NCBI RefSeq assembly: GCF_900142965.1
Contig: NZ_FRCQ01000033.1
Span: forward strand, 1-64,000
Source: Rhizobacter sp. OV335
GTDB taxonomy: Bacteria > Pseudomonadota > Gammaproteobacteria > Burkholderiales > Burkholderiaceae_C
Direction: 5' to 3'
Length of the DNA: 64,000 nt
Part shown: piece after piece, positions 1 through 64,000 of the stretch
Numbering within the stretch: position 1 is the first letter of the stretch
Layout: each line of letters starts with the position of its first letter
The notes under the pieces: generated by a model
Databases searched by the model: none
Seen by the model: the letters and a program-made list of their open reading frames with translations, nothing else
What the model was told of the DNA's origin: nothing
Position numbers and translations under genes: made by a program

Positions 1-1772
1 TAGACGCTGATCGTGATCTGCCCGGGCTCGGCCACCTTGATCGGCAGGCTCCAGTCCGGATGCCACTGCGTGCTGGTCTTCAGCGCCCCTGCCGGCAGCG
101 TGGCGTTCGTCGTGGTCACCGCTGTGCAGTCCTGGCCCTGGTTCAGCCCGGTGACCTGCGCAACTTTCAGATTGCGCGTCAGATCGTTCAGGTAGCAGCT
201 TCGCTTGCCGTTGAAATCATCCCGGCTCGCGATGTTCCCGTTGGCGTCATAGGCCTGACTCCTGCTGCTCTGCAGGCTCCCCGCCCCCGCCGGCTGGGTC
301 TGGCTGCTGAAGTAGTTCTTGCCGTTCAGGCTGAGCGCGCTCCAGTTCGTCACCTGCCCGCTCGGCTCGGTCATCACGATGCCTTGCGGCAGGATCCAGT
401 CGTAGGTCCGCGCCACGTAGAGGCCCTCACGCTGCTCCGTCACCCGGATGCTCGGCGGTACCGCATAGCTCACCGCGTACTTGTCCACCCCGCCCGCATG
501 CTCGGTGCTGATCGCTCTTCCTTCCGTGTCGTAGCCGAAGGTGGCGTAGCGCACGCCGCGCTCGTCGCTGACGCCGGTCAGCGCCCACCCCAGGTCGGCG
601 CGCTCGTACAGCAGGGTCTTAGTCGTCCCGTTGTGCCAGGTGACGCTCGCAAGGTTGTTCTGGGCATCGAAGCCCAGCGTCGTCACCTGCCCGTTCGCAT
701 CGGTGATCGTGCTCATCCGCGTACTGCCCTCGGGCCCGGCGGTGTACGCGAAGTTCAGGCTGTGCCCGCGGTTGTCGCTCGCCTGGGTGAGCAGTCCTGC
801 GCCGTCGTAGCTCAAGTTCACCTGCGTGCCGTCGGTCCAGGCCATCGCCGTCAACCGGCCCGTGCTCGTGTACGTCTCCTGCACGTTGCTCGTGCTGTCG
901 TTGTAGACGTAGCCGCCGCCCGCCAGCGCGATGAATCGATCCGCGTTGCCCGGTTCGGCCGTCGGCGGCGTTGTTGCCGTGCTGGTCATCGTCCTGGAGA
1001 TGCCGTTGCCACGGTCGAACACCGTCGGGTTGGGCAGCGAGGGCGCCGTGCCCGCACTCCTCGTTCCCAGGCTCACCTGTCGGTGCAGGTTGCTGAACCA
1101 CAGCAGGCTGCCCAGCTTGCCGTAGCGCTGCACCTTGCCCGTCGGCCCCGAAGGAGGCGTCGTCCACACCTTCGGAATCTTGTCGCTGCTGTCGAAGGTG
1201 AACTGCAGCGTCGTGTTGCCCATCGCCAGCCCCGTGTCCACCACCTCGCGCTTCACGCCGCGCAGCGGGTAGATCGGGTTGCCCTTGCACACCTCGCACT
1301 CGGGGGGCGGCGGGCTCCATGCATAGGGCAGCAAGATCTCGTGGAGTTCGATCTCGCAGGCCTGCGTCGCCTCATTCCAGGCCAGCCCGTTCGGACACAG
1401 CGAGGCCCGATAGAAGTCCGGGTCTCGCGACGCCAACCACGCCGCGCCACTGCAACTCGTCTCGTAGTGAATGAACTGCCCGCCACTGTCGAACTGCGTC
1501 GCCGCGCGATAGCTGTCCAGCACGACCCTCAGCGCCGGCACATGCTGCACGCCTGCACCGTCCCAGCAGATGCCCGGCGCACCCAGGAACCCGCGCGCGA
1601 ACGCCTCGTAGTTCGCCGGGATCTCCCCGAGCGTCTTCACGCAGCGCGGCAAGCTTCCCGAGTCCAGGGTGTTGCAGTACTGGTACGGCTGCGACTGCGG
1701 GACTTGAGCGAACACCGGCATCACGCACGCACACGCCAGCAGCGCCAGCAGGCGCCACATCTTCGAAGTCAT
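1..1772 (-). CDS. RHS/YD-repeat secreted protein, N-terminal part (runs off left edge)
   Basis: Reading leftward from ATG at 1772, the frame stays open to base 1, giving about 590 residues without a stop. The N-terminus (MTSKMWRLLALLACACVMPVFA) is a clear Sec signal peptide. A Cys-containing domain follows to about residue 150. Then comes CKGNPIYPLRGVKRE, the entry signature seen before the RHS core, and from about residue 230 a series of degenerate YD repeats (LSYDGAGLL, FGYDTEGRA, AYDANGNIASRDD). RHS proteins form a beta-cocoon shell that usually encloses a C-terminal toxin; that part lies outside the window, so toxin type and immunity gene cannot be judged. No secretion genes are visible beside it. 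A long open frame on the opposite strand (60-1889) is a high-GC shadow. Confidence 0.85.
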   Translation of the reverse strand, partial: MTSKMWRLLALLACACVMPVFAQVPQSQPYQYCNTLDSGSLPRCVKTLGEIPANYEAFARGFLGAPGICWDGAGVQHVPALRVVLDSYRAATQFDSGGQFIHYETSCSGAAWLASRDPDFYRASLCPNGLAWNEATQACEIELHEILLPYAWSPPPPECEVCKGNPIYPLRGVKREVVDTGLAMGNTTLQFTFDSSDKIPKVWTTPPSGPTGKVQRYGKLGSLLWFSNLHRQVSLGTRSAGTAPSLPNPTVFDRGNGISRTMTSTATTPPTAEPGNADRFIALAGGGYVYNDSTSNVQETYTSTGRLTAMAWTDGTQVNLSYDGAGLLTQASDNRGHSLNFAYTAGPEGSTRMSTITDANGQVTTLGFDAQNNLASVTWHNGTTKTLLYERADLGWALTGVSDERGVRYATFGYDTEGRAISTEHAGGVDKYAVSYAVPPSIRVTEQREGLYVARTYDWILPQGIVMTEPSGQVTNWSALSLNGKNYFSSQTQPAGAGSLQSSRSQAYDANGNIASRDDFNGKRSCYLNDLTRNLKVAQVTGLNQGQDCTAVTTTNATLPAGALKTSTQWHPDWSLPIKVAEPGQITISV

Positions 1773-2045
1773 TCACGTCCTCCCAAACCGTTCCGAGGGA
1801 GCCGCCCCAACGCAATGAGTCGGGCGGCCTTCAGCGCGACATCGCAGCTTCTACTGCGGGCTGCATCGATGTCGCGGCGGGCGGATTAGACACGAACGAA
1901 ATGACGGAAACGAGTGCTTGTCGGGGTCTGACGACAGTTGTTGACGATCTGCAATTCGTTCACGAAACGTGAGGCTGCGTCATACCGGCGCGAATGATGC
2001 AGATCCATCGCATTTCAGCTGCGCGGCCCATCCGAATACGCGCAG

Positions 2046-2070
2046 GCCGGCAGGCTGGAAGCCTGCCGGC
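2046..2070 (-). terminator. Perfect 10-bp hairpin after the M14 peptidase gene
   Basis: GCCGGCAGGC, a 5-nt loop, then GCCTGCCGGC forms a perfect 10-bp stem. It sits 10 bp past the stop of the peptidase gene (minus strand). No T-run follows on either strand, so it is a weak or factor-assisted terminator at best. The rest of the 308-bp gap 1773-2080 shows only a short TCACG-AAA-CGTGA inverted repeat at 1960-1972. Confidence 0.45.
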
Positions 2071-2080
2071 CCTTCACGAC

Positions 2081-4297
2081 TTACCAGTTGAAGCCCAGCG
2101 TGTACTTCCCGCTGGTCGCGCCGGTGCCGCCGCTGTAGAACTTCACGCGCACATAGCGCGCCGACGCCGCAGTGTCGGTGTTGCTGACGCTCGCCGCATC
2201 GACGACGCCCGACCCCTTCTCGCTCGCGGCCAGCTGGGTGCCCGACGAGTTGTAGATGTAGAGGTCGTAGTCGCTCGACGCGTTGGGCGTCAGCGTGGCG
2301 GTCAGCGTCTTGCCGGCCGGCAGGTTGACGAGGAAGTAGTCACCATCGCTCGACGAGCCGATCGCGCCGTTCCACGTACCCACCGACGCCACTGCATTGG
2401 CGGTGCCGATGTTGTCATTCGGCTCGGTCTCGTTGTTGCCCGGCGTGACCACGCTCGCGATCTTCAGGAACTGCGCCGTCACCGGCCCCCATTGGCCCGA
2501 CGACACCTTGGCGCGCACGAACACCAGGTGCTTGCCCAGCGACAAGCCTGTCGTGGCCAGCGTGCCGCTGAGCGACTCGGTGGTCTGGTTGAAGCTGCCG
2601 TCGGTGGCCGTCAGCGCAATGGCCGTGGCACCGGCCACCCACGGCGGGGTGTCGATGTAGGCCTCGCCGCCGGTCACGTTCAGCACGGGCTCGGTGCCGT
2701 TGCTCTGGTTGAAGCGCGTGTCGGTGGCCGATGCCGTCAGCGACACCGGCGTGCCGGCGAGCACGCCGCCGCCGCTGGCATCGCTGCCGAGCGCCACCGT
2801 GGTCACGTCGGCGCCGGCCGGCGTCTGGTACGGCGCGCGCACCACCTTGGCGGCGTAGATCAGCGCCGGCAGGTTCTTCGGCTTGGTCGTGCTGTTGTAC
2901 GTGGTGCAGCTCTCGAAGAAGCTGGACCCCAGCTCGATCGTGTAGGCCGCCACGCCGAGCTCGCCATAGCTCGGGCCGTCGCTGGTGCCGTCGGTGGCGT
3001 ACAGGCCGATCGACTGCTCCGGCGTGTAGCCGTTGAAGTACGCGAAGCGGCGGCCCAGCGTCTGCAGCGCGGTGGCGTTGGCCGTCGGCGTGCTCGTGGT
3101 GCCCCAGGGCCACAGCACCAGCTGGCTGTAGCTGTGCACGTCGATGTGGATGCCCGAGGTGTCGACCGGCGCGCCGTCACCGGGATTCGGGCCGCGGCGA
3201 TCCGGGAAGATGCTGCGGATGTAGTTCTGCACCGCCTGCGTCTCGGGCTCGGAGCCGGCCGACGCGCCGCGGTAGGTGAGGTCGCACTGGCTGCCGCTGG
3301 AGCCCGAGCCCCCGGTGCTGTTCCAGCCGAACGTGAAGTTGCGGTTCAGGTCGGCACCGCGGGTGTTGCTGGTGGCGCCGCAGTAGGCGGTGTTGGTGTT
3401 CTTGCGCCACGAGAGCCCACCCTCGGCCTTCTTGCGGCCGTCGGGGTTGGTCTGCAGCAGCAGGTGCACCTCGTGGTGGTCGACGATCCAGGTCGCGTCG
3501 GGGTCGGTGCCGTAGCCGTTGAGCAGCCAGCGCGCGAACTCCAGGTTCAGCGGCGCGGTGGTGTATTCGCGGGCGTGAATGGCACTGTTGACGAACAGCT
3601 TGGGCTTGGTGCCGCCGATGGCACTGTTGGTGATCTTCAGCACCCGCATGTCGTAGCCGCCGGAGCCGACGGTCTTCTGCCAGGAGTCGCCGATGTCGAT
3701 CCAGCTCGCGAGCGTCGGGTAGGTGGTGGTGAAGGCCGCCGCGGCGGTGAAGGTTTCTTCGACCGTCTCGTAGCAGGCGAAGCCGGGGATCGACTGGATG
3801 GTGGCGTCGCCGGCAGCGGCGCCGGTGATGCCGGTGCCGTCGGTGGACGCACCAGGTGCCGTGGTGCGGCTCTTGGCATCGGCGGCGGCCTGGATGGCGG
3901 CCAGGAAATCGTCGCGGCGCTGGATGAACTCGGGCGCGTTCTCGATGCGGAAGCCGAAGCTGCGCAGCGCGGCGATGTCGGCCGCATCGAGTTCGAGGAC
4001 GAGGAAGCCTTGCTCGTAGTTGGATTCGAGCAGGTTGGCGTGGAAGGTGACGGCGGCCTTGCGCAGCATGGCTGCGTCGGGGTAGAAGGCCTTGTAGATG
4101 TTGGTGCGCTGCTTTTCCTGCTGTCGCAGCAGGCGCATCTCGGTGGCGGAGTCTTGAGGCGTGGCCACCTGGCCGGGCAGGCGCGCCGGGGTGGTGGGGC
4201 TGGACTGCGTGGACTGCGAGAAAGCTGACGGTACTGCGGAAACTGCAAGGAACAACGCGGCAATTGCCGCCCGCGGTTGCGGACGTACGTTGGTCAT
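2081..4297 (-). CDS. Secreted M14 zinc carboxypeptidase with C-terminal PPC domain
   Basis: 738 residues from ATG at 4297; an AGGGAG leader lies just upstream, and the next Met upstream (4378) has no support. Residues 1-28 are a signal peptide (cleavage after AFSQ likely). The M14 zinc site is intact: HARE (H241, E244), then H388 in GIHIDVHSY, with catalytic E455 in YTIELGSS. Around residues 650-720 is a pre-peptidase C-terminal (PPC) domain: NETEPNDN, GDYFLVNLPAG, SSDYDLYIYNSSG. These domains typically aid secretion or folding and are removed. The likely role is extracellular removal of C-terminal residues during protein scavenging. A single-gene transcript appears likely, ending at the hairpin at 2046-2070. 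Confidence 0.93.
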   Translation of the reverse strand: MTNVRPQPRAAIAALFLAVSAVPSAFSQSTQSSPTTPARLPGQVATPQDSATEMRLLRQQEKQRTNIYKAFYPDAAMLRKAAVTFHANLLESNYEQGFLVLELDAADIAALRSFGFRIENAPEFIQRRDDFLAAIQAAADAKSRTTAPGASTDGTGITGAAAGDATIQSIPGFACYETVEETFTAAAAFTTTYPTLASWIDIGDSWQKTVGSGGYDMRVLKITNSAIGGTKPKLFVNSAIHAREYTTAPLNLEFARWLLNGYGTDPDATWIVDHHEVHLLLQTNPDGRKKAEGGLSWRKNTNTAYCGATSNTRGADLNRNFTFGWNSTGGSGSSGSQCDLTYRGASAGSEPETQAVQNYIRSIFPDRRGPNPGDGAPVDTSGIHIDVHSYSQLVLWPWGTTSTPTANATALQTLGRRFAYFNGYTPEQSIGLYATDGTSDGPSYGELGVAAYTIELGSSFFESCTTYNSTTKPKNLPALIYAAKVVRAPYQTPAGADVTTVALGSDASGGGVLAGTPVSLTASATDTRFNQSNGTEPVLNVTGGEAYIDTPPWVAGATAIALTATDGSFNQTTESLSGTLATTGLSLGKHLVFVRAKVSSGQWGPVTAQFLKIASVVTPGNNETEPNDNIGTANAVASVGTWNGAIGSSSDGDYFLVNLPAGKTLTATLTPNASSDYDLYIYNSSGTQLAASEKGSGVVDAASVSNTDTAASARYVRVKFYSGGTGATSGKYTLGFNW

Positions 4298-4434
4298 GGA
4301 ACGCTCCCTGTGGTTTACGGTACCAGCCCAGCTGCGTGGGCTGGATCGGCGCGCGCTCTCGGCTGGGGATCGACCCATCGGAGCGCCGAATGATTCTGGG
4401 CGACTTCTCCCTGTTCGGCGATGGGAGTAACAAG

Positions 4435-4890
4435 ATGAACAAGGTTATTTATTGGGTATTGGCAATGGCCGCGTGTTGCGGTAATTCGCGTGCGTGCGAA
4501 GGGGATGCCGCGCAATGGGCGCGCGACTTTGCTGCATTGCGAACAGTGCGCGGACACTTTGATGGTGGAAGCTGGGCAGCGGATGTGGACCGCTGGCAAG
4601 GGCGCAAGCATCGGCTGATGCAATGCCTGGCTGCTGGGTTGTCAACAGCGGGGACGCCGGTGGCGCAGGTGGTAGCGCGGATGGGGGAGCCGGATGCGCG
4701 GGTGGCGTGCCCGTCGGCGGCGTGCGACGGGGTGGTTCGGCTGATGGAAACGCGGGGGGAAGGCGAGCGGGTGGTGGCTGAAGGCACCCAGCTGTGGGTC
4801 TACCTGTGGCGCGGGCAGCACGATCGGTTGGTGTTCACCGTGCTCGCCGGCAAGGTATCTGACGTGGCGTGGGCGTATGCGCTGGAGTGA
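4435..4890 (+). CDS. Small exported protein, BamE/SmpA-like motif, function unknown
   Basis: 151 residues. ATG at 4435 has GGGAG eight bases upstream; longer starts at 4264 and 4390 would overlap the promoter of the divergent peptidase. The N-terminus (MNKVIYWVLAMAACCGNSRA) looks like a signal peptide. The middle has TPVAQVVARMGEPDARV, which resembles the 'V...lG.P' strand-turn of BamE/SmpA-type small outer-membrane proteins, followed by beta-like segments ending in LWVYLWRG. I do not assign a function. It is convergent with the GST gene, with 7 bp between stops. Confidence 0.7.
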   Translation: MNKVIYWVLAMAACCGNSRACEGDAAQWARDFAALRTVRGHFDGGSWAADVDRWQGRKHRLMQCLAAGLSTAGTPVAQVVARMGEPDARVACPSAACDGVVRLMETRGEGERVVAEGTQLWVYLWRGQHDRLVFTVLAGKVSDVAWAYALE

Positions 4891-4897
4891 CTCCGCG

Positions 4898-5542
4898 CTA
4901 GGCTGCCTCGACCCGGGCGCAGTACGACTCGAAGGTGCGCTTCCATGCGGAGCGGGCCAGGCATCGGTCGCGGTACGACACGAGCTTCGGATACGGCGCG
5001 ATCAATGACGCGTCCTTGATGCCCGACGAGAGCACGTGCGCCATCAGGATGTCGGCGACGGTGAAGTTGTCTGTCGCGACGAACTCGCGGTTGGCGAACC
5101 AGCGCTCCAGGTTGCCCAGCATCCGGTTCACCCAGCCGACCAGGAACTGGCGGTGCTTGCCGCAGCTGCCATCGGCCGACCAGTCGAGCACCATCAGGCT
5201 GAGCAACGGCATCTCGACCGAGTTCATCGCGGCGAAGCACCAGCGCATCACCTGCGCCTCGCCGGCGCGGTCGGCGGGCATCAGGCGGCCAGACTTCTTG
5301 GCGAGGTGGACGACGATGGCGGCGGATTCGGACAGCAGCAGGCCGTCATCGTCGATCGACGGGATCTGCTCGAACGGGCTGAGCCGGCGATAGGCCTCGG
5401 TGTTCAGGTCGTGCGCGGGGTGGTCCATGCCGGCGATCTCGAACGGGATCTGCATCTCTTCGAGCGCCCACAGCACGCGCAGGTCACGGGTGTGGCCTCG
5501 GGCGCCGGCGTTGACTTTGGAGAAGCCGTAGAGCTTGAGCAT
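4898..5542 (-). CDS. Glutathione S-transferase family protein
   Basis: 214 residues, the normal GST length. The N-terminal thioredoxin fold has the cis-Pro and Glu/Ser motif that bind glutathione (SPFEQIPSIDDDGLLLSESAAI, about residues 55-76). The C-terminal all-alpha domain carries the N-capping box FTVADILMAHVL near residue 160. The enzyme would be a cytosolic dimer conjugating or reducing electrophiles with glutathione; the substrate is unknown. The ATG is preceded by AAGGACCTTCC. No partner gene is apparent. The gap 5543-5829 on its left shows no coding or RNA signal and marks the edge of the accessory island. Confidence 0.9.
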   Translation of the reverse strand: MLKLYGFSKVNAGARGHTRDLRVLWALEEMQIPFEIAGMDHPAHDLNTEAYRRLSPFEQIPSIDDDGLLLSESAAIVVHLAKKSGRLMPADRAGEAQVMRWCFAAMNSVEMPLLSLMVLDWSADGSCGKHRQFLVGWVNRMLGNLERWFANREFVATDNFTVADILMAHVLSSGIKDASLIAPYPKLVSYRDRCLARSAWKRTFESYCARVEAA

Positions 5543-5829
5543 GGAAGGTCCTTTGCTGAGTCCGACGTGCCGTGAAGGGTAGCGGCATCGCGATGTGGGA
5601 TGCGCAAAACCTAGGGATAGTCTGCATAGCTGGTGATTCCGAGGGTTGCTGTCCCGCTAAAGCGGTAGAGACGCCCGGCACCGGGGCCGCGCTGGACCGT
5701 CTGCGCCTTTTGCTGCGACAGCGGACGCACTGCGGGCGCACCCATCCCTCGGCCACCAACTTTCTTCGCGCCATCCCCGAGTTCGGATCTGCGCAGTGGT
5801 CTTAGCAAGCCCTCAGGATCGAACCTTGG

Positions 5830-7524
5830 TTAGCTCTCTCGGATAAATACCTCGATCTCAACGCCGTCGAAGCTGTAGAGCGTCTTGCTGATTTGCTGTG
5901 CCAAAGAGGCGTCTACAGGTGAGGATTCGGTTGGCGCGTGTCGGGCAGCGACTATCCGGAGGACGTCGGCGCTGGACAGGCAGCCATGTACGGTGCGGGC
6001 GAATTCAGGCCATGAAACCCAGGCACTGCGCCTGTCGGCGCTCGCTTCGCCCGAAAAGCGAGCGGCGTGACGAGTCATCACGATCAGGACAGGTGGTCCG
6101 GACGACTTTGCCGATAGGTTCCTGATCCCCAACGCGGCCATTACCGTGCCTGAATCCCGGTTTGCAACCCATCCATGGACCCGGTCAACCCAGGTCCCGG
6201 CGCCCAACATGTTGCGCCGCCGGCTATCCCGTTCACGCAGGGACCGGGAAGACACGTCGTACCACTTGATCTGGACCAGCGCGACCGTGCCGTGGAGGTG
6301 GTCCACGATCGCGGCGTCGATGTCGGTGAGCACGCTGCCGTCTTGCCTCTTCAGCTTGAAACCTGATGGGGCGACCTCGTAGCGGGGCCCAGGAAATAGT
6401 GCCGCGAGTTCCTTGCGAAGCCGGTCCTCACGTGCGTCTACGGCCGTGTCCCAGTCCCTACGGTAGTGCCCGCGAAGGTGCCGGACCATGCCCACGAAAG
6501 GGTTCAGGAGCGCCGACATCGAGGGCACCAATGCAAAGTCCGGGCCGAGGTCCACGTAGAACGGGAAGGGGGTGTCGTAGTGTGACAACCACCCTGGGTT
6601 GGACTCCCCATCGAGCGTCATGGACCGCGTCGCCATGTCGGCCCACACAGGCTCGTACCCATTGGCGTGCCATCCGTGCGCGATATCACCGCGGGTGCGG
6701 TACAGCGTGAGCAGATTACGAAGGTCAAGATGCCTGTGCGTCGAGACGAGCCGTGTGCAGAACTCGAGGTGGCTTAGCGCCTGCGCTGCGACAAGCCGGC
6801 AGGCATCCTTCCATTGCCGGAATGTCCGCCCCCCGACCATCGCGTCGTCAGCGAGTGCCGTGGCTTCGGGCCACCAAGCCTCAAGCTGTCTGATGCGCTG
6901 TAGGCCGCGCTCCATCAGCGCTTCGTCGAAGGAGTAGCGGATAAACCATCCCCCGAGATCCGTGCTGGACCGCTCATCCAGTCGGCGCCTGATGCGCTTC
7001 AGTTGAGCGGCGCTCAGCGGTGCCAGCGCGCCCGTTGTCTTTAGCTGCTGCGCGATTAGCCAAAGTTCAGCGTGGCGATCAGCTGCCTCGGCGCGACCAT
7101 GTTCAATTTCTATCGTTAACCGGCGCTCACCTTCGAACTTGGTCCTGCTCAATCCGTAGCGTTCCAGACTCGCGAGGCGATGGAGCGAGTGCAGGGTGCC
7201 ACACCGCCAGAGGTAGTTGTCCATGTACTCCGTAAGCCGGTCGCTCGAAGGGCCCCACGGCATCGGACCGCTGCAAGAACCGACCTTGGCTAGCAATGGC
7301 TGCAGGGCCGGCGCGGCACCCATCAACATCTGGTGACGGGCGACGTCATGCTTCACCAGGTCCAATCGGTTCGGAGCCATCCGGAATGCGAACGCACACA
7401 TGTCAAGCGTCCGGAATATTTCCGTGATCGCCTGGCGCTCGCAGCCTGCAACCGCCGTAGCGGCCGCTGCCTGGTTCTCGGCAATCAGTCGCCCGAGCAA
7501 TTCGACCGCGCGTCCACCTTCCAC
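5830..7524 (-). CDS. Island protein with PD-(D/E)XK-like nuclease region and an internal Rx4H motif
   Basis: 564 residues from GTG at 7524, which has GGGAGG seven bases upstream. The start lies 26 bp after the stop of the receiver-HEPN gene, so the two are co-transcribed. The first 270 residues are helical and unrecognised. Near residue 280 is TRGDIAHG, an Rx4H arrangement like HEPN RNases. From about residue 360 the chain turns alpha/beta: RLRKELAALFPGPRYEV, then TDIDAAIVD (about 400-408) and ALVQIKW (about 415-421), which fits the D...(D/E/Q)xK core of restriction-like nucleases. The tail VEIEVFIRES ends the protein. Codon use is less GC3-biased than the surroundings, consistent with transfer. 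The role is inferred to be nucleic-acid cleavage in defence; no known family was recognised. Confidence 0.7.
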   Translation of the reverse strand: MEGGRAVELLGRLIAENQAAAATAVAGCERQAITEIFRTLDMCAFAFRMAPNRLDLVKHDVARHQMLMGAAPALQPLLAKVGSCSGPMPWGPSSDRLTEYMDNYLWRCGTLHSLHRLASLERYGLSRTKFEGERRLTIEIEHGRAEAADRHAELWLIAQQLKTTGALAPLSAAQLKRIRRRLDERSSTDLGGWFIRYSFDEALMERGLQRIRQLEAWWPEATALADDAMVGGRTFRQWKDACRLVAAQALSHLEFCTRLVSTHRHLDLRNLLTLYRTRGDIAHGWHANGYEPVWADMATRSMTLDGESNPGWLSHYDTPFPFYVDLGPDFALVPSMSALLNPFVGMVRHLRGHYRRDWDTAVDAREDRLRKELAALFPGPRYEVAPSGFKLKRQDGSVLTDIDAAIVDHLHGTVALVQIKWYDVSSRSLRERDSRRRNMLGAGTWVDRVHGWVANRDSGTVMAALGIRNLSAKSSGPPVLIVMTRHAARFSGEASADRRSAWVSWPEFARTVHGCLSSADVLRIVAARHAPTESSPVDASLAQQISKTLYSFDGVEIEVFIRES

Positions 7525-7550
7525 GCACTTACCTCCCGGATGGGCCGTCG

Positions 7551-8465
7551 CTAGGTCTTCCCGAGCAACGTGAGGATTTCGTTCAGGGCAGCCCGCTGCG
7601 CGCGCAGTTGCTGCCTGAGCAGAAGTGTGCGTGCTGCGTCGAAGGCCTCCTCGACGTTGTCCTTGATTTCGAAAACTGGGAATCCGTCCACGTGTCTCTT
7701 GGGCTTTTGGTGCGCGAGTGCGTTCCGCCATTGCAGCAGATCCTTGATGCTGCCAATGCCCTCCTTGTACTGCTTCAGACCCTCGTGGTCCTTGCATAGG
7801 CTGACCGCCATATCCACCCGGCGGCTGCTATCAAATGACCGCGCCTTCACGAGTGTCTCGAAGTCCACAGGGTCAAGTTTGACGATGGCATCGATGAGCG
7901 CCTCGATCTCGCCGAAGTGGGCATGATCTCCCTCTTTGACGAGGACCTTGAGGCTCTTGACAACCGGACGCATCTTTTCCAGCAAGCGCTTGCACAACTC
8001 AACTTGCTTGCCGGCTTCAAAGCTGGCGTGCACTGCGCGAATCACGTCTGTCACTAAGTGGTCGAGGTCCGCTACGCCTGCCATAACGATGCCACGCATG
8101 TTCTCGACGTCCACCACCTTACGCACCGTCAGGTTGAAGACGTCTTTGATCTTCCTCAACAACTGTTCCGTAGGACGGCCGGAATAAAAGACCCCCTCCA
8201 AACCGCGATCGGCCGCTTCTTGGCGAAGCTTCGGCACGCCGCTGGCCGAATAAAAGATGACCTCTGTGAGGCAGTTCTGGTCGCGGATCTGCCGGATGAC
8301 GTCGCTTCCATGCAGGTCACCGTTATCACCGTCGCCATCCGCGATGTTGTAGTCGATGATCAAGAGGTCGAATTGCGATCCATCGACTGCGGCCCTGATT
8401 TCCTCAGGTGACATTCGATACTCCAACTTGAGGTCAAAGCCTTGCGACTCGACGTACTCCTTCAA
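7551..8465 (-). CDS. Receiver-like domain fused to HEPN-like domain, 5' end lost
   Basis: The frame is open from 8498, but the only plausible initiator inside it is TTG at 8465 (304 residues), without a Shine-Dalgarno. The protein starts in the middle of a receiver fold: the first beta strand (IAAFDSF, 8478-8498) precedes the TTG and has no start codon. Seen: phosphoacceptor-like D38 in FDLLIIDYN, FYSASG as the Thr/Ser strand, and GVFYSGRP where the conserved Lys is replaced by Arg. A helical region follows, then WRNALAHQ (R247 to H252), an Rx4H motif typical of HEPN ribonucleases. So it looks like a signal-gated RNase subunit. The upstream TAG at 8499 directly abuts the truncated vsr, so this gene was probably shortened by a deletion and may be inactive. 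Confidence 0.7.
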   Translation of the reverse strand: MKEYVESQGFDLKLEYRMSPEEIRAAVDGSQFDLLIIDYNIADGDGDNGDLHGSDVIRQIRDQNCLTEVIFYSASGVPKLRQEAADRGLEGVFYSGRPTEQLLRKIKDVFNLTVRKVVDVENMRGIVMAGVADLDHLVTDVIRAVHASFEAGKQVELCKRLLEKMRPVVKSLKVLVKEGDHAHFGEIEALIDAIVKLDPVDFETLVKARSFDSSRRVDMAVSLCKDHEGLKQYKEGIGSIKDLLQWRNALAHQKPKRHVDGFPVFEIKDNVEEAFDAARTLLLRQQLRAQRAALNEILTLLGKT

Positions 8466-8484
8466 GTCGTCGGTTTCGAAGCTA

Positions 8485-8715
8485 TCAAATGCGGCAATCT
8501 AAGTGGCCATGCCAGAAGCATCCGTGTACGAACACCACGGCCCGATACTTTGGGAACACCAAATCAGGCCGGCCAGGCAAGGCGGGAGCATGGAGCCGGT
8601 AACGGAGTCCCCGAGCGTGCAGCAAGCTCCGGAGGCGCAACTCTGGCTTGGTGTCCTTTCCGCGGATACGGGACATCCGCTCGGAGCGCTCGGCCGGGGT
8701 CAGGAAGTCAGTCAT
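8485..8715 (-). pseudogene. vsr: Very short patch repair endonuclease, 3'-truncated
   Basis: 76 residues matching the first half of Vsr (usual length about 140-150). The N-terminal PAERSERMSRIRGKDTKPE is the family hallmark. RPDLVF supplies the first catalytic Asp and FVHGCFWHGH the two His; then the frame becomes LDCRI and stops. The lost half includes the second metal-ligand Asp and the Zn/DNA-binding tail, so the enzyme should be dead. Vsr nicks T:G mismatches made by deamination of 5-methylcytosine and is normally next to a cytosine methyltransferase; none is present here. The break coincides with the 5' break of the receiver gene on the same strand. Confidence 0.85.
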
Positions 8716-8972
8716 GGCACCTGCTACTGCTGGTCACTTTGCGCGGCCCCATTTCCTTGCCAGCATCCGCCAGAAACCTTGAGTGCAGGTCAACTGGTTG
8801 GAGGCAACGCCCTGTTTTCAGGGTATCCGAGATGCCGTATTGGCTGCGCTAAAGCCCCTTGTATGAGTTCAATCTCGAGCCATGCGCCCACACTCGGCAA
8901 CGTCGTCGGGCGTCTCGACGTCCAGTCAAACTTGCATCATCATTCAGTCCTCGAAAGCCGAAGGAGAAGCGC

Positions 8973-9158
8973 ATGGAGATTGACCTCTCACTCGATGAAG
9001 TTGAGATCCTAAGAGAGTGCCTGAACTACTCAAAATTGAACCTGAGAGAGGGGGCCGCTCCCGATGACATCAAGCGTCGGAAATTAGAACAGTTGGATGC
9101 TTTGCAGAAGAAGTTCAGCACTGTCATCCACCAGCCTCCTTTAAAAAGGGATTCGTAG
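8973..9158 (+). CDS. Small helical protein, unknown
   Basis: 61 residues. The ATG at 8973 has a strong AAGGAG seven bases upstream, which is the main reason to believe it. The product is charged and predicted helical (IDLSLDEVEILRECLNYSK, then DDIKRRKLEQLDALQKKF), with no membrane segment. It stands alone on the plus strand inside the island, between vsr and the HNH gene. It could be a small regulator or antitoxin-like protein; nothing in the sequence decides this. The stretch 8716-8972 upstream holds no gene I can support. Confidence 0.6.
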   Translation: MEIDLSLDEVEILRECLNYSKLNLREGAAPDDIKRRKLEQLDALQKKFSTVIHQPPLKRDS

Positions 9159-9190
9159 CCGCGCGCAGGCCATGCCTCAATGAGGCTCAA

Positions 9191-9994
9191 TCATTTCCGA
9201 CGAGCAGTGCGAAGCGCCGAAACCTCCTCGACGCTCAACCAGGGCCTGCTCGCATGCACGACGCGGTGGCAGTTTGCGCACAATAGAGCCAGATCGTGAA
9301 CGCTAGTTCGATGTCCCTCGACCAACGTATGGAGCGGCTTCGTATGGTGCACGTCGATGATGCCGCTGGCCGACGGCCCATACGCATCGATGAAGTCGAA
9401 TCCGCACGCAGCGCAAGCCAGTCGCCCGGACTGCTTGAGGGCCATCGCCTTCACCTGCTCGACGAGCTTTCGGCTGCGTTCCCGTTGCCGATAAACGCGC
9501 GTGAGAATCCGCCCTTCTTCGGCATCCTGAATTCCGGGCTCGTCCTCCGCCAAATAGGCTGAGGCGTCGTCTCGACCTGAGATGCAACCTCGGATGGCCT
9601 GACTGACTTCGGTCAGCCGCTGCGGGTCGTTGGCAAAGAGCCGCCAAACAACTCCTTCGTCCCTGTTCCCTCGTCGCAGCCCGACCCTACCCTGCGCCGT
9701 ATAGGTTGGATCGAACCGCCGGAAGTTCATCATCTTCATGTAGACGCCGGCGGGATTCCTGAACGTGCGCTTGTCGTCGAGCTGCACGGCTCGACCGAGT
9801 TCGTTCAAGATTGACGACAGCTCCTTGACCGCGGCACTGTTCTTAGAAGGAGGAGAGACGCGGTGTCGCAGGTACAAGTCCAACGCCAGGATCAACTCGT
9901 CCCTCGTCCACGCGGGATTGCGTGGAGCCCCCGGAGTTCCAATTGCCTTCGGCGCCTTTGCCATGTCCATCCCAGTGCCAATGTCGACGCGCAT
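9191..9994 (-). CDS. HNH endonuclease, McrA-like
   Basis: 267 residues. The C-terminal third is a zinc-ribbon HNH nuclease: CAACGFDF (first Cys pair), then IDVHHTKPL, then DLALLCANCHRVVH (second Cys pair and catalytic His). This arrangement is that of the McrA/HNH restriction endonucleases, many of which cut modified DNA. The N-terminal part (ELILALDLYLRHR, FRNPAGVYMKMMNFRRFDP) is the region commonly seen ahead of such domains and may read DNA. The start is uncertain: ATG at 9994 and at 9970 are both possible and neither has a good leader. Location in the island next to vsr remains suggests a restriction role, without a visible methylase. Confidence 0.85.
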   Translation of the reverse strand: MRVDIGTGMDMAKAPKAIGTPGAPRNPAWTRDELILALDLYLRHRVSPPSKNSAAVKELSSILNELGRAVQLDDKRTFRNPAGVYMKMMNFRRFDPTYTAQGRVGLRRGNRDEGVVWRLFANDPQRLTEVSQAIRGCISGRDDASAYLAEDEPGIQDAEEGRILTRVYRQRERSRKLVEQVKAMALKQSGRLACAACGFDFIDAYGPSASGIIDVHHTKPLHTLVEGHRTSVHDLALLCANCHRVVHASRPWLSVEEVSALRTARRK

Positions 9995-10059
9995 CGATCG
10001 TGCGCGATTCGAAGTCGCATTGTCTCGAACGAACGAGGATGGAGTCCATCACATTCGCG

Positions 10060-10395
10060 TCACAGCTTCGCGCCGACGCGCACCCACTCCCCCACCCGCT
10101 CCGCCTCTTCCGACAGCAACCGCAACGCCGTGACGCTCAAGCGCCTCAGCGAATCATGCCGAGACCGATCGATCAGAGGCGTGTGATCGTCCATGCGCAG
10201 CCAATCGTCGAACTCCGCGATCTCCAGCAGCGCTCGAACGCCATCGGCGACATCGATCGTCAGCCCGACTAGTCGATTCAAGTGACGCGCCTCGATGACC
10301 CGAGCGTCCGTCGACTCATCGGTCCACCGAAATTCCTCGAACTGCGAGGGAGAGGACGAGGGAGACTCCTCGTCGTCAGCGGCATTGATGCTCAT
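10060..10395 (-). CDS. Hypothetical acidic helical protein
   Basis: 111 residues. Codon third positions are mostly G/C, so I take it as real. The N-terminus is acidic and Ser-rich; the rest is helical (ARHLNRLVGLTIDVADGVRALLEIAEFDDWLRM and LRRLSVTALRLLSEEAERV, quoted in pieces). Family not recognised. It lies 65 bp upstream of the HNH gene on the same strand and may share its transcript. Confidence 0.55.
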   Translation of the reverse strand: MSINAADDEESPSSSPSQFEEFRWTDESTDARVIEARHLNRLVGLTIDVADGVRALLEIAEFDDWLRMDDHTPLIDRSRHDSLRRLSVTALRLLSEEAERVGEWVRVGAKL

Positions 10396-10430
10396 GCGTA
10401 TTGGCTCCAGAAGTTGAATGCGCGCGCGTG

Positions 10431-10451
10431 AAAAAGCCGCCAGTGGGCGGC
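10431..10451 (-). terminator. Rho-independent terminator, minus-strand orientation
   Basis: On the minus strand: GCCGCC, 4-nt loop, GGCGGC, then TTTTT (bases 10435-10431). The only minus-strand genes near it start downstream of it, and the gene to its right (10545) runs the other way. It therefore terminates nothing visible and may be left from a gene lost when the island arrived. Confidence 0.6.
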
Positions 10452-10544
10452 CTCACGCGGGTATCTTCCGAGACGCCAATCTCGACCCAGGCTCTCGCCT
10501 GGGCGCGGCCAATGTAGCACGCACCCTGCCGCAGAATCGGCCTC

Positions 10545-11750
10545 ATGCGCCATGTGCCACGACTCCTGCTGACTGCCCTGGCGACCGCGCTGCTGCTCGC
10601 GCTCTTGCTCGTCTTTGCAGCCTGGTACCTCACCCTCCCCACCACCCCCGACCCCTTCTACTCCGCCACCTACCGCATCCCCTTCCGCCCCGGCACGCTG
10701 CTGCGCCAGGAGCCCTTCACCCGCGGCGTGCCCGAAGGCGCCGTCGCGTGGCGCATCCTCCACGCCACCACGCGTGACGACGGCTCGCCCGCCCTCGCCA
10801 GCGCCATCGTGATGGTCGCGCGCAACGCGCCCGCCGGCCCGCGCCCGGTCGTCGCGTGGGCGCACGGCAGCACCGGCATCGTGCGCGGCTGCGCGCCCTC
10901 GCTGCTGGGCGATCCGTTCGCCCACGTGCCCGCGCTGCAGCCGCTGCTCGACCAGGGCTGGGTCTGGGTCGCCACCGACTACGTGGGCCTGGGCGCCGCC
11001 GGCATCCACCCCTACCTGGTCGGCACCGGCCAGGCCCGCTCCGCGCTCGATGCGGTGCGGGCCGCGCGGCAGATGGTGGGCGTGGCGCTGTCCGATCGCA
11101 CCGTCGTTTGGGGCCATTCGCAAGGCGGCAACGCGGCCCTGTGGGCCGGCATGCTCGCGCCCCGCTACGCGCCCGACGTGCCGTTGGCTGGCATCGCCGC
11201 CCTCGCGCCGGGGAGCGACCTGCCGGCGCTGGTGGCCGCCGTGCAGCACACGCCGGTCGGCCGCATCACCTCGGCGTACCTGCTGCAGGCCTACAGCGAC
11301 ACGTATGGCGACGTGAAGTTCGATGACTACGCGCGCGGCTGGCCGGCGCTGATGGCGCGCGACATCGCGTCACGCTGCCTGGCGGGTGGCCGGGCCTGGT
11401 TCACTGCGGTCGAGGCGGCGGCTGTCGGCGGCAGCATCTTCTCCGCACCGCCTACGAGCGGGCCGTTGGGCCAGCGGCTCGCGGAGAACACGCCTGTCGG
11501 GCCGTGGACGCAGCCGGTGTTGATCGCGCAAGGGCTGGACGACGACCTGGTGCCGCCCGCGGTGCAATCGCGCTTCGTCGCAACACGCTGCCAGGCAGGG
11601 CGGGCGATCGACCACCGGCGCTACGCCGGGCGCGACCACGCCTCGCTGGTCGCGGCAGATTCACCGCTGACGAAAGACCTGCTCATGTGGACGCAATCCC
11701 GCTTCAGCCACCAAGCGCCGCACCCCGGCTGCCGAACCACCGATCAGTGA
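10545..11750 (+). CDS. Secretory-lipase-type alpha/beta hydrolase
   Basis: 401 residues. Residues 1-30 are a membrane anchor or signal (LLLTALATALLLALLLVFAAWYL). The fold matches secretory lipases: an early HGSTGIVRGCAPS segment (oxyanion region), a lid region with YVGLG, and the nucleophile elbow VWGHSQGGNAAL. The acid comes from GLDDDLVPP and the His from GRDHASLV, completing a Ser-Asp-His triad. It probably hydrolyses lipid or short-chain esters outside the inner membrane. The last 7 bp overlap the convergent AI-2E-family gene. It may be the first native gene right of the island. Confidence 0.88.
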   Translation: MRHVPRLLLTALATALLLALLLVFAAWYLTLPTTPDPFYSATYRIPFRPGTLLRQEPFTRGVPEGAVAWRILHATTRDDGSPALASAIVMVARNAPAGPRPVVAWAHGSTGIVRGCAPSLLGDPFAHVPALQPLLDQGWVWVATDYVGLGAAGIHPYLVGTGQARSALDAVRAARQMVGVALSDRTVVWGHSQGGNAALWAGMLAPRYAPDVPLAGIAALAPGSDLPALVAAVQHTPVGRITSAYLLQAYSDTYGDVKFDDYARGWPALMARDIASRCLAGGRAWFTAVEAAAVGGSIFSAPPTSGPLGQRLAENTPVGPWTQPVLIAQGLDDDLVPPAVQSRFVATRCQAGRAIDHRRYAGRDHASLVAADSPLTKDLLMWTQSRFSHQAPHPGCRTTDQ

Positions 11751-12817
11751 GCCGGCAGCCGCCTGCGCCACACCTCCAGCAACGCCACCCCCATCGCCAG
11801 CGCCAGCGGCCCGATCACCAGCCCCGTCGCGCCGAACGCCACCAGCCCGCCGACGATCGCGATGAAGGCCGGCAGCGTGTGCAGCCGCAGCTGCTTGCCG
11901 ATCAGCACCGGGTACAGCAGGTTGTCGACCAGCGCGACGACGATCGATCCCCACAGCGTGAGGATCAGCGCCTTCTCCCAGCTGCCCTCCAGCAGCAGCA
12001 GCCCCGCCGCCGGGATCCACACGATGGCCGCGCCCAGCACCGGCAGGATGGACAGCACGAACATCACCAGCCCCCACAGCATCGGCGCCGGCAGCCCCAG
12101 CCACCAGAACATCAACCCGCCCAGCAGCCCCTGCAGCGCCGCGATCAACACCGTGCCCAGCACGCTGGCGCGCACCACCTCGGCCACGCGCTTGAAGATG
12201 CGGCTGGTCTCGCGCGCCGTCAGCGGCAGGACCGATCGCAGCCAGCGCAGCGCCAGCTCGCGGTCGCGCAGCAGGTAGAACAGCGCGAAGAAGGTCACCA
12301 GCAGCTGCACGCTGCCCCACATCGAGCCGGTCAGGAAGCCCTGCAGCCGCGGCGCGAGCTGCTTGGCCATCTCGTCGCTCGACGGCATCTGCTTCGTCGC
12401 CCACGCCACGGCGCGCGCCAGCGTCGGCCTGTCGCGCACCAGGTCGTCGACGCGCTGGCGCACCTCGTCGGACCGCAGGTGCTCCCAGCCCTCGCGCGCC
12501 TTTTCGACCATCACCGGGGCGATTGCCGCTGCCAGGACGAGCAGCACGGCCGCGAGCAGCGCCGTCGTCAGGCCGGCGCTCAGGTTCGGGCGGCGCACGC
12601 GGCGTGCAATGCGCCGGTGCAAGCCGTTCGCGACGATGGCCAGCGCCACCGCCCACACCAGCGCCGACACGAAGGGCTCGGTCATGCGCCAGCACAGCAC
12701 CAGCACGATCAGCGTGATGACGGCGAGCGCGAACACCGAGACGCGGTTGCGGGTCAGGCCGGCTCGAGGCGGCGCATCAGCGGGGTCTTCGGGGGCATCG
12801 GCATCAAGGCTGTCCAT
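11744..12817 (-). CDS. AI-2E-family (PerM/YdiK-type) membrane permease
   Basis: 357 residues with about seven to eight membrane segments. The family pattern is visible: a TM pair near residues 25-65, a TM at 85-105, a large soluble insert (about 110-170), then a helical half with SVLGTVLIAALQGLLGG, ILPVLGAAIVWIPA and LVDNLLYPVLIG, the last two being the most conserved motifs. Members export small molecules, autoinducer-2 or ions; the substrate cannot be read from sequence. The start codon at 12817 lies inside a small upstream gene (12754-12975), so translation may be coupled. Confidence 0.9.
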   Translation of the reverse strand: MDSLDADAPEDPADAPPRAGLTRNRVSVFALAVITLIVLVLCWRMTEPFVSALVWAVALAIVANGLHRRIARRVRRPNLSAGLTTALLAAVLLVLAAAIAPVMVEKAREGWEHLRSDEVRQRVDDLVRDRPTLARAVAWATKQMPSSDEMAKQLAPRLQGFLTGSMWGSVQLLVTFFALFYLLRDRELALRWLRSVLPLTARETSRIFKRVAEVVRASVLGTVLIAALQGLLGGLMFWWLGLPAPMLWGLVMFVLSILPVLGAAIVWIPAAGLLLLEGSWEKALILTLWGSIVVALVDNLLYPVLIGKQLRLHTLPAFIAIVGGLVAFGATGLVIGPLALAMGVALLEVWRRRLPAH

Positions 12818-12975
12818 TCAGGGGCGCGGGCAATCGGTGTTCCTGATGCGGGCTGGACCTGCCGCTCGCTCCGGAGTGGATGCATCCACATCAGTTCGCC
12901 GAGGTTGACTGAATTGATCTCCAGATCGCGGCGCAGGACTTCGTAGAGCTGTACGTTTTGCTCGAATGACGTCAT
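12754..12975 (-). CDS. Small protein overlapping the AI-2E-family gene start
   Basis: 73 residues from ATG at 12975, with GGAG seven bases upstream. The first 35 residues (MTSFEQNVQLYEVLRRDLE, then NSVNLGELMWMHPL) have normal codon use; the last third overlaps the first 64 bp of the permease gene in another frame. No family recognised. A promoter-like AT-rich inverted repeat lies 29-57 bp upstream. It could be a leader peptide for the permease, or a spurious frame. Confidence 0.42.
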   Translation of the reverse strand: MTSFEQNVQLYEVLRRDLEINSVNLGELMWMHPLRSERQVQPASGTPIARAPEWTALMPMPPKTPLMRRLEPA

Positions 12976-13003
12976 CGATGTCTCCGGTGATCTCGTCGGG
13001 CTT

Positions 13004-13032
13004 GTTAAAAGAGTGGGGTGGTTTTTTTTAAC
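13004..13032. promoter_or_regulatory. AT-rich inverted repeat GTTAAAA...TTTTAAC
   Basis: A 7-bp perfect inverted repeat with a 15-bp spacer, strikingly AT-rich in this GC-rich region, 29 bp upstream of the small gene starting at 12975. It could be an operator/promoter for the permease transcript, or a terminator arm for plus-strand reading (T8 at 13022-13029). Confidence 0.35.
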
Positions 13033-13104
13033 ACCGTGCGGGCATGGAGCGGGCCTTCGATACCTCAGGCTGAACGGGTCTTTGCAGTCGTGCAGTTGAA
13101 GTAG

Positions 13105-13362
13105 GCGACGAACCCTTCGACGGACGGGCCCTCGACCAGCTCGGTCCCTGCTCTCAAGAAACAGCACACTTCCGTTCGCCCTGAGCAGCGACCGAGCTTG
13201 TCGATGGCGCGTCTGTCGAAGGGTTGCGTCCGAAGCGGGCCAGGCCTTCGACAAGCTCAGTCCGAACGGTTTCTTTGCAACCGCCGGGTCCCTTCAAGGA
13301 CCTGATGTGCTCAGGGCGAACGGGGGCTTAGGGCAAACGGGGACTCAGCGCAACGGGGCTCA
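13105..13362. repeat. Block of degenerate dispersed repeats (TTCGACAAGCTCAG-type)
   Basis: This gap (about 385 bp from 12976 to 13359) has no gene of its own and is filled with copies and fragments of one repeat family. Seen: AACCCTTCGACGGACGGG at 13111, CGTTCGCCCTGAGCAG near 13153, GCCTTCGACAAGCTCAG near 13243, CTCAGGGCGAACGGG near 13309, followed by decayed CAAACGGGG/CAACGGGG units. The same units occur at 18296-18432 and 24476-24655. The right end runs into the MpaB-type gene and supplies its stop codon. Confidence 0.8.
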
Positions 13363-14061
13363 GTTCGAACGTGGGTCGGTGCGCGAACGGGGCGCGGTGC
13401 GGGAGCGGACGAGCGCCCTCACCCAACCACTCGCCTCCCCCAACCCCAGCACCTCCCGCACCCCCGGCTCCATCGTCGCCAGCATCCCCTGTCGGAACGC
13501 CCAGCGCGTGCCGAACGGCACCGTCAGCTTCACCACGTCGCGCAGGCACAGGCGCGCCAGGCGCTCGCCTTCGGGCGTGCGGGCCATGCAGCGCGCTTCA
13601 TACTCGCGCTGCAGTTGCTGCCACTGCGGCAGCGCCTCGGGCAGCTCGCTTATCCCCATCTCACGCCCCACGCGCTGCCAGAAGGCCAGCAGCAACGCGG
13701 TCTCGTGCGCCTCCAGCTTCACCCGCGCATGCCGTGCGTTCCAGCGCAGTGGCTCCAGGAAGAACGTGGCCAGCACGTAGCGGTAGTCGCTCGCATCCGC
13801 CGGCACATGGCGGTGCACATCTCGCAACCGCTGCAGCGCCACCCGCCCCGCCTCGCTGTCGAAGCCGTGGCAGATCAGCTCGCGCAGCGTCTGCCGCGTG
13901 CGCGCCAGCCGGGCCTGCGTCTGCGACACCAGCTGCGCATGCCCGTACAGCGTCGTCACCAGGTGCGCGATGCCCATCATGCGGATCAGCGCCAGGTAGG
14001 TGCCGATGCGAAACGTCATCCGGTGCCGGCCGTAGTACAGCGCCTCGATCTGCGTCGTCAT
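13360..14061 (-). CDS. MpaB-type (DUF2236) oxygenase-like protein
   Basis: 233 residues. Family marks: YGRHRMTFRIGTYLALIRMMG near the start, CHGFDSEAGRVALQRL, then DYRYVLATFFLEPLRW, in the order and spacing of the MpaB/latex-clearing-protein-like haem oxygenases. Members oxidise terpenoid or polyisoprenoid chains, but most bacterial ones are uncharacterised. ATG at 14061 overlaps the Lrp stop by 4 bp (ATGA), so the two are translationally coupled. The last about 20 residues are Arg/Ser-rich and encoded by decayed dispersed repeat; the native C-terminus may have been replaced. Confidence 0.8.
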   Translation of the reverse strand: MTTQIEALYYGRHRMTFRIGTYLALIRMMGIAHLVTTLYGHAQLVSQTQARLARTRQTLRELICHGFDSEAGRVALQRLRDVHRHVPADASDYRYVLATFFLEPLRWNARHARVKLEAHETALLLAFWQRVGREMGISELPEALPQWQQLQREYEARCMARTPEGERLARLCLRDVVKLTVPFGTRWAFRQGMLATMEPGVREVLGLGEASGWVRALVRSRTAPRSRTDPRSN

Positions 14062-14534
14062 GCCCCGGCCTCCCCCGGCTCGGCCAGCGCGATGCGCGTC
14101 TCGAACTTCGAGCAGTTCATCGCGAAGGTGCTCTTGAAATTCCGCACGTTGTTGTTCGACGAAAACACCTCGCGCGTGAACGCGTGGTACCGCTCCATCG
14201 ACGCCGAGTTCACGATCAGCAAGAAGTCGAACTCGCCCGACACCTCGTAGCAGGCCATCACGTCGTCCTGCGCCGCCATCTTCTTCTCGAAGTTGCGCAA
14301 CAGCGCATCGTTCTGCTTGTCGAGCTCGACCGAGACGAACACCGTCAGCGGCCGCCCCACGCGCTGCCGGTCGACGATCGCCACCTGCTTCATCAGCACG
14401 CCCGAGGCCTTCAGTTGCGCAATGCGGCGCTGGCAGGTGGCCGGCGAGCTGTGCACCCGCTCGGCCAGCGTGCGCATCGGCAGCGAGGCATCGTGTTGCA
14501 GCAGGTTCAGGATCTGGGTGTCGAGTCGGTCCAT
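14058..14534 (-). CDS. Lrp/AsnC family transcriptional regulator
   Basis: 158 residues, standard length. ATG at 14534 (MDRLDTQILNLLQHDASLP) begins the winged HTH, whose recognition helix is SSPATCQRRIAQL. Residues about 65-150 form the RAM ligand-binding domain (FVSVELDKQ, CYEVSGEFDFLLIV). Such proteins bind amino acids or related compounds and act on neighbouring amino-acid genes. It is divergent from the amidohydrolase (124 bp apart) and coupled to the MpaB-type gene, so both sides are candidate targets. Confidence 0.92.
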   Translation of the reverse strand: MDRLDTQILNLLQHDASLPMRTLAERVHSSPATCQRRIAQLKASGVLMKQVAIVDRQRVGRPLTVFVSVELDKQNDALLRNFEKKMAAQDDVMACYEVSGEFDFLLIVNSASMERYHAFTREVFSSNNNVRNFKSTFAMNCSKFETRIALAEPGEAGA

Positions 14535-14657
14535 TCGCCCATTCTCGGCCAGCAAAACGGGACAAACGCATCACGCGACGCCCGATCGCGATGATTCCGC
14601 TCACGCGCTGCTGCCGACAATGCAGCATCCCAGCGTCCGTCCTGCCCGGAGCCCGCG

Positions 14658-15848
14658 ATGTCCACGCCATCCTCCCCCTCAGCCACCGAGTTCGAAGCCC
14701 AGCTTCAAAGCTGGCGCCACCACCTGCACCGCCACCCCGAGACCGGCTTCAACGAGCGCCGCACCGCCGACCACGTCGCCCGCGTGCTCGAGCTGCTGGG
14801 CATCGAGGTGGAGCGCGGCATCGGCGGCACCGGCGTGGTGGGCACGCTGACGGTGGGCACCGGCCGCGGCGCGATCGGGCTGCGTGCCGACATGGATGCC
14901 CTCGCCCTCACCGAAGCCGCCGAGGGCCGCGCCCACGCGTCGCTGAACCCCGGCTGCATGCACGCCTGCGGGCACGACGGCCACATGGCGATGCTGCTCG
15001 GCGCGGCGCAGCTGCTCGCGCAGCGGCGGGATTTCGACGGCAGCGTGCGCTTCATCTTCCAGCCCGCCGAAGAGCACGGCCGCGGCGCGGCGGCGATGAT
15101 GGCCGACGGCCTGTTCGAGCGCTTCCCGGTCGACGAGATCTACGGCGCACACAACATGCCCGGCCTGCCGGTCGGCCACATCGCCACGCGCGTCGGCGGC
15201 ATCATGGCCAGCGAAGACAACTTCGTGATCCGCATCACCGGCCGCGGCGGCCACGCGGCGCGGCCGCACATGGCGGTGGACCCGCTGGTGATCGGCGCCG
15301 AGATCGTGCTGGCGCTGCAGACCATCGTCGCGCGCTCGGTCGACCCGGGGCAGCCGACCGTCGTCTCGTGCACCGAGTTCATCACCGACGGGATCCGCAA
15401 CGCGCTTCCGACGCACGTGACGATCAAGGGCGACACCCGCAGCTATGCGCCCGAGGTGCAGGCGCTGCTCGCGCGGCGCATGCGCGAGCTGTGCGAGGGC
15501 ATCTGCGCGGCGCATGGCGCGAGCTGTAGCGTCGAGTACACGCACGAGTTCGCGCCGACGGTGAACTGGGCGCAATGCGTGCCGGTCGCGGTGGCCGCCG
15601 CGGTCGAGGTGGTGGGCACGGACCGGGTCGATGACGACGTGGCTCCGATGATGATCTCGGAGGATTTCGGCGCCTTCCTGCGCGTGGTGCCCGGCGCCTT
15701 CGTCTTCATCGGCAACGGCGATGGCGACAGCCCCGGCGCGGTGCCGCTGCACAACGCGCGCTACGACTTCAACGACGCGCTGCTGCCGATCGGCGCGCGC
15801 TTCTTCGCGGAAATCATTCGCCAGCGGCTGCCGCGGCGGGAGGCCTGA
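14658..15848 (+). CDS. M20 amidohydrolase (hippurate/IAA-amino-acid hydrolase type)
   Basis: 396 residues. Metal-binding motifs of the M20D group are complete: GLRADMDAL, then CMHACGHDGHMAMLL (C104, H106), QPAEEHGRGA, and MISEDFGAFL near the end. The lid domain includes GRGGHAARPH. The enzyme removes an acyl group from an N-acyl amino acid. The ATG at 14658 has GGAG seven bases upstream. The stop is immediately followed by the ATG of the fusion gene (TGAATG), so they form one operon. The divergent Lrp regulator suggests induction by an amino-acid-like compound. Confidence 0.93.
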   Translation: MSTPSSPSATEFEAQLQSWRHHLHRHPETGFNERRTADHVARVLELLGIEVERGIGGTGVVGTLTVGTGRGAIGLRADMDALALTEAAEGRAHASLNPGCMHACGHDGHMAMLLGAAQLLAQRRDFDGSVRFIFQPAEEHGRGAAAMMADGLFERFPVDEIYGAHNMPGLPVGHIATRVGGIMASEDNFVIRITGRGGHAARPHMAVDPLVIGAEIVLALQTIVARSVDPGQPTVVSCTEFITDGIRNALPTHVTIKGDTRSYAPEVQALLARRMRELCEGICAAHGASCSVEYTHEFAPTVNWAQCVPVAVAAAVEVVGTDRVDDDVAPMMISEDFGAFLRVVPGAFVFIGNGDGDSPGAVPLHNARYDFNDALLPIGARFFAEIIRQRLPRREA

Positions 15849-18272
15849 ATGCTGTTCGTCAACCCGCGGGCTGAGCGCCGGTCTTACGACGCCACGCTGC
15901 AGGCGATCCTGAATGTCGAGTCCGGGCGCGAGGGCCGGCGCTGGCTGCGGGCGTGGTCGCTGTTGAACGAAGGCGCCACGCCGCTGTGGCCGCTGCCGCG
16001 GCTCGCCGCGCAGCTCGGCATCGCGCACCTCGCGGTCAAGGATGAATCGACGCGCTCGCCGCTCGGCAGCTTCAAGGCGCTGGGGGCGCCGCTCGCGCTG
16101 CTGCGGCTGGTGTTGCGGCGCTGGCCAAATCGCGGGTGGCAGCCGGCCGATTTGCTGGCCGGGAAGCACGGCGCCGAACTGCGCGAGCTGGTGGTCATCA
16201 GCGCGACCGACGGCAACCACGGCCGCGCACTCGCGGCAGCCGCGCAGAGCATCGGCTGCCGCTGCGTGATCGTGCTGCACGCGCACGTCAGCGCCGAGCG
16301 CGAGGCACCGATCGCCGCGTTCGGTGCCGAGATCGTCCGCATCGCCGGCGACTACGACGCGTCGGTGCGCGAGGCCGCGCGGCTCGCCTCGGCGAACGGC
16401 TGGACGGTCGTCTCCGACACCTCGTACGACGGTTATGAAGAGATCCCTCGCGATGTGATGCAGGGCTACGGCACGATCGCCGACGAGGTGCTGGAGACGG
16501 GTGGGCCGCCGTTCACGCACGTCATCGTGCAGGGCGGCGTCGGCGGGCTCGCGGCCGGTGTTGTCAGCCATCTCTGGGAGCGCTTCGGCGCACAGCGGCC
16601 GACGTTCATCGTCGTCGAGCCGGCGCAGGCGGATTGCCTGCTGCAGAGCGCGCGCAGCGGTCGGGCCGCGCGCGCCAGTGGCTCGGTCGATTCGGTGATG
16701 GCCGGGCTGGCCTGCGGCGAGACTTCGCCGCTCGCGTGGCGCTTCTTGCAATCTGCCGTCGATGCGTTCATCACGGTGGATGACGATGCGGCCGTGCAGG
16801 CGATGCGCATGCTCGCCGAAGGCAGCGCCGGCGACGTGCCGGTGCTCGCCGGGGAATCGGGTGCGGCCGGGCTGGCGGGCTTGATCGCCGCGTTGGCCGA
16901 TCGCGGCGCAGCGCAGCAACTCGGCCTCGACGCGAACGCCCGCGTGCTGCTGCTGAACACCGAGGGTGCGACGGCGCCGGGCGTCTACGAATCGCTCACC
17001 GGTCAATCGCCCGATGCGGTGCTGGCGGCGCAGGCCGCGTGGCGGGCGCGCGAAGGCATCGACGGCGCAGCGCTGCTGGCGCGCATCGACCAACACGCCC
17101 GCATCGGCGCGATCGACGGCGGCGGCGTCTGCCGCATCGCGCTGACCGATGCGGATCGCGCGGGCCGCGAGCAGCTGGTGCAGTGGATGAAGGAGGCCGG
17201 GCTCGAGGTGCACGTCGACCAGATCGGCAACCTCTTCGGCATCCGCGCCGGCACGCACGACCTGCCGCCGGTGATGACCGGTTCGCACATCGATACCGTC
17301 GCCACCGGTGGCCGCTACGACGGCATCTACGGCGTGATGGCTGGACTGAAGGTGGTGCGGTGGCTCGACGCGCACGGCGTGCGCACGCGCCGCCCGCTGG
17401 TGGTTGCGGCCTTCACCAACGAAGAAGGCGTGCGCTTCATGCCCGACATGATGGGCTCGCTGGTGCATGCCGGCGGGCTGCCGCTGCAGCAAGCGCTCGA
17501 CACGATCGGCACCGACGGCGCGCGGCTCGGCGACGAGCTGCAGCGCATCGGCTTCGCCGGTGCGATGCGCTGCGGCACGATCCGCCCGCATGCCTTCGTC
17601 GAGCTGCACATCGAGCAGGGGCCGGTGCTGGAGTCCGAAGGCATCGCGATCGGCGCGGTGCACGACCTGCAGGGCATCTCATGGCAGTCGATCGCGATCC
17701 AGGGGCAGTCGAACCACGCGGGCACCACGCCGATGCACCTGCGCCGTGACGCCGGGCATTGCGCGGCGGCGATCGCCGTCTTCGTGCGCGAGCTGGCGCT
17801 GCGCTTCGGCGGCGCGCAGGTGGGAACGGTCGGCGCGATCGAGCTGCACCCGAACCTGATCAACGTGATCGCGTCGCGCGCGACGCTGACGGTCGATCTG
17901 CGCAACACCGACGAGGCGGTGCTGCAGCATGCCGAGGCCGAGCTGGACGGCTTCGTGCAGCGGCTCGCGGCCGAGCAAGGCGTGACGATCACCGCGCGAC
18001 CGCTGGCCCGCTTCGAGCCGGTGCGTTTCGACGAGCGGCTGGTCGGCCGCATCGAGCAGGCCGCGGCGGCGCGCGGGCTCACGCAGCGGCGCATCACGTC
18101 GGGCGCGGGGCACGACGCGCAGATGATCGCGCGCATCGCGCCGTCGGCAATGATCTTCGTGCCCAGCCGCGGCGGCATCAGCCACAACCAGCGTGAGTTC
18201 ACTGCGCCCGGTCAGCTGCGCGACGGCGCGAACGTGCTGCTCGATGTGCTGCGGGCGCTGGCGGACGAATAG
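15849..18272 (+). CDS. Fused diaminopropionate ammonia-lyase / Zn-dependent N-carbamoyl amidase
   Basis: 807 residues in one uninterrupted frame. Residues 1 to about 395 are a PLP-dependent diaminopropionate ammonia-lyase: K76 in GSFKALGA, the PLP loop SATDGNHGRALA, the Gly-rich VIVQGGVGGLAAGV, and the family's closing LLLNTEGATAPGVYE. Residues about 405-807 are a hydantoinase/carbamoylase-family M20 enzyme: GSHIDTVATGGRYDGIYGV, FTNEEGVRF, HIEQGPVLE and SGAGHDAQM carry the two-metal site. The first activity gives pyruvate and ammonia from 2,3-diaminopropionate; the second removes carbamoyl groups from amino acids. In enterobacteria the two are separate neighbours (ygeX, ygeY region). Fusion implies consecutive steps on one compound. 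Confidence 0.9.
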   Translation: MLFVNPRAERRSYDATLQAILNVESGREGRRWLRAWSLLNEGATPLWPLPRLAAQLGIAHLAVKDESTRSPLGSFKALGAPLALLRLVLRRWPNRGWQPADLLAGKHGAELRELVVISATDGNHGRALAAAAQSIGCRCVIVLHAHVSAEREAPIAAFGAEIVRIAGDYDASVREAARLASANGWTVVSDTSYDGYEEIPRDVMQGYGTIADEVLETGGPPFTHVIVQGGVGGLAAGVVSHLWERFGAQRPTFIVVEPAQADCLLQSARSGRAARASGSVDSVMAGLACGETSPLAWRFLQSAVDAFITVDDDAAVQAMRMLAEGSAGDVPVLAGESGAAGLAGLIAALADRGAAQQLGLDANARVLLLNTEGATAPGVYESLTGQSPDAVLAAQAAWRAREGIDGAALLARIDQHARIGAIDGGGVCRIALTDADRAGREQLVQWMKEAGLEVHVDQIGNLFGIRAGTHDLPPVMTGSHIDTVATGGRYDGIYGVMAGLKVVRWLDAHGVRTRRPLVVAAFTNEEGVRFMPDMMGSLVHAGGLPLQQALDTIGTDGARLGDELQRIGFAGAMRCGTIRPHAFVELHIEQGPVLESEGIAIGAVHDLQGISWQSIAIQGQSNHAGTTPMHLRRDAGHCAAAIAVFVRELALRFGGAQVGTVGAIELHPNLINVIASRATLTVDLRNTDEAVLQHAEAELDGFVQRLAAEQGVTITARPLARFEPVRFDERLVGRIEQAAAARGLTQRRITSGAGHDAQMIARIAPSAMIFVPSRGGISHNQREFTAPGQLRDGANVLLDVLRALADE

Positions 18273-18295
18273 CAAAGCACCCCGTAGCAAATCAC

Positions 18296-18432
18296 CCCGT
18301 TCGCCCTGAGCCTGTCGAAGGGCCTGCGCGCTTGGCACCACGGCTTCGACAAGCTCAGCCTGAACGGGTGAGGCACAACCCTTCGACGGACGGGCCCTCG
18401 ACAAGCTCGGTCCCTGCTCAGGGCGAACGGGG
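18296..18432. repeat. Dispersed palindromic repeats between convergent genes
   Basis: CGTTCGCCCTGAGCCTGTCGAAGGGC at the left faces GGCTTCGACAAGCTCAGCCTGAACGGG, forming an inverted pair. A 56-bp unit beginning AACCCTTCGACGGACGGGCC runs from 18377 to 18432 and is repeated almost exactly at 24601-24655. The unit overlaps the last codons and stop of the dehydrogenase gene. It lies between two convergent genes, where it may act as a bidirectional terminator. Confidence 0.85.
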
Positions 18433-19329
18433 ATGGGGAGGCACCAGCGTCGTGCCGGTGATCTGCTCCTGCGCCTCCACCAGCGACGGCACGAACTTCG
18501 CGCCATGGCCCAACGCGCTGGCCAGCGTCAGCGACTGGTGCACCGCCTCGCCCAACCAGGCCGGCACCGTCAGGCTCTCGGCCAGGTGCGTGTAGTAGCG
18601 CAGATCCTTGCGCGCGTTGTCGAGCTCGAACGACAAGCCCTTCACGTCGCCCTGCAGCGTCTTCGCCATCGCCTGGAACAGCCCGGAGTTGACCGCGCCG
18701 ACCGTCGTCACCGCCACCAGCTGACCCAGGTCGACCCCAGCACGCCGGCCGACCGCGAAGGCCTCGGCCGTCGACGTGCAGATGGCCTGTGCCATGAAGT
18801 TGTAGAGCAGCTTGACGACATGCCCCGCACCCGGCGGGCCGACGTGGTGCAGGTTCTCCGCGAAGCAGCGCAGCAACGGCTCGACGCGCGCGAAATCGGC
18901 CTGCTCGGCGCCGACCATCACCGTCAGCCGGCCGGCCTCCGCATCGGGAGCCGAGCGCGCCAGCGGCGCGTCGATCAGCAGCACCTGCTGCGCGGCACAG
19001 CGCTCGCGCAACACCGCGGTCGAGGCCGGCTCGCTGGTCGAGCAGTCGACGATCACGAGCCCCGGCTTCGGCCGCGCAAGCAGCCCGCCGTCGCCGGCGA
19101 ACAGCCCCTCGACCTGCGGCGTGCCGGTCACGCAGATGAACACCACGTCGCAACGCGCGGCCAGCTCGGCCGGCGTGTCGAGCTGCAGCGCGCCACGCTC
19201 GATCAGGTCGGCCACGCGCTCGCGGTTGCGGTGCACGGTGAGGTGCAGCGCGTGCCCCTTCAGCTGCAGGTTCTTCGCGATGCCGTGGCCCATCAGGCCG
19301 CTGGCGCCGATGAATCCGATGTTGCTCAT
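18418..19329 (-). CDS. NAD(P)-dependent beta-hydroxyacid dehydrogenase (3-HIBDH/GarR family)
   Basis: 303 residues, normal for the family. The N-terminal Rossmann motif is GFIGASGLMGHGIAKNL. FICVTGTPQVEG and VDCSTSEPAS are the substrate loops, DAPLARS follows, and GAGHVVKLLYNF contains the catalytic Lys. The enzyme would oxidise a 3-hydroxyacid such as tartronate semialdehyde-related or hydroxyisobutyrate compounds; the exact substrate is unclear. The tail (PPHPRSP, stop) is written by the dispersed repeat. Divergent from the GntR regulator, 53 bp apart, suggesting local control. Confidence 0.9.
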   Translation of the reverse strand: MSNIGFIGASGLMGHGIAKNLQLKGHALHLTVHRNRERVADLIERGALQLDTPAELAARCDVVFICVTGTPQVEGLFAGDGGLLARPKPGLVIVDCSTSEPASTAVLRERCAAQQVLLIDAPLARSAPDAEAGRLTVMVGAEQADFARVEPLLRCFAENLHHVGPPGAGHVVKLLYNFMAQAICTSTAEAFAVGRRAGVDLGQLVAVTTVGAVNSGLFQAMAKTLQGDVKGLSFELDNARKDLRYYTHLAESLTVPAWLGEAVHQSLTLASALGHGAKFVPSLVEAQEQITGTTLVPPHPRSP

Positions 19330-19382
19330 TTGGTGGTCTCCTGGTGTCTTGTTGATGGGACTGTTGGCAGAATCGATCGCTC

Positions 19383-20051
19383 ATGACGCGCCCCACCGCC
19401 CCCTCGCCGCTGCCCGCCGACGCGCAAGACGTCGCCCGGCTGCTCGGCGAAGACATCATCTTCGGCCGGCTCGCGCCCGGCAGCCGCCTGGTCGAAGACC
19501 CGCTGATGGCGCGCTTCGGCGCGACGCGCCACGGCGTGCGCCAGGCGCTGGCCGAGCTGGAGCGCATCGGCATCGTGGTGCGCGAAAAGAACAAGGGCGC
19601 CAGCGTGCGCGCACTGGCCGCCACCGAGGTGCGGCAGATCTACGAGGTGCGCGAGCTGCTGCACCGGCAGGCGGCGCTGCGAATTCCGCTGCCGGCCGAT
19701 GCCGCGCTGGTGTCGGCGCTCGAAGCGCTGCACCGGCAGTTCGTCGCCGCGCTGCACGCTGGCGACCACGGCACGGTGCACCGCATCAACGACGAGTTCC
19801 ACCTGACGCTGTTCGGCGGCTGCGGCAACCCGTACCTCGTCGACTCGATCCGCCACTTCATGTGGCTGAGCCTGCCGGTGCGGGCCCAGCGCACCGCCGC
19901 GGCCGGCCATTCGGAAGCTGCGGCCGAAGAGCACCTGCAGATGATCCGGCTGCTGAAGGGTCGCGACAACGCGGCGTTGGCAGAGCTGTGCGTCGCGCAT
20001 CTGCAGCTGGCGAAGCGGGACTACCTGGAGGCCACCGATCACCAGCGGTGA
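19383..20051 (+). CDS. GntR family regulator, FCD type
   Basis: 222 residues. Winged HTH at about 12-78 (DIIFGRLAPGSRLVEDPLMA, TRHGVRQALAELERIGIVV), then an all-helical FCD domain (about 85-210). Metal-ligand candidates are DEFHLTLF and the His in EEHLQMIRLL. FCD regulators bind organic acids. It sits between the divergent dehydrogenase and the convergent aldo/keto reductase and most likely controls the catabolic cluster. The 3' end overlaps the reductase end by 13 bp. Confidence 0.92.
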   Translation: MTRPTAPSPLPADAQDVARLLGEDIIFGRLAPGSRLVEDPLMARFGATRHGVRQALAELERIGIVVREKNKGASVRALAATEVRQIYEVRELLHRQAALRIPLPADAALVSALEALHRQFVAALHAGDHGTVHRINDEFHLTLFGGCGNPYLVDSIRHFMWLSLPVRAQRTAAAGHSEAAAEEHLQMIRLLKGRDNAALAELCVAHLQLAKRDYLEATDHQR

Positions 20052-21022
20052 TGGACCTGGGCCTTCGCGTGTTTCTCGTAGATGGCGTTGACGGCCCGCA
20101 TCGTCTCGGCTGACAAGGCCGGCAGGTCGGCCGCGTTCATGTTCTCCTCGACCTGCGCCGGCTTGCGCCCTCCGGGAATCGCACAGGTCACCGCCTCTTG
20201 CATCAGGATCCAGCGCAGCGCGAACTGCGCCAGCGTCTGGCCGGCCGGCACCAGCGGGCGCAGTGCCTCGACCGCTTCGAGCCCGCTCGCATAGTCGAGC
20301 CCCGAGAAGGTCTCGCCCTTGTCGAACGCCGCGCCTTCGCGGTTGAAGCTGCGGTGGTCGTCGGCGGCGAACTGCGTCTGGCGCGTCAGCCCGCCCGACA
20401 GCAGGCCCGACGACAGCGGCAGCCGCGCGAGGATGCCGACGCGGCGCGCCAGCGCCTCGCGGAACAGCAGCTCGGCCGGCCGCTGGCGGAAGATGTTGTA
20501 GATGATCTGCACCGACTGCACGCCGGGGAAGTCGATCGCCTTCAGCGCCTCTTCGACCTTCTCGACGCTGACACCGTAGTGGCGCAGCTTGCCGGCCCGC
20601 ACCAGGTCGTCGAGCACGCCGAACACCTCGGGCATGTAGTACACCGGCGTCGGCGGGCAGTGCAGCTGCAGCAGGTCGAGCGCGTCGGTGCCGAGGTTGC
20701 GCAGGCTGCGCTCGACGAAGGCAGTCAGGTTCTCGCGGTTGTAGCCCTCGGCCGCATGCGGGCTCAGCCGCCGGCCGGCCTTGGTGGCCACGTAGAAGGT
20801 CTCGCTGCGCTCCTTGCGCAGTCGCGCGATCAGCCGCTCGCTGTGGCCGTCGCCATACACGTCGGCGGTGTCGAAGAAGTTGACGCCCAGGTCGAGCGCG
20901 CGGTGCAGCGCGGCCATCGATTCGCCGTCGTTCACCTGGCCCCAGGTGCCGCCGATGGCCCAGGCGCCGAAGCTGATCGTGGACACCTTCCAGCCGGTGC
21001 GGCCAAGTTCGCGGTAATGCAT
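20039..21022 (-). CDS. Aldo/keto reductase
   Basis: 327 residues from ATG at 21022 (MHYRELGRTGWKVSTISFG), preceded by GGAGAC. The catalytic tetrad is visible: Asp and Tyr in FFDTADVYGDG, Lys in YVATKAG, His in LLQLHCPPT. The NADPH-binding end has AIPGGRKPAQVEENM. It is an AKR of the YajO/YghZ-like group, probably reducing aldehydes or keto compounds with NADPH. Upstream is a 12-bp palindrome (21050-21061). Confidence 0.92.
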   Translation of the reverse strand: MHYRELGRTGWKVSTISFGAWAIGGTWGQVNDGESMAALHRALDLGVNFFDTADVYGDGHSERLIARLRKERSETFYVATKAGRRLSPHAAEGYNRENLTAFVERSLRNLGTDALDLLQLHCPPTPVYYMPEVFGVLDDLVRAGKLRHYGVSVEKVEEALKAIDFPGVQSVQIIYNIFRQRPAELLFREALARRVGILARLPLSSGLLSGGLTRQTQFAADDHRSFNREGAAFDKGETFSGLDYASGLEAVEALRPLVPAGQTLAQFALRWILMQEAVTCAIPGGRKPAQVEENMNAADLPALSAETMRAVNAIYEKHAKAQVHHRW

Positions 21023-21049
21023 GGGTCTGTCTCCAGAGATGTTTCGCGG

Positions 21050-21061
21050 ATTATCGATAAT
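21050..21061. promoter_or_regulatory. Palindrome ATTATCGATAAT, candidate operator
   Basis: Perfect 12-bp palindrome in the 228-bp divergent gap between the reductase (28 bp upstream of its ATG) and the TonB receptor. It is AT-rich in a GC-rich setting. It resembles part of a Fur box (GATAAT halves) but lacks the full 19-bp form. Confidence 0.4.
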
Positions 21062-21250
21062 TTCACGCGCACGGGGCCAATTGGGAACGTTTCTCAACAC
21101 GGTAGCCCGGCGATTTATCATGCGCGCACGGCGAATGTCGTCCATCGTTTCATCAATCGCCAGCCATCGCGCTCCCAATGGAACCGCATCCGGTCCCGGG
21201 TCGCCCAGCCAGCACAAGTGCCCGCAACAGGGCATCGGAGCCTCTTTTCC

Positions 21251-23329
21251 ATGGCAGTTCACCCCTCCTTCCGTCCGCTGACGGCCATTGCGCTCGCGAT
21301 CGTCGCGTTGCCGCTCGTCGTGCGCGCCCAGCAGTCCGACGCGGCTGAAGTCACGCTCGAACCGGTGCAGGTCAGCGGCAACTGGCTGGGCAGCGGCCTG
21401 CAGAACAGCGTGAAGAGCTTCGCCGGGGCACGCACCGTCGTGAAGAAGGAAGAGATCGAGCAGACCGGCGCGGCCTCGATCGGCGACGTGATGCGACGCA
21501 TCCCCGGCGTGCAGTCGACCGAGAACTCCGGCAGCGCCGGCAGCGCGATCTCGCTGAACATCGGCGTGCGCGGGCTGACCGGGCGCTACTCGCCGCGCTC
21601 CACCGTGCTGCTCGACGGCATCCCGCTGGCGGTCGCGCCCTACGGCCAGCCGCAGCTGTCGTTCGCGCCGGTGAGCCTGAACAACATCGAGTCGGTCGAC
21701 GTCGTGCGCGGCGGCGGCGCGGTGCGCTACGGGCCGCAGAACGTCGGCGGCATCATCAACTTCAACACCCGCTCGATCCCGGCCACCGACACGTTGAGCG
21801 GCGACGCGACGGTGCGCTACAACGACTTCAGCGAAGGTGGCGGGCACAACACGCAGTACAGCCTGTTCCTCGGCCGTGAACTCGACAACGGGCTCGGCCT
21901 GGCGCTGCTGTATTCCGGGCTGGACGGCAGCGAATGGCGCGCCAACAGCGACGAGAAGGTGAACGACCTGGCCGTCAAGTTCCGCCAGCCGCTCGTCGGC
22001 AAGGCCGAGGTCTACGGCAAGCTCTCGTACTACGACGTCACCTCGCGCACGCCCGGCGGCCTGACCCCGGCGCAGTACGACGCCGACCCGTTCCGGAACA
22101 CCCGCCCCACCGACTACTGGAGCGGCGTGCGCAAGGGCATCGACCTGGGCTACCTGAACCCGCTGTCGGCCACGCAGGAGGCCGAGGTGCGGCTCTACTA
22201 CAACGAGAGTTCGCGAGCGAGCGTGCTGATCAACACCGGCGGCACCTTGCTGACGCACCAGCCGCGCAACTACCGCGTGCTGGGCGTCGAGCCGCGCTAC
22301 ACGCAGCGCCTCGCATTCGGCAGCGTGGCGCACGACGTGACGGTGGGCTACCGGTTCGTGCGCGAGCGCGGCGACGACAACAGCTTCACCGAGAACTTCC
22401 CGAGTGGCGGGGCCAACCCGACGACCAGCTTCGAGAACGAGACCGACGCCCATGCGGTGTATGTGGACGATCGCATCGCGATCGGCAACTGGCGCATCAC
22501 GCCGGGCGTGCGCTTCGAGCACATCAGCACCACGCGGATCGACGGTGCTGGCAAGACCTTCGACACCGACAACAACAAGGCGCTGCCGTCGGTGAACGTG
22601 GCATGGCTGGTGACCAGCGAGTGGACGCTGTTCAGCAACTACAACACCTCGTTCGGCCCGGTGCAGAACATCCAGCTGAACTCGCAGACGGCCACCAACC
22701 CGCTGAAGCCCGAGGTCGCGAAGACCTTCGAGCTCGGCACGCGCTGGAAGAGCGCGACGCTGAGCGCGGAGCTGACGGCCTTCCGGCTGCGCTTCGACAA
22801 CCAGATCCAGCAGGTGACTGCAGGCGCGTTCCCCAGGTTCGCGAACCTGGGCGCCACCAAGCACGACGGCGTCGAGACGGCGCTCGACTACAGCTTCGAC
22901 AAGGACAGCGCCCTCGCCGGCCTGAACGTCTTCGCGAACTACACGCACACGCGGGCACTGCAGGAGTCGGGCGACACGGCGGGCAACGAGGTGCCGTTCT
23001 ACTCGCGCGACACCGACACCGTCGGCGCGCGCTACCGGCTGGCCGCGTGGTCGTTCAACCTGTCGAGCACGCACCAGAGCTCGCAGTTCTCGGACAACGC
23101 CAACGGCTGGGCTGAAACCGTCAACGGTGGCGCCGGTCTCGTCCCCGGCTACCGCCTGTGGAACGCGCAGGTCGGCTGGAAGCTGCCGACCGCCACCGCG
23201 ATCGATGTGCAGGTGGGCATCAACAACCTGGCGGACAAGCGCTACTACACGCGCAACGTCGACGGCAACCTCGGCCGCATGGTGGGCGCGCCGCGCACCA
23301 CCTACGTCCAGGCGCGCGTGGCGTTCTGA
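21251..23329 (+). CDS. TonB-dependent ferric-siderophore receptor (FecA-like)
   Basis: 692 residues. Signal peptide 1-26 (cleavage after VVRA), then a plug domain: EEIEQTGAASIGDVMRRIPGVQ, GVRGLTGRYSPRSTVLLDGIP, VDVVRGGGAVRYGPQNVGG. The rest is the 22-strand barrel ending in a C-terminal Phe (YVQARVAF), typical of outer-membrane proteins. There is no N-terminal signalling domain, so no FecR-type regulation. The next gene overlaps its stop (TGATG) and encodes a PepSY membrane protein, the usual partner in ferric-chelate reduction. Substrate likely an iron chelate; iron control is expected but no clear Fur box was found. Confidence 0.93.
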   Translation: MAVHPSFRPLTAIALAIVALPLVVRAQQSDAAEVTLEPVQVSGNWLGSGLQNSVKSFAGARTVVKKEEIEQTGAASIGDVMRRIPGVQSTENSGSAGSAISLNIGVRGLTGRYSPRSTVLLDGIPLAVAPYGQPQLSFAPVSLNNIESVDVVRGGGAVRYGPQNVGGIINFNTRSIPATDTLSGDATVRYNDFSEGGGHNTQYSLFLGRELDNGLGLALLYSGLDGSEWRANSDEKVNDLAVKFRQPLVGKAEVYGKLSYYDVTSRTPGGLTPAQYDADPFRNTRPTDYWSGVRKGIDLGYLNPLSATQEAEVRLYYNESSRASVLINTGGTLLTHQPRNYRVLGVEPRYTQRLAFGSVAHDVTVGYRFVRERGDDNSFTENFPSGGANPTTSFENETDAHAVYVDDRIAIGNWRITPGVRFEHISTTRIDGAGKTFDTDNNKALPSVNVAWLVTSEWTLFSNYNTSFGPVQNIQLNSQTATNPLKPEVAKTFELGTRWKSATLSAELTAFRLRFDNQIQQVTAGAFPRFANLGATKHDGVETALDYSFDKDSALAGLNVFANYTHTRALQESGDTAGNEVPFYSRDTDTVGARYRLAAWSFNLSSTHQSSQFSDNANGWAETVNGGAGLVPGYRLWNAQVGWKLPTATAIDVQVGINNLADKRYYTRNVDGNLGRMVGAPRTTYVQARVAF

Positions 23330-24450
23330 TGAGCGCCATCGCGCAAGCGCCGTCGCGACGCCAGGGGCTGCGCCGCGTGTGGCTGCGGCTGCACCGCTGG
23401 ATGGGGCTCAGCGTCGGCTGGGTGCTGGCCATCGTCGGGCTGCTCGGCGCGGTGCTGGTGGTCGCGCAGCCGGTGGACCGCTGGGCGCATCCGAACCTGT
23501 TCAAGGCAGACACCCAGGTCGAGGCAGCCGGCGGGACCGCGGTGGCGCTGGAGCCGATCCGGCAGCGCCTGGTCGCCGAGTTCGGCAGCGCCAGCGCGAT
23601 GACCTTCCGCCCGCCGCGCACGTCTGACGAGACGCTGTGGGTGCTGGTGCGCGGCAAGCGCTGGGGCGGCACCGTCTACTTCGATCCCGTCACCGGCCGC
23701 GAGCAGGGCCGGCGCGGCGACAGCGAAGGCTTCGTCGGCTTCACGTTCAAGCTGCACAGCTCGCTGCTGCTGCAGGACACCGGCAAGGCGATGCTCGCGT
23801 GCGGCGCGCTGGCCTACCTGCTGATGCTGGTGACCGGCGTGGTGCTGTGGTGGCCGCGGCGCTGGCCGCCGTCGTGGCGCGTCGAGCTGCGCCAGGGCGT
23901 GCTGCGCGGGCTGTTCGACCTGCACCGCACCGGCGGCGTGATCATGGGGCTGGTGATCGCGGTGTCGGTGGCGAGCGGCGCCTACATGGCGTGGCGGCCA
24001 CTCGGCGAGTTCGTCACCTTCCTGGCCGGCGGCACGTTCATGCGCCCACCGGCCCTGCCGAAAGAGGCGAAGGACGCGCCGGGCGGATCGCCCGTCACCG
24101 TCGACGAGCTGGCCGCGCAGGCGCAGCGGCAGTTCCCTGCGGACCCGATCGGCTACATCCAGTTGCCCGGCCCGGACCGCCCGGTGCGCGTGCGCATGCG
24201 GCTGCCCGACGATCCGCATCCGAACGGGTTGACTTCCGTCTGGCTGCACCCGCGCACCGGTGAAGTCCTGTCGGTGCAACGCTGGAGTGAATTGGATCCG
24301 GGCGGCCGCGCGGTGGCCTGGGTCTACCCGCTGCACGTCGGCGAGCTCGGCGGCCTGCCGCAGCAGGTGCTGACCTTCTTCAGCGGCCTGGCACTCGGCG
24401 GCCTCGGGCTGACCGGCGTGTGGCTGTGGTGGCGACGCCGGCCGGCCTGA
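23329..24450 (+). CDS. PepSY-associated inner-membrane protein (siderophore reductase-like)
   Basis: 373 residues with four membrane segments: about 25-50 (GWVLAIVGLLGAVLVVAQP), 150-175, 200-225 and 345-370. The opening RRVWLRLHRWMGLSVG is the family start, with a haem-ligand-like His. A second LHRTGGVIMGLV appears near residue 205. Two periplasmic PepSY-like segments are at about 60-145 and 260-335. Proteins of this type sit beside TonB receptors and are thought to reduce imported ferric complexes at the inner membrane. It starts in the stop codon of the receptor, so the two are translationally coupled. Confidence 0.88.
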   Translation: MSAIAQAPSRRQGLRRVWLRLHRWMGLSVGWVLAIVGLLGAVLVVAQPVDRWAHPNLFKADTQVEAAGGTAVALEPIRQRLVAEFGSASAMTFRPPRTSDETLWVLVRGKRWGGTVYFDPVTGREQGRRGDSEGFVGFTFKLHSSLLLQDTGKAMLACGALAYLLMLVTGVVLWWPRRWPPSWRVELRQGVLRGLFDLHRTGGVIMGLVIAVSVASGAYMAWRPLGEFVTFLAGGTFMRPPALPKEAKDAPGGSPVTVDELAAQAQRQFPADPIGYIQLPGPDRPVRVRMRLPDDPHPNGLTSVWLHPRTGEVLSVQRWSELDPGGRAVAWVYPLHVGELGGLPQQVLTFFSGLALGGLGLTGVWLWWRRRPA

Positions 24451-24475
24451 GCAAAACGGGGCAGGACTGAGCCCA

Positions 24476-24655
24476 CCCTCGTTCGGGCTGAGCTTGTCGA
24501 AGCCCCGGTCCGATGCGAGCAGGCCCTTCGACAGGCTCAGGGCGAACGGGGCATTGCCGTTCGGGCTGAGCTTGTCGAAGCCCCCCCGAGCGTCGGACAC
24601 AACCCTTCGACGGACGGGCCCTCGACAAGCTCGGTCCCTGCTCAGGGCGAACGGG
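24476..24655. repeat. Dispersed repeats between convergent genes
   Basis: CGTTCGGGCTGAGCTTGTCGAAGCCCC occurs twice in direct orientation (about 24479 and 24559) around one inverted GCCCTTCGACAGGCTCAGGGCGAACGG. A 55-bp unit at 24601-24655 repeats that at 18377-18432. The right unit supplies the final codons and stop of the SDR gene. Confidence 0.85.
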
Positions 24656-25460
24656 TTTGTGCGGTCGTAGTCAGCCGCGCGGCCGGCTTGCGGCTCGACA
24701 GGAAGGGCCCGAGCGCCGCACGCGCCGCCTCGAACGACTGCCAGACCGCCAGGTCCGGCAACGCCGGGATCGTCACCACCTCGCCCTGGTCGAACGCGAC
24801 CAGCGAGGCATCGACCATGTCCTCGGCCGACATCACGATCTCGCTCGGCAGGTGCTCGACCGGCAGCCCCGCCAACGCCCAGAAATCGGTGCGCGTCGCG
24901 CCCGGCAGCACGGCCTGCACCCGCACGCCCTTCGCGCCGATCTCGTGCTGCAGCGCCTCGGTGAAATTCAGCACGTAGGCCTTGGTGCCGCCGTAGGCGC
25001 CGTTCAGCAGCGCCGGCGCGACCGCCGCGATCGACGAGATGTTGATGATCGCGCCCAGTCCGCGCTTCACCAGCCGCGGCGCCACCGCGCGCGCGAGCCG
25101 CGTCAGCGCGACGACGTTCAGCTGGATCATCTCGTCGAGCCGGTCCGGCGACGAATCGACGATCGGCGCGGCGACGTTGAAGCCGGCGTTGTTGACCAAC
25201 ACCCCGATGCCGTCGTCCGACTGCAGGCGCTCGGCGATGCGCTGCTGGTCCTGCGGCTTCGTCAGGTCGGCCACCAGCACCTCGGTGCGGCGGCCGGTCT
25301 GCGCGGTGATGCGCGCGGCCAGGGCCTGCAGCCGTTCGCCGTTGCGGGCAACCAGCACCAGGTCGTGGCCACGCCGGGCCAGGCGGTCGGCGTAGACCGC
25401 ACCGATGCCGGAGGAGGCGCCGGTGATCAACGCGGTGCCGAGAGGATTCGTGGAGCTCAT
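24642..25460 (-). CDS. Short-chain dehydrogenase/reductase
   Basis: 272 residues. ATG at 25460 with AAGGAC upstream. NAD(P) motif GASSGIG at the start, NNAG (VLVNNAGF), and catalytic Ser plus YxxxK (ISSIAAV ... YGGTKAY). It is a classical SDR, cytosolic, reducing or oxidising an alcohol/carbonyl with NADP(H). The C-terminal AQTRSP and stop come from the dispersed repeat. It is divergent from a GlxA/AraC regulator 111 bp away, which is its likely controller. Confidence 0.93.
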   Translation of the reverse strand: MSSTNPLGTALITGASSGIGAVYADRLARRGHDLVLVARNGERLQALAARITAQTGRRTEVLVADLTKPQDQQRIAERLQSDDGIGVLVNNAGFNVAAPIVDSSPDRLDEMIQLNVVALTRLARAVAPRLVKRGLGAIINISSIAAVAPALLNGAYGGTKAYVLNFTEALQHEIGAKGVRVQAVLPGATRTDFWALAGLPVEHLPSEIVMSAEDMVDASLVAFDQGEVVTIPALPDLAVWQSFEAARAALGPFLSSRKPAARLTTTAQTRSP

Positions 25461-25571
25461 GTCGATGTCCTTCAGGAACGCCGTGCCAGGCGGAAGTGCG
25501 GCACGCGGCGATTGACAGCTCGAAGCTTGCGCCGTATCGTTTTGACTCATAAGTCCTGGAAGCCTCGTTTC

Positions 25572-26552
25572 GTGCCATCTTCCAAAAACGCCCCCGTCCG
25601 CCGCATCGGCGTGATCGTCTTCCCCGGCTTCCAGATCCTCGACCTCGCGCCGATCGCCGCCTTCGAGCTCGCGAACCTGTACGCCGGGCGGGTGGTGTAC
25701 GAGGTCGAGCTGCTGTCCGAGCACGGTGGGCTGGTGCGCAGCTCGTCGGGGGCCACGGTCGATTCGAAGCCGTTCAGTGCGGTGCGCTACGACACGCTGG
25801 TCGCCACCGGCGCGCTCGACGTCGCACCGACCACCGAGGGCCTGTGCCGCTTCCTCGCGCGCAGCCTGAAGCGCGTGCGGCGCATCACCAGCATCTGCAG
25901 CGGCGCATTCATCCTGGCCGAGGCCGGGCTGCTCGATGGCCGCCGCGCCACCACGCACTGGAACTTCGCGCAGGCGCTGCAGAACCGCTTCCCGCGCATC
26001 ACGGTGCAGCCCGACCGCATCTACGTCAACGACGGCCCGATCTGGACCTCCGCCGGCATGACGGCCGGCATCGACCTGGTGCTCGCGCTGATCGAGGAAG
26101 ACCTCGACGCCGAATGCACCCTCTTCATCGCGAAGAAGCTGGTCGTCTACCACCGCCGCATCGGCGGGCAGACGCAGTTCTCGGCGCTGCTCGAGCTCGC
26201 GCCCGACTCCGACCGCATCCAGAAGACGCTGACCCATGCGCGCGCAAACCTGCGCGACGAGCTGTCGGTCGACGAACTCGCCGAGGTCGCGCACCTGAGC
26301 CCGCGCCAGTTCAGCCGCGCGTTCAAGGCCGAGACGGGGCAGTCGCCGGCGCGCGCGATCGAGCAGCTGCGCGTGGAAGCGGCCCGCGCGCTGATCGACA
26401 CCGGGCAGCTCTCGCTGGTGGTGATCGCGCGCGACACCGGCTTCGGCGACCCCGAGCGCATGCGGCGCGCGTTCATTCGGGCCTTCGGGCAGCCGCCGCA
26501 AGGCATCCGTCGCAGTACACGTGAGCTACAACGCGAGCAACAACGCGCCTGA
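25572..26552 (+). CDS. GlxA-type AraC family regulator (DJ-1/PfpI-like domain plus HTH)
   Basis: 326 residues from GTG at 25572, which follows TGGAAG at suitable spacing; TTG at 25542 is an alternative start. Residues about 10-190 are a DJ-1/PfpI-like sensor (GVIVFPGFQILDLAPIAAFE, ICSGAFILAEAGLLDG with the nucleophile-elbow Cys, TSAGMTAGIDL). Residues about 225-320 are the double HTH of AraC (ELSVDELAEVAHLSPRQFSRAF, IARDTGFGDPERMRRAF). Such regulators activate adjacent genes in response to small molecules; the divergent SDR is the obvious target. Confidence 0.92.
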   Translation: MPSSKNAPVRRIGVIVFPGFQILDLAPIAAFELANLYAGRVVYEVELLSEHGGLVRSSSGATVDSKPFSAVRYDTLVATGALDVAPTTEGLCRFLARSLKRVRRITSICSGAFILAEAGLLDGRRATTHWNFAQALQNRFPRITVQPDRIYVNDGPIWTSAGMTAGIDLVLALIEEDLDAECTLFIAKKLVVYHRRIGGQTQFSALLELAPDSDRIQKTLTHARANLRDELSVDELAEVAHLSPRQFSRAFKAETGQSPARAIEQLRVEAARALIDTGQLSLVVIARDTGFGDPERMRRAFIRAFGQPPQGIRRSTRELQREQQRA

Positions 26553-26604
26553 TTTGTCACGCAGGCGCACACAGCAGCGCCATTCGTCTGGACATCGACG
26601 GTGC

Positions 26605-26627
26605 GTTCTGCATCGTTCCTGCAGAAC
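26605..26627. promoter_or_regulatory. Inverted repeat GTTCTGCA-N7-TGCAGAAC
   Basis: Perfect 8-bp inverted repeat, 53 bp after the GlxA-type gene and 49 bp before the next start. No T-run follows, so an operator for the gene pair at 26676-27884 is more likely than a terminator. Confidence 0.45.
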
Positions 26628-26675
26628 TGTTCGATAGCGTGTCCGCTTCCGGTATGAACACGAAGGCGGACGGGC

Positions 26676-27410
26676 ATGAGCGACGAGATGGAGACCCAGT
26701 TGATGCGCTGGCCGCTGCGGCTGCTGCTGCAAGGGCTGGACGCACGCGACGAGAACGCGGTGCGCCACTTCCTGGCGCGCGCCACCCGCCAGCTGAAGCA
26801 CGAGTGGCAGGTGGTGCATGACGGGGATGCCGAGGTCGTGCTGGTCGCGGGCCTCGAGGTCGACACGGTGCGCGGCATGCTGGAGCCGCCGCTGATGACG
26901 CTGCACCTGGTGCCCGCTGCGCAGGATTCGCGCGCACTGGCCTGGCGCACCGGCCGCGCACCCGGCAGCGTGCTGAGCAGCCCGCTGCAGTTCGACGCGC
27001 TGGTCGAAGCCCTCGAATGCGCCGAGCACTGCGCCACCGGCGAGGTCCCGGCCTCGTTCACGCAACTGTCGGCCGGCTGCCGCTTCCGGCTGCGCCGCTG
27101 GCCGCCCGCCGGGCTGCTGTGGGACGACGCCGAGAACCTGCGCCTCGCCAGCTTCCTGCTGACGCGCTCGCTCGACCTCGAGAAGCTGATGCGGCTCAGC
27201 AATGTCGCCGCCGACAAGTGCGTCGCCTTCATCACGCGGATGGCCGCCGCGAACCTGCTGCACCTCGAACCCGGCGGCCCGATCATCGAGCCCTTGTCAC
27301 CCTCGCCCATGCCACCCGTGCGCAGCGATGCCTCGTCGCGCCGCCCCACCCGCGCCCCGACCGGCCTGCTGCACGCGTTGCGCCGGCGCCTGGGGCTGGC
27401 GAGCCGCTGA
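26676..27410 (+). CDS. Unknown protein upstream of a roadblock-like gene
   Basis: 244 residues, no signal peptide or membrane segment. The N-terminal half is alpha/beta (PLRLLLQGLDARDENAVRHF, VVHDGDAEVVLVAG). A helical segment at about 150-205 (LRLASFLLTRSLDLEKLMRL, CVAFITRMAAANLLHL) looks like a winged-helix or dimer region. The tail is Pro/Ser/Arg-rich. Family not recognised. It is followed 12 bp later by the roadblock-like gene, forming a two-gene unit; such pairs in beta-proteobacteria may be signalling modules. Confidence 0.6.
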   Translation: MSDEMETQLMRWPLRLLLQGLDARDENAVRHFLARATRQLKHEWQVVHDGDAEVVLVAGLEVDTVRGMLEPPLMTLHLVPAAQDSRALAWRTGRAPGSVLSSPLQFDALVEALECAEHCATGEVPASFTQLSAGCRFRLRRWPPAGLLWDDAENLRLASFLLTRSLDLEKLMRLSNVAADKCVAFITRMAAANLLHLEPGGPIIEPLSPSPMPPVRSDASSRRPTRAPTGLLHALRRRLGLASR

Positions 27411-27422
27411 ACGGAGTCGCCC

Positions 27423-27884
27423 ATGCCGCACTCGGGGTTTCCGGACATCGCCTTCCACACCACCGGCTCCGAGGCGCCGCAGCCGCCGCGCGATCCGGTC
27501 GCGGTCGCGCTGGCGGGGCTGTGCCGCCAGGCCGGCGTCGAAGGCTGCACGCTCGTCGAGGCCTCGAGCGGGGCCGTGCACTCCACCAGCGGCAGCACGC
27601 GCGGCAGCGGCAGCGTGTGGGAAGCCGCCACCGACTACTGGCGCCTGTATCACCGGCAGCAACGGCATTTCGTGCCATGGGGCTGCCTGCGCGCGGCGGT
27701 GTTCGTGCATGACAGAGGCGCGATCGGCGTGCTGCCGTGCTGCGACGAGCCGCCGCTGGTGGTGGTCGTCAGCGCCCGCGCCGACGGCGTCGACTGGGAA
27801 GAGTGCGAGCGCCTGACGCGTGCGCTCGGCGCCGCGCTGCGCTCGCTGCTCGACCGGCCGCTGATCGAGATCGCCACCGCCTGA
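27423..27884 (+). CDS. Roadblock/LC7-like small protein (tentative)
   Basis: 153 residues. The pattern is that of a roadblock/longin sheet: VALAGLCRQAGVEGCTLVEAS, a bridging helix around WEAATDYWRLYHRQQRHFVP, strands AAVFVHDRGAIGVLPC and PLVVVVSARADGV, and a closing helix LTRALGAALRSLL. Roadblock proteins usually serve small GTPases such as MglA; none is in the window. The start ATG at 27423 has GGAG six bases upstream. I judge the fold call as moderate only. Confidence 0.55.
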   Translation: MPHSGFPDIAFHTTGSEAPQPPRDPVAVALAGLCRQAGVEGCTLVEASSGAVHSTSGSTRGSGSVWEAATDYWRLYHRQQRHFVPWGCLRAAVFVHDRGAIGVLPCCDEPPLVVVVSARADGVDWEECERLTRALGAALRSLLDRPLIEIATA

Positions 27885-27954
27885 GCGGCCTGCCGGGGGC
27901 TCATCCGACCCCTATCCATCGTGATTTCGCGTGATGTCCATACGCCAACATGAT

Positions 27955-27974
27955 GCATCAATACCAATTGATGC
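27955..27974. promoter_or_regulatory. Inverted repeat GCATCAAT-ACCA-ATTGATGC, candidate operator
   Basis: Perfect 8-bp inverted repeat with a 4-bp spacer, 135 bp upstream of the glucanase start. Its symmetry and position suggest a dimeric regulator site. Confidence 0.5.
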
Positions 27975-28000
27975 CACCTCTCGCAAGCATTGCAAGCGGG

Positions 28001-28014
28001 TGAAACCGCTTCCA
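28001..28014. promoter_or_regulatory. LacI-type operator-like site TGAAACCGCTTCCA
   Basis: Matches the LacI/GalR-family pattern TGGAARCGYTTCCA with central CG at 12 of 14 positions. It lies 95 bp before the glucanase start, where sugar-responsive repression would be expected. No LacI gene is in the window. Confidence 0.45.
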
Positions 28015-28108
28015 CTTCGGAGCAGACCGGCCTCCTACCATCCGACGGACTTCAGCCCCGGCGACCCCTGCGTCCCGGGCCCGCGAAGCCCCACAAGGAG
28101 GACGACCC

Positions 28109-31100
28109 ATGTTTCCGTTTCGAAGCAGCAAGCTCTGCCTGGCGTTGATCGTCGGCGCCGGCTTCACGCAGCTCGGCCACGCCGCCGACCTGGCCGCCGG
28201 CCGCTACACCGTTCGCTCGTCGTTCAGCGGCCTGTGCCTGGCGGTCGACGGCGGATCGACCGCCGAAGGCGCGAACGTCGTGCAATCGACCTGCGACACC
28301 TCGCCGGCGCGCCAGTTCGACCTGCAACGCGACAGCCAGGGCTACTACCGGCTGGTGAACGTGAACAGCGGCAAGGTCGTCGACGTGCAGGACATCTCGA
28401 CCGCCAACGGCGCCAATGTCCACCAGTGGACCTGGCTGAACGGCGACAACCAGCGCGTCGCGCTGCAGGACCTGGGCGGCGGCAAGTACTACGTGCGCTT
28501 CAAGCACAGCAACAAGTGCATGGACGTCGGCAACTCGAGCCGCGCGTCGGGCGGCAACATCGGCCAGTGGGAGTGCAACGACGGCGAGACCGAGAAGTGG
28601 AGCTTCGTGCCGGTGGCCGGCGCGCCCGCTCCGGCCCCTGCGCCCGCCCCGGCACCGACGCCAGCCCCCGCGCCGTCGTCGCGCTACAGCGTGCGCTCCA
28701 ATTTCAGCGGCCTGTGCCTGGCCGTCGCCGGTGACTCGACCATCAGCGGCGCCGACATCGTGCAGATGGCCTGCAACAGCTCGCTCGGACGGCTGTTCGA
28801 CCTGGTGCGCGACACCGAGGGCTATTACCACCTGACCAATGCCAACAGCGGCAAGGTCATCGATGTGCAGGACGTGTCGACCGCCGATGGTGCGAACGTG
28901 CACCAGTGGCAGTACGGCGGCGGCGACAACCAGCGCTTCACGCTCGACAACCTCGGCGGCGGCCTGGTGAACGTGCGCTTCAAGCACAGCAGCAAGTGCC
29001 TGGACGTCGGCAACTTCAGCAAGGCCGAAGGCGGCCACATCGGCCAGTGGAGCTGCAACGGCGGCGAGACCGAGAAGTGGACGCTGGTCGCGGCCGCTCC
29101 GGCGCCGTCTCCTGCCCCGGCCCCGGCACCCGCGCCTGCGCCCGCTCCGGCACCGGCTCCCACGCCAGCACCGGCACCGGCCCCCGCTCCCGCACCGGCC
29201 CCTGCACCCGCACCCGCACCCGCACCCGCACCCGCACCCGCACCGAGCCCGGCACCTGCGCCGGCGCCTGCGCCCGCTCCGGCACCCGCGCCTGCACCGG
29301 CCCCTGCGCCCGCTCCGGCACCCGCGCCTGCACCGGCCCCGGCTCCGGCACCCGCTCCGGTCCCCGGCCGCGGCGCCAACGTGCCCTGGGTCGAGTACCA
29401 GGCTGAAGACGGCAGCACCAACGCCCAGATCATCGGCCCGAGCCGCCAGAAGTGGGACGCGAACCACATCGAGGCCGAGGCCATCGGCCGCAAGGCGGTG
29501 CGCCTGAACAAGACCGGCGACTACGTGTCGTTCCAGACCACGAAGGCCGGCAACGGCGTCGTCGTGCGCTACTCGATCCCCGACGCCCCCGGCGGCGGCG
29601 GCATCGACAGCACGCTCGGCCTGTACGTGAACGGCGTGCGCGTGAAGACGCTGCCGCTGACCTCGCGCTACAGCTGGTCGTACCAGGGCGGGCTGATCGG
29701 CGACCCGATCGTCGACAAGCCGGCCGGCCAGCCGCACACCTTCTTCGACGAGGTGCGCACGCTGCTGACCGACAGCATCCCGGCCGGCGCGACGGTGATG
29801 CTGCGCCGCGATGCGCAGGACACCGCCGCGTTCTACGTGATCGACCTGGTCGACATCGAGCCGGTGCCCACCGCGCTGACGATGCCGGCGGGCTTCACGT
29901 CGGTCACGCAGTTCGGCATCCAGCCGAACGACGGCAAGGACCACGCCGACGACGTGCTGCGCGCGATGCGCTCGACCAGCAAGCTGTGGTTCCCGCCGGG
30001 CGACTACCTGCTGCAGAAGATCTCCGGCGGCAACGTCGGGCTCGACAACCCGGGCATCGAAGTGCGCGGCGCGGGCATGTGGTACACGAACCTGAAGGGT
30101 CCGAAGTCGCTGTTCTTCTGCTACGGCGCCAGCGCGAAATGCGTGTTCGGCGATTTCTCGATCCTCGGTGAATCCAAGGCCCGCGCCGAGGAATCCGAAG
30201 GCGTGCAGAAGGCCTTCGCCGGCCCGATGGGCGCCAACAGCCTGATCGAGAACGTCTGGATCGAGCACGTGGTCGGTGCGATCTGGGTCGGCAACGATCC
30301 CCCGTACCAGACGCAGGCGACGCAGAACCTGACGATCCGCAACTGCCGCATCCGCAACACCTATGCGGACGGGATCAACCTGGACAACGGCACGTCGAAC
30401 TCGGTGGTCGAGAACTGCCACCTGCGCAACACCGGCGACGACGCGCTGGTGGTGTGGTCGATCAAGTGGACCGACTGGGTCAAGGACAAGACCTACCAGC
30501 TGGGCGAGAACTTCATCAGCCCGGAAGGCAGGAACGCGCCCGACCAGGGCCAGGGCGTCAACAACGTGTTCCGCAACAACACGGTGCAGATGCCGTGGCG
30601 CGCCAACTGCTTCGCGGCGTATGGCGGTGCGAACAACGTGTTCAAGGACAGCGTCTGCGAAGACGTGCTGACCTACCCGGGCATCCTGATCGACAACGAG
30701 TTCAGCTCCTACCCGTTCGGCCCGGCGACCACGACCTTCAGCAACATCTCGCTGATCCGTGCGGGCGGCCCGATGTTCCTCGAGAACACGGCCACCCCGT
30801 GGCAGCACGGCGCGCTGAAGTTCTACATGCGCGAAGGCGACGTGAACAACATCCTGGTGGAGAACGTCGACATCATCGACCCGACCTACTCCGGCATCGA
30901 GTTCCGCGGCTTCGGCTCGGCCTTCGTGCCGCCGGGCGAGAAGTTCCACCCGGACCTGCTGCGCGACGCTGACAACGCGAAGTTCAGCAACGTGAAGCTG
31001 AAGAACATCAAGATCACCAACCCGGGCAAGTACGGCATCGAGGTCATCGACAACGGTGGCCGCGGTGCGGTGAACTTCGACGGCGTGGTCGTGACGAACC

Positions 31101-31177
31101 CGGCGCTGGGCGGCCTGAAGCAGGACACCGCGCCGAGCAGCTTCTTCATCCGCGGGACCGGCAACTCGGGCTGGTAA
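28109..31177 (+). CDS. Secreted GH87-like alpha-1,3-glucanase/mycodextranase with two ricin-type lectin domains
   Basis: 1022 residues; GGAGGA eight bases before the ATG. Signal peptide 1-25. Two ricin-B beta-trefoil domains (about 27-170 and 191-329) are close copies of each other (SFSGLCLAVDGG / NFSGLCLAVAGD). They are joined and followed by Ala-Pro linkers (172-190; 330-418, about 88 residues). Then a CBM35/36-like region (VPWVEYQAEDGS, about 420-590) and a right-handed beta-helix to the end. The helix carries YADGINLDNG (D754) and NTGDDAL (D777, D778); this D-x22-DD spacing matches the catalytic Asp triad reported for GH87 glucanases. It probably degrades fungal or bacterial alpha-1,3-glucan. 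The family assignment is from motif memory, not a search. Confidence 0.8.
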   Translation: MFPFRSSKLCLALIVGAGFTQLGHAADLAAGRYTVRSSFSGLCLAVDGGSTAEGANVVQSTCDTSPARQFDLQRDSQGYYRLVNVNSGKVVDVQDISTANGANVHQWTWLNGDNQRVALQDLGGGKYYVRFKHSNKCMDVGNSSRASGGNIGQWECNDGETEKWSFVPVAGAPAPAPAPAPAPTPAPAPSSRYSVRSNFSGLCLAVAGDSTISGADIVQMACNSSLGRLFDLVRDTEGYYHLTNANSGKVIDVQDVSTADGANVHQWQYGGGDNQRFTLDNLGGGLVNVRFKHSSKCLDVGNFSKAEGGHIGQWSCNGGETEKWTLVAAAPAPSPAPAPAPAPAPAPAPAPTPAPAPAPAPAPAPAPAPAPAPAPAPAPSPAPAPAPAPAPAPAPAPAPAPAPAPAPAPAPAPAPAPVPGRGANVPWVEYQAEDGSTNAQIIGPSRQKWDANHIEAEAIGRKAVRLNKTGDYVSFQTTKAGNGVVVRYSIPDAPGGGGIDSTLGLYVNGVRVKTLPLTSRYSWSYQGGLIGDPIVDKPAGQPHTFFDEVRTLLTDSIPAGATVMLRRDAQDTAAFYVIDLVDIEPVPTALTMPAGFTSVTQFGIQPNDGKDHADDVLRAMRSTSKLWFPPGDYLLQKISGGNVGLDNPGIEVRGAGMWYTNLKGPKSLFFCYGASAKCVFGDFSILGESKARAEESEGVQKAFAGPMGANSLIENVWIEHVVGAIWVGNDPPYQTQATQNLTIRNCRIRNTYADGINLDNGTSNSVVENCHLRNTGDDALVVWSIKWTDWVKDKTYQLGENFISPEGRNAPDQGQGVNNVFRNNTVQMPWRANCFAAYGGANNVFKDSVCEDVLTYPGILIDNEFSSYPFGPATTTFSNISLIRAGGPMFLENTATPWQHGALKFYMREGDVNNILVENVDIIDPTYSGIEFRGFGSAFVPPGEKFHPDLLRDADNAKFSNVKLKNIKITNPGKYGIEVIDNGGRGAVNFDGVVVTNPALGGLKQDTAPSSFFIRGTGNSGW

Positions 31178-31198
31178 GACAAGTCTTGCGCCTGCCAG

Positions 31199-31232
31199 GG
31201 CCCGGTGTCGCGCTGCGATGCCGGGCCTTTTT
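31199..31232 (+). terminator. Rho-independent terminator after the glucanase gene
   Basis: GGCCCGG stem, inner GTCGC/GCGAT pairing, CCGGGCC, then TTTTT. It starts 21 bp past the stop codon and precedes a convergent gene. Confidence 0.85.
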
Positions 31233-31240
31233 CCTTGTGG

Positions 31241-31657
31241 CTAGCGTTCAGTCCACTTGGCGCGCTCCGCCTTCGTATAGAGCGCACGCATGCCGGGGCT
31301 GAGGAAGATGTAGCCGACCAGGATCGACTGGTAGACGGCAACCGCCGCGCTGACCATGGCGCCGGGGGGATTGGACGTCCACATCGACGCCACCGCACGC
31401 ACGGAGACGATGACACCCAGGATGAGCAGCCCACCCAGGTAGCGGGACGCTGCCTGGCCGCCTTGCACGGTTCGCCAGGCGGCAATGCCAACGATGACCA
31501 GGAAGATGGCGCTGAAGATGCTCCCGCCAAAAACGGCAGATGCGGCACTCACCAGCAAGTAAGCGCCGAGCAGAACGATGAAGGCTCTCGGCGCCCGCGC
31601 GACCGCTGGCGCCTCAAGGTTGGAGGATGGGGGCGCGTACGGATTCCTGTCAGACAT
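31241..31657 (-). CDS. Four-helix membrane protein, unknown
   Basis: 138 residues from ATG at 31657 with a strong GAGGAG eight bases upstream. N-terminus MSDRNPYAPPSSNLEAP is the short soluble leader often seen on small DUF-type membrane proteins, followed by four predicted membrane helices (about 25-45, 47-65, 70-90, 105-125). No catalytic motif. Convergent with the glucanase, separated by the terminator. Confidence 0.75.
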   Translation of the reverse strand: MSDRNPYAPPSSNLEAPAVARAPRAFIVLLGAYLLVSAASAVFGGSIFSAIFLVIVGIAAWRTVQGGQAASRYLGGLLILGVIVSVRAVASMWTSNPPGAMVSAAVAVYQSILVGYIFLSPGMRALYTKAERAKWTER

Positions 31658-31738
31658 GTTCACTCCTCTTCGTTGTTGATGTGCGGCCTCGTGGCCGATC
31701 TCCTCGCGGAGCGCGGATGGTAGCCGCGGGCCCGTACG

Positions 31739-33103
31739 ATGCGGGTCACGATGCATTCCGACGACGACCCTGCGCCACCAGCCGCCTTTCCGTCTCTGGT
31801 CGAGTCCGCGCGCTGGTGGCTGAAGCTCGGCTTCATCAGCTTCGGCGGGCCGGCCGGGCAGATCGCGGTGATGCACGAAGAGCTGGTTGTGCGGCGGCGC
31901 TGGATCTCCGAGGGCCGCTTCCTGCATGCGCTGAACTACTGCATGGTGCTGCCCGGCCCGGAGGCGCAGCAGCTCGCCACCTACATCGGCTGGCTGATGC
32001 ATGGGCGCCTGGGCGGCATCGTCGCCGGTGCGCTGTTCGTGCTGCCGTCGCTCGCGATCCTGATTGCGCTGTCGTGGGTGTACCTGGCGTTCGGCAAGCT
32101 GCCGGCGGTGGCGGGCGTCTTCCACGGCATCAAGCCGGCGGTGACGGCGATCGTCGTGGCCGCGGCCTGGCGCATCGGCTCGCGCACGCTGCGCAACCCG
32201 GCGCTGTGGGCCATCGCGGCCGCGGCGTTCCTGGCCTTGTTCGCGCTGAACCTGCCGTTTCCGGTCGTGATCGTCGCGGCCGGGCTGGCCGGCGCGGTCG
32301 GTGGGCGCATCGCGCCGGCGATGTTCAGCATCGGCGGCGGGCATGCCGGGACAGAGGCCCCGCATGCGCCCGCGTTGATCGACGACGGCACGCCGACACC
32401 GCCCCATGCCCGCTGGCGCGCCGCATCGTTCGTGCGCGTGCTGGCCGCCTGCCTCGCGCTGTGGCTGGCCGCGATGCTCGGGCTCACGCTCGCGTTCGGC
32501 TGGCACGGCACGCTGACGCAGATGGGCTGGTTCTTCACGAAGGCGGCGCTGCTGACCTTCGGCGGCGCCTACGCGGTGCTGCCCTACGTGTTCCAGGGCG
32601 CGGTCGAGCAGCACCACTGGCTGACGGCCGCGCAGATGATCGACGGGCTGGCGCTCGGCGAGACCACGCCGGGCCCGCTGATCATGGTGGTCGCGTTCAT
32701 CGGCTTCGTCGGCGGCTGGACGCAGGCCCTGTTCGGCAGCGAGTCCGCGTTCCTGGCCGGCGCGGCGGCGGCGGGGGTGGTCACCTTCTTCACCTTCCTG
32801 CCGTCGTTCTGCTTCATCCTGCTGGGCGGCCCGTTCATCGAATCGACGCACGGGCAACCGGCCTTCACCGCGCCGCTCAGCGCGATCACCGCGGCGGTGG
32901 TCGGCGTGATCGCCAACCTGGCCTTGTTCTTCGCGCTGCACGTGCTGTGGCCGCAGGGTGTGCACGGCCTGCCCGACCTGCCGAGTCTCGCGATCGGCAT
33001 CGCCGCGGCGATCGCGCTGATCCGCTACCGGCAGGGCGTGGTCCGGGTCGTGCTGTGCGCGGGCGCCGTGGGGTTGCTCCTGGCGCTCGCTGCGCGTGCG
33101 TGA
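31739..33103 (+). CDS. chrA: Chromate transporter, long two-domain ChrA
   Basis: 454 residues with two homologous CHR halves. The first half has FGGPAGQIAVMHEELVVRRR and MVLPGPEAQQLATYIGW; the second has FGGAYAVLPYVFQGAVEQH and GLALGETTPGPLIMVVAFIGF. About ten to twelve membrane helices. A hydrophilic loop near residues 195-225 separates the halves. It would export chromate across the inner membrane using the proton motive force. No chrB regulator is adjacent. ATG at 31739 is used; ATG at 31751 is equally possible, and neither has a strong leader. Confidence 0.92.
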   Translation: MRVTMHSDDDPAPPAAFPSLVESARWWLKLGFISFGGPAGQIAVMHEELVVRRRWISEGRFLHALNYCMVLPGPEAQQLATYIGWLMHGRLGGIVAGALFVLPSLAILIALSWVYLAFGKLPAVAGVFHGIKPAVTAIVVAAAWRIGSRTLRNPALWAIAAAAFLALFALNLPFPVVIVAAGLAGAVGGRIAPAMFSIGGGHAGTEAPHAPALIDDGTPTPPHARWRAASFVRVLAACLALWLAAMLGLTLAFGWHGTLTQMGWFFTKAALLTFGGAYAVLPYVFQGAVEQHHWLTAAQMIDGLALGETTPGPLIMVVAFIGFVGGWTQALFGSESAFLAGAAAAGVVTFFTFLPSFCFILLGGPFIESTHGQPAFTAPLSAITAAVVGVIANLALFFALHVLWPQGVHGLPDLPSLAIGIAAAIALIRYRQGVVRVVLCAGAVGLLLALAARA

Positions 33104-33149
33104 GGCCTGACCTAGACTCGCCCCGCATCAACGACAGCCGGGACCGCGA

Positions 33150-33770
33150 ATGCTGAAGATCTGGGGCAATGCCGATTCGATCAACGTGCAGAAGGTGCTG
33201 TGGTGCTGCGAGGAACTCGCGCTGCCCTATGAGCGCATCGACGCCGGCCGGCACTACGGCGTCGTCAACACGGCCGAGTTCCGGCGCCTGAACCCGAACG
33301 GCCTGGTGCCGACGATCGACGACGATGGCTTCGTCGTGTGGGAATCCGGCACCGTGCTGCGCTACCTGGCGGCCAAGCATGGGGCCGGCAGCCTGTGGCC
33401 CGACGATGTCGTGGCGCGCGCCGAGGTCGACCGCTGGATCGACTGGTCGAACTCGACGCTGTGGCCGGCGATGGTGCCGATCTTCCGCGCGTTCCTGCGC
33501 ACGCCCGAGCACGAGCGCGACGACAACCTGATCGAAGCCGCGCGGAGCGAGACGCTGGAGGCGATGCACATCCTCGACGCCCACCTCGAAGGCCGCGCGT
33601 TCGTCGGCGGCGAACGCTTCACGATGGGCGACATCGCGCTCGGCTGCGCGGTCTGGCGCTGGATGACGCTGCCGATCGAGCGCGAGGAGCTGCCGCAGGT
33701 GCAGCGCTGGTTCGATGCGCTGTCGAAGCGCGAGGCGTACCGGAAGGTGGTGATGTTGCCGTTGGTGTGA
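33150..33770 (+). CDS. Glutathione S-transferase family protein
   Basis: 206 residues. Thioredoxin-fold domain with NSINVQKV-like start (GNADSINVQKVLWCCEELAL), the cis-Pro motif NPNGLVPTIDDDGFVVWES with the Glu/Ser pair that binds the gamma-Glu of glutathione, and a helical C-terminal domain with FTMGDIALGCAVWRW. It belongs with YghU/theta-type GSTs and lies 46 bp after chrA. Co-transcription with chrA is possible and would fit oxidative stress from chromate. Confidence 0.92.
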   Translation: MLKIWGNADSINVQKVLWCCEELALPYERIDAGRHYGVVNTAEFRRLNPNGLVPTIDDDGFVVWESGTVLRYLAAKHGAGSLWPDDVVARAEVDRWIDWSNSTLWPAMVPIFRAFLRTPEHERDDNLIEAARSETLEAMHILDAHLEGRAFVGGERFTMGDIALGCAVWRWMTLPIEREELPQVQRWFDALSKREAYRKVVMLPLV

Positions 33771-33781
33771 GCGGCATCCAG

Positions 33782-33824
33782 TAGCGTTTTCGCACCAAAA
33801 CTGCCGTTTAATAGCGGTTTCGCA
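33782..33824. promoter_or_regulatory. Direct repeats TAGCGTTTTCGCA / TAGCGGTTTCGCA, 30 bp apart
   Basis: Two 13-bp direct repeats with one mismatch, at 33782-33794 and 33812-33824. The 30-bp phase equals about three helical turns, so two proteins would bind the same face. They end 20 bp before the Fic gene start. Candidate operator for self-regulation of the fic region. Confidence 0.6.
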
Positions 33825-33843
33825 TCACCGTGAGCGGAATTGC

Positions 33844-35391
33844 ATGGACATTGGCTTCTCTGCGCTTCTTCAGCAGCACCCCCTGAGGCTGGTCCAGCCG
33901 CTGCGGGTCCATTCAAGCCTCGGCAAGAGTCGCCGTCGCAGCGAGACGCCGTCCCTCGTACAAGCCCAGTTTCCGCCGAGCTATCAGCCGGGGGATTCCT
34001 TCCAGGGGCACTTTGAGTTCGGCCTCAAGTACGAGGAGATCCACCTGGAGTTTCTCGCCCGGCTGTTTGCCGCCGTCGGCCGCGAGCCGCTCGAGGCGTG
34101 GTGCCGAACAGAGCCCTTCGGCCAGTACGCCCGCCGGGCGGGCTTTCTTTTCGAATGGCTCACCGGCCAATCGCTCGACGTTCCCGATGTCGGCAATGTC
34201 GCCTATGTCGACGCGTTGCCGGTCGGCAGCTACGTCACTCGCACCAAGCCGCAGCGCAACCAACGCTGGCGCGTCAACGACAACCTGCCCGGCACGCGGG
34301 ACTTCTGCCCGCTCGTGCGGCTGTCCGATCCGTTGAACGCGGCCGGGCAGTTCGACCCCGGCGCCGCCCTGGCGGGCCTCGACGCCGAGTTCGGCCCGGA
34401 CATGCTGCTGCGGAGTGCGAGCTGGCTGACCTTCAAGGAATCGCAGGCCAGCTTCGCGATCGAGCGCGAGGCCGACCAGGACGCGCGCATCCGCAGGTTT
34501 GCACAGGTGATCGCCGAGCACTGCGGGCGGGTGGACGAGCCGCTGAGCGATGCGACGCTGGCGCTGTTGCAGGCCGGGATCCTCGGGCCGGGCGCATTGC
34601 GGCTGGGCATCCGCCGCTCGCCGGTGTTCGTCGGCCAAGCCTCGTTGAGCCACAACGTCGTGCACTACGTCGCTCCGCACTTCGCACACGTGCCGGCGAT
34701 GCTGGACGGCCTGAAGGCGTTCGAGGTCGCCACGCGTGGGGCCTCCTCATTGATGCGTGCCGGCGTGCTGGCCTTCGCCTTCGTCTACATCCATCCGATG
34801 TGCGACGGCAATGGCCGGTTGCATCGCTTCCTCGTCAACGACACGCTGCTGCGCGATGGTGCGATTCCCCACGGAACGATTCTTCCGGTGTCCGCGACGA
34901 TCGTCCAGTCGACACGACTGCGGGCCGACTACGACCGAGTGCTGGAGGTCTTCTCACAGCCCTTGATGCGCCGCTATGCCGGCGACTATCGCTTCGGCGA
35001 AAGAGAGATCGCGGCAGACGGCACGCCCTACGACTTCGTGTTCGAGGCCTATGACGATGCGCAGTTTGCGTGGCGATTTCCCGACCTGACCGAGCACGCG
35101 ATCTACACCTGCAAGCTGATCGAGTCGACGATCGTCGACCAGATGGCTGGCGAAGCACGCGTGCTGCGCCGCTTCGATATGGCCAGCCGGCGGCTGAAGG
35201 CGGTGATCGAAATGCCGGCGCCCGACGTCATCCGCGTCATCCGGTCGTTGAAGGAGAACAGCTGGGTTGCGTCCGGCAAGTTGCTGAAGGAATACCCCTT
35301 CCTCGATGACCTGCTTCAAAGAAGGCGCGCGATCGAGGCGGTGCGTTCCGCTTTCGAGGACCGTCAGCCCGAGGACATCGCCGACGCGTGA
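33844..35391 (+). CDS. Fic/DOC family AMPylase-type protein (class II, own inhibitory motif)
   Basis: 515 residues. The Fic core motif is HPMCDGNGRLHR (H317 to R328), with catalytic His and nucleotide-binding loop intact; the usual Phe after HP is Met. An inhibitory helix motif SFAIER (S203-E207) lies upstream, which places it in the class II group that self-inhibits; the usual Gly/Asn after Glu is Arg. N-terminal 200 residues and a C-terminal winged-helix-like segment (about 440-500) are typical of large bacterial Fic proteins. It would transfer AMP to a protein Ser/Thr/Tyr hydroxyl; the target is unknown. It may autoregulate via the repeats upstream. Confidence 0.9.
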   Translation: MDIGFSALLQQHPLRLVQPLRVHSSLGKSRRRSETPSLVQAQFPPSYQPGDSFQGHFEFGLKYEEIHLEFLARLFAAVGREPLEAWCRTEPFGQYARRAGFLFEWLTGQSLDVPDVGNVAYVDALPVGSYVTRTKPQRNQRWRVNDNLPGTRDFCPLVRLSDPLNAAGQFDPGAALAGLDAEFGPDMLLRSASWLTFKESQASFAIEREADQDARIRRFAQVIAEHCGRVDEPLSDATLALLQAGILGPGALRLGIRRSPVFVGQASLSHNVVHYVAPHFAHVPAMLDGLKAFEVATRGASSLMRAGVLAFAFVYIHPMCDGNGRLHRFLVNDTLLRDGAIPHGTILPVSATIVQSTRLRADYDRVLEVFSQPLMRRYAGDYRFGEREIAADGTPYDFVFEAYDDAQFAWRFPDLTEHAIYTCKLIESTIVDQMAGEARVLRRFDMASRRLKAVIEMPAPDVIRVIRSLKENSWVASGKLLKEYPFLDDLLQRRRAIEAVRSAFEDRQPEDIADA

Positions 35392-35509
35392 GAACTCGGC
35401 ACGGCCTGGTGATGCCATCGCGGTGGTCACCGTAAAGACTCTTCACCCCGGTGCGACAATCCCGCTCCTGCCTGCCGCCCCTTTCCTGTCGCCTGATTTC
35501 CCGCCCGCC

Positions 35510-35884
35510 GTGCCCGACAACATCACCCTGCTGCGCCGACAGAACGTCCTCACGTTGTTCCAGCGCTTCGCCGAAGCGCAGATGCGCGACGGCATCGCCC
35601 CGAAGGGCATGGAGCAGCTGTTCGCGCAGGCGCTGCAGATCAGCCCCAGCATGTGGAGCCAGGTCAAGAGCAGCCGCCCGATCGGCGACAAGCTCGCGCG
35701 GCAGATCGAGGCGGCGCGTGCCCAACCCGCCGGCTGGCTCGACGAAGCGCACGAGCCGCAGGGGCTGACGCCCGCCGAGCTTCAATTCCTCCAGCTCGCG
35801 CTGAAGGCCTGGCGGGAAACGAATGCCGACGGGCGCAAGCAGCTGCGGCTCGCCGTGAAGCGGATCGCCGCCGGCGAGGACTGA
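35510..35884 (+). CDS. Small HTH protein, XRE-like
   Basis: 124 residues from GTG at 35510 (VPDNITLLRRQNVLTLFQRF). The middle holds a helix-turn-helix (KGMEQLFAQALQISPSMWSQ, SSRPIGDKLARQIE), like small DNA-binding proteins that read one half-site. The C-terminal half is helical (TPAELQFLQLALKAWRE). It lies 118 bp after the Fic gene on the same strand. It might bind the direct repeats upstream of fic, but this gene is common on its own in Burkholderiales and may be unrelated. Confidence 0.65.
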   Translation: MPDNITLLRRQNVLTLFQRFAEAQMRDGIAPKGMEQLFAQALQISPSMWSQVKSSRPIGDKLARQIEAARAQPAGWLDEAHEPQGLTPAELQFLQLALKAWRETNADGRKQLRLAVKRIAAGED

Positions 35885-35905
35885 GCCGGCCGGCCGCGCG
35901 CCGCG

Positions 35906-36313
35906 TCAACGGTGCGCGGCGCTCTCCAACAACCGCTTCAGCGTCTGCAGGTCGCCCGTGACCTGTGCGCAATCCTTATCGAAGCTCGCATTGTCGGCCC
36001 CCGCGGCACGGAACAGCATGAACGTCAGCTCGCAGCCGTCGCCATTGGCCACCGCGCGCATCGGGTTGCTGAACACCGTGCCGTCGGGCAGCGTGACGTC
36101 GTGGTCCAGCACGCCGTACGGGTTGTCGGGCGCCATCTCGATCTGCACCCGGCCCATCGGCGATTCGCCGAACCAGCGCCCGTCCTCTTCGACGATGCCG
36201 GCCGCCAGGCCCGAGGCCCATTGCGGCAGCAGCGAGGGCTGGTGCGCGAACTCGTAGACGACCTGCCAGGGCACGGCGATCGAGGCGGTGACGATGCGGA
36301 CATCCTGCAGCAT
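35906..36313 (-). CDS. SRPBCC (START-like) family protein
   Basis: 135 residues; AAGGAG six bases before the ATG at 36313. The polyketide-cyclase/SRPBCC fold is visible: an opening strand VRIVTASIAVPWQVVYEF, FAHQPSLLPQWASGL, central strands with GRVQIEMAPDNPYGVLDHDV, and a long C-terminal helix DLQTLKRLLE. These proteins bind hydrophobic ligands; function unknown. It is the second gene of a minus-strand pair with PAP2, 38 bp apart. Confidence 0.82.
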   Translation of the reverse strand: MLQDVRIVTASIAVPWQVVYEFAHQPSLLPQWASGLAAGIVEEDGRWFGESPMGRVQIEMAPDNPYGVLDHDVTLPDGTVFSNPMRAVANGDGCELTFMLFRAAGADNASFDKDCAQVTGDLQTLKRLLESAAHR

Positions 36314-36351
36314 GGCGCGCTCCTTGATTCCTGCGGACTGTGTCGGGGCAA

Positions 36352-37017
36352 TCAGCGTGCCGGCTCGCGCAGCGGCAGCGCCGCCACCAGCACGCCGAGC
36401 ACCAGCCCGCCCAGCACGTCGACCACGACATGCTGTCGGATCGCGATCGTCGAATAGGCGATGCCCACGCACCAGGCCAGGTTCACCCATCGCAGCGCGA
36501 CGGGCACCTCGAGTTCGCGCAGGTGTCGCGCCAGCAGGTGGCAGGTCAGCACCGCGAACGACACATGCAGCGACGGGAACGCGTTGCGCGACGCATCGCC
36601 CGCGCGCAGGAACTGCAGGCTGCCGTACTGCGACCAGTCGACACCGAAATCCGGCACCGCGCTCGGGTAGAACAGGTAGAACGCGAAGCCGATCGCGCTC
36701 ATCAGCGCGGCCCGCAGCACGTAGCGCAGCAGCTCGCCGCCATCCTTCGAAAACGCCGGCGCGAGCGACACGTAGACCCACAGCGACGCATACACCGGCA
36801 GCAGCCCCTCGCGCAGCGTGAACCAGCGGTCCACCGCCAGCACCGGCATCACCGTCACGGCGGCCTGCGGTGAGCGCGCGGCCCAGAAATACAGCACGAA
36901 GAACAGCGAGATGCCAGCGGTGATGCCCACCAGCTTGGTCGGCCACAGCGCGAGCAGGCGCCGCAGGGCGGCACGGGGCCAGGGGGCTGCAGGACGGGGG
37001 AGCGCGGTCGAGGTCAC
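36352..37017 (-). CDS. PAP2-family membrane phosphatase
   Basis: 221 residues, about six membrane helices. Motifs: the PSLHVSF segment (NAFPSLHVSFAVL, C2) and TIAIRQHVVVDVLGG (C3, with catalytic His and Asp). The C1 segment is weak, as in the PAP2_3/inositol-phosphorylceramide-synthase-like group. It would dephosphorylate a lipid phosphate or transfer a head group at the periplasmic face. Same transcript as the SRPBCC gene likely. Confidence 0.87.
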   Translation of the reverse strand: MTSTALPRPAAPWPRAALRRLLALWPTKLVGITAGISLFFVLYFWAARSPQAAVTVMPVLAVDRWFTLREGLLPVYASLWVYVSLAPAFSKDGGELLRYVLRAALMSAIGFAFYLFYPSAVPDFGVDWSQYGSLQFLRAGDASRNAFPSLHVSFAVLTCHLLARHLRELEVPVALRWVNLAWCVGIAYSTIAIRQHVVVDVLGGLVLGVLVAALPLREPAR

Positions 37018-37068
37018 GGCGACGGGTCAAGGTCAGGGTAGACCCGCATCATCGCGCGGTTTGGCTTG

Positions 37069-37974
37069 TCATTGCCTTTGCGTCCCGACGTACGCGAGCA
37101 GACCGGCCACCAGCGCATCGAAGGCCACGCGGCAGCGCGGGCTGCTGCGCAGGTCCTCGTGCATCGTGACCCAGGTCGGCAACGGCAGTGCGATCAGCTT
37201 CGGCAGCAGCCGCACCAGGCTGCCGTCGCGCCGCGCCAGCGGCACCTGGCACATGCCGATGCCGGCACCGGCGCGGATCAGCGCCAGCTGCGCCAGGTTG
37301 CTGTCGCTGCGCAGCGTGAAGGTCTCGCGCCGCATGCCTTGCAGCGCCTTCTCGGCCTGCCGCAGCCAGGCCGACGGCTGGTCGTAGCCGATCGTCGCGT
37401 GGGCCGCGAGTTCTTCGGGCCGGCGCGGCGTGCCATGCCGTTCGAGGTAGTCGCGGCGCGCATGCAGGCCCAGCTCGATGCTGCCGACGTGGCGCGCGAT
37501 CAGCTGCTCCTGCTTCGGCTGCACCATGCGCACCGCGATGTCGGCCTCGCGGCGCAGCAGGTCTTGCAGCTTGTCGGTCAGCACCAGCTCGATCTTCAGC
37601 TGCGGATGCGCCTCGTGGAGCTCGGCCAGGATGGTCGGCAGCACCTCGACGCCCATCACGTCGCTGCAGCTGATGCGCACCGTGCCCTTGACGATGCCGT
37701 CGCCTCCCTGGCCGCCGGCCGCGCGCTCCAGCGCCGCCGCGGTGCTCTGCATCGCCTCGGCATAGGGCCGCAGCGACTGCGCCGCCTCGGTCGGCAGCAG
37801 GCCGGTCTGCGAGCGGGTGAACAGCACGACCCCGAGCGCCTGCTCGAGCGCCGCGACGTGGCGGCCGACGGTCGGCTGCGTGATGCCGAGCCCCCGGGCC
37901 GCGCCGGACAACGAGCCTTCGTCGAGCACGCCGAGGAAGGTCCGGTAAAGCTCCCAGCCGATGGTCGAAGTCAT
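37069..37974 (-). CDS. LysR family transcriptional regulator
   Basis: 301 residues. HTH at about 8-65 (YRTFLGVLDEGSLSGAARGL, ITQPTVGRHVAALEQALG), then a LysR substrate domain of two alpha/beta lobes (GTVRISCSDVMGVEVLP; IGYDQPSAW; IRAGAGIGMCQVPLA). Divergent from the epimerase gene with 98 bp between starts; LysR regulators usually control the gene they face. Confidence 0.94.
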   Translation of the reverse strand: MTSTIGWELYRTFLGVLDEGSLSGAARGLGITQPTVGRHVAALEQALGVVLFTRSQTGLLPTEAAQSLRPYAEAMQSTAAALERAAGGQGGDGIVKGTVRISCSDVMGVEVLPTILAELHEAHPQLKIELVLTDKLQDLLRREADIAVRMVQPKQEQLIARHVGSIELGLHARRDYLERHGTPRRPEELAAHATIGYDQPSAWLRQAEKALQGMRRETFTLRSDSNLAQLALIRAGAGIGMCQVPLARRDGSLVRLLPKLIALPLPTWVTMHEDLRSSPRCRVAFDALVAGLLAYVGTQRQ

Positions 37975-38072
37975 TCATAAATGTATAGCGTCACGCCGAT
38001 GCTCGGCAATTCCATCTGAGCGCCTCCATCGCCAGAATTCATTCCATTCCCACCACCCACCTGGAGATCGAC

Positions 38073-39122
38073 ATGAACGACGGCAACACCCGCAGCAGCG
38101 ACAAGACAGCCCTGGTGCTGGGCGCCACCGGCGGCATCGGCGGCGAGGTCGCGCGCCAGCTGCGCGACGCGGGCTGGACGGTGCGCGCACTGCAGCGCGG
38201 CGCCACCGAGGCGATGCAGCAACGCGACGGCATCACCTGGCTGCGCGGCGACGCGATGCAGCGTGCCGACGTGATGCGGGCGGCCGAGGGCTGCCAGGTG
38301 ATCGTGCATGCGGTCAACCCGCCGGGCTACCGCGGCTGGGCCGAGGTGGTGCTGCCGATGGTCGACAACACGATCGCCGCGGCCGTGGCGCAACGCGCCA
38401 CCATCGTGCTGCCGGGCACGGTCTACAACTTCGGGCCGGATGCGTTCCCGCTGCTGCGCGAAGAATCGCCGCAGCACCCGCAGACCCGCAAGGGCGCGAT
38501 CCGCGTGCAGATGGAGGCCCGGCTGGAGGCCGCGAGCCGCCAGGGTGCGCGCGTGCTGATCGTGCGGGCCGGCGACTTCTTCGGGCCGAAGTCGGGCAAC
38601 AACTGGCTCGCGCAGGGCATGCTGAAGCCCGGAAAGCCGGTCACGTCGATCGCGACCCCGGCCGACGAAGGCGTCGGCCACCAATGGGCCTACCTGCCGG
38701 ACGTGGCGCGCACGATGGTCGAGCTGCTGGATCGGCGCGATGCGCTCGGCCCGTTCGAACGCTTCCACATGGCCGGCCACTGGGATGCCACCGGCCGGCA
38801 GATCGCCGAGGCGGCGCAGCGCGTGGTCGCGCGCCGCAGCGGGCAGGCGCCGCGCATCACGCGCACGCCGTGGTGGCTGCTGCGCCTGATGGCGCCCTTC
38901 GTCACGACGCTGCGCGAAATGATGGAGATGCGCTACCTGTGGCAACGGCCGGTGCGCATGGCCAACGACCGCTTGCTCGCGGTGCTGGGCCGCGAGCCGC
39001 ACACGCCGCTGGACGAGGCCATCGAAGCGGCCTTGGTCGGCATGGGCTGCCTGGACGCCAGGCGTCAGCCCGCCGGCGACAGCCCGGCGATGAACTTCAG
39101 CACCGCCGCATCGCTGAAGTAG
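38073..39122 (+). CDS. NAD(P)-binding epimerase/dehydratase-like protein
   Basis: 349 residues; GGAG upstream at CTGGAGATCGAC. Rossmann motif LVLGATGGIGGEVARQL at residues 15-31. A strand LPGTVYNFGPDAFPLL replaces the usual SSxxVYG/YxxxK, so it is an atypical member, possibly an NmrA-like or isomerase-type protein. The C-terminal 100 residues (TRTPWWLLRLMAPFVTTLRE) are like the extended-SDR tails of YwnB/nucleoside-sugar epimerases. The substrate is unknown. The last 58 bp overlap the end of the opposite alpha/beta hydrolase gene. Confidence 0.85.
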   Translation: MNDGNTRSSDKTALVLGATGGIGGEVARQLRDAGWTVRALQRGATEAMQQRDGITWLRGDAMQRADVMRAAEGCQVIVHAVNPPGYRGWAEVVLPMVDNTIAAAVAQRATIVLPGTVYNFGPDAFPLLREESPQHPQTRKGAIRVQMEARLEAASRQGARVLIVRAGDFFGPKSGNNWLAQGMLKPGKPVTSIATPADEGVGHQWAYLPDVARTMVELLDRRDALGPFERFHMAGHWDATGRQIAEAAQRVVARRSGQAPRITRTPWWLLRLMAPFVTTLREMMEMRYLWQRPVRMANDRLLAVLGREPHTPLDEAIEAALVGMGCLDARRQPAGDSPAMNFSTAASLK

Positions 39123-40396
39123 TTCGTGTGGAAGGTCGTCGCCGTCTTGCCGAGCGACAGCACCTGCGGCTTGCCTTGCGCCGGCTCGCCGAAGAAGCTC
39201 ATCGACTCGGTGTCGACGACCAGGTCGTTCGCGCCGGGGAACACGATGTCGGCACCGAGGGCCGCGAGCTGCAGGCCGGGGTTGCGGAAACGCGTCCAGA
39301 ACTTCCACGCCGGCTCGTCGAGGTTCGGCTCGAAATCGGCCGACACCACCGCGAACGTCGGCTGCACCAGCCACCGATCGGCGAACAGCGCACGCGTCTC
39401 GGCGTTGTCGGTGGTGCGCTGCTGGCTCGCGAGCCCCGGCACCAGCACGACGGCGGCGTCGGCCAGCGGCAGCGCCGAGCCGAGCTGCAGCGTCTTCCCC
39501 AGCACCTTGGCCAGCCCGGCGGCACCGGCGGCCAGCGGGAACACCGTGCTCGCCGCCTGCCCGGCCAGCGACAGCGCGTTCGCGATGTTGGCCAGCATGT
39601 CGAGCGCGGCACGCAAGCGATACGGCGACGCGAGGCTGGTGCCGCCCAGCGGCGAGCCGACGAACACCGCCCGGCGCACCCGCACCGGCGCCAGCCGCAG
39701 CAGCCACGACGCGACCAGCCCGCCGCGGCTGTGGCACACGATGTCGATCGGGCCGGCGATGCCGCGCAGCGCACGCTGCAGGTCGAGCGCGTTCAGCCAC
39801 GGCGCGACCGACAGCGTCGGGTGGTCGAACGCGAAGATGCGCTCGCCGTAGGCCTGCTGCCACTGCGCGAGCAAGGCCAGCCCGGCCGGTGTCGCGCGGA
39901 GCTGGTCGAACCACATGTCGCTGTTGCTGAAGGTGCCGTGCACCAGCAGCAGCGCGGGCTGCGCGCCATCGAGCTGCGGCGCTGGCGCCGGCACCAGCGC
40001 GCCGCCCACCCATTGGCGCAGGCCCTGGTGCGGCGTGAGCTTCGCATCCAGCGCCACCAGCGATTGCGTGATCCGGTTCGGCCCGATGTCGTCGTACTCG
40101 AAGCGCTGCAGCACGTCGCCGAAGCCGAACCAGCCGGCGCGCCGCGAGCGGCCGCGCAACACCTGGGCGGCCGGCGGCTCGTAGTTCCAGCGCAGCACGC
40201 CGTCGTCGTCGCGCAGGCTGACGCTCGCGCGCGGGTCGGCCATCGACGGCGTGAAGCCGCGCCGGCGCCGCATCGAGATCGGCAGCGCCACGGCCTGCGA
40301 CGGCGCCGGTTCGCGCAGCCCGAGCCTCGCGTCGGCCGCCGCCCAGGGGTCGGCGCTGAAGGGCAGCGGATCGCCGGTCGTGACGACGGCGTTCAT
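39065..40396 (-). CDS. Alpha/beta hydrolase partner of the pseudo-CHAT protein
   Basis: 443 residues. N-terminal 140 residues form a beta-rich region of unknown role (FGDVLQRFEYDDIGPNRITQ). The hydrolase domain has VHGTFSNSDMW (oxyanion, H153), nucleophile S223 in IVCHSRGGLVAS (an unusual Cys before the His), an Asp in GANDLVVDTESM and His in TTFHTNYFSD. Lipase/esterase-type activity is expected; substrate unknown. The start overlaps the stop of the upstream gene by 4 bp (ATGA), so production is coupled to the pseudo-CHAT protein. The convergent 58-bp overlap with the epimerase is unusual. Confidence 0.8.
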   Translation of the reverse strand: MNAVVTTGDPLPFSADPWAAADARLGLREPAPSQAVALPISMRRRRGFTPSMADPRASVSLRDDDGVLRWNYEPPAAQVLRGRSRRAGWFGFGDVLQRFEYDDIGPNRITQSLVALDAKLTPHQGLRQWVGGALVPAPAPQLDGAQPALLLVHGTFSNSDMWFDQLRATPAGLALLAQWQQAYGERIFAFDHPTLSVAPWLNALDLQRALRGIAGPIDIVCHSRGGLVASWLLRLAPVRVRRAVFVGSPLGGTSLASPYRLRAALDMLANIANALSLAGQAASTVFPLAAGAAGLAKVLGKTLQLGSALPLADAAVVLVPGLASQQRTTDNAETRALFADRWLVQPTFAVVSADFEPNLDEPAWKFWTRFRNPGLQLAALGADIVFPGANDLVVDTESMSFFGEPAQGKPQVLSLGKTATTFHTNYFSDAAVLKFIAGLSPAG

Positions 40397-42780
40397 GCCG
40401 GCTCCCCGAGGGCCAGCGCGGCCGGCGCCACGATCGGCAGCGGCGTGACCTGGTGCTCGCGCGCGATCGCGATGTCGAGGATCGAATCGAAATCGCGCGG
40501 CTCGCTGAGGGCCTGCACGCCGGCCTCGCGCGCCTCGCGGAAGCCGCAGTGCTCGGTCAGCCGCACGCTCTCCAGCGGCGCGAGCTTGCCGTCGCGGATC
40601 AGCCCCCACACCTCGCGGTAGCTGGCGCGGCCGGCCCGCCACGGCCGCGTCTGCGCGCCCGGCGAGCCGGTGCGGTGCTCGTCGCTCGGCGGCATCGCGT
40701 CGCCCGGGTTGATCACCTCGCGGTAGGCGAACTGGTAGTCGCGGTGGCGCCAGTAGCCGGGCAGCGCATGGCCGTCGAGCAGGAACACCACCGGGTGGAT
40801 GTCGACCAGCTCCAGGCAGGCGGCGAACAGCAGCGTCAGGTCGATGCAGGTGCCCATGCGCGCCGCGCGCACCGCGCTCGGCGTGCGCAGGCGCTGCGAA
40901 TCGAGCGCGCGGTTGTAGGTGGGCGGCGGGTTGATGTAGCCGAGGTCCCATTCGTGCAGCAGCGCCGACCAGATCGCCTCGACCTGCAGGTCGACGTTCT
41001 CGAGGCTGGCCGGGTCGCCGGACGACGAGGACTGGTAGCCCTCGAAGCCGGCGCTCGGGTCGTCTCGGATCACCCGCACGTAGCGCTGCGCGAGCGTGAT
41101 CGCGCGCTCGACCGCCGGGTCGCGCGGCAGCACGAACGACGGCAGCCAGACGCCGCTGGTGCTGTTGTCGAGCCACTGGTCGACCGGCATCAGCCGCATC
41201 GCGTAGGTGTCCTTGTGGATCACCCGCCCACCGACCATCACCTGCACGAACAGGCTGCTGACGACCGCCTCGGAGACCGAGCGCATCAGCCGCGCGGTCA
41301 GCGGCATCTTGACGCGCGCGCCGAGGCTGGTGCGCTCCTGCGTCAGCTCGATCTCGGCCTCGTAGCGCGCCCGCTCGATGCCGCAGTTCAGCTCGACCAG
41401 CACATGGGCGCGCGTGAGCGGCTGCGTCACCGCGCCGCGCAGCTCGAAGCGGTGGAACAGCGCGCTGCGCTTCTCGGCGGAGTCGCCCTGGTTGTGCAGC
41501 TCGGCGTAGTTGAATTCGGTGCGCGGTTCGACGACGGCCCGCAGCGGGGCGCGTGCCACGGCGGGCGCACGTGCCGGGGTCGCCGCCGCGGTGCGCGCCA
41601 GGCGCGGCCCGCCGGGCTGCGCGACCAGCGGCGCGCGCGCCCACAGCGCGATGCCGGTGCCGGGCACCAGGTCGACCTGCGCGCGCGTCGCGGCCCAGGC
41701 CTGTTCGAACGCGACCGGCAGGTTCCAGGCCTGGGCCGCCAGCTGCGCATACAGCGTCTCGAAGAAGTAACCGGCCAGCGCGTCGTCGAACGCGTCCTGG
41801 AAGCCCATCGCCGCCAGCACGCCGGCCGGCAGCAGCTGCGGCGCGATGCGGGCCGCGGAGTTCCACAGGTTCAGCCCGACGAAGAACGGCCGGTGCCGGC
41901 CGCCGCCGGTCAGCGCATGCGCCAGCTCGGGCGGCGCCACCATCACCGGCAGGCCGTCGCTGCGGCGCATCAGGCAGCCGTCGACCACGCCCTTGTCGTC
42001 GCGCTGCCATTCGGCGGCACTGCGCCGCTCGTCGTGCAGCGTCACCGCGACATCGGTGCCGGCGCCATTGGCGAGTTGCGCGATGCCTTCGTGGTTGTCG
42101 AAACCGCAGACGTGCACGACCTCGGGCCGGAACGCCGCGCACAGCGCCGTCAGCTCGGCCAGCGTCGGGTTCACGGCCACGCGCCAGCGCGGGTCGTCGC
42201 CGGCCAGGCCGAAGGCGCGGCGCACGCGCTCGGTCTCGTCGGTCGCGTCATAGGCCTGCGCAAGCGCGCCGGGCAGGCTCTGGACGACCAGCACCCGGCC
42301 ATCCATGCGGCGCACCGGCAGCGGCTGCCGATCGGCGAGGTCGAGGTGGCGCATCACCGTCAGGCCGGACCCGCCCGCCGCAGCGGACCCGCCGGTGCGG
42401 CGGTAGCGCCGCGTGGCCCGCGACAGCACGAACTCCCACGGAAAGATGCGCCCCTCCCAGCCGACGCTCTCGGCCTCGAACGGCATCGTCACGACGACGC
42501 GGCCGGCCTGCGCGATCTCGCGCAGTGCGTCGTCGGTCAGCCCGAAGGCCTTCAGCGTCGTGGTGGCATCGGCCTGGTGGCGGTCGGCCACATCGGGCAT
42601 GTCGCGCCAGCGCTCGCGGCTGCGCAGCACGTAGCTCCAGCGCATCGCCTCGTTGGCCAGCGAACGCGACCGCGCCGCGGGGTCCGGCACCACGCCGGCG
42701 CCGCCGAGCCGGTAGCGCTTGGTGGCGGTGACGATCTGGATGCGGGACAGGAAGCCGTCGGCTTCGTTACGCGGGGGCAT
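40393..42780 (-). CDS. CHAT-like (catalytic Cys lost) plus transglutaminase-like protein
   Basis: 795 residues, GGAG ten bases upstream of ATG 42780. Residues about 90-345 follow the CHAT caspase-like pattern: RIFPWEFVLSRATR, VLVVQSLPG, VVHVCGFD (catalytic His H223), and FFVGLNLWNSAARI. In active CHAT proteases that last strand is LNACNSA; here the Cys position is Trp (W306), so the protease is probably dead. The middle (about 430-560) is beta-rich. Residues about 640-690 read MGTCIDLTLLFAACLELVDI with VVFLLDGHALPGYW: a transglutaminase-like Cys (C645) and His (H671), so a second, intact thiol-hydrolase site may exist. Coupled to an alpha/beta hydrolase, suggesting a conflict or defence module. 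Confidence 0.7.
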   Translation of the reverse strand: MPPRNEADGFLSRIQIVTATKRYRLGGAGVVPDPAARSRSLANEAMRWSYVLRSRERWRDMPDVADRHQADATTTLKAFGLTDDALREIAQAGRVVVTMPFEAESVGWEGRIFPWEFVLSRATRRYRRTGGSAAAGGSGLTVMRHLDLADRQPLPVRRMDGRVLVVQSLPGALAQAYDATDETERVRRAFGLAGDDPRWRVAVNPTLAELTALCAAFRPEVVHVCGFDNHEGIAQLANGAGTDVAVTLHDERRSAAEWQRDDKGVVDGCLMRRSDGLPVMVAPPELAHALTGGGRHRPFFVGLNLWNSAARIAPQLLPAGVLAAMGFQDAFDDALAGYFFETLYAQLAAQAWNLPVAFEQAWAATRAQVDLVPGTGIALWARAPLVAQPGGPRLARTAAATPARAPAVARAPLRAVVEPRTEFNYAELHNQGDSAEKRSALFHRFELRGAVTQPLTRAHVLVELNCGIERARYEAEIELTQERTSLGARVKMPLTARLMRSVSEAVVSSLFVQVMVGGRVIHKDTYAMRLMPVDQWLDNSTSGVWLPSFVLPRDPAVERAITLAQRYVRVIRDDPSAGFEGYQSSSSGDPASLENVDLQVEAIWSALLHEWDLGYINPPPTYNRALDSQRLRTPSAVRAARMGTCIDLTLLFAACLELVDIHPVVFLLDGHALPGYWRHRDYQFAYREVINPGDAMPPSDEHRTGSPGAQTRPWRAGRASYREVWGLIRDGKLAPLESVRLTEHCGFREAREAGVQALSEPRDFDSILDIAIAREHQVTPLPIVAPAALALGEPA

Positions 42781-42854
42781 GGGGTTCTCCGAGGCTCGGG
42801 CAGGCCGCGCGAGTCTATCGGGCCTTGGGCCTCGGGCCTGGCTTCCCCCGGCCG

Positions 42855-43667
42855 TCAGTCGGTGCGGGCGGCGCGGACCACCAGCGCGTCGGTGCGGGCC
42901 GTGTTCGGTGCCATCACCGACAGCCTGCGAGCGTCGGCATCGAAGAAGGCGATGCCGCCGAAGGCCGATCCGTTGGAAGCGCAATCGTCGCCGCTGAGGG
43001 CCAGCACGATGTCGAAGGCGTTCGCATCGCTGCGCGGCGTCAGCGTGCCGGCGACACGGCAGCCGGTGCCGCTGCCGCTGAGCACGCCCTGCGCGTCGAT
43101 CGTCAGCGCGACGCTCAGGCTGTCGGCGGGCCGCGCCGCCTGCGCGTCGTAGCTGCCGGCCACGTCATCGAGCGAGGCCGTGCGCTCGTACGCCGGGTTG
43201 TAGGTCATCGAGAAGGCCGGAGCGTCGGCCGAGAGCGTGCCATCGAAGCGCTGCGCCGCGACCACGGTGGCGCTCAGCTGCGTGGCCGTCACCGTGCCGT
43301 CGGCCAGGCTGAAGTCGATGGTGTCGATCGTGGCACTCGAGCTGAACGCACCGTCGACACCGGCGCCGGTGCCTTGCACCAGGCCGGCCACCGAGTCGGG
43401 CGCGTCCTGTGCCGAGTAGAGGATGCTGAAGCTGCCATCGCTGAAGACCAGGCCGGTCAGCGTGCGGTGATCGTCGGTGCTGCCGGTCCACCAGCCTGCC
43501 GCGACGGTGGGCACCGGCGTCGGGGTGACGACGGTGCCGCCACCGCCGGTCGAGCCACCGTCCGTCGCGGCGCTTGTGCTACCACCCCCGCCCCCTCCAC
43601 CACCGCAGGCCGCCAGCAGGCCCAGCATCCCCACCATCACCACCAGCATTCCCGAACGGCGTCCCAT
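42855..43667 (-). CDS. Secreted lipoprotein, unknown
   Basis: 270 residues; GAGGA before the ATG at 43667. Lipobox LLAAC with Cys at residue 20, followed by Gly-, Ser- and Thr-rich linker, then repeated beta-strand units (WWTGSTDDHRTLTGLVFSDG, FSLADGTVTATQLSATVVA, GVLSGSGTGCRVAGTLTP). It looks like a small beta-sandwich surface protein of the cell-envelope type, outer membrane or periplasm. No catalytic motif is visible. Divergent from the ParD-like gene. Confidence 0.82.
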   Translation of the reverse strand: MGRRSGMLVVMVGMLGLLAACGGGGGGGGSTSAATDGGSTGGGGTVVTPTPVPTVAAGWWTGSTDDHRTLTGLVFSDGSFSILYSAQDAPDSVAGLVQGTGAGVDGAFSSSATIDTIDFSLADGTVTATQLSATVVAAQRFDGTLSADAPAFSMTYNPAYERTASLDDVAGSYDAQAARPADSLSVALTIDAQGVLSGSGTGCRVAGTLTPRSDANAFDIVLALSGDDCASNGSAFGGIAFFDADARRLSVMAPNTARTDALVVRAARTD

Positions 43668-43806
43668 GAGTTCCTCTGCGACAAGAGTGCGAAAGGACTC
43701 GATTGTTCGAGCCTGTCGCTCGTTCGCCCACGGGAGACATGTACTTCTGCACCGCGTCCGGGCGACGAAGCCGGCCGAAGTGCGACTTCGGACCAGTCTG
43801 GATCGC

Positions 43807-43836
43807 GATATACGAACCATATATACTTCGTACATC
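43807..43836. promoter_or_regulatory. Operator-like palindrome upstream of the ParD-like gene
   Basis: GATATACGAA at the left end pairs with TTCGTACATC at the right end across a 10-bp AT-rich centre; TACGAA/TTCGTA is perfect and the outer arms (GAT/ATC) continue the symmetry. It ends 28 bp before the ATG of the ParD-like gene, a typical place for autorepression by an RHH-type antitoxin. The AT-rich core may hold the -10 box. Confidence 0.7.
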
Positions 43837-43864
43837 ACCTCCAACCTCCCTTTCAGGCACCGCC

Positions 43865-44125
43865 ATGGGCATCGTGAAGATTTCAGACCAGATGCATGAC
43901 AACCTGCGCAGCGCGAGCGACGCGCTGAGCCGCTCGATCAACGCGCAGGCCGAGCACTGGATGCGCGTGGGCATGCTGTGCGAGCTGCACCCGGCACTGA
44001 GCTACGGCGACATCTGCCAGCTGATGCTGCGCGCGGCGCAGTCGAACGAGCCGGCGCTGTCGTTCATGAAGCCGGTCCCGCCGAGCCCGGTGGCCGCCCG
44101 CACGCCGCGCAGGGCCGCCCGATGA
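43865..44125 (+). CDS. ParD-like (RHH) antitoxin-family protein
   Basis: 86 residues. It starts MGIVKISDQMHDNLRSASDA, the beta-strand-then-helix layout of ribbon-helix-helix proteins (IVKIS strand, then SRSINAQAEHWMRVGML). It belongs with the ParD_like family. ParD proteins dimerise, bind an operator and neutralise a partner toxin; here the next gene is a methionine aminopeptidase, not ParE. The stop overlaps that gene's ATG (ATGA), showing translational coupling. The palindrome upstream is a likely self-binding site. Confidence 0.85.
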   Translation: MGIVKISDQMHDNLRSASDALSRSINAQAEHWMRVGMLCELHPALSYGDICQLMLRAAQSNEPALSFMKPVPPSPVAARTPRRAAR

Positions 44126-44925
44126 ACCGCCCCGCCCGCTCGGTGAAGGTCCACCCCGCCGCCGACCTCGCGATGGCGCGCGCCGCCGGAGCGCTGGCCG
44201 CCGACGTGCTGCGGATGATCGCGCCGCACGTGAAGGCCGGCATCAGCACCGGCGAACTCGACCGGCTGTGCCACGACCACATCGTCGAGGTGCAGAAGGC
44301 GGTGCCGGCCAACGTCGGCTACCACGGCTACACGAAGACCATCTGCGCGTCGGTCAATCAGGTGGTGTGCCACGGCATCCCGTCGGACGACGAAGTGCTG
44401 CGCGACGGCGACATCGTCAACCTCGACGTCGCGGTGATCCGCGAGGGCTGGTACGGCGACACCAGCCGCAGCTTCGTCGTCGGCGAGGTCTCGCCGCTCG
44501 CGCAACGGCTGGTCGACACGACCTACGAGGCGATGCGCGCCGGCATCCTCGCGGTGCGGCCGGGCGCGACGCTCGGCGACGTCGGCCATGCGATCCAGAC
44601 GGTGGCGCAGCGCGAGGGCTTCAGCGTCGTGCGCGAGTACTGCGGGCACGGCATCGGCCGCATCTACCACGATGAACCGACGGTCCCGCACTACGGCCAG
44701 CGCGGCCAGGGGCTGAGGCTGGTGCCGGGCATGGTGTTCACGATCGAGCCGATGCTGAACGCCGGCAAGGCCGGCACGCGCACGCTGGCCGACGGCTGGA
44801 CGGTGGTCACGCGCGACCGCTCGCTGTCGGCGCAGTGGGAGCACATGGTCACGGTGACCGACACCGGCGTCGAGGTGCTGACGCCGTGGCCGGAAGGAAC
44901 GGGCGCCTACGCTGCGCTGCCCTGA
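44122..44925 (+). CDS. map: Type I methionine aminopeptidase
   Basis: 267 residues, normal for MAP-I. All five metal ligands are present: Asp in NLDVAVI, Asp in YGDTSRSF, His in CGHGIGRI, Glu in TIEPML, Glu in QWEHM. It removes N-terminal Met from nascent proteins in the cytosol. A cell usually has one housekeeping map next to rpsB; this copy is instead coupled to a ParD-like gene, so it may be an accessory isozyme under separate control. The overlap start is ATG at 44122. Confidence 0.93.
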   Translation: MNRPARSVKVHPAADLAMARAAGALAADVLRMIAPHVKAGISTGELDRLCHDHIVEVQKAVPANVGYHGYTKTICASVNQVVCHGIPSDDEVLRDGDIVNLDVAVIREGWYGDTSRSFVVGEVSPLAQRLVDTTYEAMRAGILAVRPGATLGDVGHAIQTVAQREGFSVVREYCGHGIGRIYHDEPTVPHYGQRGQGLRLVPGMVFTIEPMLNAGKAGTRTLADGWTVVTRDRSLSAQWEHMVTVTDTGVEVLTPWPEGTGAYAALP

Positions 44926-44942
44926 GGTTCAGGGCAAGCGCG

Positions 44943-45692
44943 TCAAGGCACCAGCGAGTGCACCCAGGCCGACACCGGGTTGCCCCGGATCACCAGCCGG
45001 TTGCGCGCGAGGCATTCGAACTGCGCGCCGAGCTTGCGGGCGACCGCTAGGCTCGCTTCGTTGCCTTCGGCGACGACGATCTCGATGCGCTGGAAACCCA
45101 GTGCGCTGAAACCATAGCTGGCCAGCGAACGCGCGGCGCGGGTCGCGATGCCTTGGCCTTGCGCCGACTGGCGGACCCAGTAGCCGAGGTTGCAGACGCG
45201 GTGGATCGTGTTGAACTGGTTGAGCCCGGCGCCGCCGACCAGCCGGCCGCTGCGCTCGTCGAACAGGGCGAACTCGCAGGCCTGCCCCTGGGCCAGGCTG
45301 TCGACGCAGACATCGACCCAGTCGATCGCATCGCGCACGCCGTAGCCGGGGTGGCACCAATCCATCCAGCGGCCGATCGTGCCGATCGATTCGCGGGCGG
45401 CTTCGGCCATGGCCCGCGCGTCGTCGCGCGTCCAGGGCCGCAGCACCATGCCGTCGAAGCGCAGGGGCTCCATCGGGTCGCGCGTGTCGATGCGGCGCGA
45501 GGCGGTGTCACCCATCTCGAACTGCCACGGCGCAGCGGCCAGTGGCGCGGCTTCGGTGGGGGGCAGGCCGTCGTCGACGACACGCCCACTGTGATTGAAA
45601 TCGCCGAAGTCGTCGAGGAACGAAGCAGCGGCATCGTCGCGGGGGCGCGCGTCACGGGAGAGGACATTACGAAAGGCCATTGTTCGCATCAT
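44943..45692 (-). CDS. GNAT acetyltransferase, RimJ/RimL-like
   Basis: 249 residues. The catalytic domain is the last 180: LRPWTRDDARAMAEAAR, IGRWMDWCHPGYGVRDAIDW, GGAGLNQFNTIHRVCNLGYW, and the acetyl-CoA loop SAQGQGIATRAARS. The N-terminal 75 residues are disordered and acidic but codon use is normal. ATG 45692 or ATG 45680 could be the start; the small gene at 45667-45885 overlaps both. Probably acetylates an amino-terminal or side-chain amine; target unknown. Confidence 0.85.
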   Translation of the reverse strand: MMRTMAFRNVLSRDARPRDDAAASFLDDFGDFNHSGRVVDDGLPPTEAAPLAAAPWQFEMGDTASRRIDTRDPMEPLRFDGMVLRPWTRDDARAMAEAARESIGTIGRWMDWCHPGYGVRDAIDWVDVCVDSLAQGQACEFALFDERSGRLVGGAGLNQFNTIHRVCNLGYWVRQSAQGQGIATRAARSLASYGFSALGFQRIEIVVAEGNEASLAVARKLGAQFECLARNRLVIRGNPVSAWVHSLVP

Positions 45693-45885
45693 CGGTAGGC
45701 GCCACGCGCCGGTCGTCTTCGATCACGGTGTCGGCCCAGGCGCTGCCGGACGTGAAGCCCGAGTGCTGCATCGTCGACGGTGCAGCGGCATCGGCGTCGT
45801 GCCGCAGCGGCGCGCCGCCGATGCGGGACCACAGTCGCTGGAACAAGGGCGCCGCATCCTCGGCACCAGGTTTTCTGGAAGACAT
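45667..45885 (-). CDS. Small protein upstream of the acetyltransferase
   Basis: 72 residues (MSSRKPG start). Codons have strongly G/C third positions and it overlaps the acetyltransferase start, so coupling is plausible. Another Met at 45894 is possible. Hydrophilic with an acidic end (WADTVIEDDRRVAPTDDANN); no family recognised. The rest of the gap 45886-46130 has no gene, only the inverted repeat at 46045. Confidence 0.5.
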   Translation of the reverse strand: MSSRKPGAEDAAPLFQRLWSRIGGAPLRHDADAAAPSTMQHSGFTSGSAWADTVIEDDRRVAPTDDANNGLS

Positions 45886-46044
45886 CGATTCCATCCCTGG
45901 AGGAGCACCGACGGGCGGCGCGATGCCGGATGAATGGCAAGAAGCGGTCCATGCCGGCGCGCCGGCCCGGCGCGCGATTTGTCAGTCCCCGCTTGCGGCC
46001 GGGCCGCGCCGGCGCTGCGTTTGCGCCGTCCATCGACACGGCGC

Positions 46045-46073
46045 GCACCTGACATTCAAAAACTGTCAGGTGC
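46045..46073. terminator. Inverted repeat GCACCTGAC-N11-GTCAGGTGC
   Basis: Perfect 9-bp stem with an A-rich loop, 58 bp beyond the stop of the hybrid kinase (minus strand). No T-run is adjacent, so it could be a weak terminator for that gene or an operator for the genes to the left. Confidence 0.45.
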
Positions 46074-46130
46074 CGATTGCGTCGGCCGGCGGACACTTCT
46101 TGTTCCAGGGTGCCGCGGATCGTCAGATCG

Positions 46131-47912
46131 TCACTGCGGCTCGCGCACGCCGTGGTCCAGCACCGCCCGCACCTTGCTGGCCAGCGCCCGCGCGCTGTAC
46201 GGCTTGGACAACAGCTCGACGCCCGGGTCGAGCCGCCCGCCGTGCACGATGGCGTTTTGCGCATAACCCGACGTGAACAGCACCGCGATGCCGGGCAAAC
46301 GCTGGCGCGCCTTGTCGGCGAGTTCCGGGCTCTTCAGCCGGCCGGGCATCACGACGTCAGTGAACAGCAGGTCGATCGCCGCATGGTGTGCCACCGCGTC
46401 GTCGATCACCACCAGCGCCTGGTCGGCGTCGCTCGCCTTCAGCACCCGGTAGCCGAGCTCCTGCAGCATCTCGACGGTGGCGCCGCGCACCGCGGCATCG
46501 TCCTCGACCACCAGCACGGTCTCGGCCCCGCCGCCGGCGTCGTCGGCGGCCGCCGCGGCACCCGGATCAGGCGTCGCGTCGACCTCGCCCTCGGCGGCGC
46601 GGGCACGCGGCAGGTAGACCTTGACGGTCGTGCCCTGCCCCGGCTCGCTGTAGATCTTCACGTGGCCGCCGGACTGCCGCACGAAGCCGTAGACCATCGA
46701 CAGCCCGAGCCCGGTGCCGGCGCCGGCCGGCTTGGTGGAGAAGAACGGCTGGAACACCTGCGACAGCACCTGCGGCGTCATGCCGCAGCCGGTGTCGCTG
46801 ACGGCCAGCATCACGTACTGGCCCGGCTTCACGTCGACCTGGCCGCGCACGTAGTCGTCGTCCAGGAAGGCGTTGCCGACCTCGATCGTCAGCCGGCCGT
46901 TGCCGTCCATCGCGTCGCGGGCGTTGATCGCCAGGTTCAGCAGCGCGTTCTCGACCTGCGTCGGGTCGATGAAGGTGTGCCACAGCCCGCCGGAGACGAT
47001 CAGCTCCACCTCGACGCCCTCGCCGATCGAGCGGCGCAGCAGGTCCTCGATGCCGCCGATGAAGCGGCCGACGTCGACCACCCGCGGCGCCAGCGCCTGG
47101 CGGCGGCCGAAGGCCAGCAGCTGGCTCGCGAGCTTGGCGCCGCGCCGCACGGCCGCGCTCGCGCTGTCGAGGCGCTGCATCACCTTCACGTCGTCGTGCG
47201 TCAGCCGCGACACCAGGTGCAGGTTGGCCGAGATCACCTGCAGCAGGTTGTTGAAGTCGTGCGCGACGCCGCCGGTCAGTTGCCCGACCGCCTCCATCTT
47301 CTGCGCCTGGCGCAGCCGCTCTTCCGCCAGGTGGCGCTCGGTGATGTCGATGGCCTCGGGCACGACCGCGACCACCGCGCCGTCGCGGTCGTGCACCGGC
47401 CGCACCGCGAAATCGAACTGCCTCCAGCCGGCCGGCAGCAGCAGGCGCAGCTCCTGGCGCCGGCTGTGGCCCTGCGCGGCCGCCTGCACCGCGAGCCGAA
47501 TCGTCTCCGGCATGCCCGGCGTGCGGGCGAACCACGGCGAATCCCAGTAAGGCCGGCCGACCACCTCATCGAGCGTGGCGCCAATGCCGCGCAGCGAGGT
47601 CTCGTTGGCATCGAGCAGGCTGCCGTCGAGCGCGAGCAGGCCCTGGTACTGGAAGCTGGTCGAGAAGATGGTGCGCATGCGCGCCTCGCTGGCCTGCAGC
47701 GCCTCGGTGCGCGCGGCGACGCGCGCCTCGAGCCGCGCCTGCAGCTCGGCATGCCGGCCCTCCGCATCGGCCAGCAGCTGCGCGGTGCGCTGCCGCTCGG
47801 CCTGTTCAGCGCGGTGCAGTCGGCGGCTGCAGTGCAGCGACCAGCCGAGCCAGACCGCGCCCGGCAGCAACGCGCCGAGCATCCATGACAACGCGATCGG
47901 CAACGCAGCCAT
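46131..47912 (-). CDS. Hybrid histidine kinase (TM, PAS, HisKA, HATPase, receiver)
   Basis: 593 residues. A membrane helix (about 5-25) anchors it. A coiled coil (about 30-75) leads to a PAS domain (about 75-195). HisKA has GGVAHDFNNLLQVI, the BaeS/NtrB-like phospho-His site. HATPase N/G boxes are NLAINARDAMDGNG and SDTGCGM, GTGLGLSMVYGF. A C-terminal receiver has VVEDDAAVRGA and DVVMPGRL with KPY. The internal receiver implies a phosphorelay to an unseen partner. The ATG at 47912 starts 2 bp after the stop of the 131-residue gene, so they are an operon. Confidence 0.92.
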   Translation of the reverse strand: MAALPIALSWMLGALLPGAVWLGWSLHCSRRLHRAEQAERQRTAQLLADAEGRHAELQARLEARVAARTEALQASEARMRTIFSTSFQYQGLLALDGSLLDANETSLRGIGATLDEVVGRPYWDSPWFARTPGMPETIRLAVQAAAQGHSRRQELRLLLPAGWRQFDFAVRPVHDRDGAVVAVVPEAIDITERHLAEERLRQAQKMEAVGQLTGGVAHDFNNLLQVISANLHLVSRLTHDDVKVMQRLDSASAAVRRGAKLASQLLAFGRRQALAPRVVDVGRFIGGIEDLLRRSIGEGVEVELIVSGGLWHTFIDPTQVENALLNLAINARDAMDGNGRLTIEVGNAFLDDDYVRGQVDVKPGQYVMLAVSDTGCGMTPQVLSQVFQPFFSTKPAGAGTGLGLSMVYGFVRQSGGHVKIYSEPGQGTTVKVYLPRARAAEGEVDATPDPGAAAAADDAGGGAETVLVVEDDAAVRGATVEMLQELGYRVLKASDADQALVVIDDAVAHHAAIDLLFTDVVMPGRLKSPELADKARQRLPGIAVLFTSGYAQNAIVHGGRLDPGVELLSKPYSARALASKVRAVLDHGVREPQ

Positions 47913-47914
47913 CG

Positions 47915-48310
47915 TCAGCGCAGTCGCGTTCGCGACAGGCGTTTCGCGTTGGCCACCGCGGTGCGGTGGACCGGTGCGAGACCGTGGCCCAGCACGCCGA
48001 GCGCCGCCGATTGCAGCTGCGTGCCGATCGCCTGCGCCGACGGCGGTCCCCACGGCGACAGGCAGGCGCGCCACCAGAACATCCCGAAGGCCTGCTGCGC
48101 GCGCCAGGCCTGCATCCCCATCGCCAACCACGACTGCTGGAACGCGGTCGTCTTCTCGGCACTCATCCGGGTGAACTCGCGCCGGTCGCGTTCCGAAGGT
48201 GCCGCACCGGCCAGCGCCATGCGGGCGATGCGGTGCGCCATCACCGGCGGCACGGCAAAGGCGAGTTCTGCGCTGCGCTGCGCGAGCGAGTTGCGTTGGC
48301 GTTTCGACAT
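47915..48310 (-). CDS. Phasin-like small protein, unknown
   Basis: 131 residues. AGGAG six bases before the ATG at 48310. Mostly helical: SLAQRSAELAFAVPPVMAHR, EKTTAFQQSWLAMGMQAWRA. The pattern resembles polyhydroxyalkanoate-phasin or similar conserved small proteins but is not decisive. It precedes the hybrid kinase in an operon, so it may be a stress or granule-related accessory. Divergent to the 308-residue membrane gene. Confidence 0.68.
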   Translation of the reverse strand: MSKRQRNSLAQRSAELAFAVPPVMAHRIARMALAGAAPSERDRREFTRMSAEKTTAFQQSWLAMGMQAWRAQQAFGMFWWRACLSPWGPPSAQAIGTQLQSAALGVLGHGLAPVHRTAVANAKRLSRTRLR

Positions 48311-48377
48311 GACAGGCTCCTGGGTTGCAGCCACTGTAAAGGCCGTGCTGCCGTGCAGCAGCGGGTCGCGCCCTATT

Positions 48378-48387
48378 CCTACAGCGC
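48378..48387. promoter_or_regulatory. TCCTACAGCG motif in a divergent promoter region
   Basis: This 10-mer lies between divergent genes starting at 48310 (minus) and 48485 (plus). The same 10-mer is at 54015-54024 between two other divergent stress-type genes. Shared sequence suggests shared control; the protein that reads it is unknown. Confidence 0.4.
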
Positions 48388-48484
48388 GTGCCATCGCAGT
48401 CCGACGCACGGCGCGTCGACGCGCGCCGACGATTCGCTGCACACGGCCACTGCATGGCCGCATGCCCACCAGGAGACACCACCC

Positions 48485-49411
48485 ATGGCCTACCAAGATG
48501 TTGCAAGCGTCGGCATTCAAGACGGTCTGCCCGGCCGCCGCGCCGTCCCCTCCATCGCACCCGCCGCCGTGCCGGCCAACGCCGACAGCACCCGCAGCGC
48601 GGTGTCGTGGGGCGCGGTACTGGCCGGCGCCGCGGGCGCGGCCGCGCTGTCGCTGATCCTGCTGATCCTGGGCGTCGGGCTCGGTCTGTCGGCGCTGTCG
48701 CCATGGGCACGCGAAGGCGTCAGCGCAAGCACCTTCGGCGTCGGCACGATCCTGTGGGTCACGCTGACGCAGGTCGCCGCGTCGGGCATGGGCGGCTACC
48801 TCGCCGGCCGGCTGCGCACGCGCTGGGCCGACACCGCGGGCGACGAGATCTACTTCCGCGACACGGCGCACGGCTTCCTGGCGTGGGCGGTCGCGTCGCT
48901 GGCCACCGCCGCGGTGCTGGGCAGCGCGATTGGCGGCATCGTCGGCACCGGTGCCCGGGCCGGCGTGACCGGTGCCGCGGGTGCCGCCTCGGCGGTGCCG
49001 GGCAGCAGCGCCACGGACGTGATGAACTACCACGCCGATGCGCTGTTCCGCCGGGACCCGGCGGCCGCTGCACCGACCACCACCGATGCGCCGCCGCTCG
49101 CCGAGGTCGGCCGCATCTTCGCCGCCGGCGGCCGCGCCGCGACGCTGCCGCCCGACGACATGCGCTACCTCGGCCAGCTGGTCGCACAGCGCACCGGCCT
49201 GTCGCAAGCCGATGCCGAGCGGCGCGTCACCGACGGCTGGAACCACCTGCAGACCGCGTTGAACGACGCTCAGGCGCGTGCACGCGACGCGGCCGACACC
49301 GCGCGCAAGGCCTCCGCCTATGCGTCGCTGTGGCTGTTCATCTCGCTGCTGGCCGGCGCCTTCGTCGCCAGCCTGTGCGCGACCTGGGGCGGCAGCCGGC
49401 GCGATCTGTGA
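48485..49411 (+). CDS. Membrane protein, unknown
   Basis: 308 residues, about four membrane helices: about 42-70 ([20 protein letters not shown]), 80-108, 128-155 and 280-305. The N-terminal 35 residues are soluble. The loop before the last helix carries a helical stretch LVAQRTGLSQADAERRV. The family resembles small membrane proteins in Burkholderiales clusters with CsbD/DUF-type stress genes. No enzyme motif. It starts a plus-strand run with the 24-residue peptide and the flavodoxin-type gene. Confidence 0.78.
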   Translation: MAYQDVASVGIQDGLPGRRAVPSIAPAAVPANADSTRSAVSWGAVLAGAAGAAALSLILLILGVGLGLSALSPWAREGVSASTFGVGTILWVTLTQVAASGMGGYLAGRLRTRWADTAGDEIYFRDTAHGFLAWAVASLATAAVLGSAIGGIVGTGARAGVTGAAGAASAVPGSSATDVMNYHADALFRRDPAAAAPTTTDAPPLAEVGRIFAAGGRAATLPPDDMRYLGQLVAQRTGLSQADAERRVTDGWNHLQTALNDAQARARDAADTARKASAYASLWLFISLLAGAFVASLCATWGGSRRDL

Positions 49412-49455
49412 AGTTGGACGAACCATCCCACTGAACCACCCACCGGAGACACCTG

Positions 49456-49530
49456 ATGCGATCCCTTCTTCTGTTCTTCCTCGGCGTGCCGATCCCGATC
49501 ATCATCCTGATCGCGCTGTTCTTCCACTGA
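49456..49530 (+). CDS. 24-residue single-helix membrane peptide
   Basis: ATG at 49456 with GGAG eight bases upstream (ACCGGAGACACCTG). The product (MRSLLLFFLGVPIPIIILIA, then LFFH) is one hydrophobic helix with a Pro-Ile-Pro kink. It sits between two genes in the same direction, 44 bp after the first and 1 bp before the next (stop 49530, next ATG 49532). Peptides of this sequence type are widespread but usually missed. Function unknown; probably membrane-associated. Confidence 0.72.
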   Translation: MRSLLLFFLGVPIPIIILIALFFH

Positions 49531-49531
49531 C

Positions 49532-50602
49532 ATGGCCGAGATCCGCACCGGCCAGGCCGACACGCCGCTGACGCGCGAGGAGTTCGGCCGGCGCTTCCAG
49601 CAGCGCTGGTTCGATCCGGCCTACGACGCCGAGCGCGACGCGATCGCGCGGCTCGAGGAGATCGCCTGGAAGGCGGTCGACGAAGGCCGCAAGTCACCGG
49701 TCACGCGCGCGGCCGGTCCCGGCTTCGCGGACCCGGGCTACGAGGTCGCGGTGCAATGGCTCGACACCCGACAGCGCCTGAAGGCCGCGCAGGCGAACTG
49801 GGCCAAGCCCGGCGCGCGCTCGCGCGTGCTGGTGGTGTGCGGCAGCGCGCGCAACGACGGCAGCTGCCCCGGCGAGGTGTCGAAGACCTGGCGGCTGAGC
49901 GGCCTGGTGCGCGAGGAGGTCGAGCAGGCCGGCCTCGATGCCGACCTGCTCGACCTGAGCCTCGTGACCTCGGAATACGGCCGCCGCATCCACCCGTGCA
50001 AGGGCTGCGTCGGCACCGCGATGCCGCTGTGCCACTGGCCGTGCAGCTGCTACCCGAACCATGCGCTCGACCAGGCCAGCGACTGGATGGCCGAGATCTA
50101 CGAGCGCTGGGTCAGCGCGCACGGCATCGTGATCGTCGCGCCCACCTACTGGTACCAGTCACCGAGCCCGTTGAAGCTGATGATCGACCGGCTGGTGTGT
50201 GCCGACGGCGGCAACCCGGACCCGAGCAGCACGCACGGCAAGAAGGTGGCCGAGGCGAAGGCGATCGAGGAAAAGGGCTGGGACTTCCCGAAGCACCTCG
50301 CCGGCCGCGTGTACGGGCTGGTCGTGCACGGCGACGTGGCCGGCGTCGAGCAGCAGCGGCATGCGCTCGCCGACTGGCTCGACTGGATGGGCCTGGTCGA
50401 TGCCGGCGACGGCGCGCGGCTCGCCCGCTACCTCGGCTACTACGAGCCGTACTTCAACAGCCACGAGGCGCTGGACGCCGACACGGCGTTCCAGCAGGAG
50501 ACGCGCAACGTCGCGCGGGCCGTGGTGTCGGCCGTCGCGCAGTTGCGCAGCGGGACGCTCTCGCGCCCGGATGCCGGGCTGGAGCCGCCGCGCCCGAAGT
50601 AG
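49532..50602 (+). CDS. Flavodoxin-like NAD(P)H-dependent FMN reductase
   Basis: 356 residues. A 95-residue N-terminal extension precedes the flavodoxin fold: VLVVCGSARNDGSCPGEVSK (FMN phosphate loop), then IVIVAPTYWYQSPSPLKLMI, the conserved pocket. HPCKGCVGTAMPLCHWPCSC is a Cys-rich insert, possibly redox-active. The enzyme would reduce FMN-bound substrates, such as quinones or nitro compounds. It follows the 24-residue peptide with a 1-bp gap. It is convergent with the catalase gene. Confidence 0.9.
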   Translation: MAEIRTGQADTPLTREEFGRRFQQRWFDPAYDAERDAIARLEEIAWKAVDEGRKSPVTRAAGPGFADPGYEVAVQWLDTRQRLKAAQANWAKPGARSRVLVVCGSARNDGSCPGEVSKTWRLSGLVREEVEQAGLDADLLDLSLVTSEYGRRIHPCKGCVGTAMPLCHWPCSCYPNHALDQASDWMAEIYERWVSAHGIVIVAPTYWYQSPSPLKLMIDRLVCADGGNPDPSSTHGKKVAEAKAIEEKGWDFPKHLAGRVYGLVVHGDVAGVEQQRHALADWLDWMGLVDAGDGARLARYLGYYEPYFNSHEALDADTAFQQETRNVARAVVSAVAQLRSGTLSRPDAGLEPPRPK

Positions 50603-50625
50603 CGGCGCGGCGACATCCGTTCAGA

Positions 50626-52980
50626 TCAGACGCGCGGCGGATCCCCCTCGCGCTGCGGGTGCCGGTGCTTCGCCACCGCGGCGATGAAGGCCTGGATCGT
50701 CTTGTCGTCGCCGTTGCCGAGCAGCACACCCGGGTCCGGCGTGCCATCGCCCAGCGTCGTCGGCACGCCCGCCTTCTCGATCAGCGCGCGGCCGGCGCCG
50801 AGCGCCAGCAGTGTCTTGCCGTGGCGCCAGGTCAGCGCCGGGTACTCCAGCGCCTGCCCGAGGCCGAGCAGCACGTCGACACCCTTCTGGCCATCGGGCA
50901 GCACGACCGCGTCGAACAGCACCGGTGGCGAGTTCTCGATCGACCCGGTGGCCAGCAGCGGCTCGCCATCGGAGGTCGTCACCGCACCGATGCGCGGCGC
51001 GATCACCGTCGTCACCGCGCCGGCCTTCTGCAGCGCGGCCACCAGCTTCGCAATCGGCTTGCCGGCCACGCCGTGCGCCGCGAGCAGCGCGATGCGGCGC
51101 GTGCGGATGCCACCGTCGCCCGGCCGCGCCTTCAGCGACAGCGCCGGCGACACCGTCACCTCCGGCTTGGCCGGCTTCGGCAGCGCGCGCGGCAACGGCG
51201 GCGGCAGCGGCATCCCCAGCCCGTCGGCGACTGCCTTCGCCAGCGGCTTCGACACGTTCAGCAGCGAGGCCACCATGCGCTCGCGCACCGCCGGCACCGT
51301 GACCTTGCTCAGCTCGAAGCGGAAGCCGCCGATGATGTGCGCCTGCTCGACCGGCGTCTGGCTGTCGAAGAACAGCGTGGCCTGCGTGTAGTGGTCGGCA
51401 AACTTCTCCGGCTTGCCGCGCAGCTTCTCGCCATTGACCGGCTGTGGGAACGACACGAAGCCCTTCGCGCCGGCCTGGAACGGGCAGCCGCCGCCGAGCG
51501 AGTTCGGCTCGTACGCGACGCGGCCGCGGTTCACCGTCTGCCGGTGCAGCCCGTCGCGCTGGTTGTTGTGCACCGGCGCGAGCGGCGCGTTGATCGGGAT
51601 CTCGTGGAAGTTCGGCCCGCCCAGCCGCGAGATCTGCGTGTCGACGTACGAATGGATGCGCCCGGCCAGCAGCGGGTCGTTGCTGAAGTCGATGCCCGGC
51701 ACCACGTGCGCGACGCAGAACGCGACCTGCTCGGTCTCGGCGAAGAAGTTGTCCGGGTTGCGGTTCAGCACCATGCGCCCGACCGGCTGCAGCGGCACCA
51801 GCTCTTCCGGGATGATCTTGGTGGCGTCCAGCACGTCGAAGCTGAAGGCCTCGGCCTGCTCCTCGCTGAACACCTGCAGGCCCAGTTCCCACTCGGGGTA
51901 CTCGCCCGATTCGATCGCTTCCCACAGGTCGCGCCGGTGGTAGTCGGCGTCGGCACCGGCGAGCTTCACCGCCTCGTCCCACACCAGCGAATGCGTGCCG
52001 AGCAGCGGCTTCCAGTGGAACTTGACGAAGCTGCTCTCGCCGCGCGCATTGACGAGGCGGTAGGTGTGCACGCCGAAGCCCTGCATCATCCGGTAGCTGC
52101 GCGGGATCGCGCGGTCGGACATCGCCCACATCAGCATGTGGGTCGACTCCGGCATCAGCGACGCGAAATCCCAGAAGGTGTCGTGCGCCGACGCCGCCTG
52201 CGGCATGCCGTGGTGCGGCTCGGGCTTCACCGCGTGGATCAGGTCGGGAAACTTCATCGCGTCCTGGATGAAGAACACCGGGATGTTGTTGCCGACCAGG
52301 TCCCAGTTGCCCTCGTCGGTGTAGAACTTGATCGCGAAGCCGCGCACGTCGCGCGCGGTGTCGACCGAGCCGCGCTCGCCGGCCACCGTCGAGAAGCGCA
52401 CGAACACCGGCGTGCGCTTGCCGGCCTCGGCGAACGGCGCGGCGCGCGTCAGCCGGGTCAGCGGCTTGTAGCACTCGAAGTAGCCGTGCGCCGCCGAGCC
52501 GCGCGCATGCACGATGCGCTCGGGGATGCGCTCGTGGTCGAAGTGCGTGATCTTCTCGCGCAGGATGAAGTCTTCGAGCAGCGCCGGCCCGCGCAGGCCC
52601 GCCTTCAGCGAGTTCTGGTTGTCGCCGACCGCGACGCCCTGGTTGGTCGTCAGCACCTCGCCGCCGGCATCGGCGCGCACGCGCTGCAGCGAGCCGAAGC
52701 CGTCGTGCGACGGCGTGTCGTCGCCGCCCTCGCCGGTCTTGCCGGTGTCGTTGGCCTCGGTCAGCGTGCCGGCGCCGGTGGACACCGATGCGAGCGGGCT
52801 GCGCTGCCCGACCGGCGGCGCGACAGCGTTGTCGCGGCCGATCTCGTTCGGCTTGTTGGCATTGAACGGGATCGCGGCGGCGAGCGCCTGCACCTCGACG
52901 GCCTGGCGCTCCTGGCCAGCAGGGCTTGGCGGGATCGGGCGGCGCTTGCTCGCGGGGGTCTTCGAAGGGGTCTTGGGCAT
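50626..52980 (-). CDS. katE: Catalase HPII, large subunit type
   Basis: 784 residues, the large clade-2 length. Haem-side catalytic His in [14 protein letters not shown], Asn in [14 protein letters not shown], proximal Tyr in [12 protein letters not shown]. The C-terminal flavodoxin-like domain of HPII is present from about 620 ([20 protein letters not shown]). The N-terminal 80 residues are a basic/Pro-rich arm. Cytosolic, breaks down hydrogen peroxide, and in many bacteria induced in stationary phase. The ATG at 52980 has no clear Shine-Dalgarno, so the start is tentative. A Cys-rich gene lies just upstream. Confidence 0.93.
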
Positions 52981-53035
52981 GGGAGGGCGACTCGCTGAAA
53001 AGCAGACAGGCAGGGGGACGGCGGAGAGAGTTCGG

Positions 53036-53377
53036 TCAGAGGTGGCCGCGCCCGGCCAGAGCACTGCAGGCCTGCGCGCAGACACGGCAGGCCTGGGCGC
53101 AGGCCTGGCAGTGGTCCATCGAATGCTTGCCGCATTCGTCGCCGCACACGCGGCACAGGTGGGCGCACAGCTCGCAGGCGTCGCCCAGATGGGCGCTGTC
53201 GCGAGCGAGGTAGGCGGCGGTCAGCCGGCAGGCGTCGGCACAGTCGAGGTCGAGCGCGATGCAACGCCGCATCGGCGACGGATCGGGCTCGCCGAGGCAC
53301 GAGACGGCGCAGTGCAGGCAGGCGGTGGCGCAGGCCTGGCAGGCCGCCAGGCAGGCGTCGAGGGTCTGGTCCTTCAT
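53036..53377 (-). CDS. Cys-rich four-helix protein (Csp/DUF326-like copper storage)
   Basis: 113 residues with 19 Cys, mostly in CxxC or CxxxC helical spacing (CQACATACLHCAVSC, CELCAHLCRVCGDEC, HCQACAQACRVCAQAC). This is the hallmark of the four-helix copper-binding DUF326/Csp group, whose Cys line the core and hold many Cu(I) ions. No signal peptide, so cytosolic. Its place between catalase and stress genes suggests metal or redox buffering. The ATG follows AAGGATCCC. Confidence 0.87.
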   Translation of the reverse strand: MKDQTLDACLAACQACATACLHCAVSCLGEPDPSPMRRCIALDLDCADACRLTAAYLARDSAHLGDACELCAHLCRVCGDECGKHSMDHCQACAQACRVCAQACSALAGRGHL

Positions 53378-53401
53378 GAGGGGGATCCTTCCGTCAAGGC
53401 G

Positions 53402-53626
53402 TCAAGGGGTCTTGCGCGGCTTGGTCGACTGCAGGTCCGGCGGCGCGGGCTTGTGCAGGCTGGCCTTGCCGGCCTCGGCCGACGGCAGCTCGGCGGGCGT
53501 CGCGCCATCCGGGTTGGTGCCGGCCTTCGGGCCGTGCTTGGTGTCGGGGCTGCCGGCGTCGTGGATGCTGCGCGGCTTGGTGGTCGGGTTGGTGGTCGGG
53601 TTGGACGGGCTGGAGGGCTTGCTCAT
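53402..53626 (-). CDS. Disordered Pro/Lys/Thr-rich small protein
   Basis: 74 residues; AGGAG seven bases before the ATG at 53626 makes it convincing. Low-complexity, hydrophilic composition (SSPSNPTTNPTTKPRS, KASLHKPAPPD), no predicted fold. It resembles small stress-induced hydrophilic proteins but no family is recognised. It lies between two minus-strand stress-type genes and probably shares their transcript. Confidence 0.65.
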   Translation of the reverse strand: MSKPSSPSNPTTNPTTKPRSIHDAGSPDTKHGPKAGTNPDGATPAELPSAEAGKASLHKPAPPDLQSTKPRKTP

Positions 53627-53651
53627 CACGGTCTCCTGGAGTGCGGGCCGC

Positions 53652-53927
53652 TCAGCGCCGGGGGCGGCTGAGGACCCAGAGGGCGGTGCCCAGCACCGCG
53701 GCAACGCCGACGCCGGCAGCGACGGCCTGGGGGCTGGGGCGGTGCCGGCCGAGGAAGACCTTGGCCCCAGCGAGGATCAACCCGTAGCGGCCGGCCTTGC
53801 CCGGTCGCTGGAGCCAGGCCCCGATCGCCCTGCCTGCTTCGGACAGCGGCCCCGCGTGCCGCGCGTTGCCGGTCAGGCGCGCGGTGCTGGCTTCGTCTTC
53901 GATGTGTTCGATGTGTGGTGTGCTCAT
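53652..53927 (-). CDS. Small membrane-anchored protein
   Basis: 91 residues from ATG at 53927. Hydrophilic front (STPHIEHIEDEAST), then one membrane helix near the end (VAAGVGVAAVLGTALWVLSR). AGGGG lies about eight bases upstream of the start. Unknown function, first gene of the minus-strand run 53402-53927. Divergent from the hemerythrin gene. Confidence 0.68.
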   Translation of the reverse strand: MSTPHIEHIEDEASTARLTGNARHAGPLSEAGRAIGAWLQRPGKAGRYGLILAGAKVFLGRHRPSPQAVAAGVGVAAVLGTALWVLSRPRR

Positions 53928-54014
53928 CGTCGACCCCTGGGATGTCATGCCGACCCGTGGCAAACGGCATACCTGTGCGCGTTGCGCAAGATCGCACCCG
54001 CAGTCGCGTACTTC

Positions 54015-54024
54015 TCCTACAGCG
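54015..54024. promoter_or_regulatory. Second TCCTACAGCG motif
   Basis: Identical 10-mer to that at 48378-48387, again between divergent stress-type genes (53927 minus, 54101 plus). A related TCCTACAAAG is at 60418. Confidence 0.4.
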
Positions 54025-54100
54025 AACGCGATTCGAATGCGTAGATTGGGGTGGTCACCTTCCTCCCCCTTTCTCCACCCAGCCCACGCAAGGAGTTCCC

Positions 54101-54628
54101 ATGCCGACATCCCACACCGCCACCCGCTCGCACGCCGCCACCGCCACGCGCACCCGCAAGGCACCGCCGGCCGACGCGATCAAGCTGCTGCGCGCCGACC
54201 ACGCCGAGGTGAAGAAGCTGTTCGCCGAGTACGACAAGCTGGCGAAGGCCGAGGCCGATGCCAGCGAGCGCGAAGCGCTGGCCCTCGACATCTGCGCCAA
54301 GCTGACGGTGCACGCGCAGATCGAGGAAGAAATCTTCTACCCGGCCTGCCGCGACGTGCTGCAGGACCAGGACGACCTGCTCGACGAGGCCACCGTCGAG
54401 CACGCCAGCGCGAAGGACCTGATCGCGCAGCTGCAATCGAGCTCGCCCGACGACGACATGTACGACGCCAAGGTCAAGGTGCTCGGCGAGTACATCGACC
54501 ACCACGTGAAGGAAGAGCAGAACGAGCTGTTCCCGAAGGTGCGGCCGAAGCTCGACCGCAAGGAACTCGGGGAGCAGCTGCAGGCGCGCAAGGACGCACT
54601 GCTGGCACGCCTCGACGGCGCGCACTGA
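54101..54628 (+). CDS. Hemerythrin-domain protein
   Basis: 175 residues; perfect AAGGAG before the ATG at 54101. The four-helix hemerythrin pattern is present: HAEVKKLF, HAQIEEEIFYP (H, E), VEHASAKDL and HHVKEEQNELFP (H, E), which build the di-iron site. The 25-residue N-terminal tail is basic. Such single-domain proteins bind O2, NO or protect against iron-driven damage. It is 24 bp ahead of the DUF421 gene, in an apparent operon. Confidence 0.93.
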   Translation: MPTSHTATRSHAATATRTRKAPPADAIKLLRADHAEVKKLFAEYDKLAKAEADASEREALALDICAKLTVHAQIEEEIFYPACRDVLQDQDDLLDEATVEHASAKDLIAQLQSSSPDDDMYDAKVKVLGEYIDHHVKEEQNELFPKVRPKLDRKELGEQLQARKDALLARLDGAH

Positions 54629-54652
54629 CAGGTCGAAGCCCCGGCCGCCGCC

Positions 54653-55177
54653 ATGGAATCGCTGTTCGCGTTCCACGTCTCGCCGCTCGAGCTGATCGTC
54701 CGGGGCACGCTGATCTACTGGTTCCTGTTCCTGCTGTTCCGCTTCGTGCTGCGGCGCGATGTCGGATCGGTCGGGATTGCCGACGTGCTGCTGGTCGTGT
54801 TGATCGCCGACGCGTCGCAGAACGCGATGGCCGGCGGCTACGAGACGGTCGCCGAGGGCTGCGTGCTGGTGCTGACGCTGATGGGGTGGAACTGGCTGCT
54901 CGACTGGGCCGCGTTCCGCTTCGACGCGGTGCGCCGTTTCGCCGAGCCGGCGCCGCTGCTGCTGGTGCGCCACGGCCGCGTGTTGCACCGCAACTTGCGG
55001 CAAGAATTCCTGACGATGGACGACCTGCAGTCCCAGCTGCGGCAAAGCGGCATCAGCAATCTGAAAGAAGTGCGTGCGGCGTTCATGGAGTCCGACGGCC
55101 GCTTCTCGGTGATCACCCGCGACGGCCGCCAGACCCGCGGCAGCTCGCCGGCCGAAAGCCCGGCCACCGACGGCTGA
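54653..55177 (+). CDS. DUF421 (YetF-like) membrane protein
   Basis: 174 residues. Two to three membrane helices (about 15-35, 45-60, 70-85), then the DUF421 soluble half (LRQSGISNLKEVRAAFMESD, GRFSVI). Opening GTLIYWFLFLLFRFVLRRDV and LIADASQNAMAGG are typical. Family function is unknown. It follows hemerythrin and converges with the PAS hybrid kinase. Confidence 0.9.
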   Translation: MESLFAFHVSPLELIVRGTLIYWFLFLLFRFVLRRDVGSVGIADVLLVVLIADASQNAMAGGYETVAEGCVLVLTLMGWNWLLDWAAFRFDAVRRFAEPAPLLLVRHGRVLHRNLRQEFLTMDDLQSQLRQSGISNLKEVRAAFMESDGRFSVITRDGRQTRGSSPAESPATDG

Positions 55178-55193
55178 GCGGCTCGCCGGTCGC

Positions 55194-57734
55194 TCAGCCG
55201 GCCGCCACCAGCGGCCGGGTCCGCCGCAGCACCGCCTCCAGCTCGTCCAGGTCGACCGGCTTCACGAAGTGCGCATCGAAGCCGGCCTCGCGCGAGCGCT
55301 GCCGGTCTTCCGCCTGCCCCCAGCCGCTCAGCGCGATCAGGTGGATCGCCTGGCCCCAGTCTTCCGCACGGATGCGCCGGGCCACCTCGTGGCCGGTCAG
55401 GCCGGGCAGGCCGATGTCGAGCACGATGGCCTGCGGTCGGAAATCGCCGGCCGCAGCCAGCGCCGACGGGCCGTCGTGCGCGACCCGCACCTCGTGCCCG
55501 CTCATCTCCAGCACCTCGGCCAGGCTTTCGGCGCTGTCGATGTTGTCGTCGACGACCAGCACCCGCAGCGCTCCGGCCGCGGTGGGCGTCGTCACGCCCG
55601 CCACCGGTGCGGGCGATGCCGCCGGCGCGCGCGGCGGTTGCCGAGCCGGCACCGCGGCCGGCCAGGCCACCGCCACCAGCGGCAGCCGCACGATGAAGCG
55701 GCAGCCGGTGCCCACGCCGTCGCTGTGGGCCTCGACGCTGCCGCCGTGCATCTCCACCAGCTGCTTCACGAGCGCGAGGCCGATGCCGAGCCCGCCCTGC
55801 GCCCGCGCGACCGAGCGGTCGACCTGCGCGAACATGTCGAACACCCGCGGCAGCATGTCGGGCGCGAGGCCGACGCCGGAATCCTGCACCGCGATCACCG
55901 CCTCGCCATTCTCCGGGTCCGCGCCGCGGCCTTCCTCGCGCCATGCGCTCAGCTCGATCGAGCCGCCCTCGGGCGTGTACTTGGCGGCGTTGTTCAGCAG
56001 GTTCGCGACGATCTGGCACAGCCGCGTGGTGTCGCCGTCGACGCACAGCTCGCCGGCCGGCGGCAATTGCACTTGCAGCGTGTGCCGGCCCGCATCGACC
56101 AGCGGCCGGCTGGTCTCGACCGCCGTCTTCAGCACCTCGACCAGGTCGACGCGCGTGCGGCGCAGCTCGAGCTTGCCCTGGCTGATGCGGCTCACGTCGA
56201 GCAGGTCGTCGACCAGGTGCACCATCTGCCCCAGCTGCCGCTCGATCACGTCGCGCGCATGCGCCTGCGCCACCGGCCCCGGGCTGCGCTGCATGATCTG
56301 CAGCGCATTGCGGATCGGCGCCAGCGGGTTGCGCAGCTCGTGCGCCAGCGTCGCGAGGAACTCGTCCTTGCGGCGGTCGTTGTCGTGCAGCGCCTCCTCG
56401 GCCAGCTTGCGGTCGGTGATATCGGCGACGATGCCGAGCAGCCGGCGCGCGCCGCCGCGTGCATCGCCGTCGACGCCGTAGAACACGCCGTGCGCCTCGA
56501 TCCAGTGCAGCGAACCGTCGGGCCACAGCACGCGCGCCTCGAAATGCAGGTCCTGCCGCGTCGCCTCGCTGGTCTGGAACAGCGTCGCCACCCGCTCGCG
56601 GTCGGCCGGGTGCAGGTGCGACAGCATCACCCGGTGGCCCCACTGGCCGACCGGCTCGTCGTAGCCGAAGCAGCGGTCGTGGCGCAGCGAGGTGCGCGCG
56701 GTGTCGCTCTCGAGGTCGAGTTCCCATTCGCCGATGCGTGCCGAGGCCAGCGTGAACTGCAGCCGCGCCTGGCTTTCGTGGAAGGCCGCATCGATCAGCG
56801 CCTGCTCGGTCACGTCGGACGCGATCACCAGCACCGATTCGACGCTGCCGTCGTCGGCGAACTCGGGCATCAGCCGGGCGTTGAAGAAGCGCTTGCCCTG
56901 GCTCTCCTGCCCTGGCCCCAGGCCCCGCATCGTGTAGTTCAGCCGCACCAGCCGGCCGCTGGCGAACACCTCCTTCAGCGCGCCGTTCCATTGCGCGCAC
57001 AGCGCCGCCGGCAGGCCCAGCTCGCCGAAGGTCTTGCCCAGCATCGCCGACGGCGCGATGCCGAGGTGGCGCTGCACCACCGGGCTGACGTACACATGGC
57101 GCAGCGCGCGGTCGATGCGCGCGAAGATGTCGGGCGAGTTCTCGACCAGCGTCGCGAACTCGCGCTCGCGGCGCGCCAGCGCGAGCGAGGCCACCATCAG
57201 CGTCTGCTCGGCCGCCACGCGCGCGCTCACGTCGCGGATCACGCACAGCCGGCCCATCGGTTCGCCCTGCGCGCCGCGCAGCCGCGACACGGTGCACTCC
57301 ACCTGCATCGCCTCGTCGTTGCGCTTCACGTGCAGCAGCCGCGCGCGGTAGGCGCCCTGGTCGAGCAGCTCGCGCCGGCAGGCCTCGCGCAGCGTGTCGT
57401 CGGGCCAGACCTCGCGATACAGCTGGTCGGCACTGCGGCCGAGCAGCGCCGATGCGCTCTGCCCGTACTGCCGCTCGGCAGCGGCGTTCATGAAGATCAG
57501 GTGGCCACCGTCGTCGAACGCCAGCACCGCGTCTTCCATCTGCGACAGCACCGCGCGGCGCAGCTTGTGGTCGGCGGCGTTCGCGCTGTCGAGCGTGTAG
57601 ACGTCGCTGCCGACGACGATCGCATCGACGTCGCCGTTGCGGATCGCGCGCAGCGTGTCCTCGGCCTCCTCCAGGCACTGTCGAAGCGCCTCGTTCTCCG
57701 CGACCGCGCGCCTCAACTGCTCGACCGGCGTCAT
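55194..57734 (-). CDS. Soluble PAS-rich hybrid histidine kinase of the kai operon
   Basis: 846 residues, no membrane segment. Three PAS domains (about 60-170, 195-310, 320-450), HisKA with FLATLAHELRNPLAPIRNAL, HATPase with NLLNNAAKYTP, DSGVGLAPDM and GLGIGLALVK, then a C-terminal receiver (LVVDDNIDSAESL, LDIGLPGLTG, KPVDL). The start codon overlaps the stop of the second kaiB by 4 bp, so it is the last gene of the kai operon. By position it is the likely output or input kinase linked to KaiB/KaiC. Confidence 0.93.
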   Translation of the reverse strand: MTPVEQLRRAVAENEALRQCLEEAEDTLRAIRNGDVDAIVVGSDVYTLDSANAADHKLRRAVLSQMEDAVLAFDDGGHLIFMNAAAERQYGQSASALLGRSADQLYREVWPDDTLREACRRELLDQGAYRARLLHVKRNDEAMQVECTVSRLRGAQGEPMGRLCVIRDVSARVAAEQTLMVASLALARREREFATLVENSPDIFARIDRALRHVYVSPVVQRHLGIAPSAMLGKTFGELGLPAALCAQWNGALKEVFASGRLVRLNYTMRGLGPGQESQGKRFFNARLMPEFADDGSVESVLVIASDVTEQALIDAAFHESQARLQFTLASARIGEWELDLESDTARTSLRHDRCFGYDEPVGQWGHRVMLSHLHPADRERVATLFQTSEATRQDLHFEARVLWPDGSLHWIEAHGVFYGVDGDARGGARRLLGIVADITDRKLAEEALHDNDRRKDEFLATLAHELRNPLAPIRNALQIMQRSPGPVAQAHARDVIERQLGQMVHLVDDLLDVSRISQGKLELRRTRVDLVEVLKTAVETSRPLVDAGRHTLQVQLPPAGELCVDGDTTRLCQIVANLLNNAAKYTPEGGSIELSAWREEGRGADPENGEAVIAVQDSGVGLAPDMLPRVFDMFAQVDRSVARAQGGLGIGLALVKQLVEMHGGSVEAHSDGVGTGCRFIVRLPLVAVAWPAAVPARQPPRAPAASPAPVAGVTTPTAAGALRVLVVDDNIDSAESLAEVLEMSGHEVRVAHDGPSALAAAGDFRPQAIVLDIGLPGLTGHEVARRIRAEDWGQAIHLIALSGWGQAEDRQRSREAGFDAHFVKPVDLDELEAVLRRTRPLVAAG

Positions 57735-58051
57735 TCGTGCGCTCCTGCCGCGTGCAAGCCGTGCAGCGGATCGAGCGAGCGGCGCAGGCGCTCGTCGTCC
57801 GACAGGTCGCCGATGAAGCGCCGCAGCGGCAGCGGCGCCAGCCGCACCAGCGTCGGCGCCGCGACGATCTGGTCGGCGGTGGCCTGCTCGACGTGCTCGC
57901 CGATGTCGAGCACCTCCAGCCGGTAGCGGCCCGACAGGTGGGTCTCGCAGAAGCGCCGTGCGTTGACGACCGCGCGCGCCGAGGCCGGCGTCGCCCCCGT
58001 GACGTAGAGCCGCAGGTCGACGAGGTCCGGCAGGCGGTCGTCCAGCGTCAT
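57731..58051 (-). CDS. kaiB: KaiB-family protein, second paralogue
   Basis: 106 residues. KaiB thioredoxin-like core: [67 protein letters not shown]. Compared with the upstream copy it has a shorter N-terminus and a longer tail ([11 protein letters not shown]). KaiB switches fold to bind KaiC and, in cyanobacteria, recruits output kinases. The 4-bp overlaps at both ends mark it as part of one operon. Confidence 0.92.
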
Positions 58052-58377
58052 CGCGACGCTCGCACGTAGGGCCGCACGTCGAGGCCGACCAGCACGCGCT
58101 CTTCGTTCGACAGGTCGCCGATGATCTTGCGCATCGGCTCGGGCACCTTGCGCACCAGCGTCGGCACCGCGAGGATCTGGTCGCCGGCGGCGAGCTGCGG
58201 GTTCACCAGCAGGTCGACCACCTCGATCGAGTAACGGCCCGCGAGGTGGGTCTCGCAGATGTGCTTGAGGTTGTCGAGGGCCGCCATCGACTTGGCCGTG
58301 TGCCCCGCGACGTACAGCTTCAGCTGCCACTCGGGATTGGTGGCCAGGGTGGAGATCGCACGCACGGCGGCATTCAT
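58048..58377 (-). CDS. kaiB: KaiB-family protein, first paralogue
   Basis: 109 residues, the classic KaiB length. Core motifs: [66 protein letters not shown]. It overlaps the kaiC stop by 4 bp and the second kaiB by 4 bp. Two paralogues differ in their surface residues, so they may bind KaiC at different times or link to different kinases. Confidence 0.94.
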
Positions 58378-59870
58378 GGCCGGGCCTCCAGCGCCTCGCG
58401 CAGCTTGCGCGCCGAGCCGGTCAGCACGCGCTGGTCGGCGACGAACACGTCGACCAGGTCGACCCCGTGGTCGCCGATCAGGAACTCGCGCACCTGGTTC
58501 GAATGCGGCATGCCGCGCGACTTGACCACCTGCATCGTGCGGGTGCGCTCGCCGTTGAATTCGAGGTTCGACAGCACGATCCAGCTGTCCATCAGCGACG
58601 AGACGCCGATGCCCGAGGTGTCGAACACCTCGTTGGCCGGGCCGTGCGTCAGCGTCGTGAACAGCGAGGTCACGCCCTGCTGCTTCAGGAAATCGATCAG
58701 GCGCAGCAGCGTGCCCTGCAGCGAGTTGTCGGGCTGGCGCATCTCGAGGTTGCTGATCGGGTCGATCACGACCGCGTCGGGCTTCGACGCCCTGACGATG
58801 TCGTACATCGCCACCAGGTGCTGCTCCAGCCCGTGCAGCGTCGGCCGCGACGCGTGGATCTCGAGCAAGCCCAACGCCCTCCAGCGCCCGAGGTCGATGC
58901 CGATCGACTTCATGTTGCGGATCAGCTGGCTCTCGGATTCTTCATAAGCGAACAGCACCGCCTTCTCGCCGCGGGCGCACACCGAGTCGACGAAGCTCGC
59001 GCCGATGCTGCTCTTGCCGGTGCCGGCGGTGCCCGAGATCAGCACGCTGCTGCCGCGGAACACGCCCTGCCCGCCCAGCATGCCGTCGAGCCCGCGCACG
59101 CCGGTGGAGACGCGCTCGTCGCAGGCCTGGTGGTCGAGCCGCAGCGAGGTGATCGGCAACACCGACAGGCCTTTGCTGCCGATCAGGAACGGGTATTCGT
59201 TGGTGCCGTGCGCCGAGCCGCGGTACTTGACGACGCGCAGCCGGCGCGTCGAGATCTGGTCGACGATGCGGTGGTCGAGCAGCAGCACGCAGTCGGCCAC
59301 GTACTCTTCCAGGCCGTAGCGGGTCAGCGTGTTCTCGCCGCGCTCGCCGGTGACGACGGCCGTCATGCCGCGGTCCTTCAGCCAGTGGAACAGCCGGCGC
59401 AGCTCGGCGCGCAGCAACGCCTGGTTCGGCAGACCGGAGAACAGCGCCTCGATGGTGTCGAGCACCACACGCTTCGCGCCGATGCGGCGGATCGCATGGT
59501 CGAGCCGGATGAACATGCCTTCGAGGTCGTACTCGCCGGTCTCCTCGATCTCGCTGCGCTCGATCTTCACCTGGTCGATCACCAGCTTGCCTTCGGCCTG
59601 CAGCACATCGAGGTCGTATCCGAGCGAGCGCATGTTGGCGACCAGGTCGTCGCTGCTCTCCTCGAAGCTCATGAACACCCCCGGTTCGCCGTGCTGCAGC
59701 ACCCCGTTCACCAGGAACTCGGCGGCCAGCAGCGTCTTGCCGCAGCCGGCCGCGCCGCACACCAGCGTCGGCCGGCAGCGCGGCAGGCCGCCTTCGGTGA
59801 TCTCGTCGAGGCCGGCGATGCCGGTCGGGGCTTTCGGCAGCTGGCGATCCAGGGTGTCGGAATTCTTCAT
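58374..59870 (-). CDS. kaiC: KaiC ATPase
   Basis: 498 residues, two RecA-like halves. Walker A motifs GAAGCGKT (39-46) and GTAGTGKS (280-287), catalytic Glu pairs E70-E71 and E309-E310. The phospho-site aligned with S431-T432 of the cyanobacterial protein reads S423-S424. KaiA is absent. KaiBC systems outside cyanobacteria control stress resistance or timer-like behaviour; the flanking stress genes suit that. The ATG at 59870 has an AAGAATTC-like purine stretch only, so the start is supported mainly by homology. Confidence 0.95.
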
Positions 59871-59887
59871 GCGGGGCGTTCTCCTCG

Positions 59888-60286
59888 TCAGCCGCGGCTC
59901 CTGACCGCGGCACTGATCTCGTCCATCAGCTGCTCGAGCTCTTCCGGTTCGAACGGCTTGCGCAGCGCCCGCACATGCGGGCCGAACTGCCGCACCCACT
60001 CGCCGAACTCGTAGCCCGAGCACAGCACCACCCAGCGGTCCGGCTGCTTCGCGAGCAGCTGCTTCGCGAGGTCGGTGCCGGAGATGCCGGGCAGGCTGAC
60101 GTCGGTGATGACGATGTCGTACTCGTTCGCGGCGCACAGCGCCAGCGCCTCTTCGCCGTTGGCGCACGCGGTCAGCGCGCGCCCCGGCTGCTCCATCAGC
60201 ATCGCGATGCTGAGGCGCAGGTCGTCGTTGTCTTCGACATAGAGCACGGTCACGTCTTGCAAATCGGGTCCTCCGGCGGGTGCCAT
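59888..60286 (-). CDS. Single-domain response regulator
   Basis: 132 residues. Receiver only: VLYVEDNDDLRLSIAM (acid pair), DIVITDVSLPGISG (phospho-Asp), VVLCSGYE, and RALRKPFEP (Lys). No DNA-binding output, so it is a phosphate shuttle. It precedes kaiC by 17 bp and is probably the first gene of the kai operon. The start ATG at 60286 lacks a clear leader. Confidence 0.9.
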   Translation of the reverse strand: MAPAGGPDLQDVTVLYVEDNDDLRLSIAMLMEQPGRALTACANGEEALALCAANEYDIVITDVSLPGISGTDLAKQLLAKQPDRWVVLCSGYEFGEWVRQFGPHVRALRKPFEPEELEQLMDEISAAVRSRG

Positions 60287-60444
60287 GGTGGAAAAGTCTA
60301 CGCTGCCGATGCGGGTGCATCGACCTGTATGCGAGGTGCTGCGTCGGATGGGTGGGGGCTCGCCAACCCAGCAAATGCGCGGGTTTCCGGGGCATGGCGC
60401 GCCGGCTGTAGTCTCCATCCTACAAAGGCTGTCGGCGCCGTCCG

Positions 60445-60456
60445 TCATGATCATGA
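60445..60456. promoter_or_regulatory. Palindrome TCATGATCATGA, candidate operator
   Basis: Perfect 12-bp palindrome in the 291-bp divergent region between the kai operon and the HAMP-array kinase. Position suits control of either side. Besides this and the TCCTACAAAG at 60418, the gap shows nothing convincing. Confidence 0.4.
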
Positions 60457-60577
60457 GCGGATCCAGCGCTAGTCTGCACCACCGTTGCCCGCGCCGTATG
60501 CAAAAAGACATGCTGCGGGCCAGAATCGCGCTCGCCGACCTGCTCTCGCCGGCTTGAATCAGTATGGAAGCCCCGCC

Positions 60578-64000
<3,423 letters not shown>

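Follow-up and report, generated by a model that had tools for sequence, protein, structure and literature searches.

A probable relic of a restriction-like defence island in Rhizobacter sp. OV335 and its family of receiver proteins with a HEPN-type motif

We analysed a stretch of 64,000 nucleotides from Rhizobacter sp. OV335 (contig NZ_FRCQ01000033.1, positions 1 to 64,000; hereafter the window), in which one locus is probably, with a likelihood of about 0.7, what decay has left of a restriction-like defence island gained by horizontal transfer. The island would be of the GHKL-kinase/receiver/Dcm/Vsr kind and would also have included the PD-(D/E)XK nuclease. The front half of a vsr gene is fused there to the gene of a receiver protein (protein 1) that has neither a start codon nor the front of its receiver, its partner genes are absent nearby, and the adjoining nuclease gene (protein 2) is intact and retains its catalytic residues. 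An initial annotation had described the two adjacent genes as a possible defence pair, a phosphate-gated RNase together with a nuclease. Both frames are real and lie on the minus strand, 26 bases apart, but the first lacks a start codon and has the vsr fragment fused ahead of it. A working defence at this site is unsupported, because protein 1 is without its start and receiver front and searches of the genome turned up neither a partner kinase nor a full C5 methyltransferase.

The island and the broken receiver gene

Between roughly 5.5 and 10.5 kb the GC content of the window is 54-64%, whereas the measured flanks (4.5-5.75 and 10.25-11.75 kb) have 66-77%, in agreement with the foreign look ascribed to this DNA at the outset (Table 1). 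A match of 92% to a congener, G391, extends over 2080-5614 and is followed by divergence, for which reason the left edge of the island was set at about 5614; the G391 contig stops 156 bases past that point. The right edge was placed by composition only. No direct repeats of length 14 or more were found in 4500-11500, and no empty site was found in a congener among the 11 genomes of the genus searched (its own included). The neighbouring gene is present at E ≤ 1e-40 in two of these 11 genomes, one being its own, and in the other the contig ends at the edge. An HNH nuclease gene, situated on the upstream side of the vsr fragment, also belongs to this island and is possibly a former member of the system.

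Table 1. Positions of the features of the locus in the window.
Feature	Positions	Strand	Basis or remark
Low-GC island with the broken locus	5615..10400	.	G391 divergence and GC profile
Intact nuclease gene, 564 aa, GTG start	5830..7524	-	GGGAGG in front of the start
PD-(D/E)XK core, E366...T400-D401-x-D403...Q418-x-K420-W421	6262..6432	-	
5'-truncated receiver-HEPN-type frame, 315 codons, no start codon	7551..8498	-	
RNALAH, the R-N-x-L-x-H motif	7710..7727	-	kept in 12/12 members
Phospho-acceptor Asp codon (D49)	8352..8354	-	invariant in 11/11 aligned members
vsr/receiver junction	8468..8494	.	tblastn of relatives on window 4501-11000
vsr 5' half, 76 codons, stop 8487-8485	8488..8715	-	Pfam Vsr
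HNH nuclease	9191..9994	-	Pfam HNH 27.6 bits, cut-off 21.4; PADLOC HNH/type II and mREase_IV models

The receiver frame begins right behind an in-frame TAG (8499-8501), and its earliest in-frame ATG, GTG or TTG codons are TTG 8465, TTG 8426 and ATG 8414. The vsr fragment matches the Pfam Vsr profile over residues 2-71 (115 bits, 1e-33) and ends after GCFWHGHLDCRI, a point past which five longer Vsr proteins continue; only the first half of a Vsr protein, and no complete one, is encoded at 8715-8488. At the junction, Vsr similarity extends to 8494 and receiver similarity starts at 8468. Protein 1 lacks about 22 N-terminal receiver residues of its relatives, among them an LW-x-(D/E)-D motif that is present in all 11. 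From this break we infer that vsr and the receiver gene were fused through loss of DNA, and the receiver of this copy should be unable to work.

Neither a GHKL kinase-like gene nor a C5 methyltransferase gene was found in positions 1-20000 of the window, and tblastn over 4501-11000 detected remnants of neither the kinase (best E 0.35) nor the methyltransferase (best E 0.06). In the genome as a whole, PF00145 matched only a 37-position piece on another contig, and similarity to the kinase was confined to the kinase core (28-36%). Searches with the two proteins themselves gave little: protein 1 matched nothing in 72,556 plasmid records, neither protein matched viral contigs as a single query, an NCBIfam scan of both found nothing close to cut-off, and a PADLOC scan of both gave no match (for protein 2, none at E ≤ 10).

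A receiver family with a C-terminal R-N-x-L-x-H motif

Eleven distinct relatives with a whole receiver were collected, six of them from genomes within the phylum and five from contigs catalogued as viral (L015, L016, L029 (= L017), L030 (= L018), L027 (= L020), L031 (= L024), L032, L033, L034, L035 and L043 (= L042)). The genome samples, which may overlap, yielded two relatives besides the window in the family (299 genomes, E ≤ 1e-8), two in the phylum (398 genomes, 1e-8), one in the class (369 genomes, 1e-10) and one in the order (349 genomes, 1e-15); the viral contigs added the other five. Columns invariant among 11 aligned members (the window copy and ten relatives; L043, found later, was left out) include D49, R108, R258, N259, L261 and H263. 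R108 falls near the usual site of the receiver Lys, as placed by alignment and not by structure. The earlier description of a receiver with its Asp and without the usual Lys was right. A PDB sequence search with the N-terminal part retrieved mainly CheY-like receivers.

The R-N-x-L-x-H motif is located in the last fifth of these proteins and, with L043 counted, is kept in all 12 members, its Arg lying 52-59 residues from the C-terminus. A protein of the make-up of protein 1 is expected to contain 0.56 Rx4H matches by chance; judged by conservation, RNALAH exceeds chance, as every family member keeps the motif. We take it to be a HEPN-type Rx4H motif, as the initial annotation had done. HEPN proteins are treated as an RNase superfamily in Anantharaman 2013 (PMC3710099). 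Compared with HEPN RNases of the RiboL-PSP type, however, the resemblance is faint: Pfam HEPN_RiboL-PSP (PF18735) scores 20.5 bits against protein 1, below its cut-off of 28.4, and matches three of the 12 members at E ≤ 10. When the family was aligned by hhalign to nine HEPN_RiboL-PSP or MAE_28990 proteins, the score was 19.7, whereas 100 column shuffles reached no more than 14.95; the probability was nevertheless 2%, and the match spanned only 25 columns, local around the motif. A PDB sequence search with the receiver family found no HEPN. Since the motif is present in 12/12 members but the profile matches are weak and local, the motif is regarded as sure and a HEPN fold of the C-terminal part as likely.

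In a profile scan of the relatives, a GHKL kinase-like gene directly adjoins the receiver gene in 11/11 loci (split over two frames in L032, cut by the contig end in L029), and the phosphorelay theme of the initial annotation thereby gains ground. A C5 methyltransferase gene lies within the locus in ten; in L027 it is about 12 kb off on the same contig. These counts rest on few loci, and some of the profiles were built from them: L015, L016, L024 and L030 fed both the kinase and the methyltransferase profile, and L027 the kinase profile, so that these loci match by construction. L029, L032, L033, L034, L035 and L043 stood outside both profiles and matched nonetheless. In 9/9 kinases compared, the partial L029 and split L032 sequences having been left out of the 11, both GHKL domains retain their ATP-site residues and a candidate phospho-His (H573 in L015) is conserved; in L007, a nuclease locus with a receiver of another type, the corresponding column is not His. 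Neither the PD-(D/E)XK nuclease of protein 2 nor Vsr occurs beside any of the 11 receiver relatives in the DNA fetched (5-38 kb each, with the loci of L029, L032 and L035 short or ending near the gene).

The nuclease and its neighbourhoods

A profile of relatives, the window copy included, spans protein 2 from end to end. Its PD-(D/E)XK core is invariant in 13/13 full-length sequences (the window copy and 12 relatives), which bears out the nuclease-like core originally read from TDIDAAIVD...QIKW; E366, D401, D403, Q418 and K420 are likewise invariant in all 13, their roles being assigned from the known pattern. The AlphaFold model (mean pLDDT 75) has a restriction-endonuclease-like arrangement, the outcome that the initial annotation had anticipated from a fold check. 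By its sequence and predicted structure, protein 2 is a PD-(D/E)XK-type nuclease. Upx is a single-gene defence system, and half of it was the best match in a structure search with the model, over 393 residues (residues 1-522 of the model align to 761-1272 of PDB 9wuf). The match covers only half of Upx, at 8% identity, and Upx was not among the matches listed in a PDB sequence search with the protein 2 profile. SduA/Shedu, HamA, Can2, Card1 and NucC are grouped with Upx as the PD-(D/E)XK defence nucleases closest to protein 2. Pfam gave nothing relevant for seven members of the family. The RGDIAHG string of protein 2, once read as a further HEPN motif, is attributed to chance: protein 2 contains four Rx4H matches against 2.1 expected, and the string is found at that place in the window copy only, being absent from the 13 relatives read there.

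The pairing of the two genes is not conserved: a receiver of the protein 1 type is found in none of ten loci of protein 2 relatives (L002-L011), just as the nuclease is missing from the DNA fetched around the 11 receiver relatives. Instead, Vsr is present in 8/10 of these loci, a C5 methyltransferase in 6/10 (in L003 and L004 the locus edge truncates it) and a double-GHKL kinase in two, L002 and L007; several of the ten fed the profiles, the L006 locus extends only 0.4 kb ahead of the gene, the L005 contig is short, and close kinship links L003-L005 with one another and L006 with L009. L007 holds in one block Vsr, a methyltransferase, a kinase (HATPase_c_3 + HATPase_c), a 447-aa protein that is receiver-like by eye and has no Pfam match, and the nuclease. 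L002 has a kinase, a Response_reg_2 protein (63 bits), a methyltransferase, Vsr and a nuclease split by an IS. The other neighbours comprise a HATPase_c_3 protein (L008), DrmB (L009), DrmA and DrmB (L011), a DndH-like protein (L004) and an HNH type IV-like protein (L010), and no Dcm, Vsr or kinase was found in the 6-17 kb fetched around each of four distant viral relatives (L036-L039). From these mixed neighbourhoods it follows that the nuclease is a module common to several Vsr/Dcm-type systems. It may represent an unnamed PD-(D/E)XK family, perhaps of Upx-like fold, that is shared across Vsr/Dcm, Drm, DndH-like and kinase/receiver systems.

Known systems, rival readings and the proposed ancestor

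Two published groupings come close to this material. Bellieny-Rabelo 2021 (PMC8011034) describes two-component-like Response_reg_2/HEF_HK pairs beside C5 methyltransferases, often with Vsr. The layout consists of a soluble HATPase_c_3 + HATPase_c kinase-like protein, a receiver-like protein and the methyltransferase, and the Response_reg_2 proteins are reported to have no other known domains and to keep the conserved Lys. The relatives of protein 1 carry the kinase/receiver/methyltransferase part of the layout, but their family has an Arg near the place of the Lys and a C-terminal region with R-N-x-L-x-H; the window copy has in addition lost kinase and methyltransferase. PF19192 did not match the window receiver at E ≤ 10 and matched two of 11 members of the receiver family at E ≤ 0.1, its threshold remaining unreached (best 22.0 bits against 27), and PF19191 did not match the kinases scanned (L015, L016 and part of L018). 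Iyer 2008 (PMC2292703) describes MORC/paraMORC restriction-like systems with Dcm, Vsr and novel endonucleases. A GHKL ATPase, Dcm, Vsr and an unnamed restriction-fold nuclease are common to both, and L008 and L007 fit, whereas the term 'receiver' is absent from the accessible text of PMC2292703. As neither source, in its accessible part, describes a receiver with HEPN-type output, the family seems to represent a variant, not described so far, of the known GHKL-kinase/receiver/Dcm/Vsr kind. Among the titles and abstracts listed in searches of the open-licence literature, none named a receiver-HEPN protein with GHKL kinase and methyltransferase.

Other readings of the locus have to be weighed against decay. 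Protein 2 might be a self-contained, Upx-like defence nuclease, with protein 1 its dead neighbour. Its full length, complete catalytic residues and good ribosome-binding site agree with this, as do the match of the model to half of Upx and the viral loci without Dcm, Vsr or kinase; we regard it as unlikely, yet as worth keeping in mind. Much harder to sustain is the view that the two genes function in their present state as a phosphate-gated RNase/nuclease defence pair. Adjacency on one strand and the preserved HEPN-type motif and nuclease core would suit such a pair, but the start codon and receiver front are missing with vsr fused ahead, no partner kinase was found in the genome and no remnant of one in the island region, and the two proteins occur together in 0/11 receiver and 0/10 nuclease loci.

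Some protein could still be made from protein 1 through a rare ATT start or a late TTG or ATG. If an internal start (TTG 8465 or ATG 8414) were used, the HEPN part of the short product might be active independently of the receiver switch, perhaps as a toxin that another factor restrains, and the 287 codons from ATG 8414 are indeed intact, R-N-x-L-x-H included. An ungated RNase would be expected to be poisonous, however, and the neighbouring frames scanned matched no antitoxin family, which makes this improbable. We give hardly any weight to the suggestion that misassembly produced the vsr/receiver fusion and that the locus is whole in the living cell: the genome is a draft of 72 contigs, but the junction sits well within a contig of 87 kb, and an assembly with a completeness rating of 100% would, in addition, need to have missed the partners.

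Under the preferred reading, a decayed defence island, the ancestor would most likely have comprised a C5 DNA methyltransferase, Vsr, a double-GHKL sensor (MORC-like plus histidine kinase-like), a receiver-HEPN-type response protein and the PD-(D/E)XK nuclease. This ancestor is a composite of L007 and L002 (kinase, another receiver, nuclease, Dcm, Vsr) and the receiver-HEPN operons. In its favour, L002 and L007 combine the nuclease with a kinase-like gene of the GHKL type and a receiver-like protein of a different sort. Against it, no relative unites all the proposed parts with a receiver of the protein 1 type, Vsr was not found beside the 11 receiver relatives, the HEPN profile scores are low and the candidate phospho-His is replaced in L007. 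A deletion or recombination would have fused vsr, cut to its front half, with the receiver gene slightly inside the receiver 5' end, and the same event probably removed the kinase between them; the methyltransferase would have been lost too. The window receiver can presumably neither fold nor be switched, which leaves the nuclease as the only part that could still be active.

The function of every relative is read from its sequence and genomic context. In the more complete relatives, methylation may serve as the mark of self DNA, unmarked or altered DNA would be sensed by the kinase, and the kinase would phosphorylate the receiver Asp; phosphorylation could then free the HEPN RNase and stop the cell as a back-up to DNA cleavage. 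We consider it possible, at somewhat less than even odds, that the relatives constitute a distinct restriction-linked defence in which a cytoplasmic double-GHKL kinase reads the state of DNA, Dcm provides the self mark and the receiver output is a HEPN RNase. If this is true, a two-component phosphorelay would end directly in abortive infection, with a HEPN RNase rather than a promoter as its output, and an Arg where receivers usually have Lys would be the sign of an altered switch. The window copy is a relic, but it reveals a family in which a kinase/receiver pair is linked with a DNA methyltransferase and an RNase-type motif stands at the end. If this is true, orphan GHKL-kinase/receiver pairs near C5 methyltransferases would gain a testable output.

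Receiver-HEPN operons in relatives

A complete methyltransferase-kinase-receiver-HEPN operon occupies 4199-8921 of locus L031 (the same as L024), on a contig filed as viral. It is followed by a 146-codon frame, which also follows the operon in a second receiver-HEPN locus, L030. In L043 (10296-17056), the receiver-HEPN/kinase/methyltransferase block adjoins frames resembling, by eye, TniQ and TnsC/B/A. This block is perhaps the cargo of a Tn7-like element.

HNH gene, short frame and methyltransferase fragment in the Rhizobacter genome

The low-GC island of the window also encodes an HNH nuclease, which resembles the HNH protein adjoining the nuclease relative in L010 (30% over 70 residues, E 4e-5), the likeness lying in the HNH part. 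Family searches with the 99-codon frame of the island returned no match. An isolated C5 methyltransferase fragment is found away from the window locus, on another contig of the same genome (G000 contig C25, 13423-13554; L040).

Settings of the nuclease relatives

In Rhizobium sp. TAL182 (L002, 11072-13721), the nuclease gene is interrupted by an IS66-type element. The DndH-like proteins of L003 and L004 have 1817-1820 aa; among the P-loop-like, 503-aa and DndH-like proteins of L004, only the last matches a PADLOC model. These two loci perhaps represent a Dnd-like restriction set linked to a C5 methyltransferase.

The distant relatives in L038 and L039 adjoin a frame resembling, by eye, a repressor. 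Dcm, Vsr and kinase are all absent from the fetched DNA around them, and these nucleases possibly act as stand-alone prophage defence.

Coordinates of the features
Feature	Location	Strand	Setting
HNH nuclease, 267 aa	window 9191-9994	-	inside island
99-codon frame	window 8859-9158	+	between vsr fragment and HNH gene
Methyltransferase, P-loop-like protein, 503-aa protein, DndH-like protein, Vsr, nuclease	L003 275-9341; L004 360-9360		
Distant nuclease relative	L038 4133-5932		viral contig
Distant nuclease relative	L039 6984-8783		viral contig
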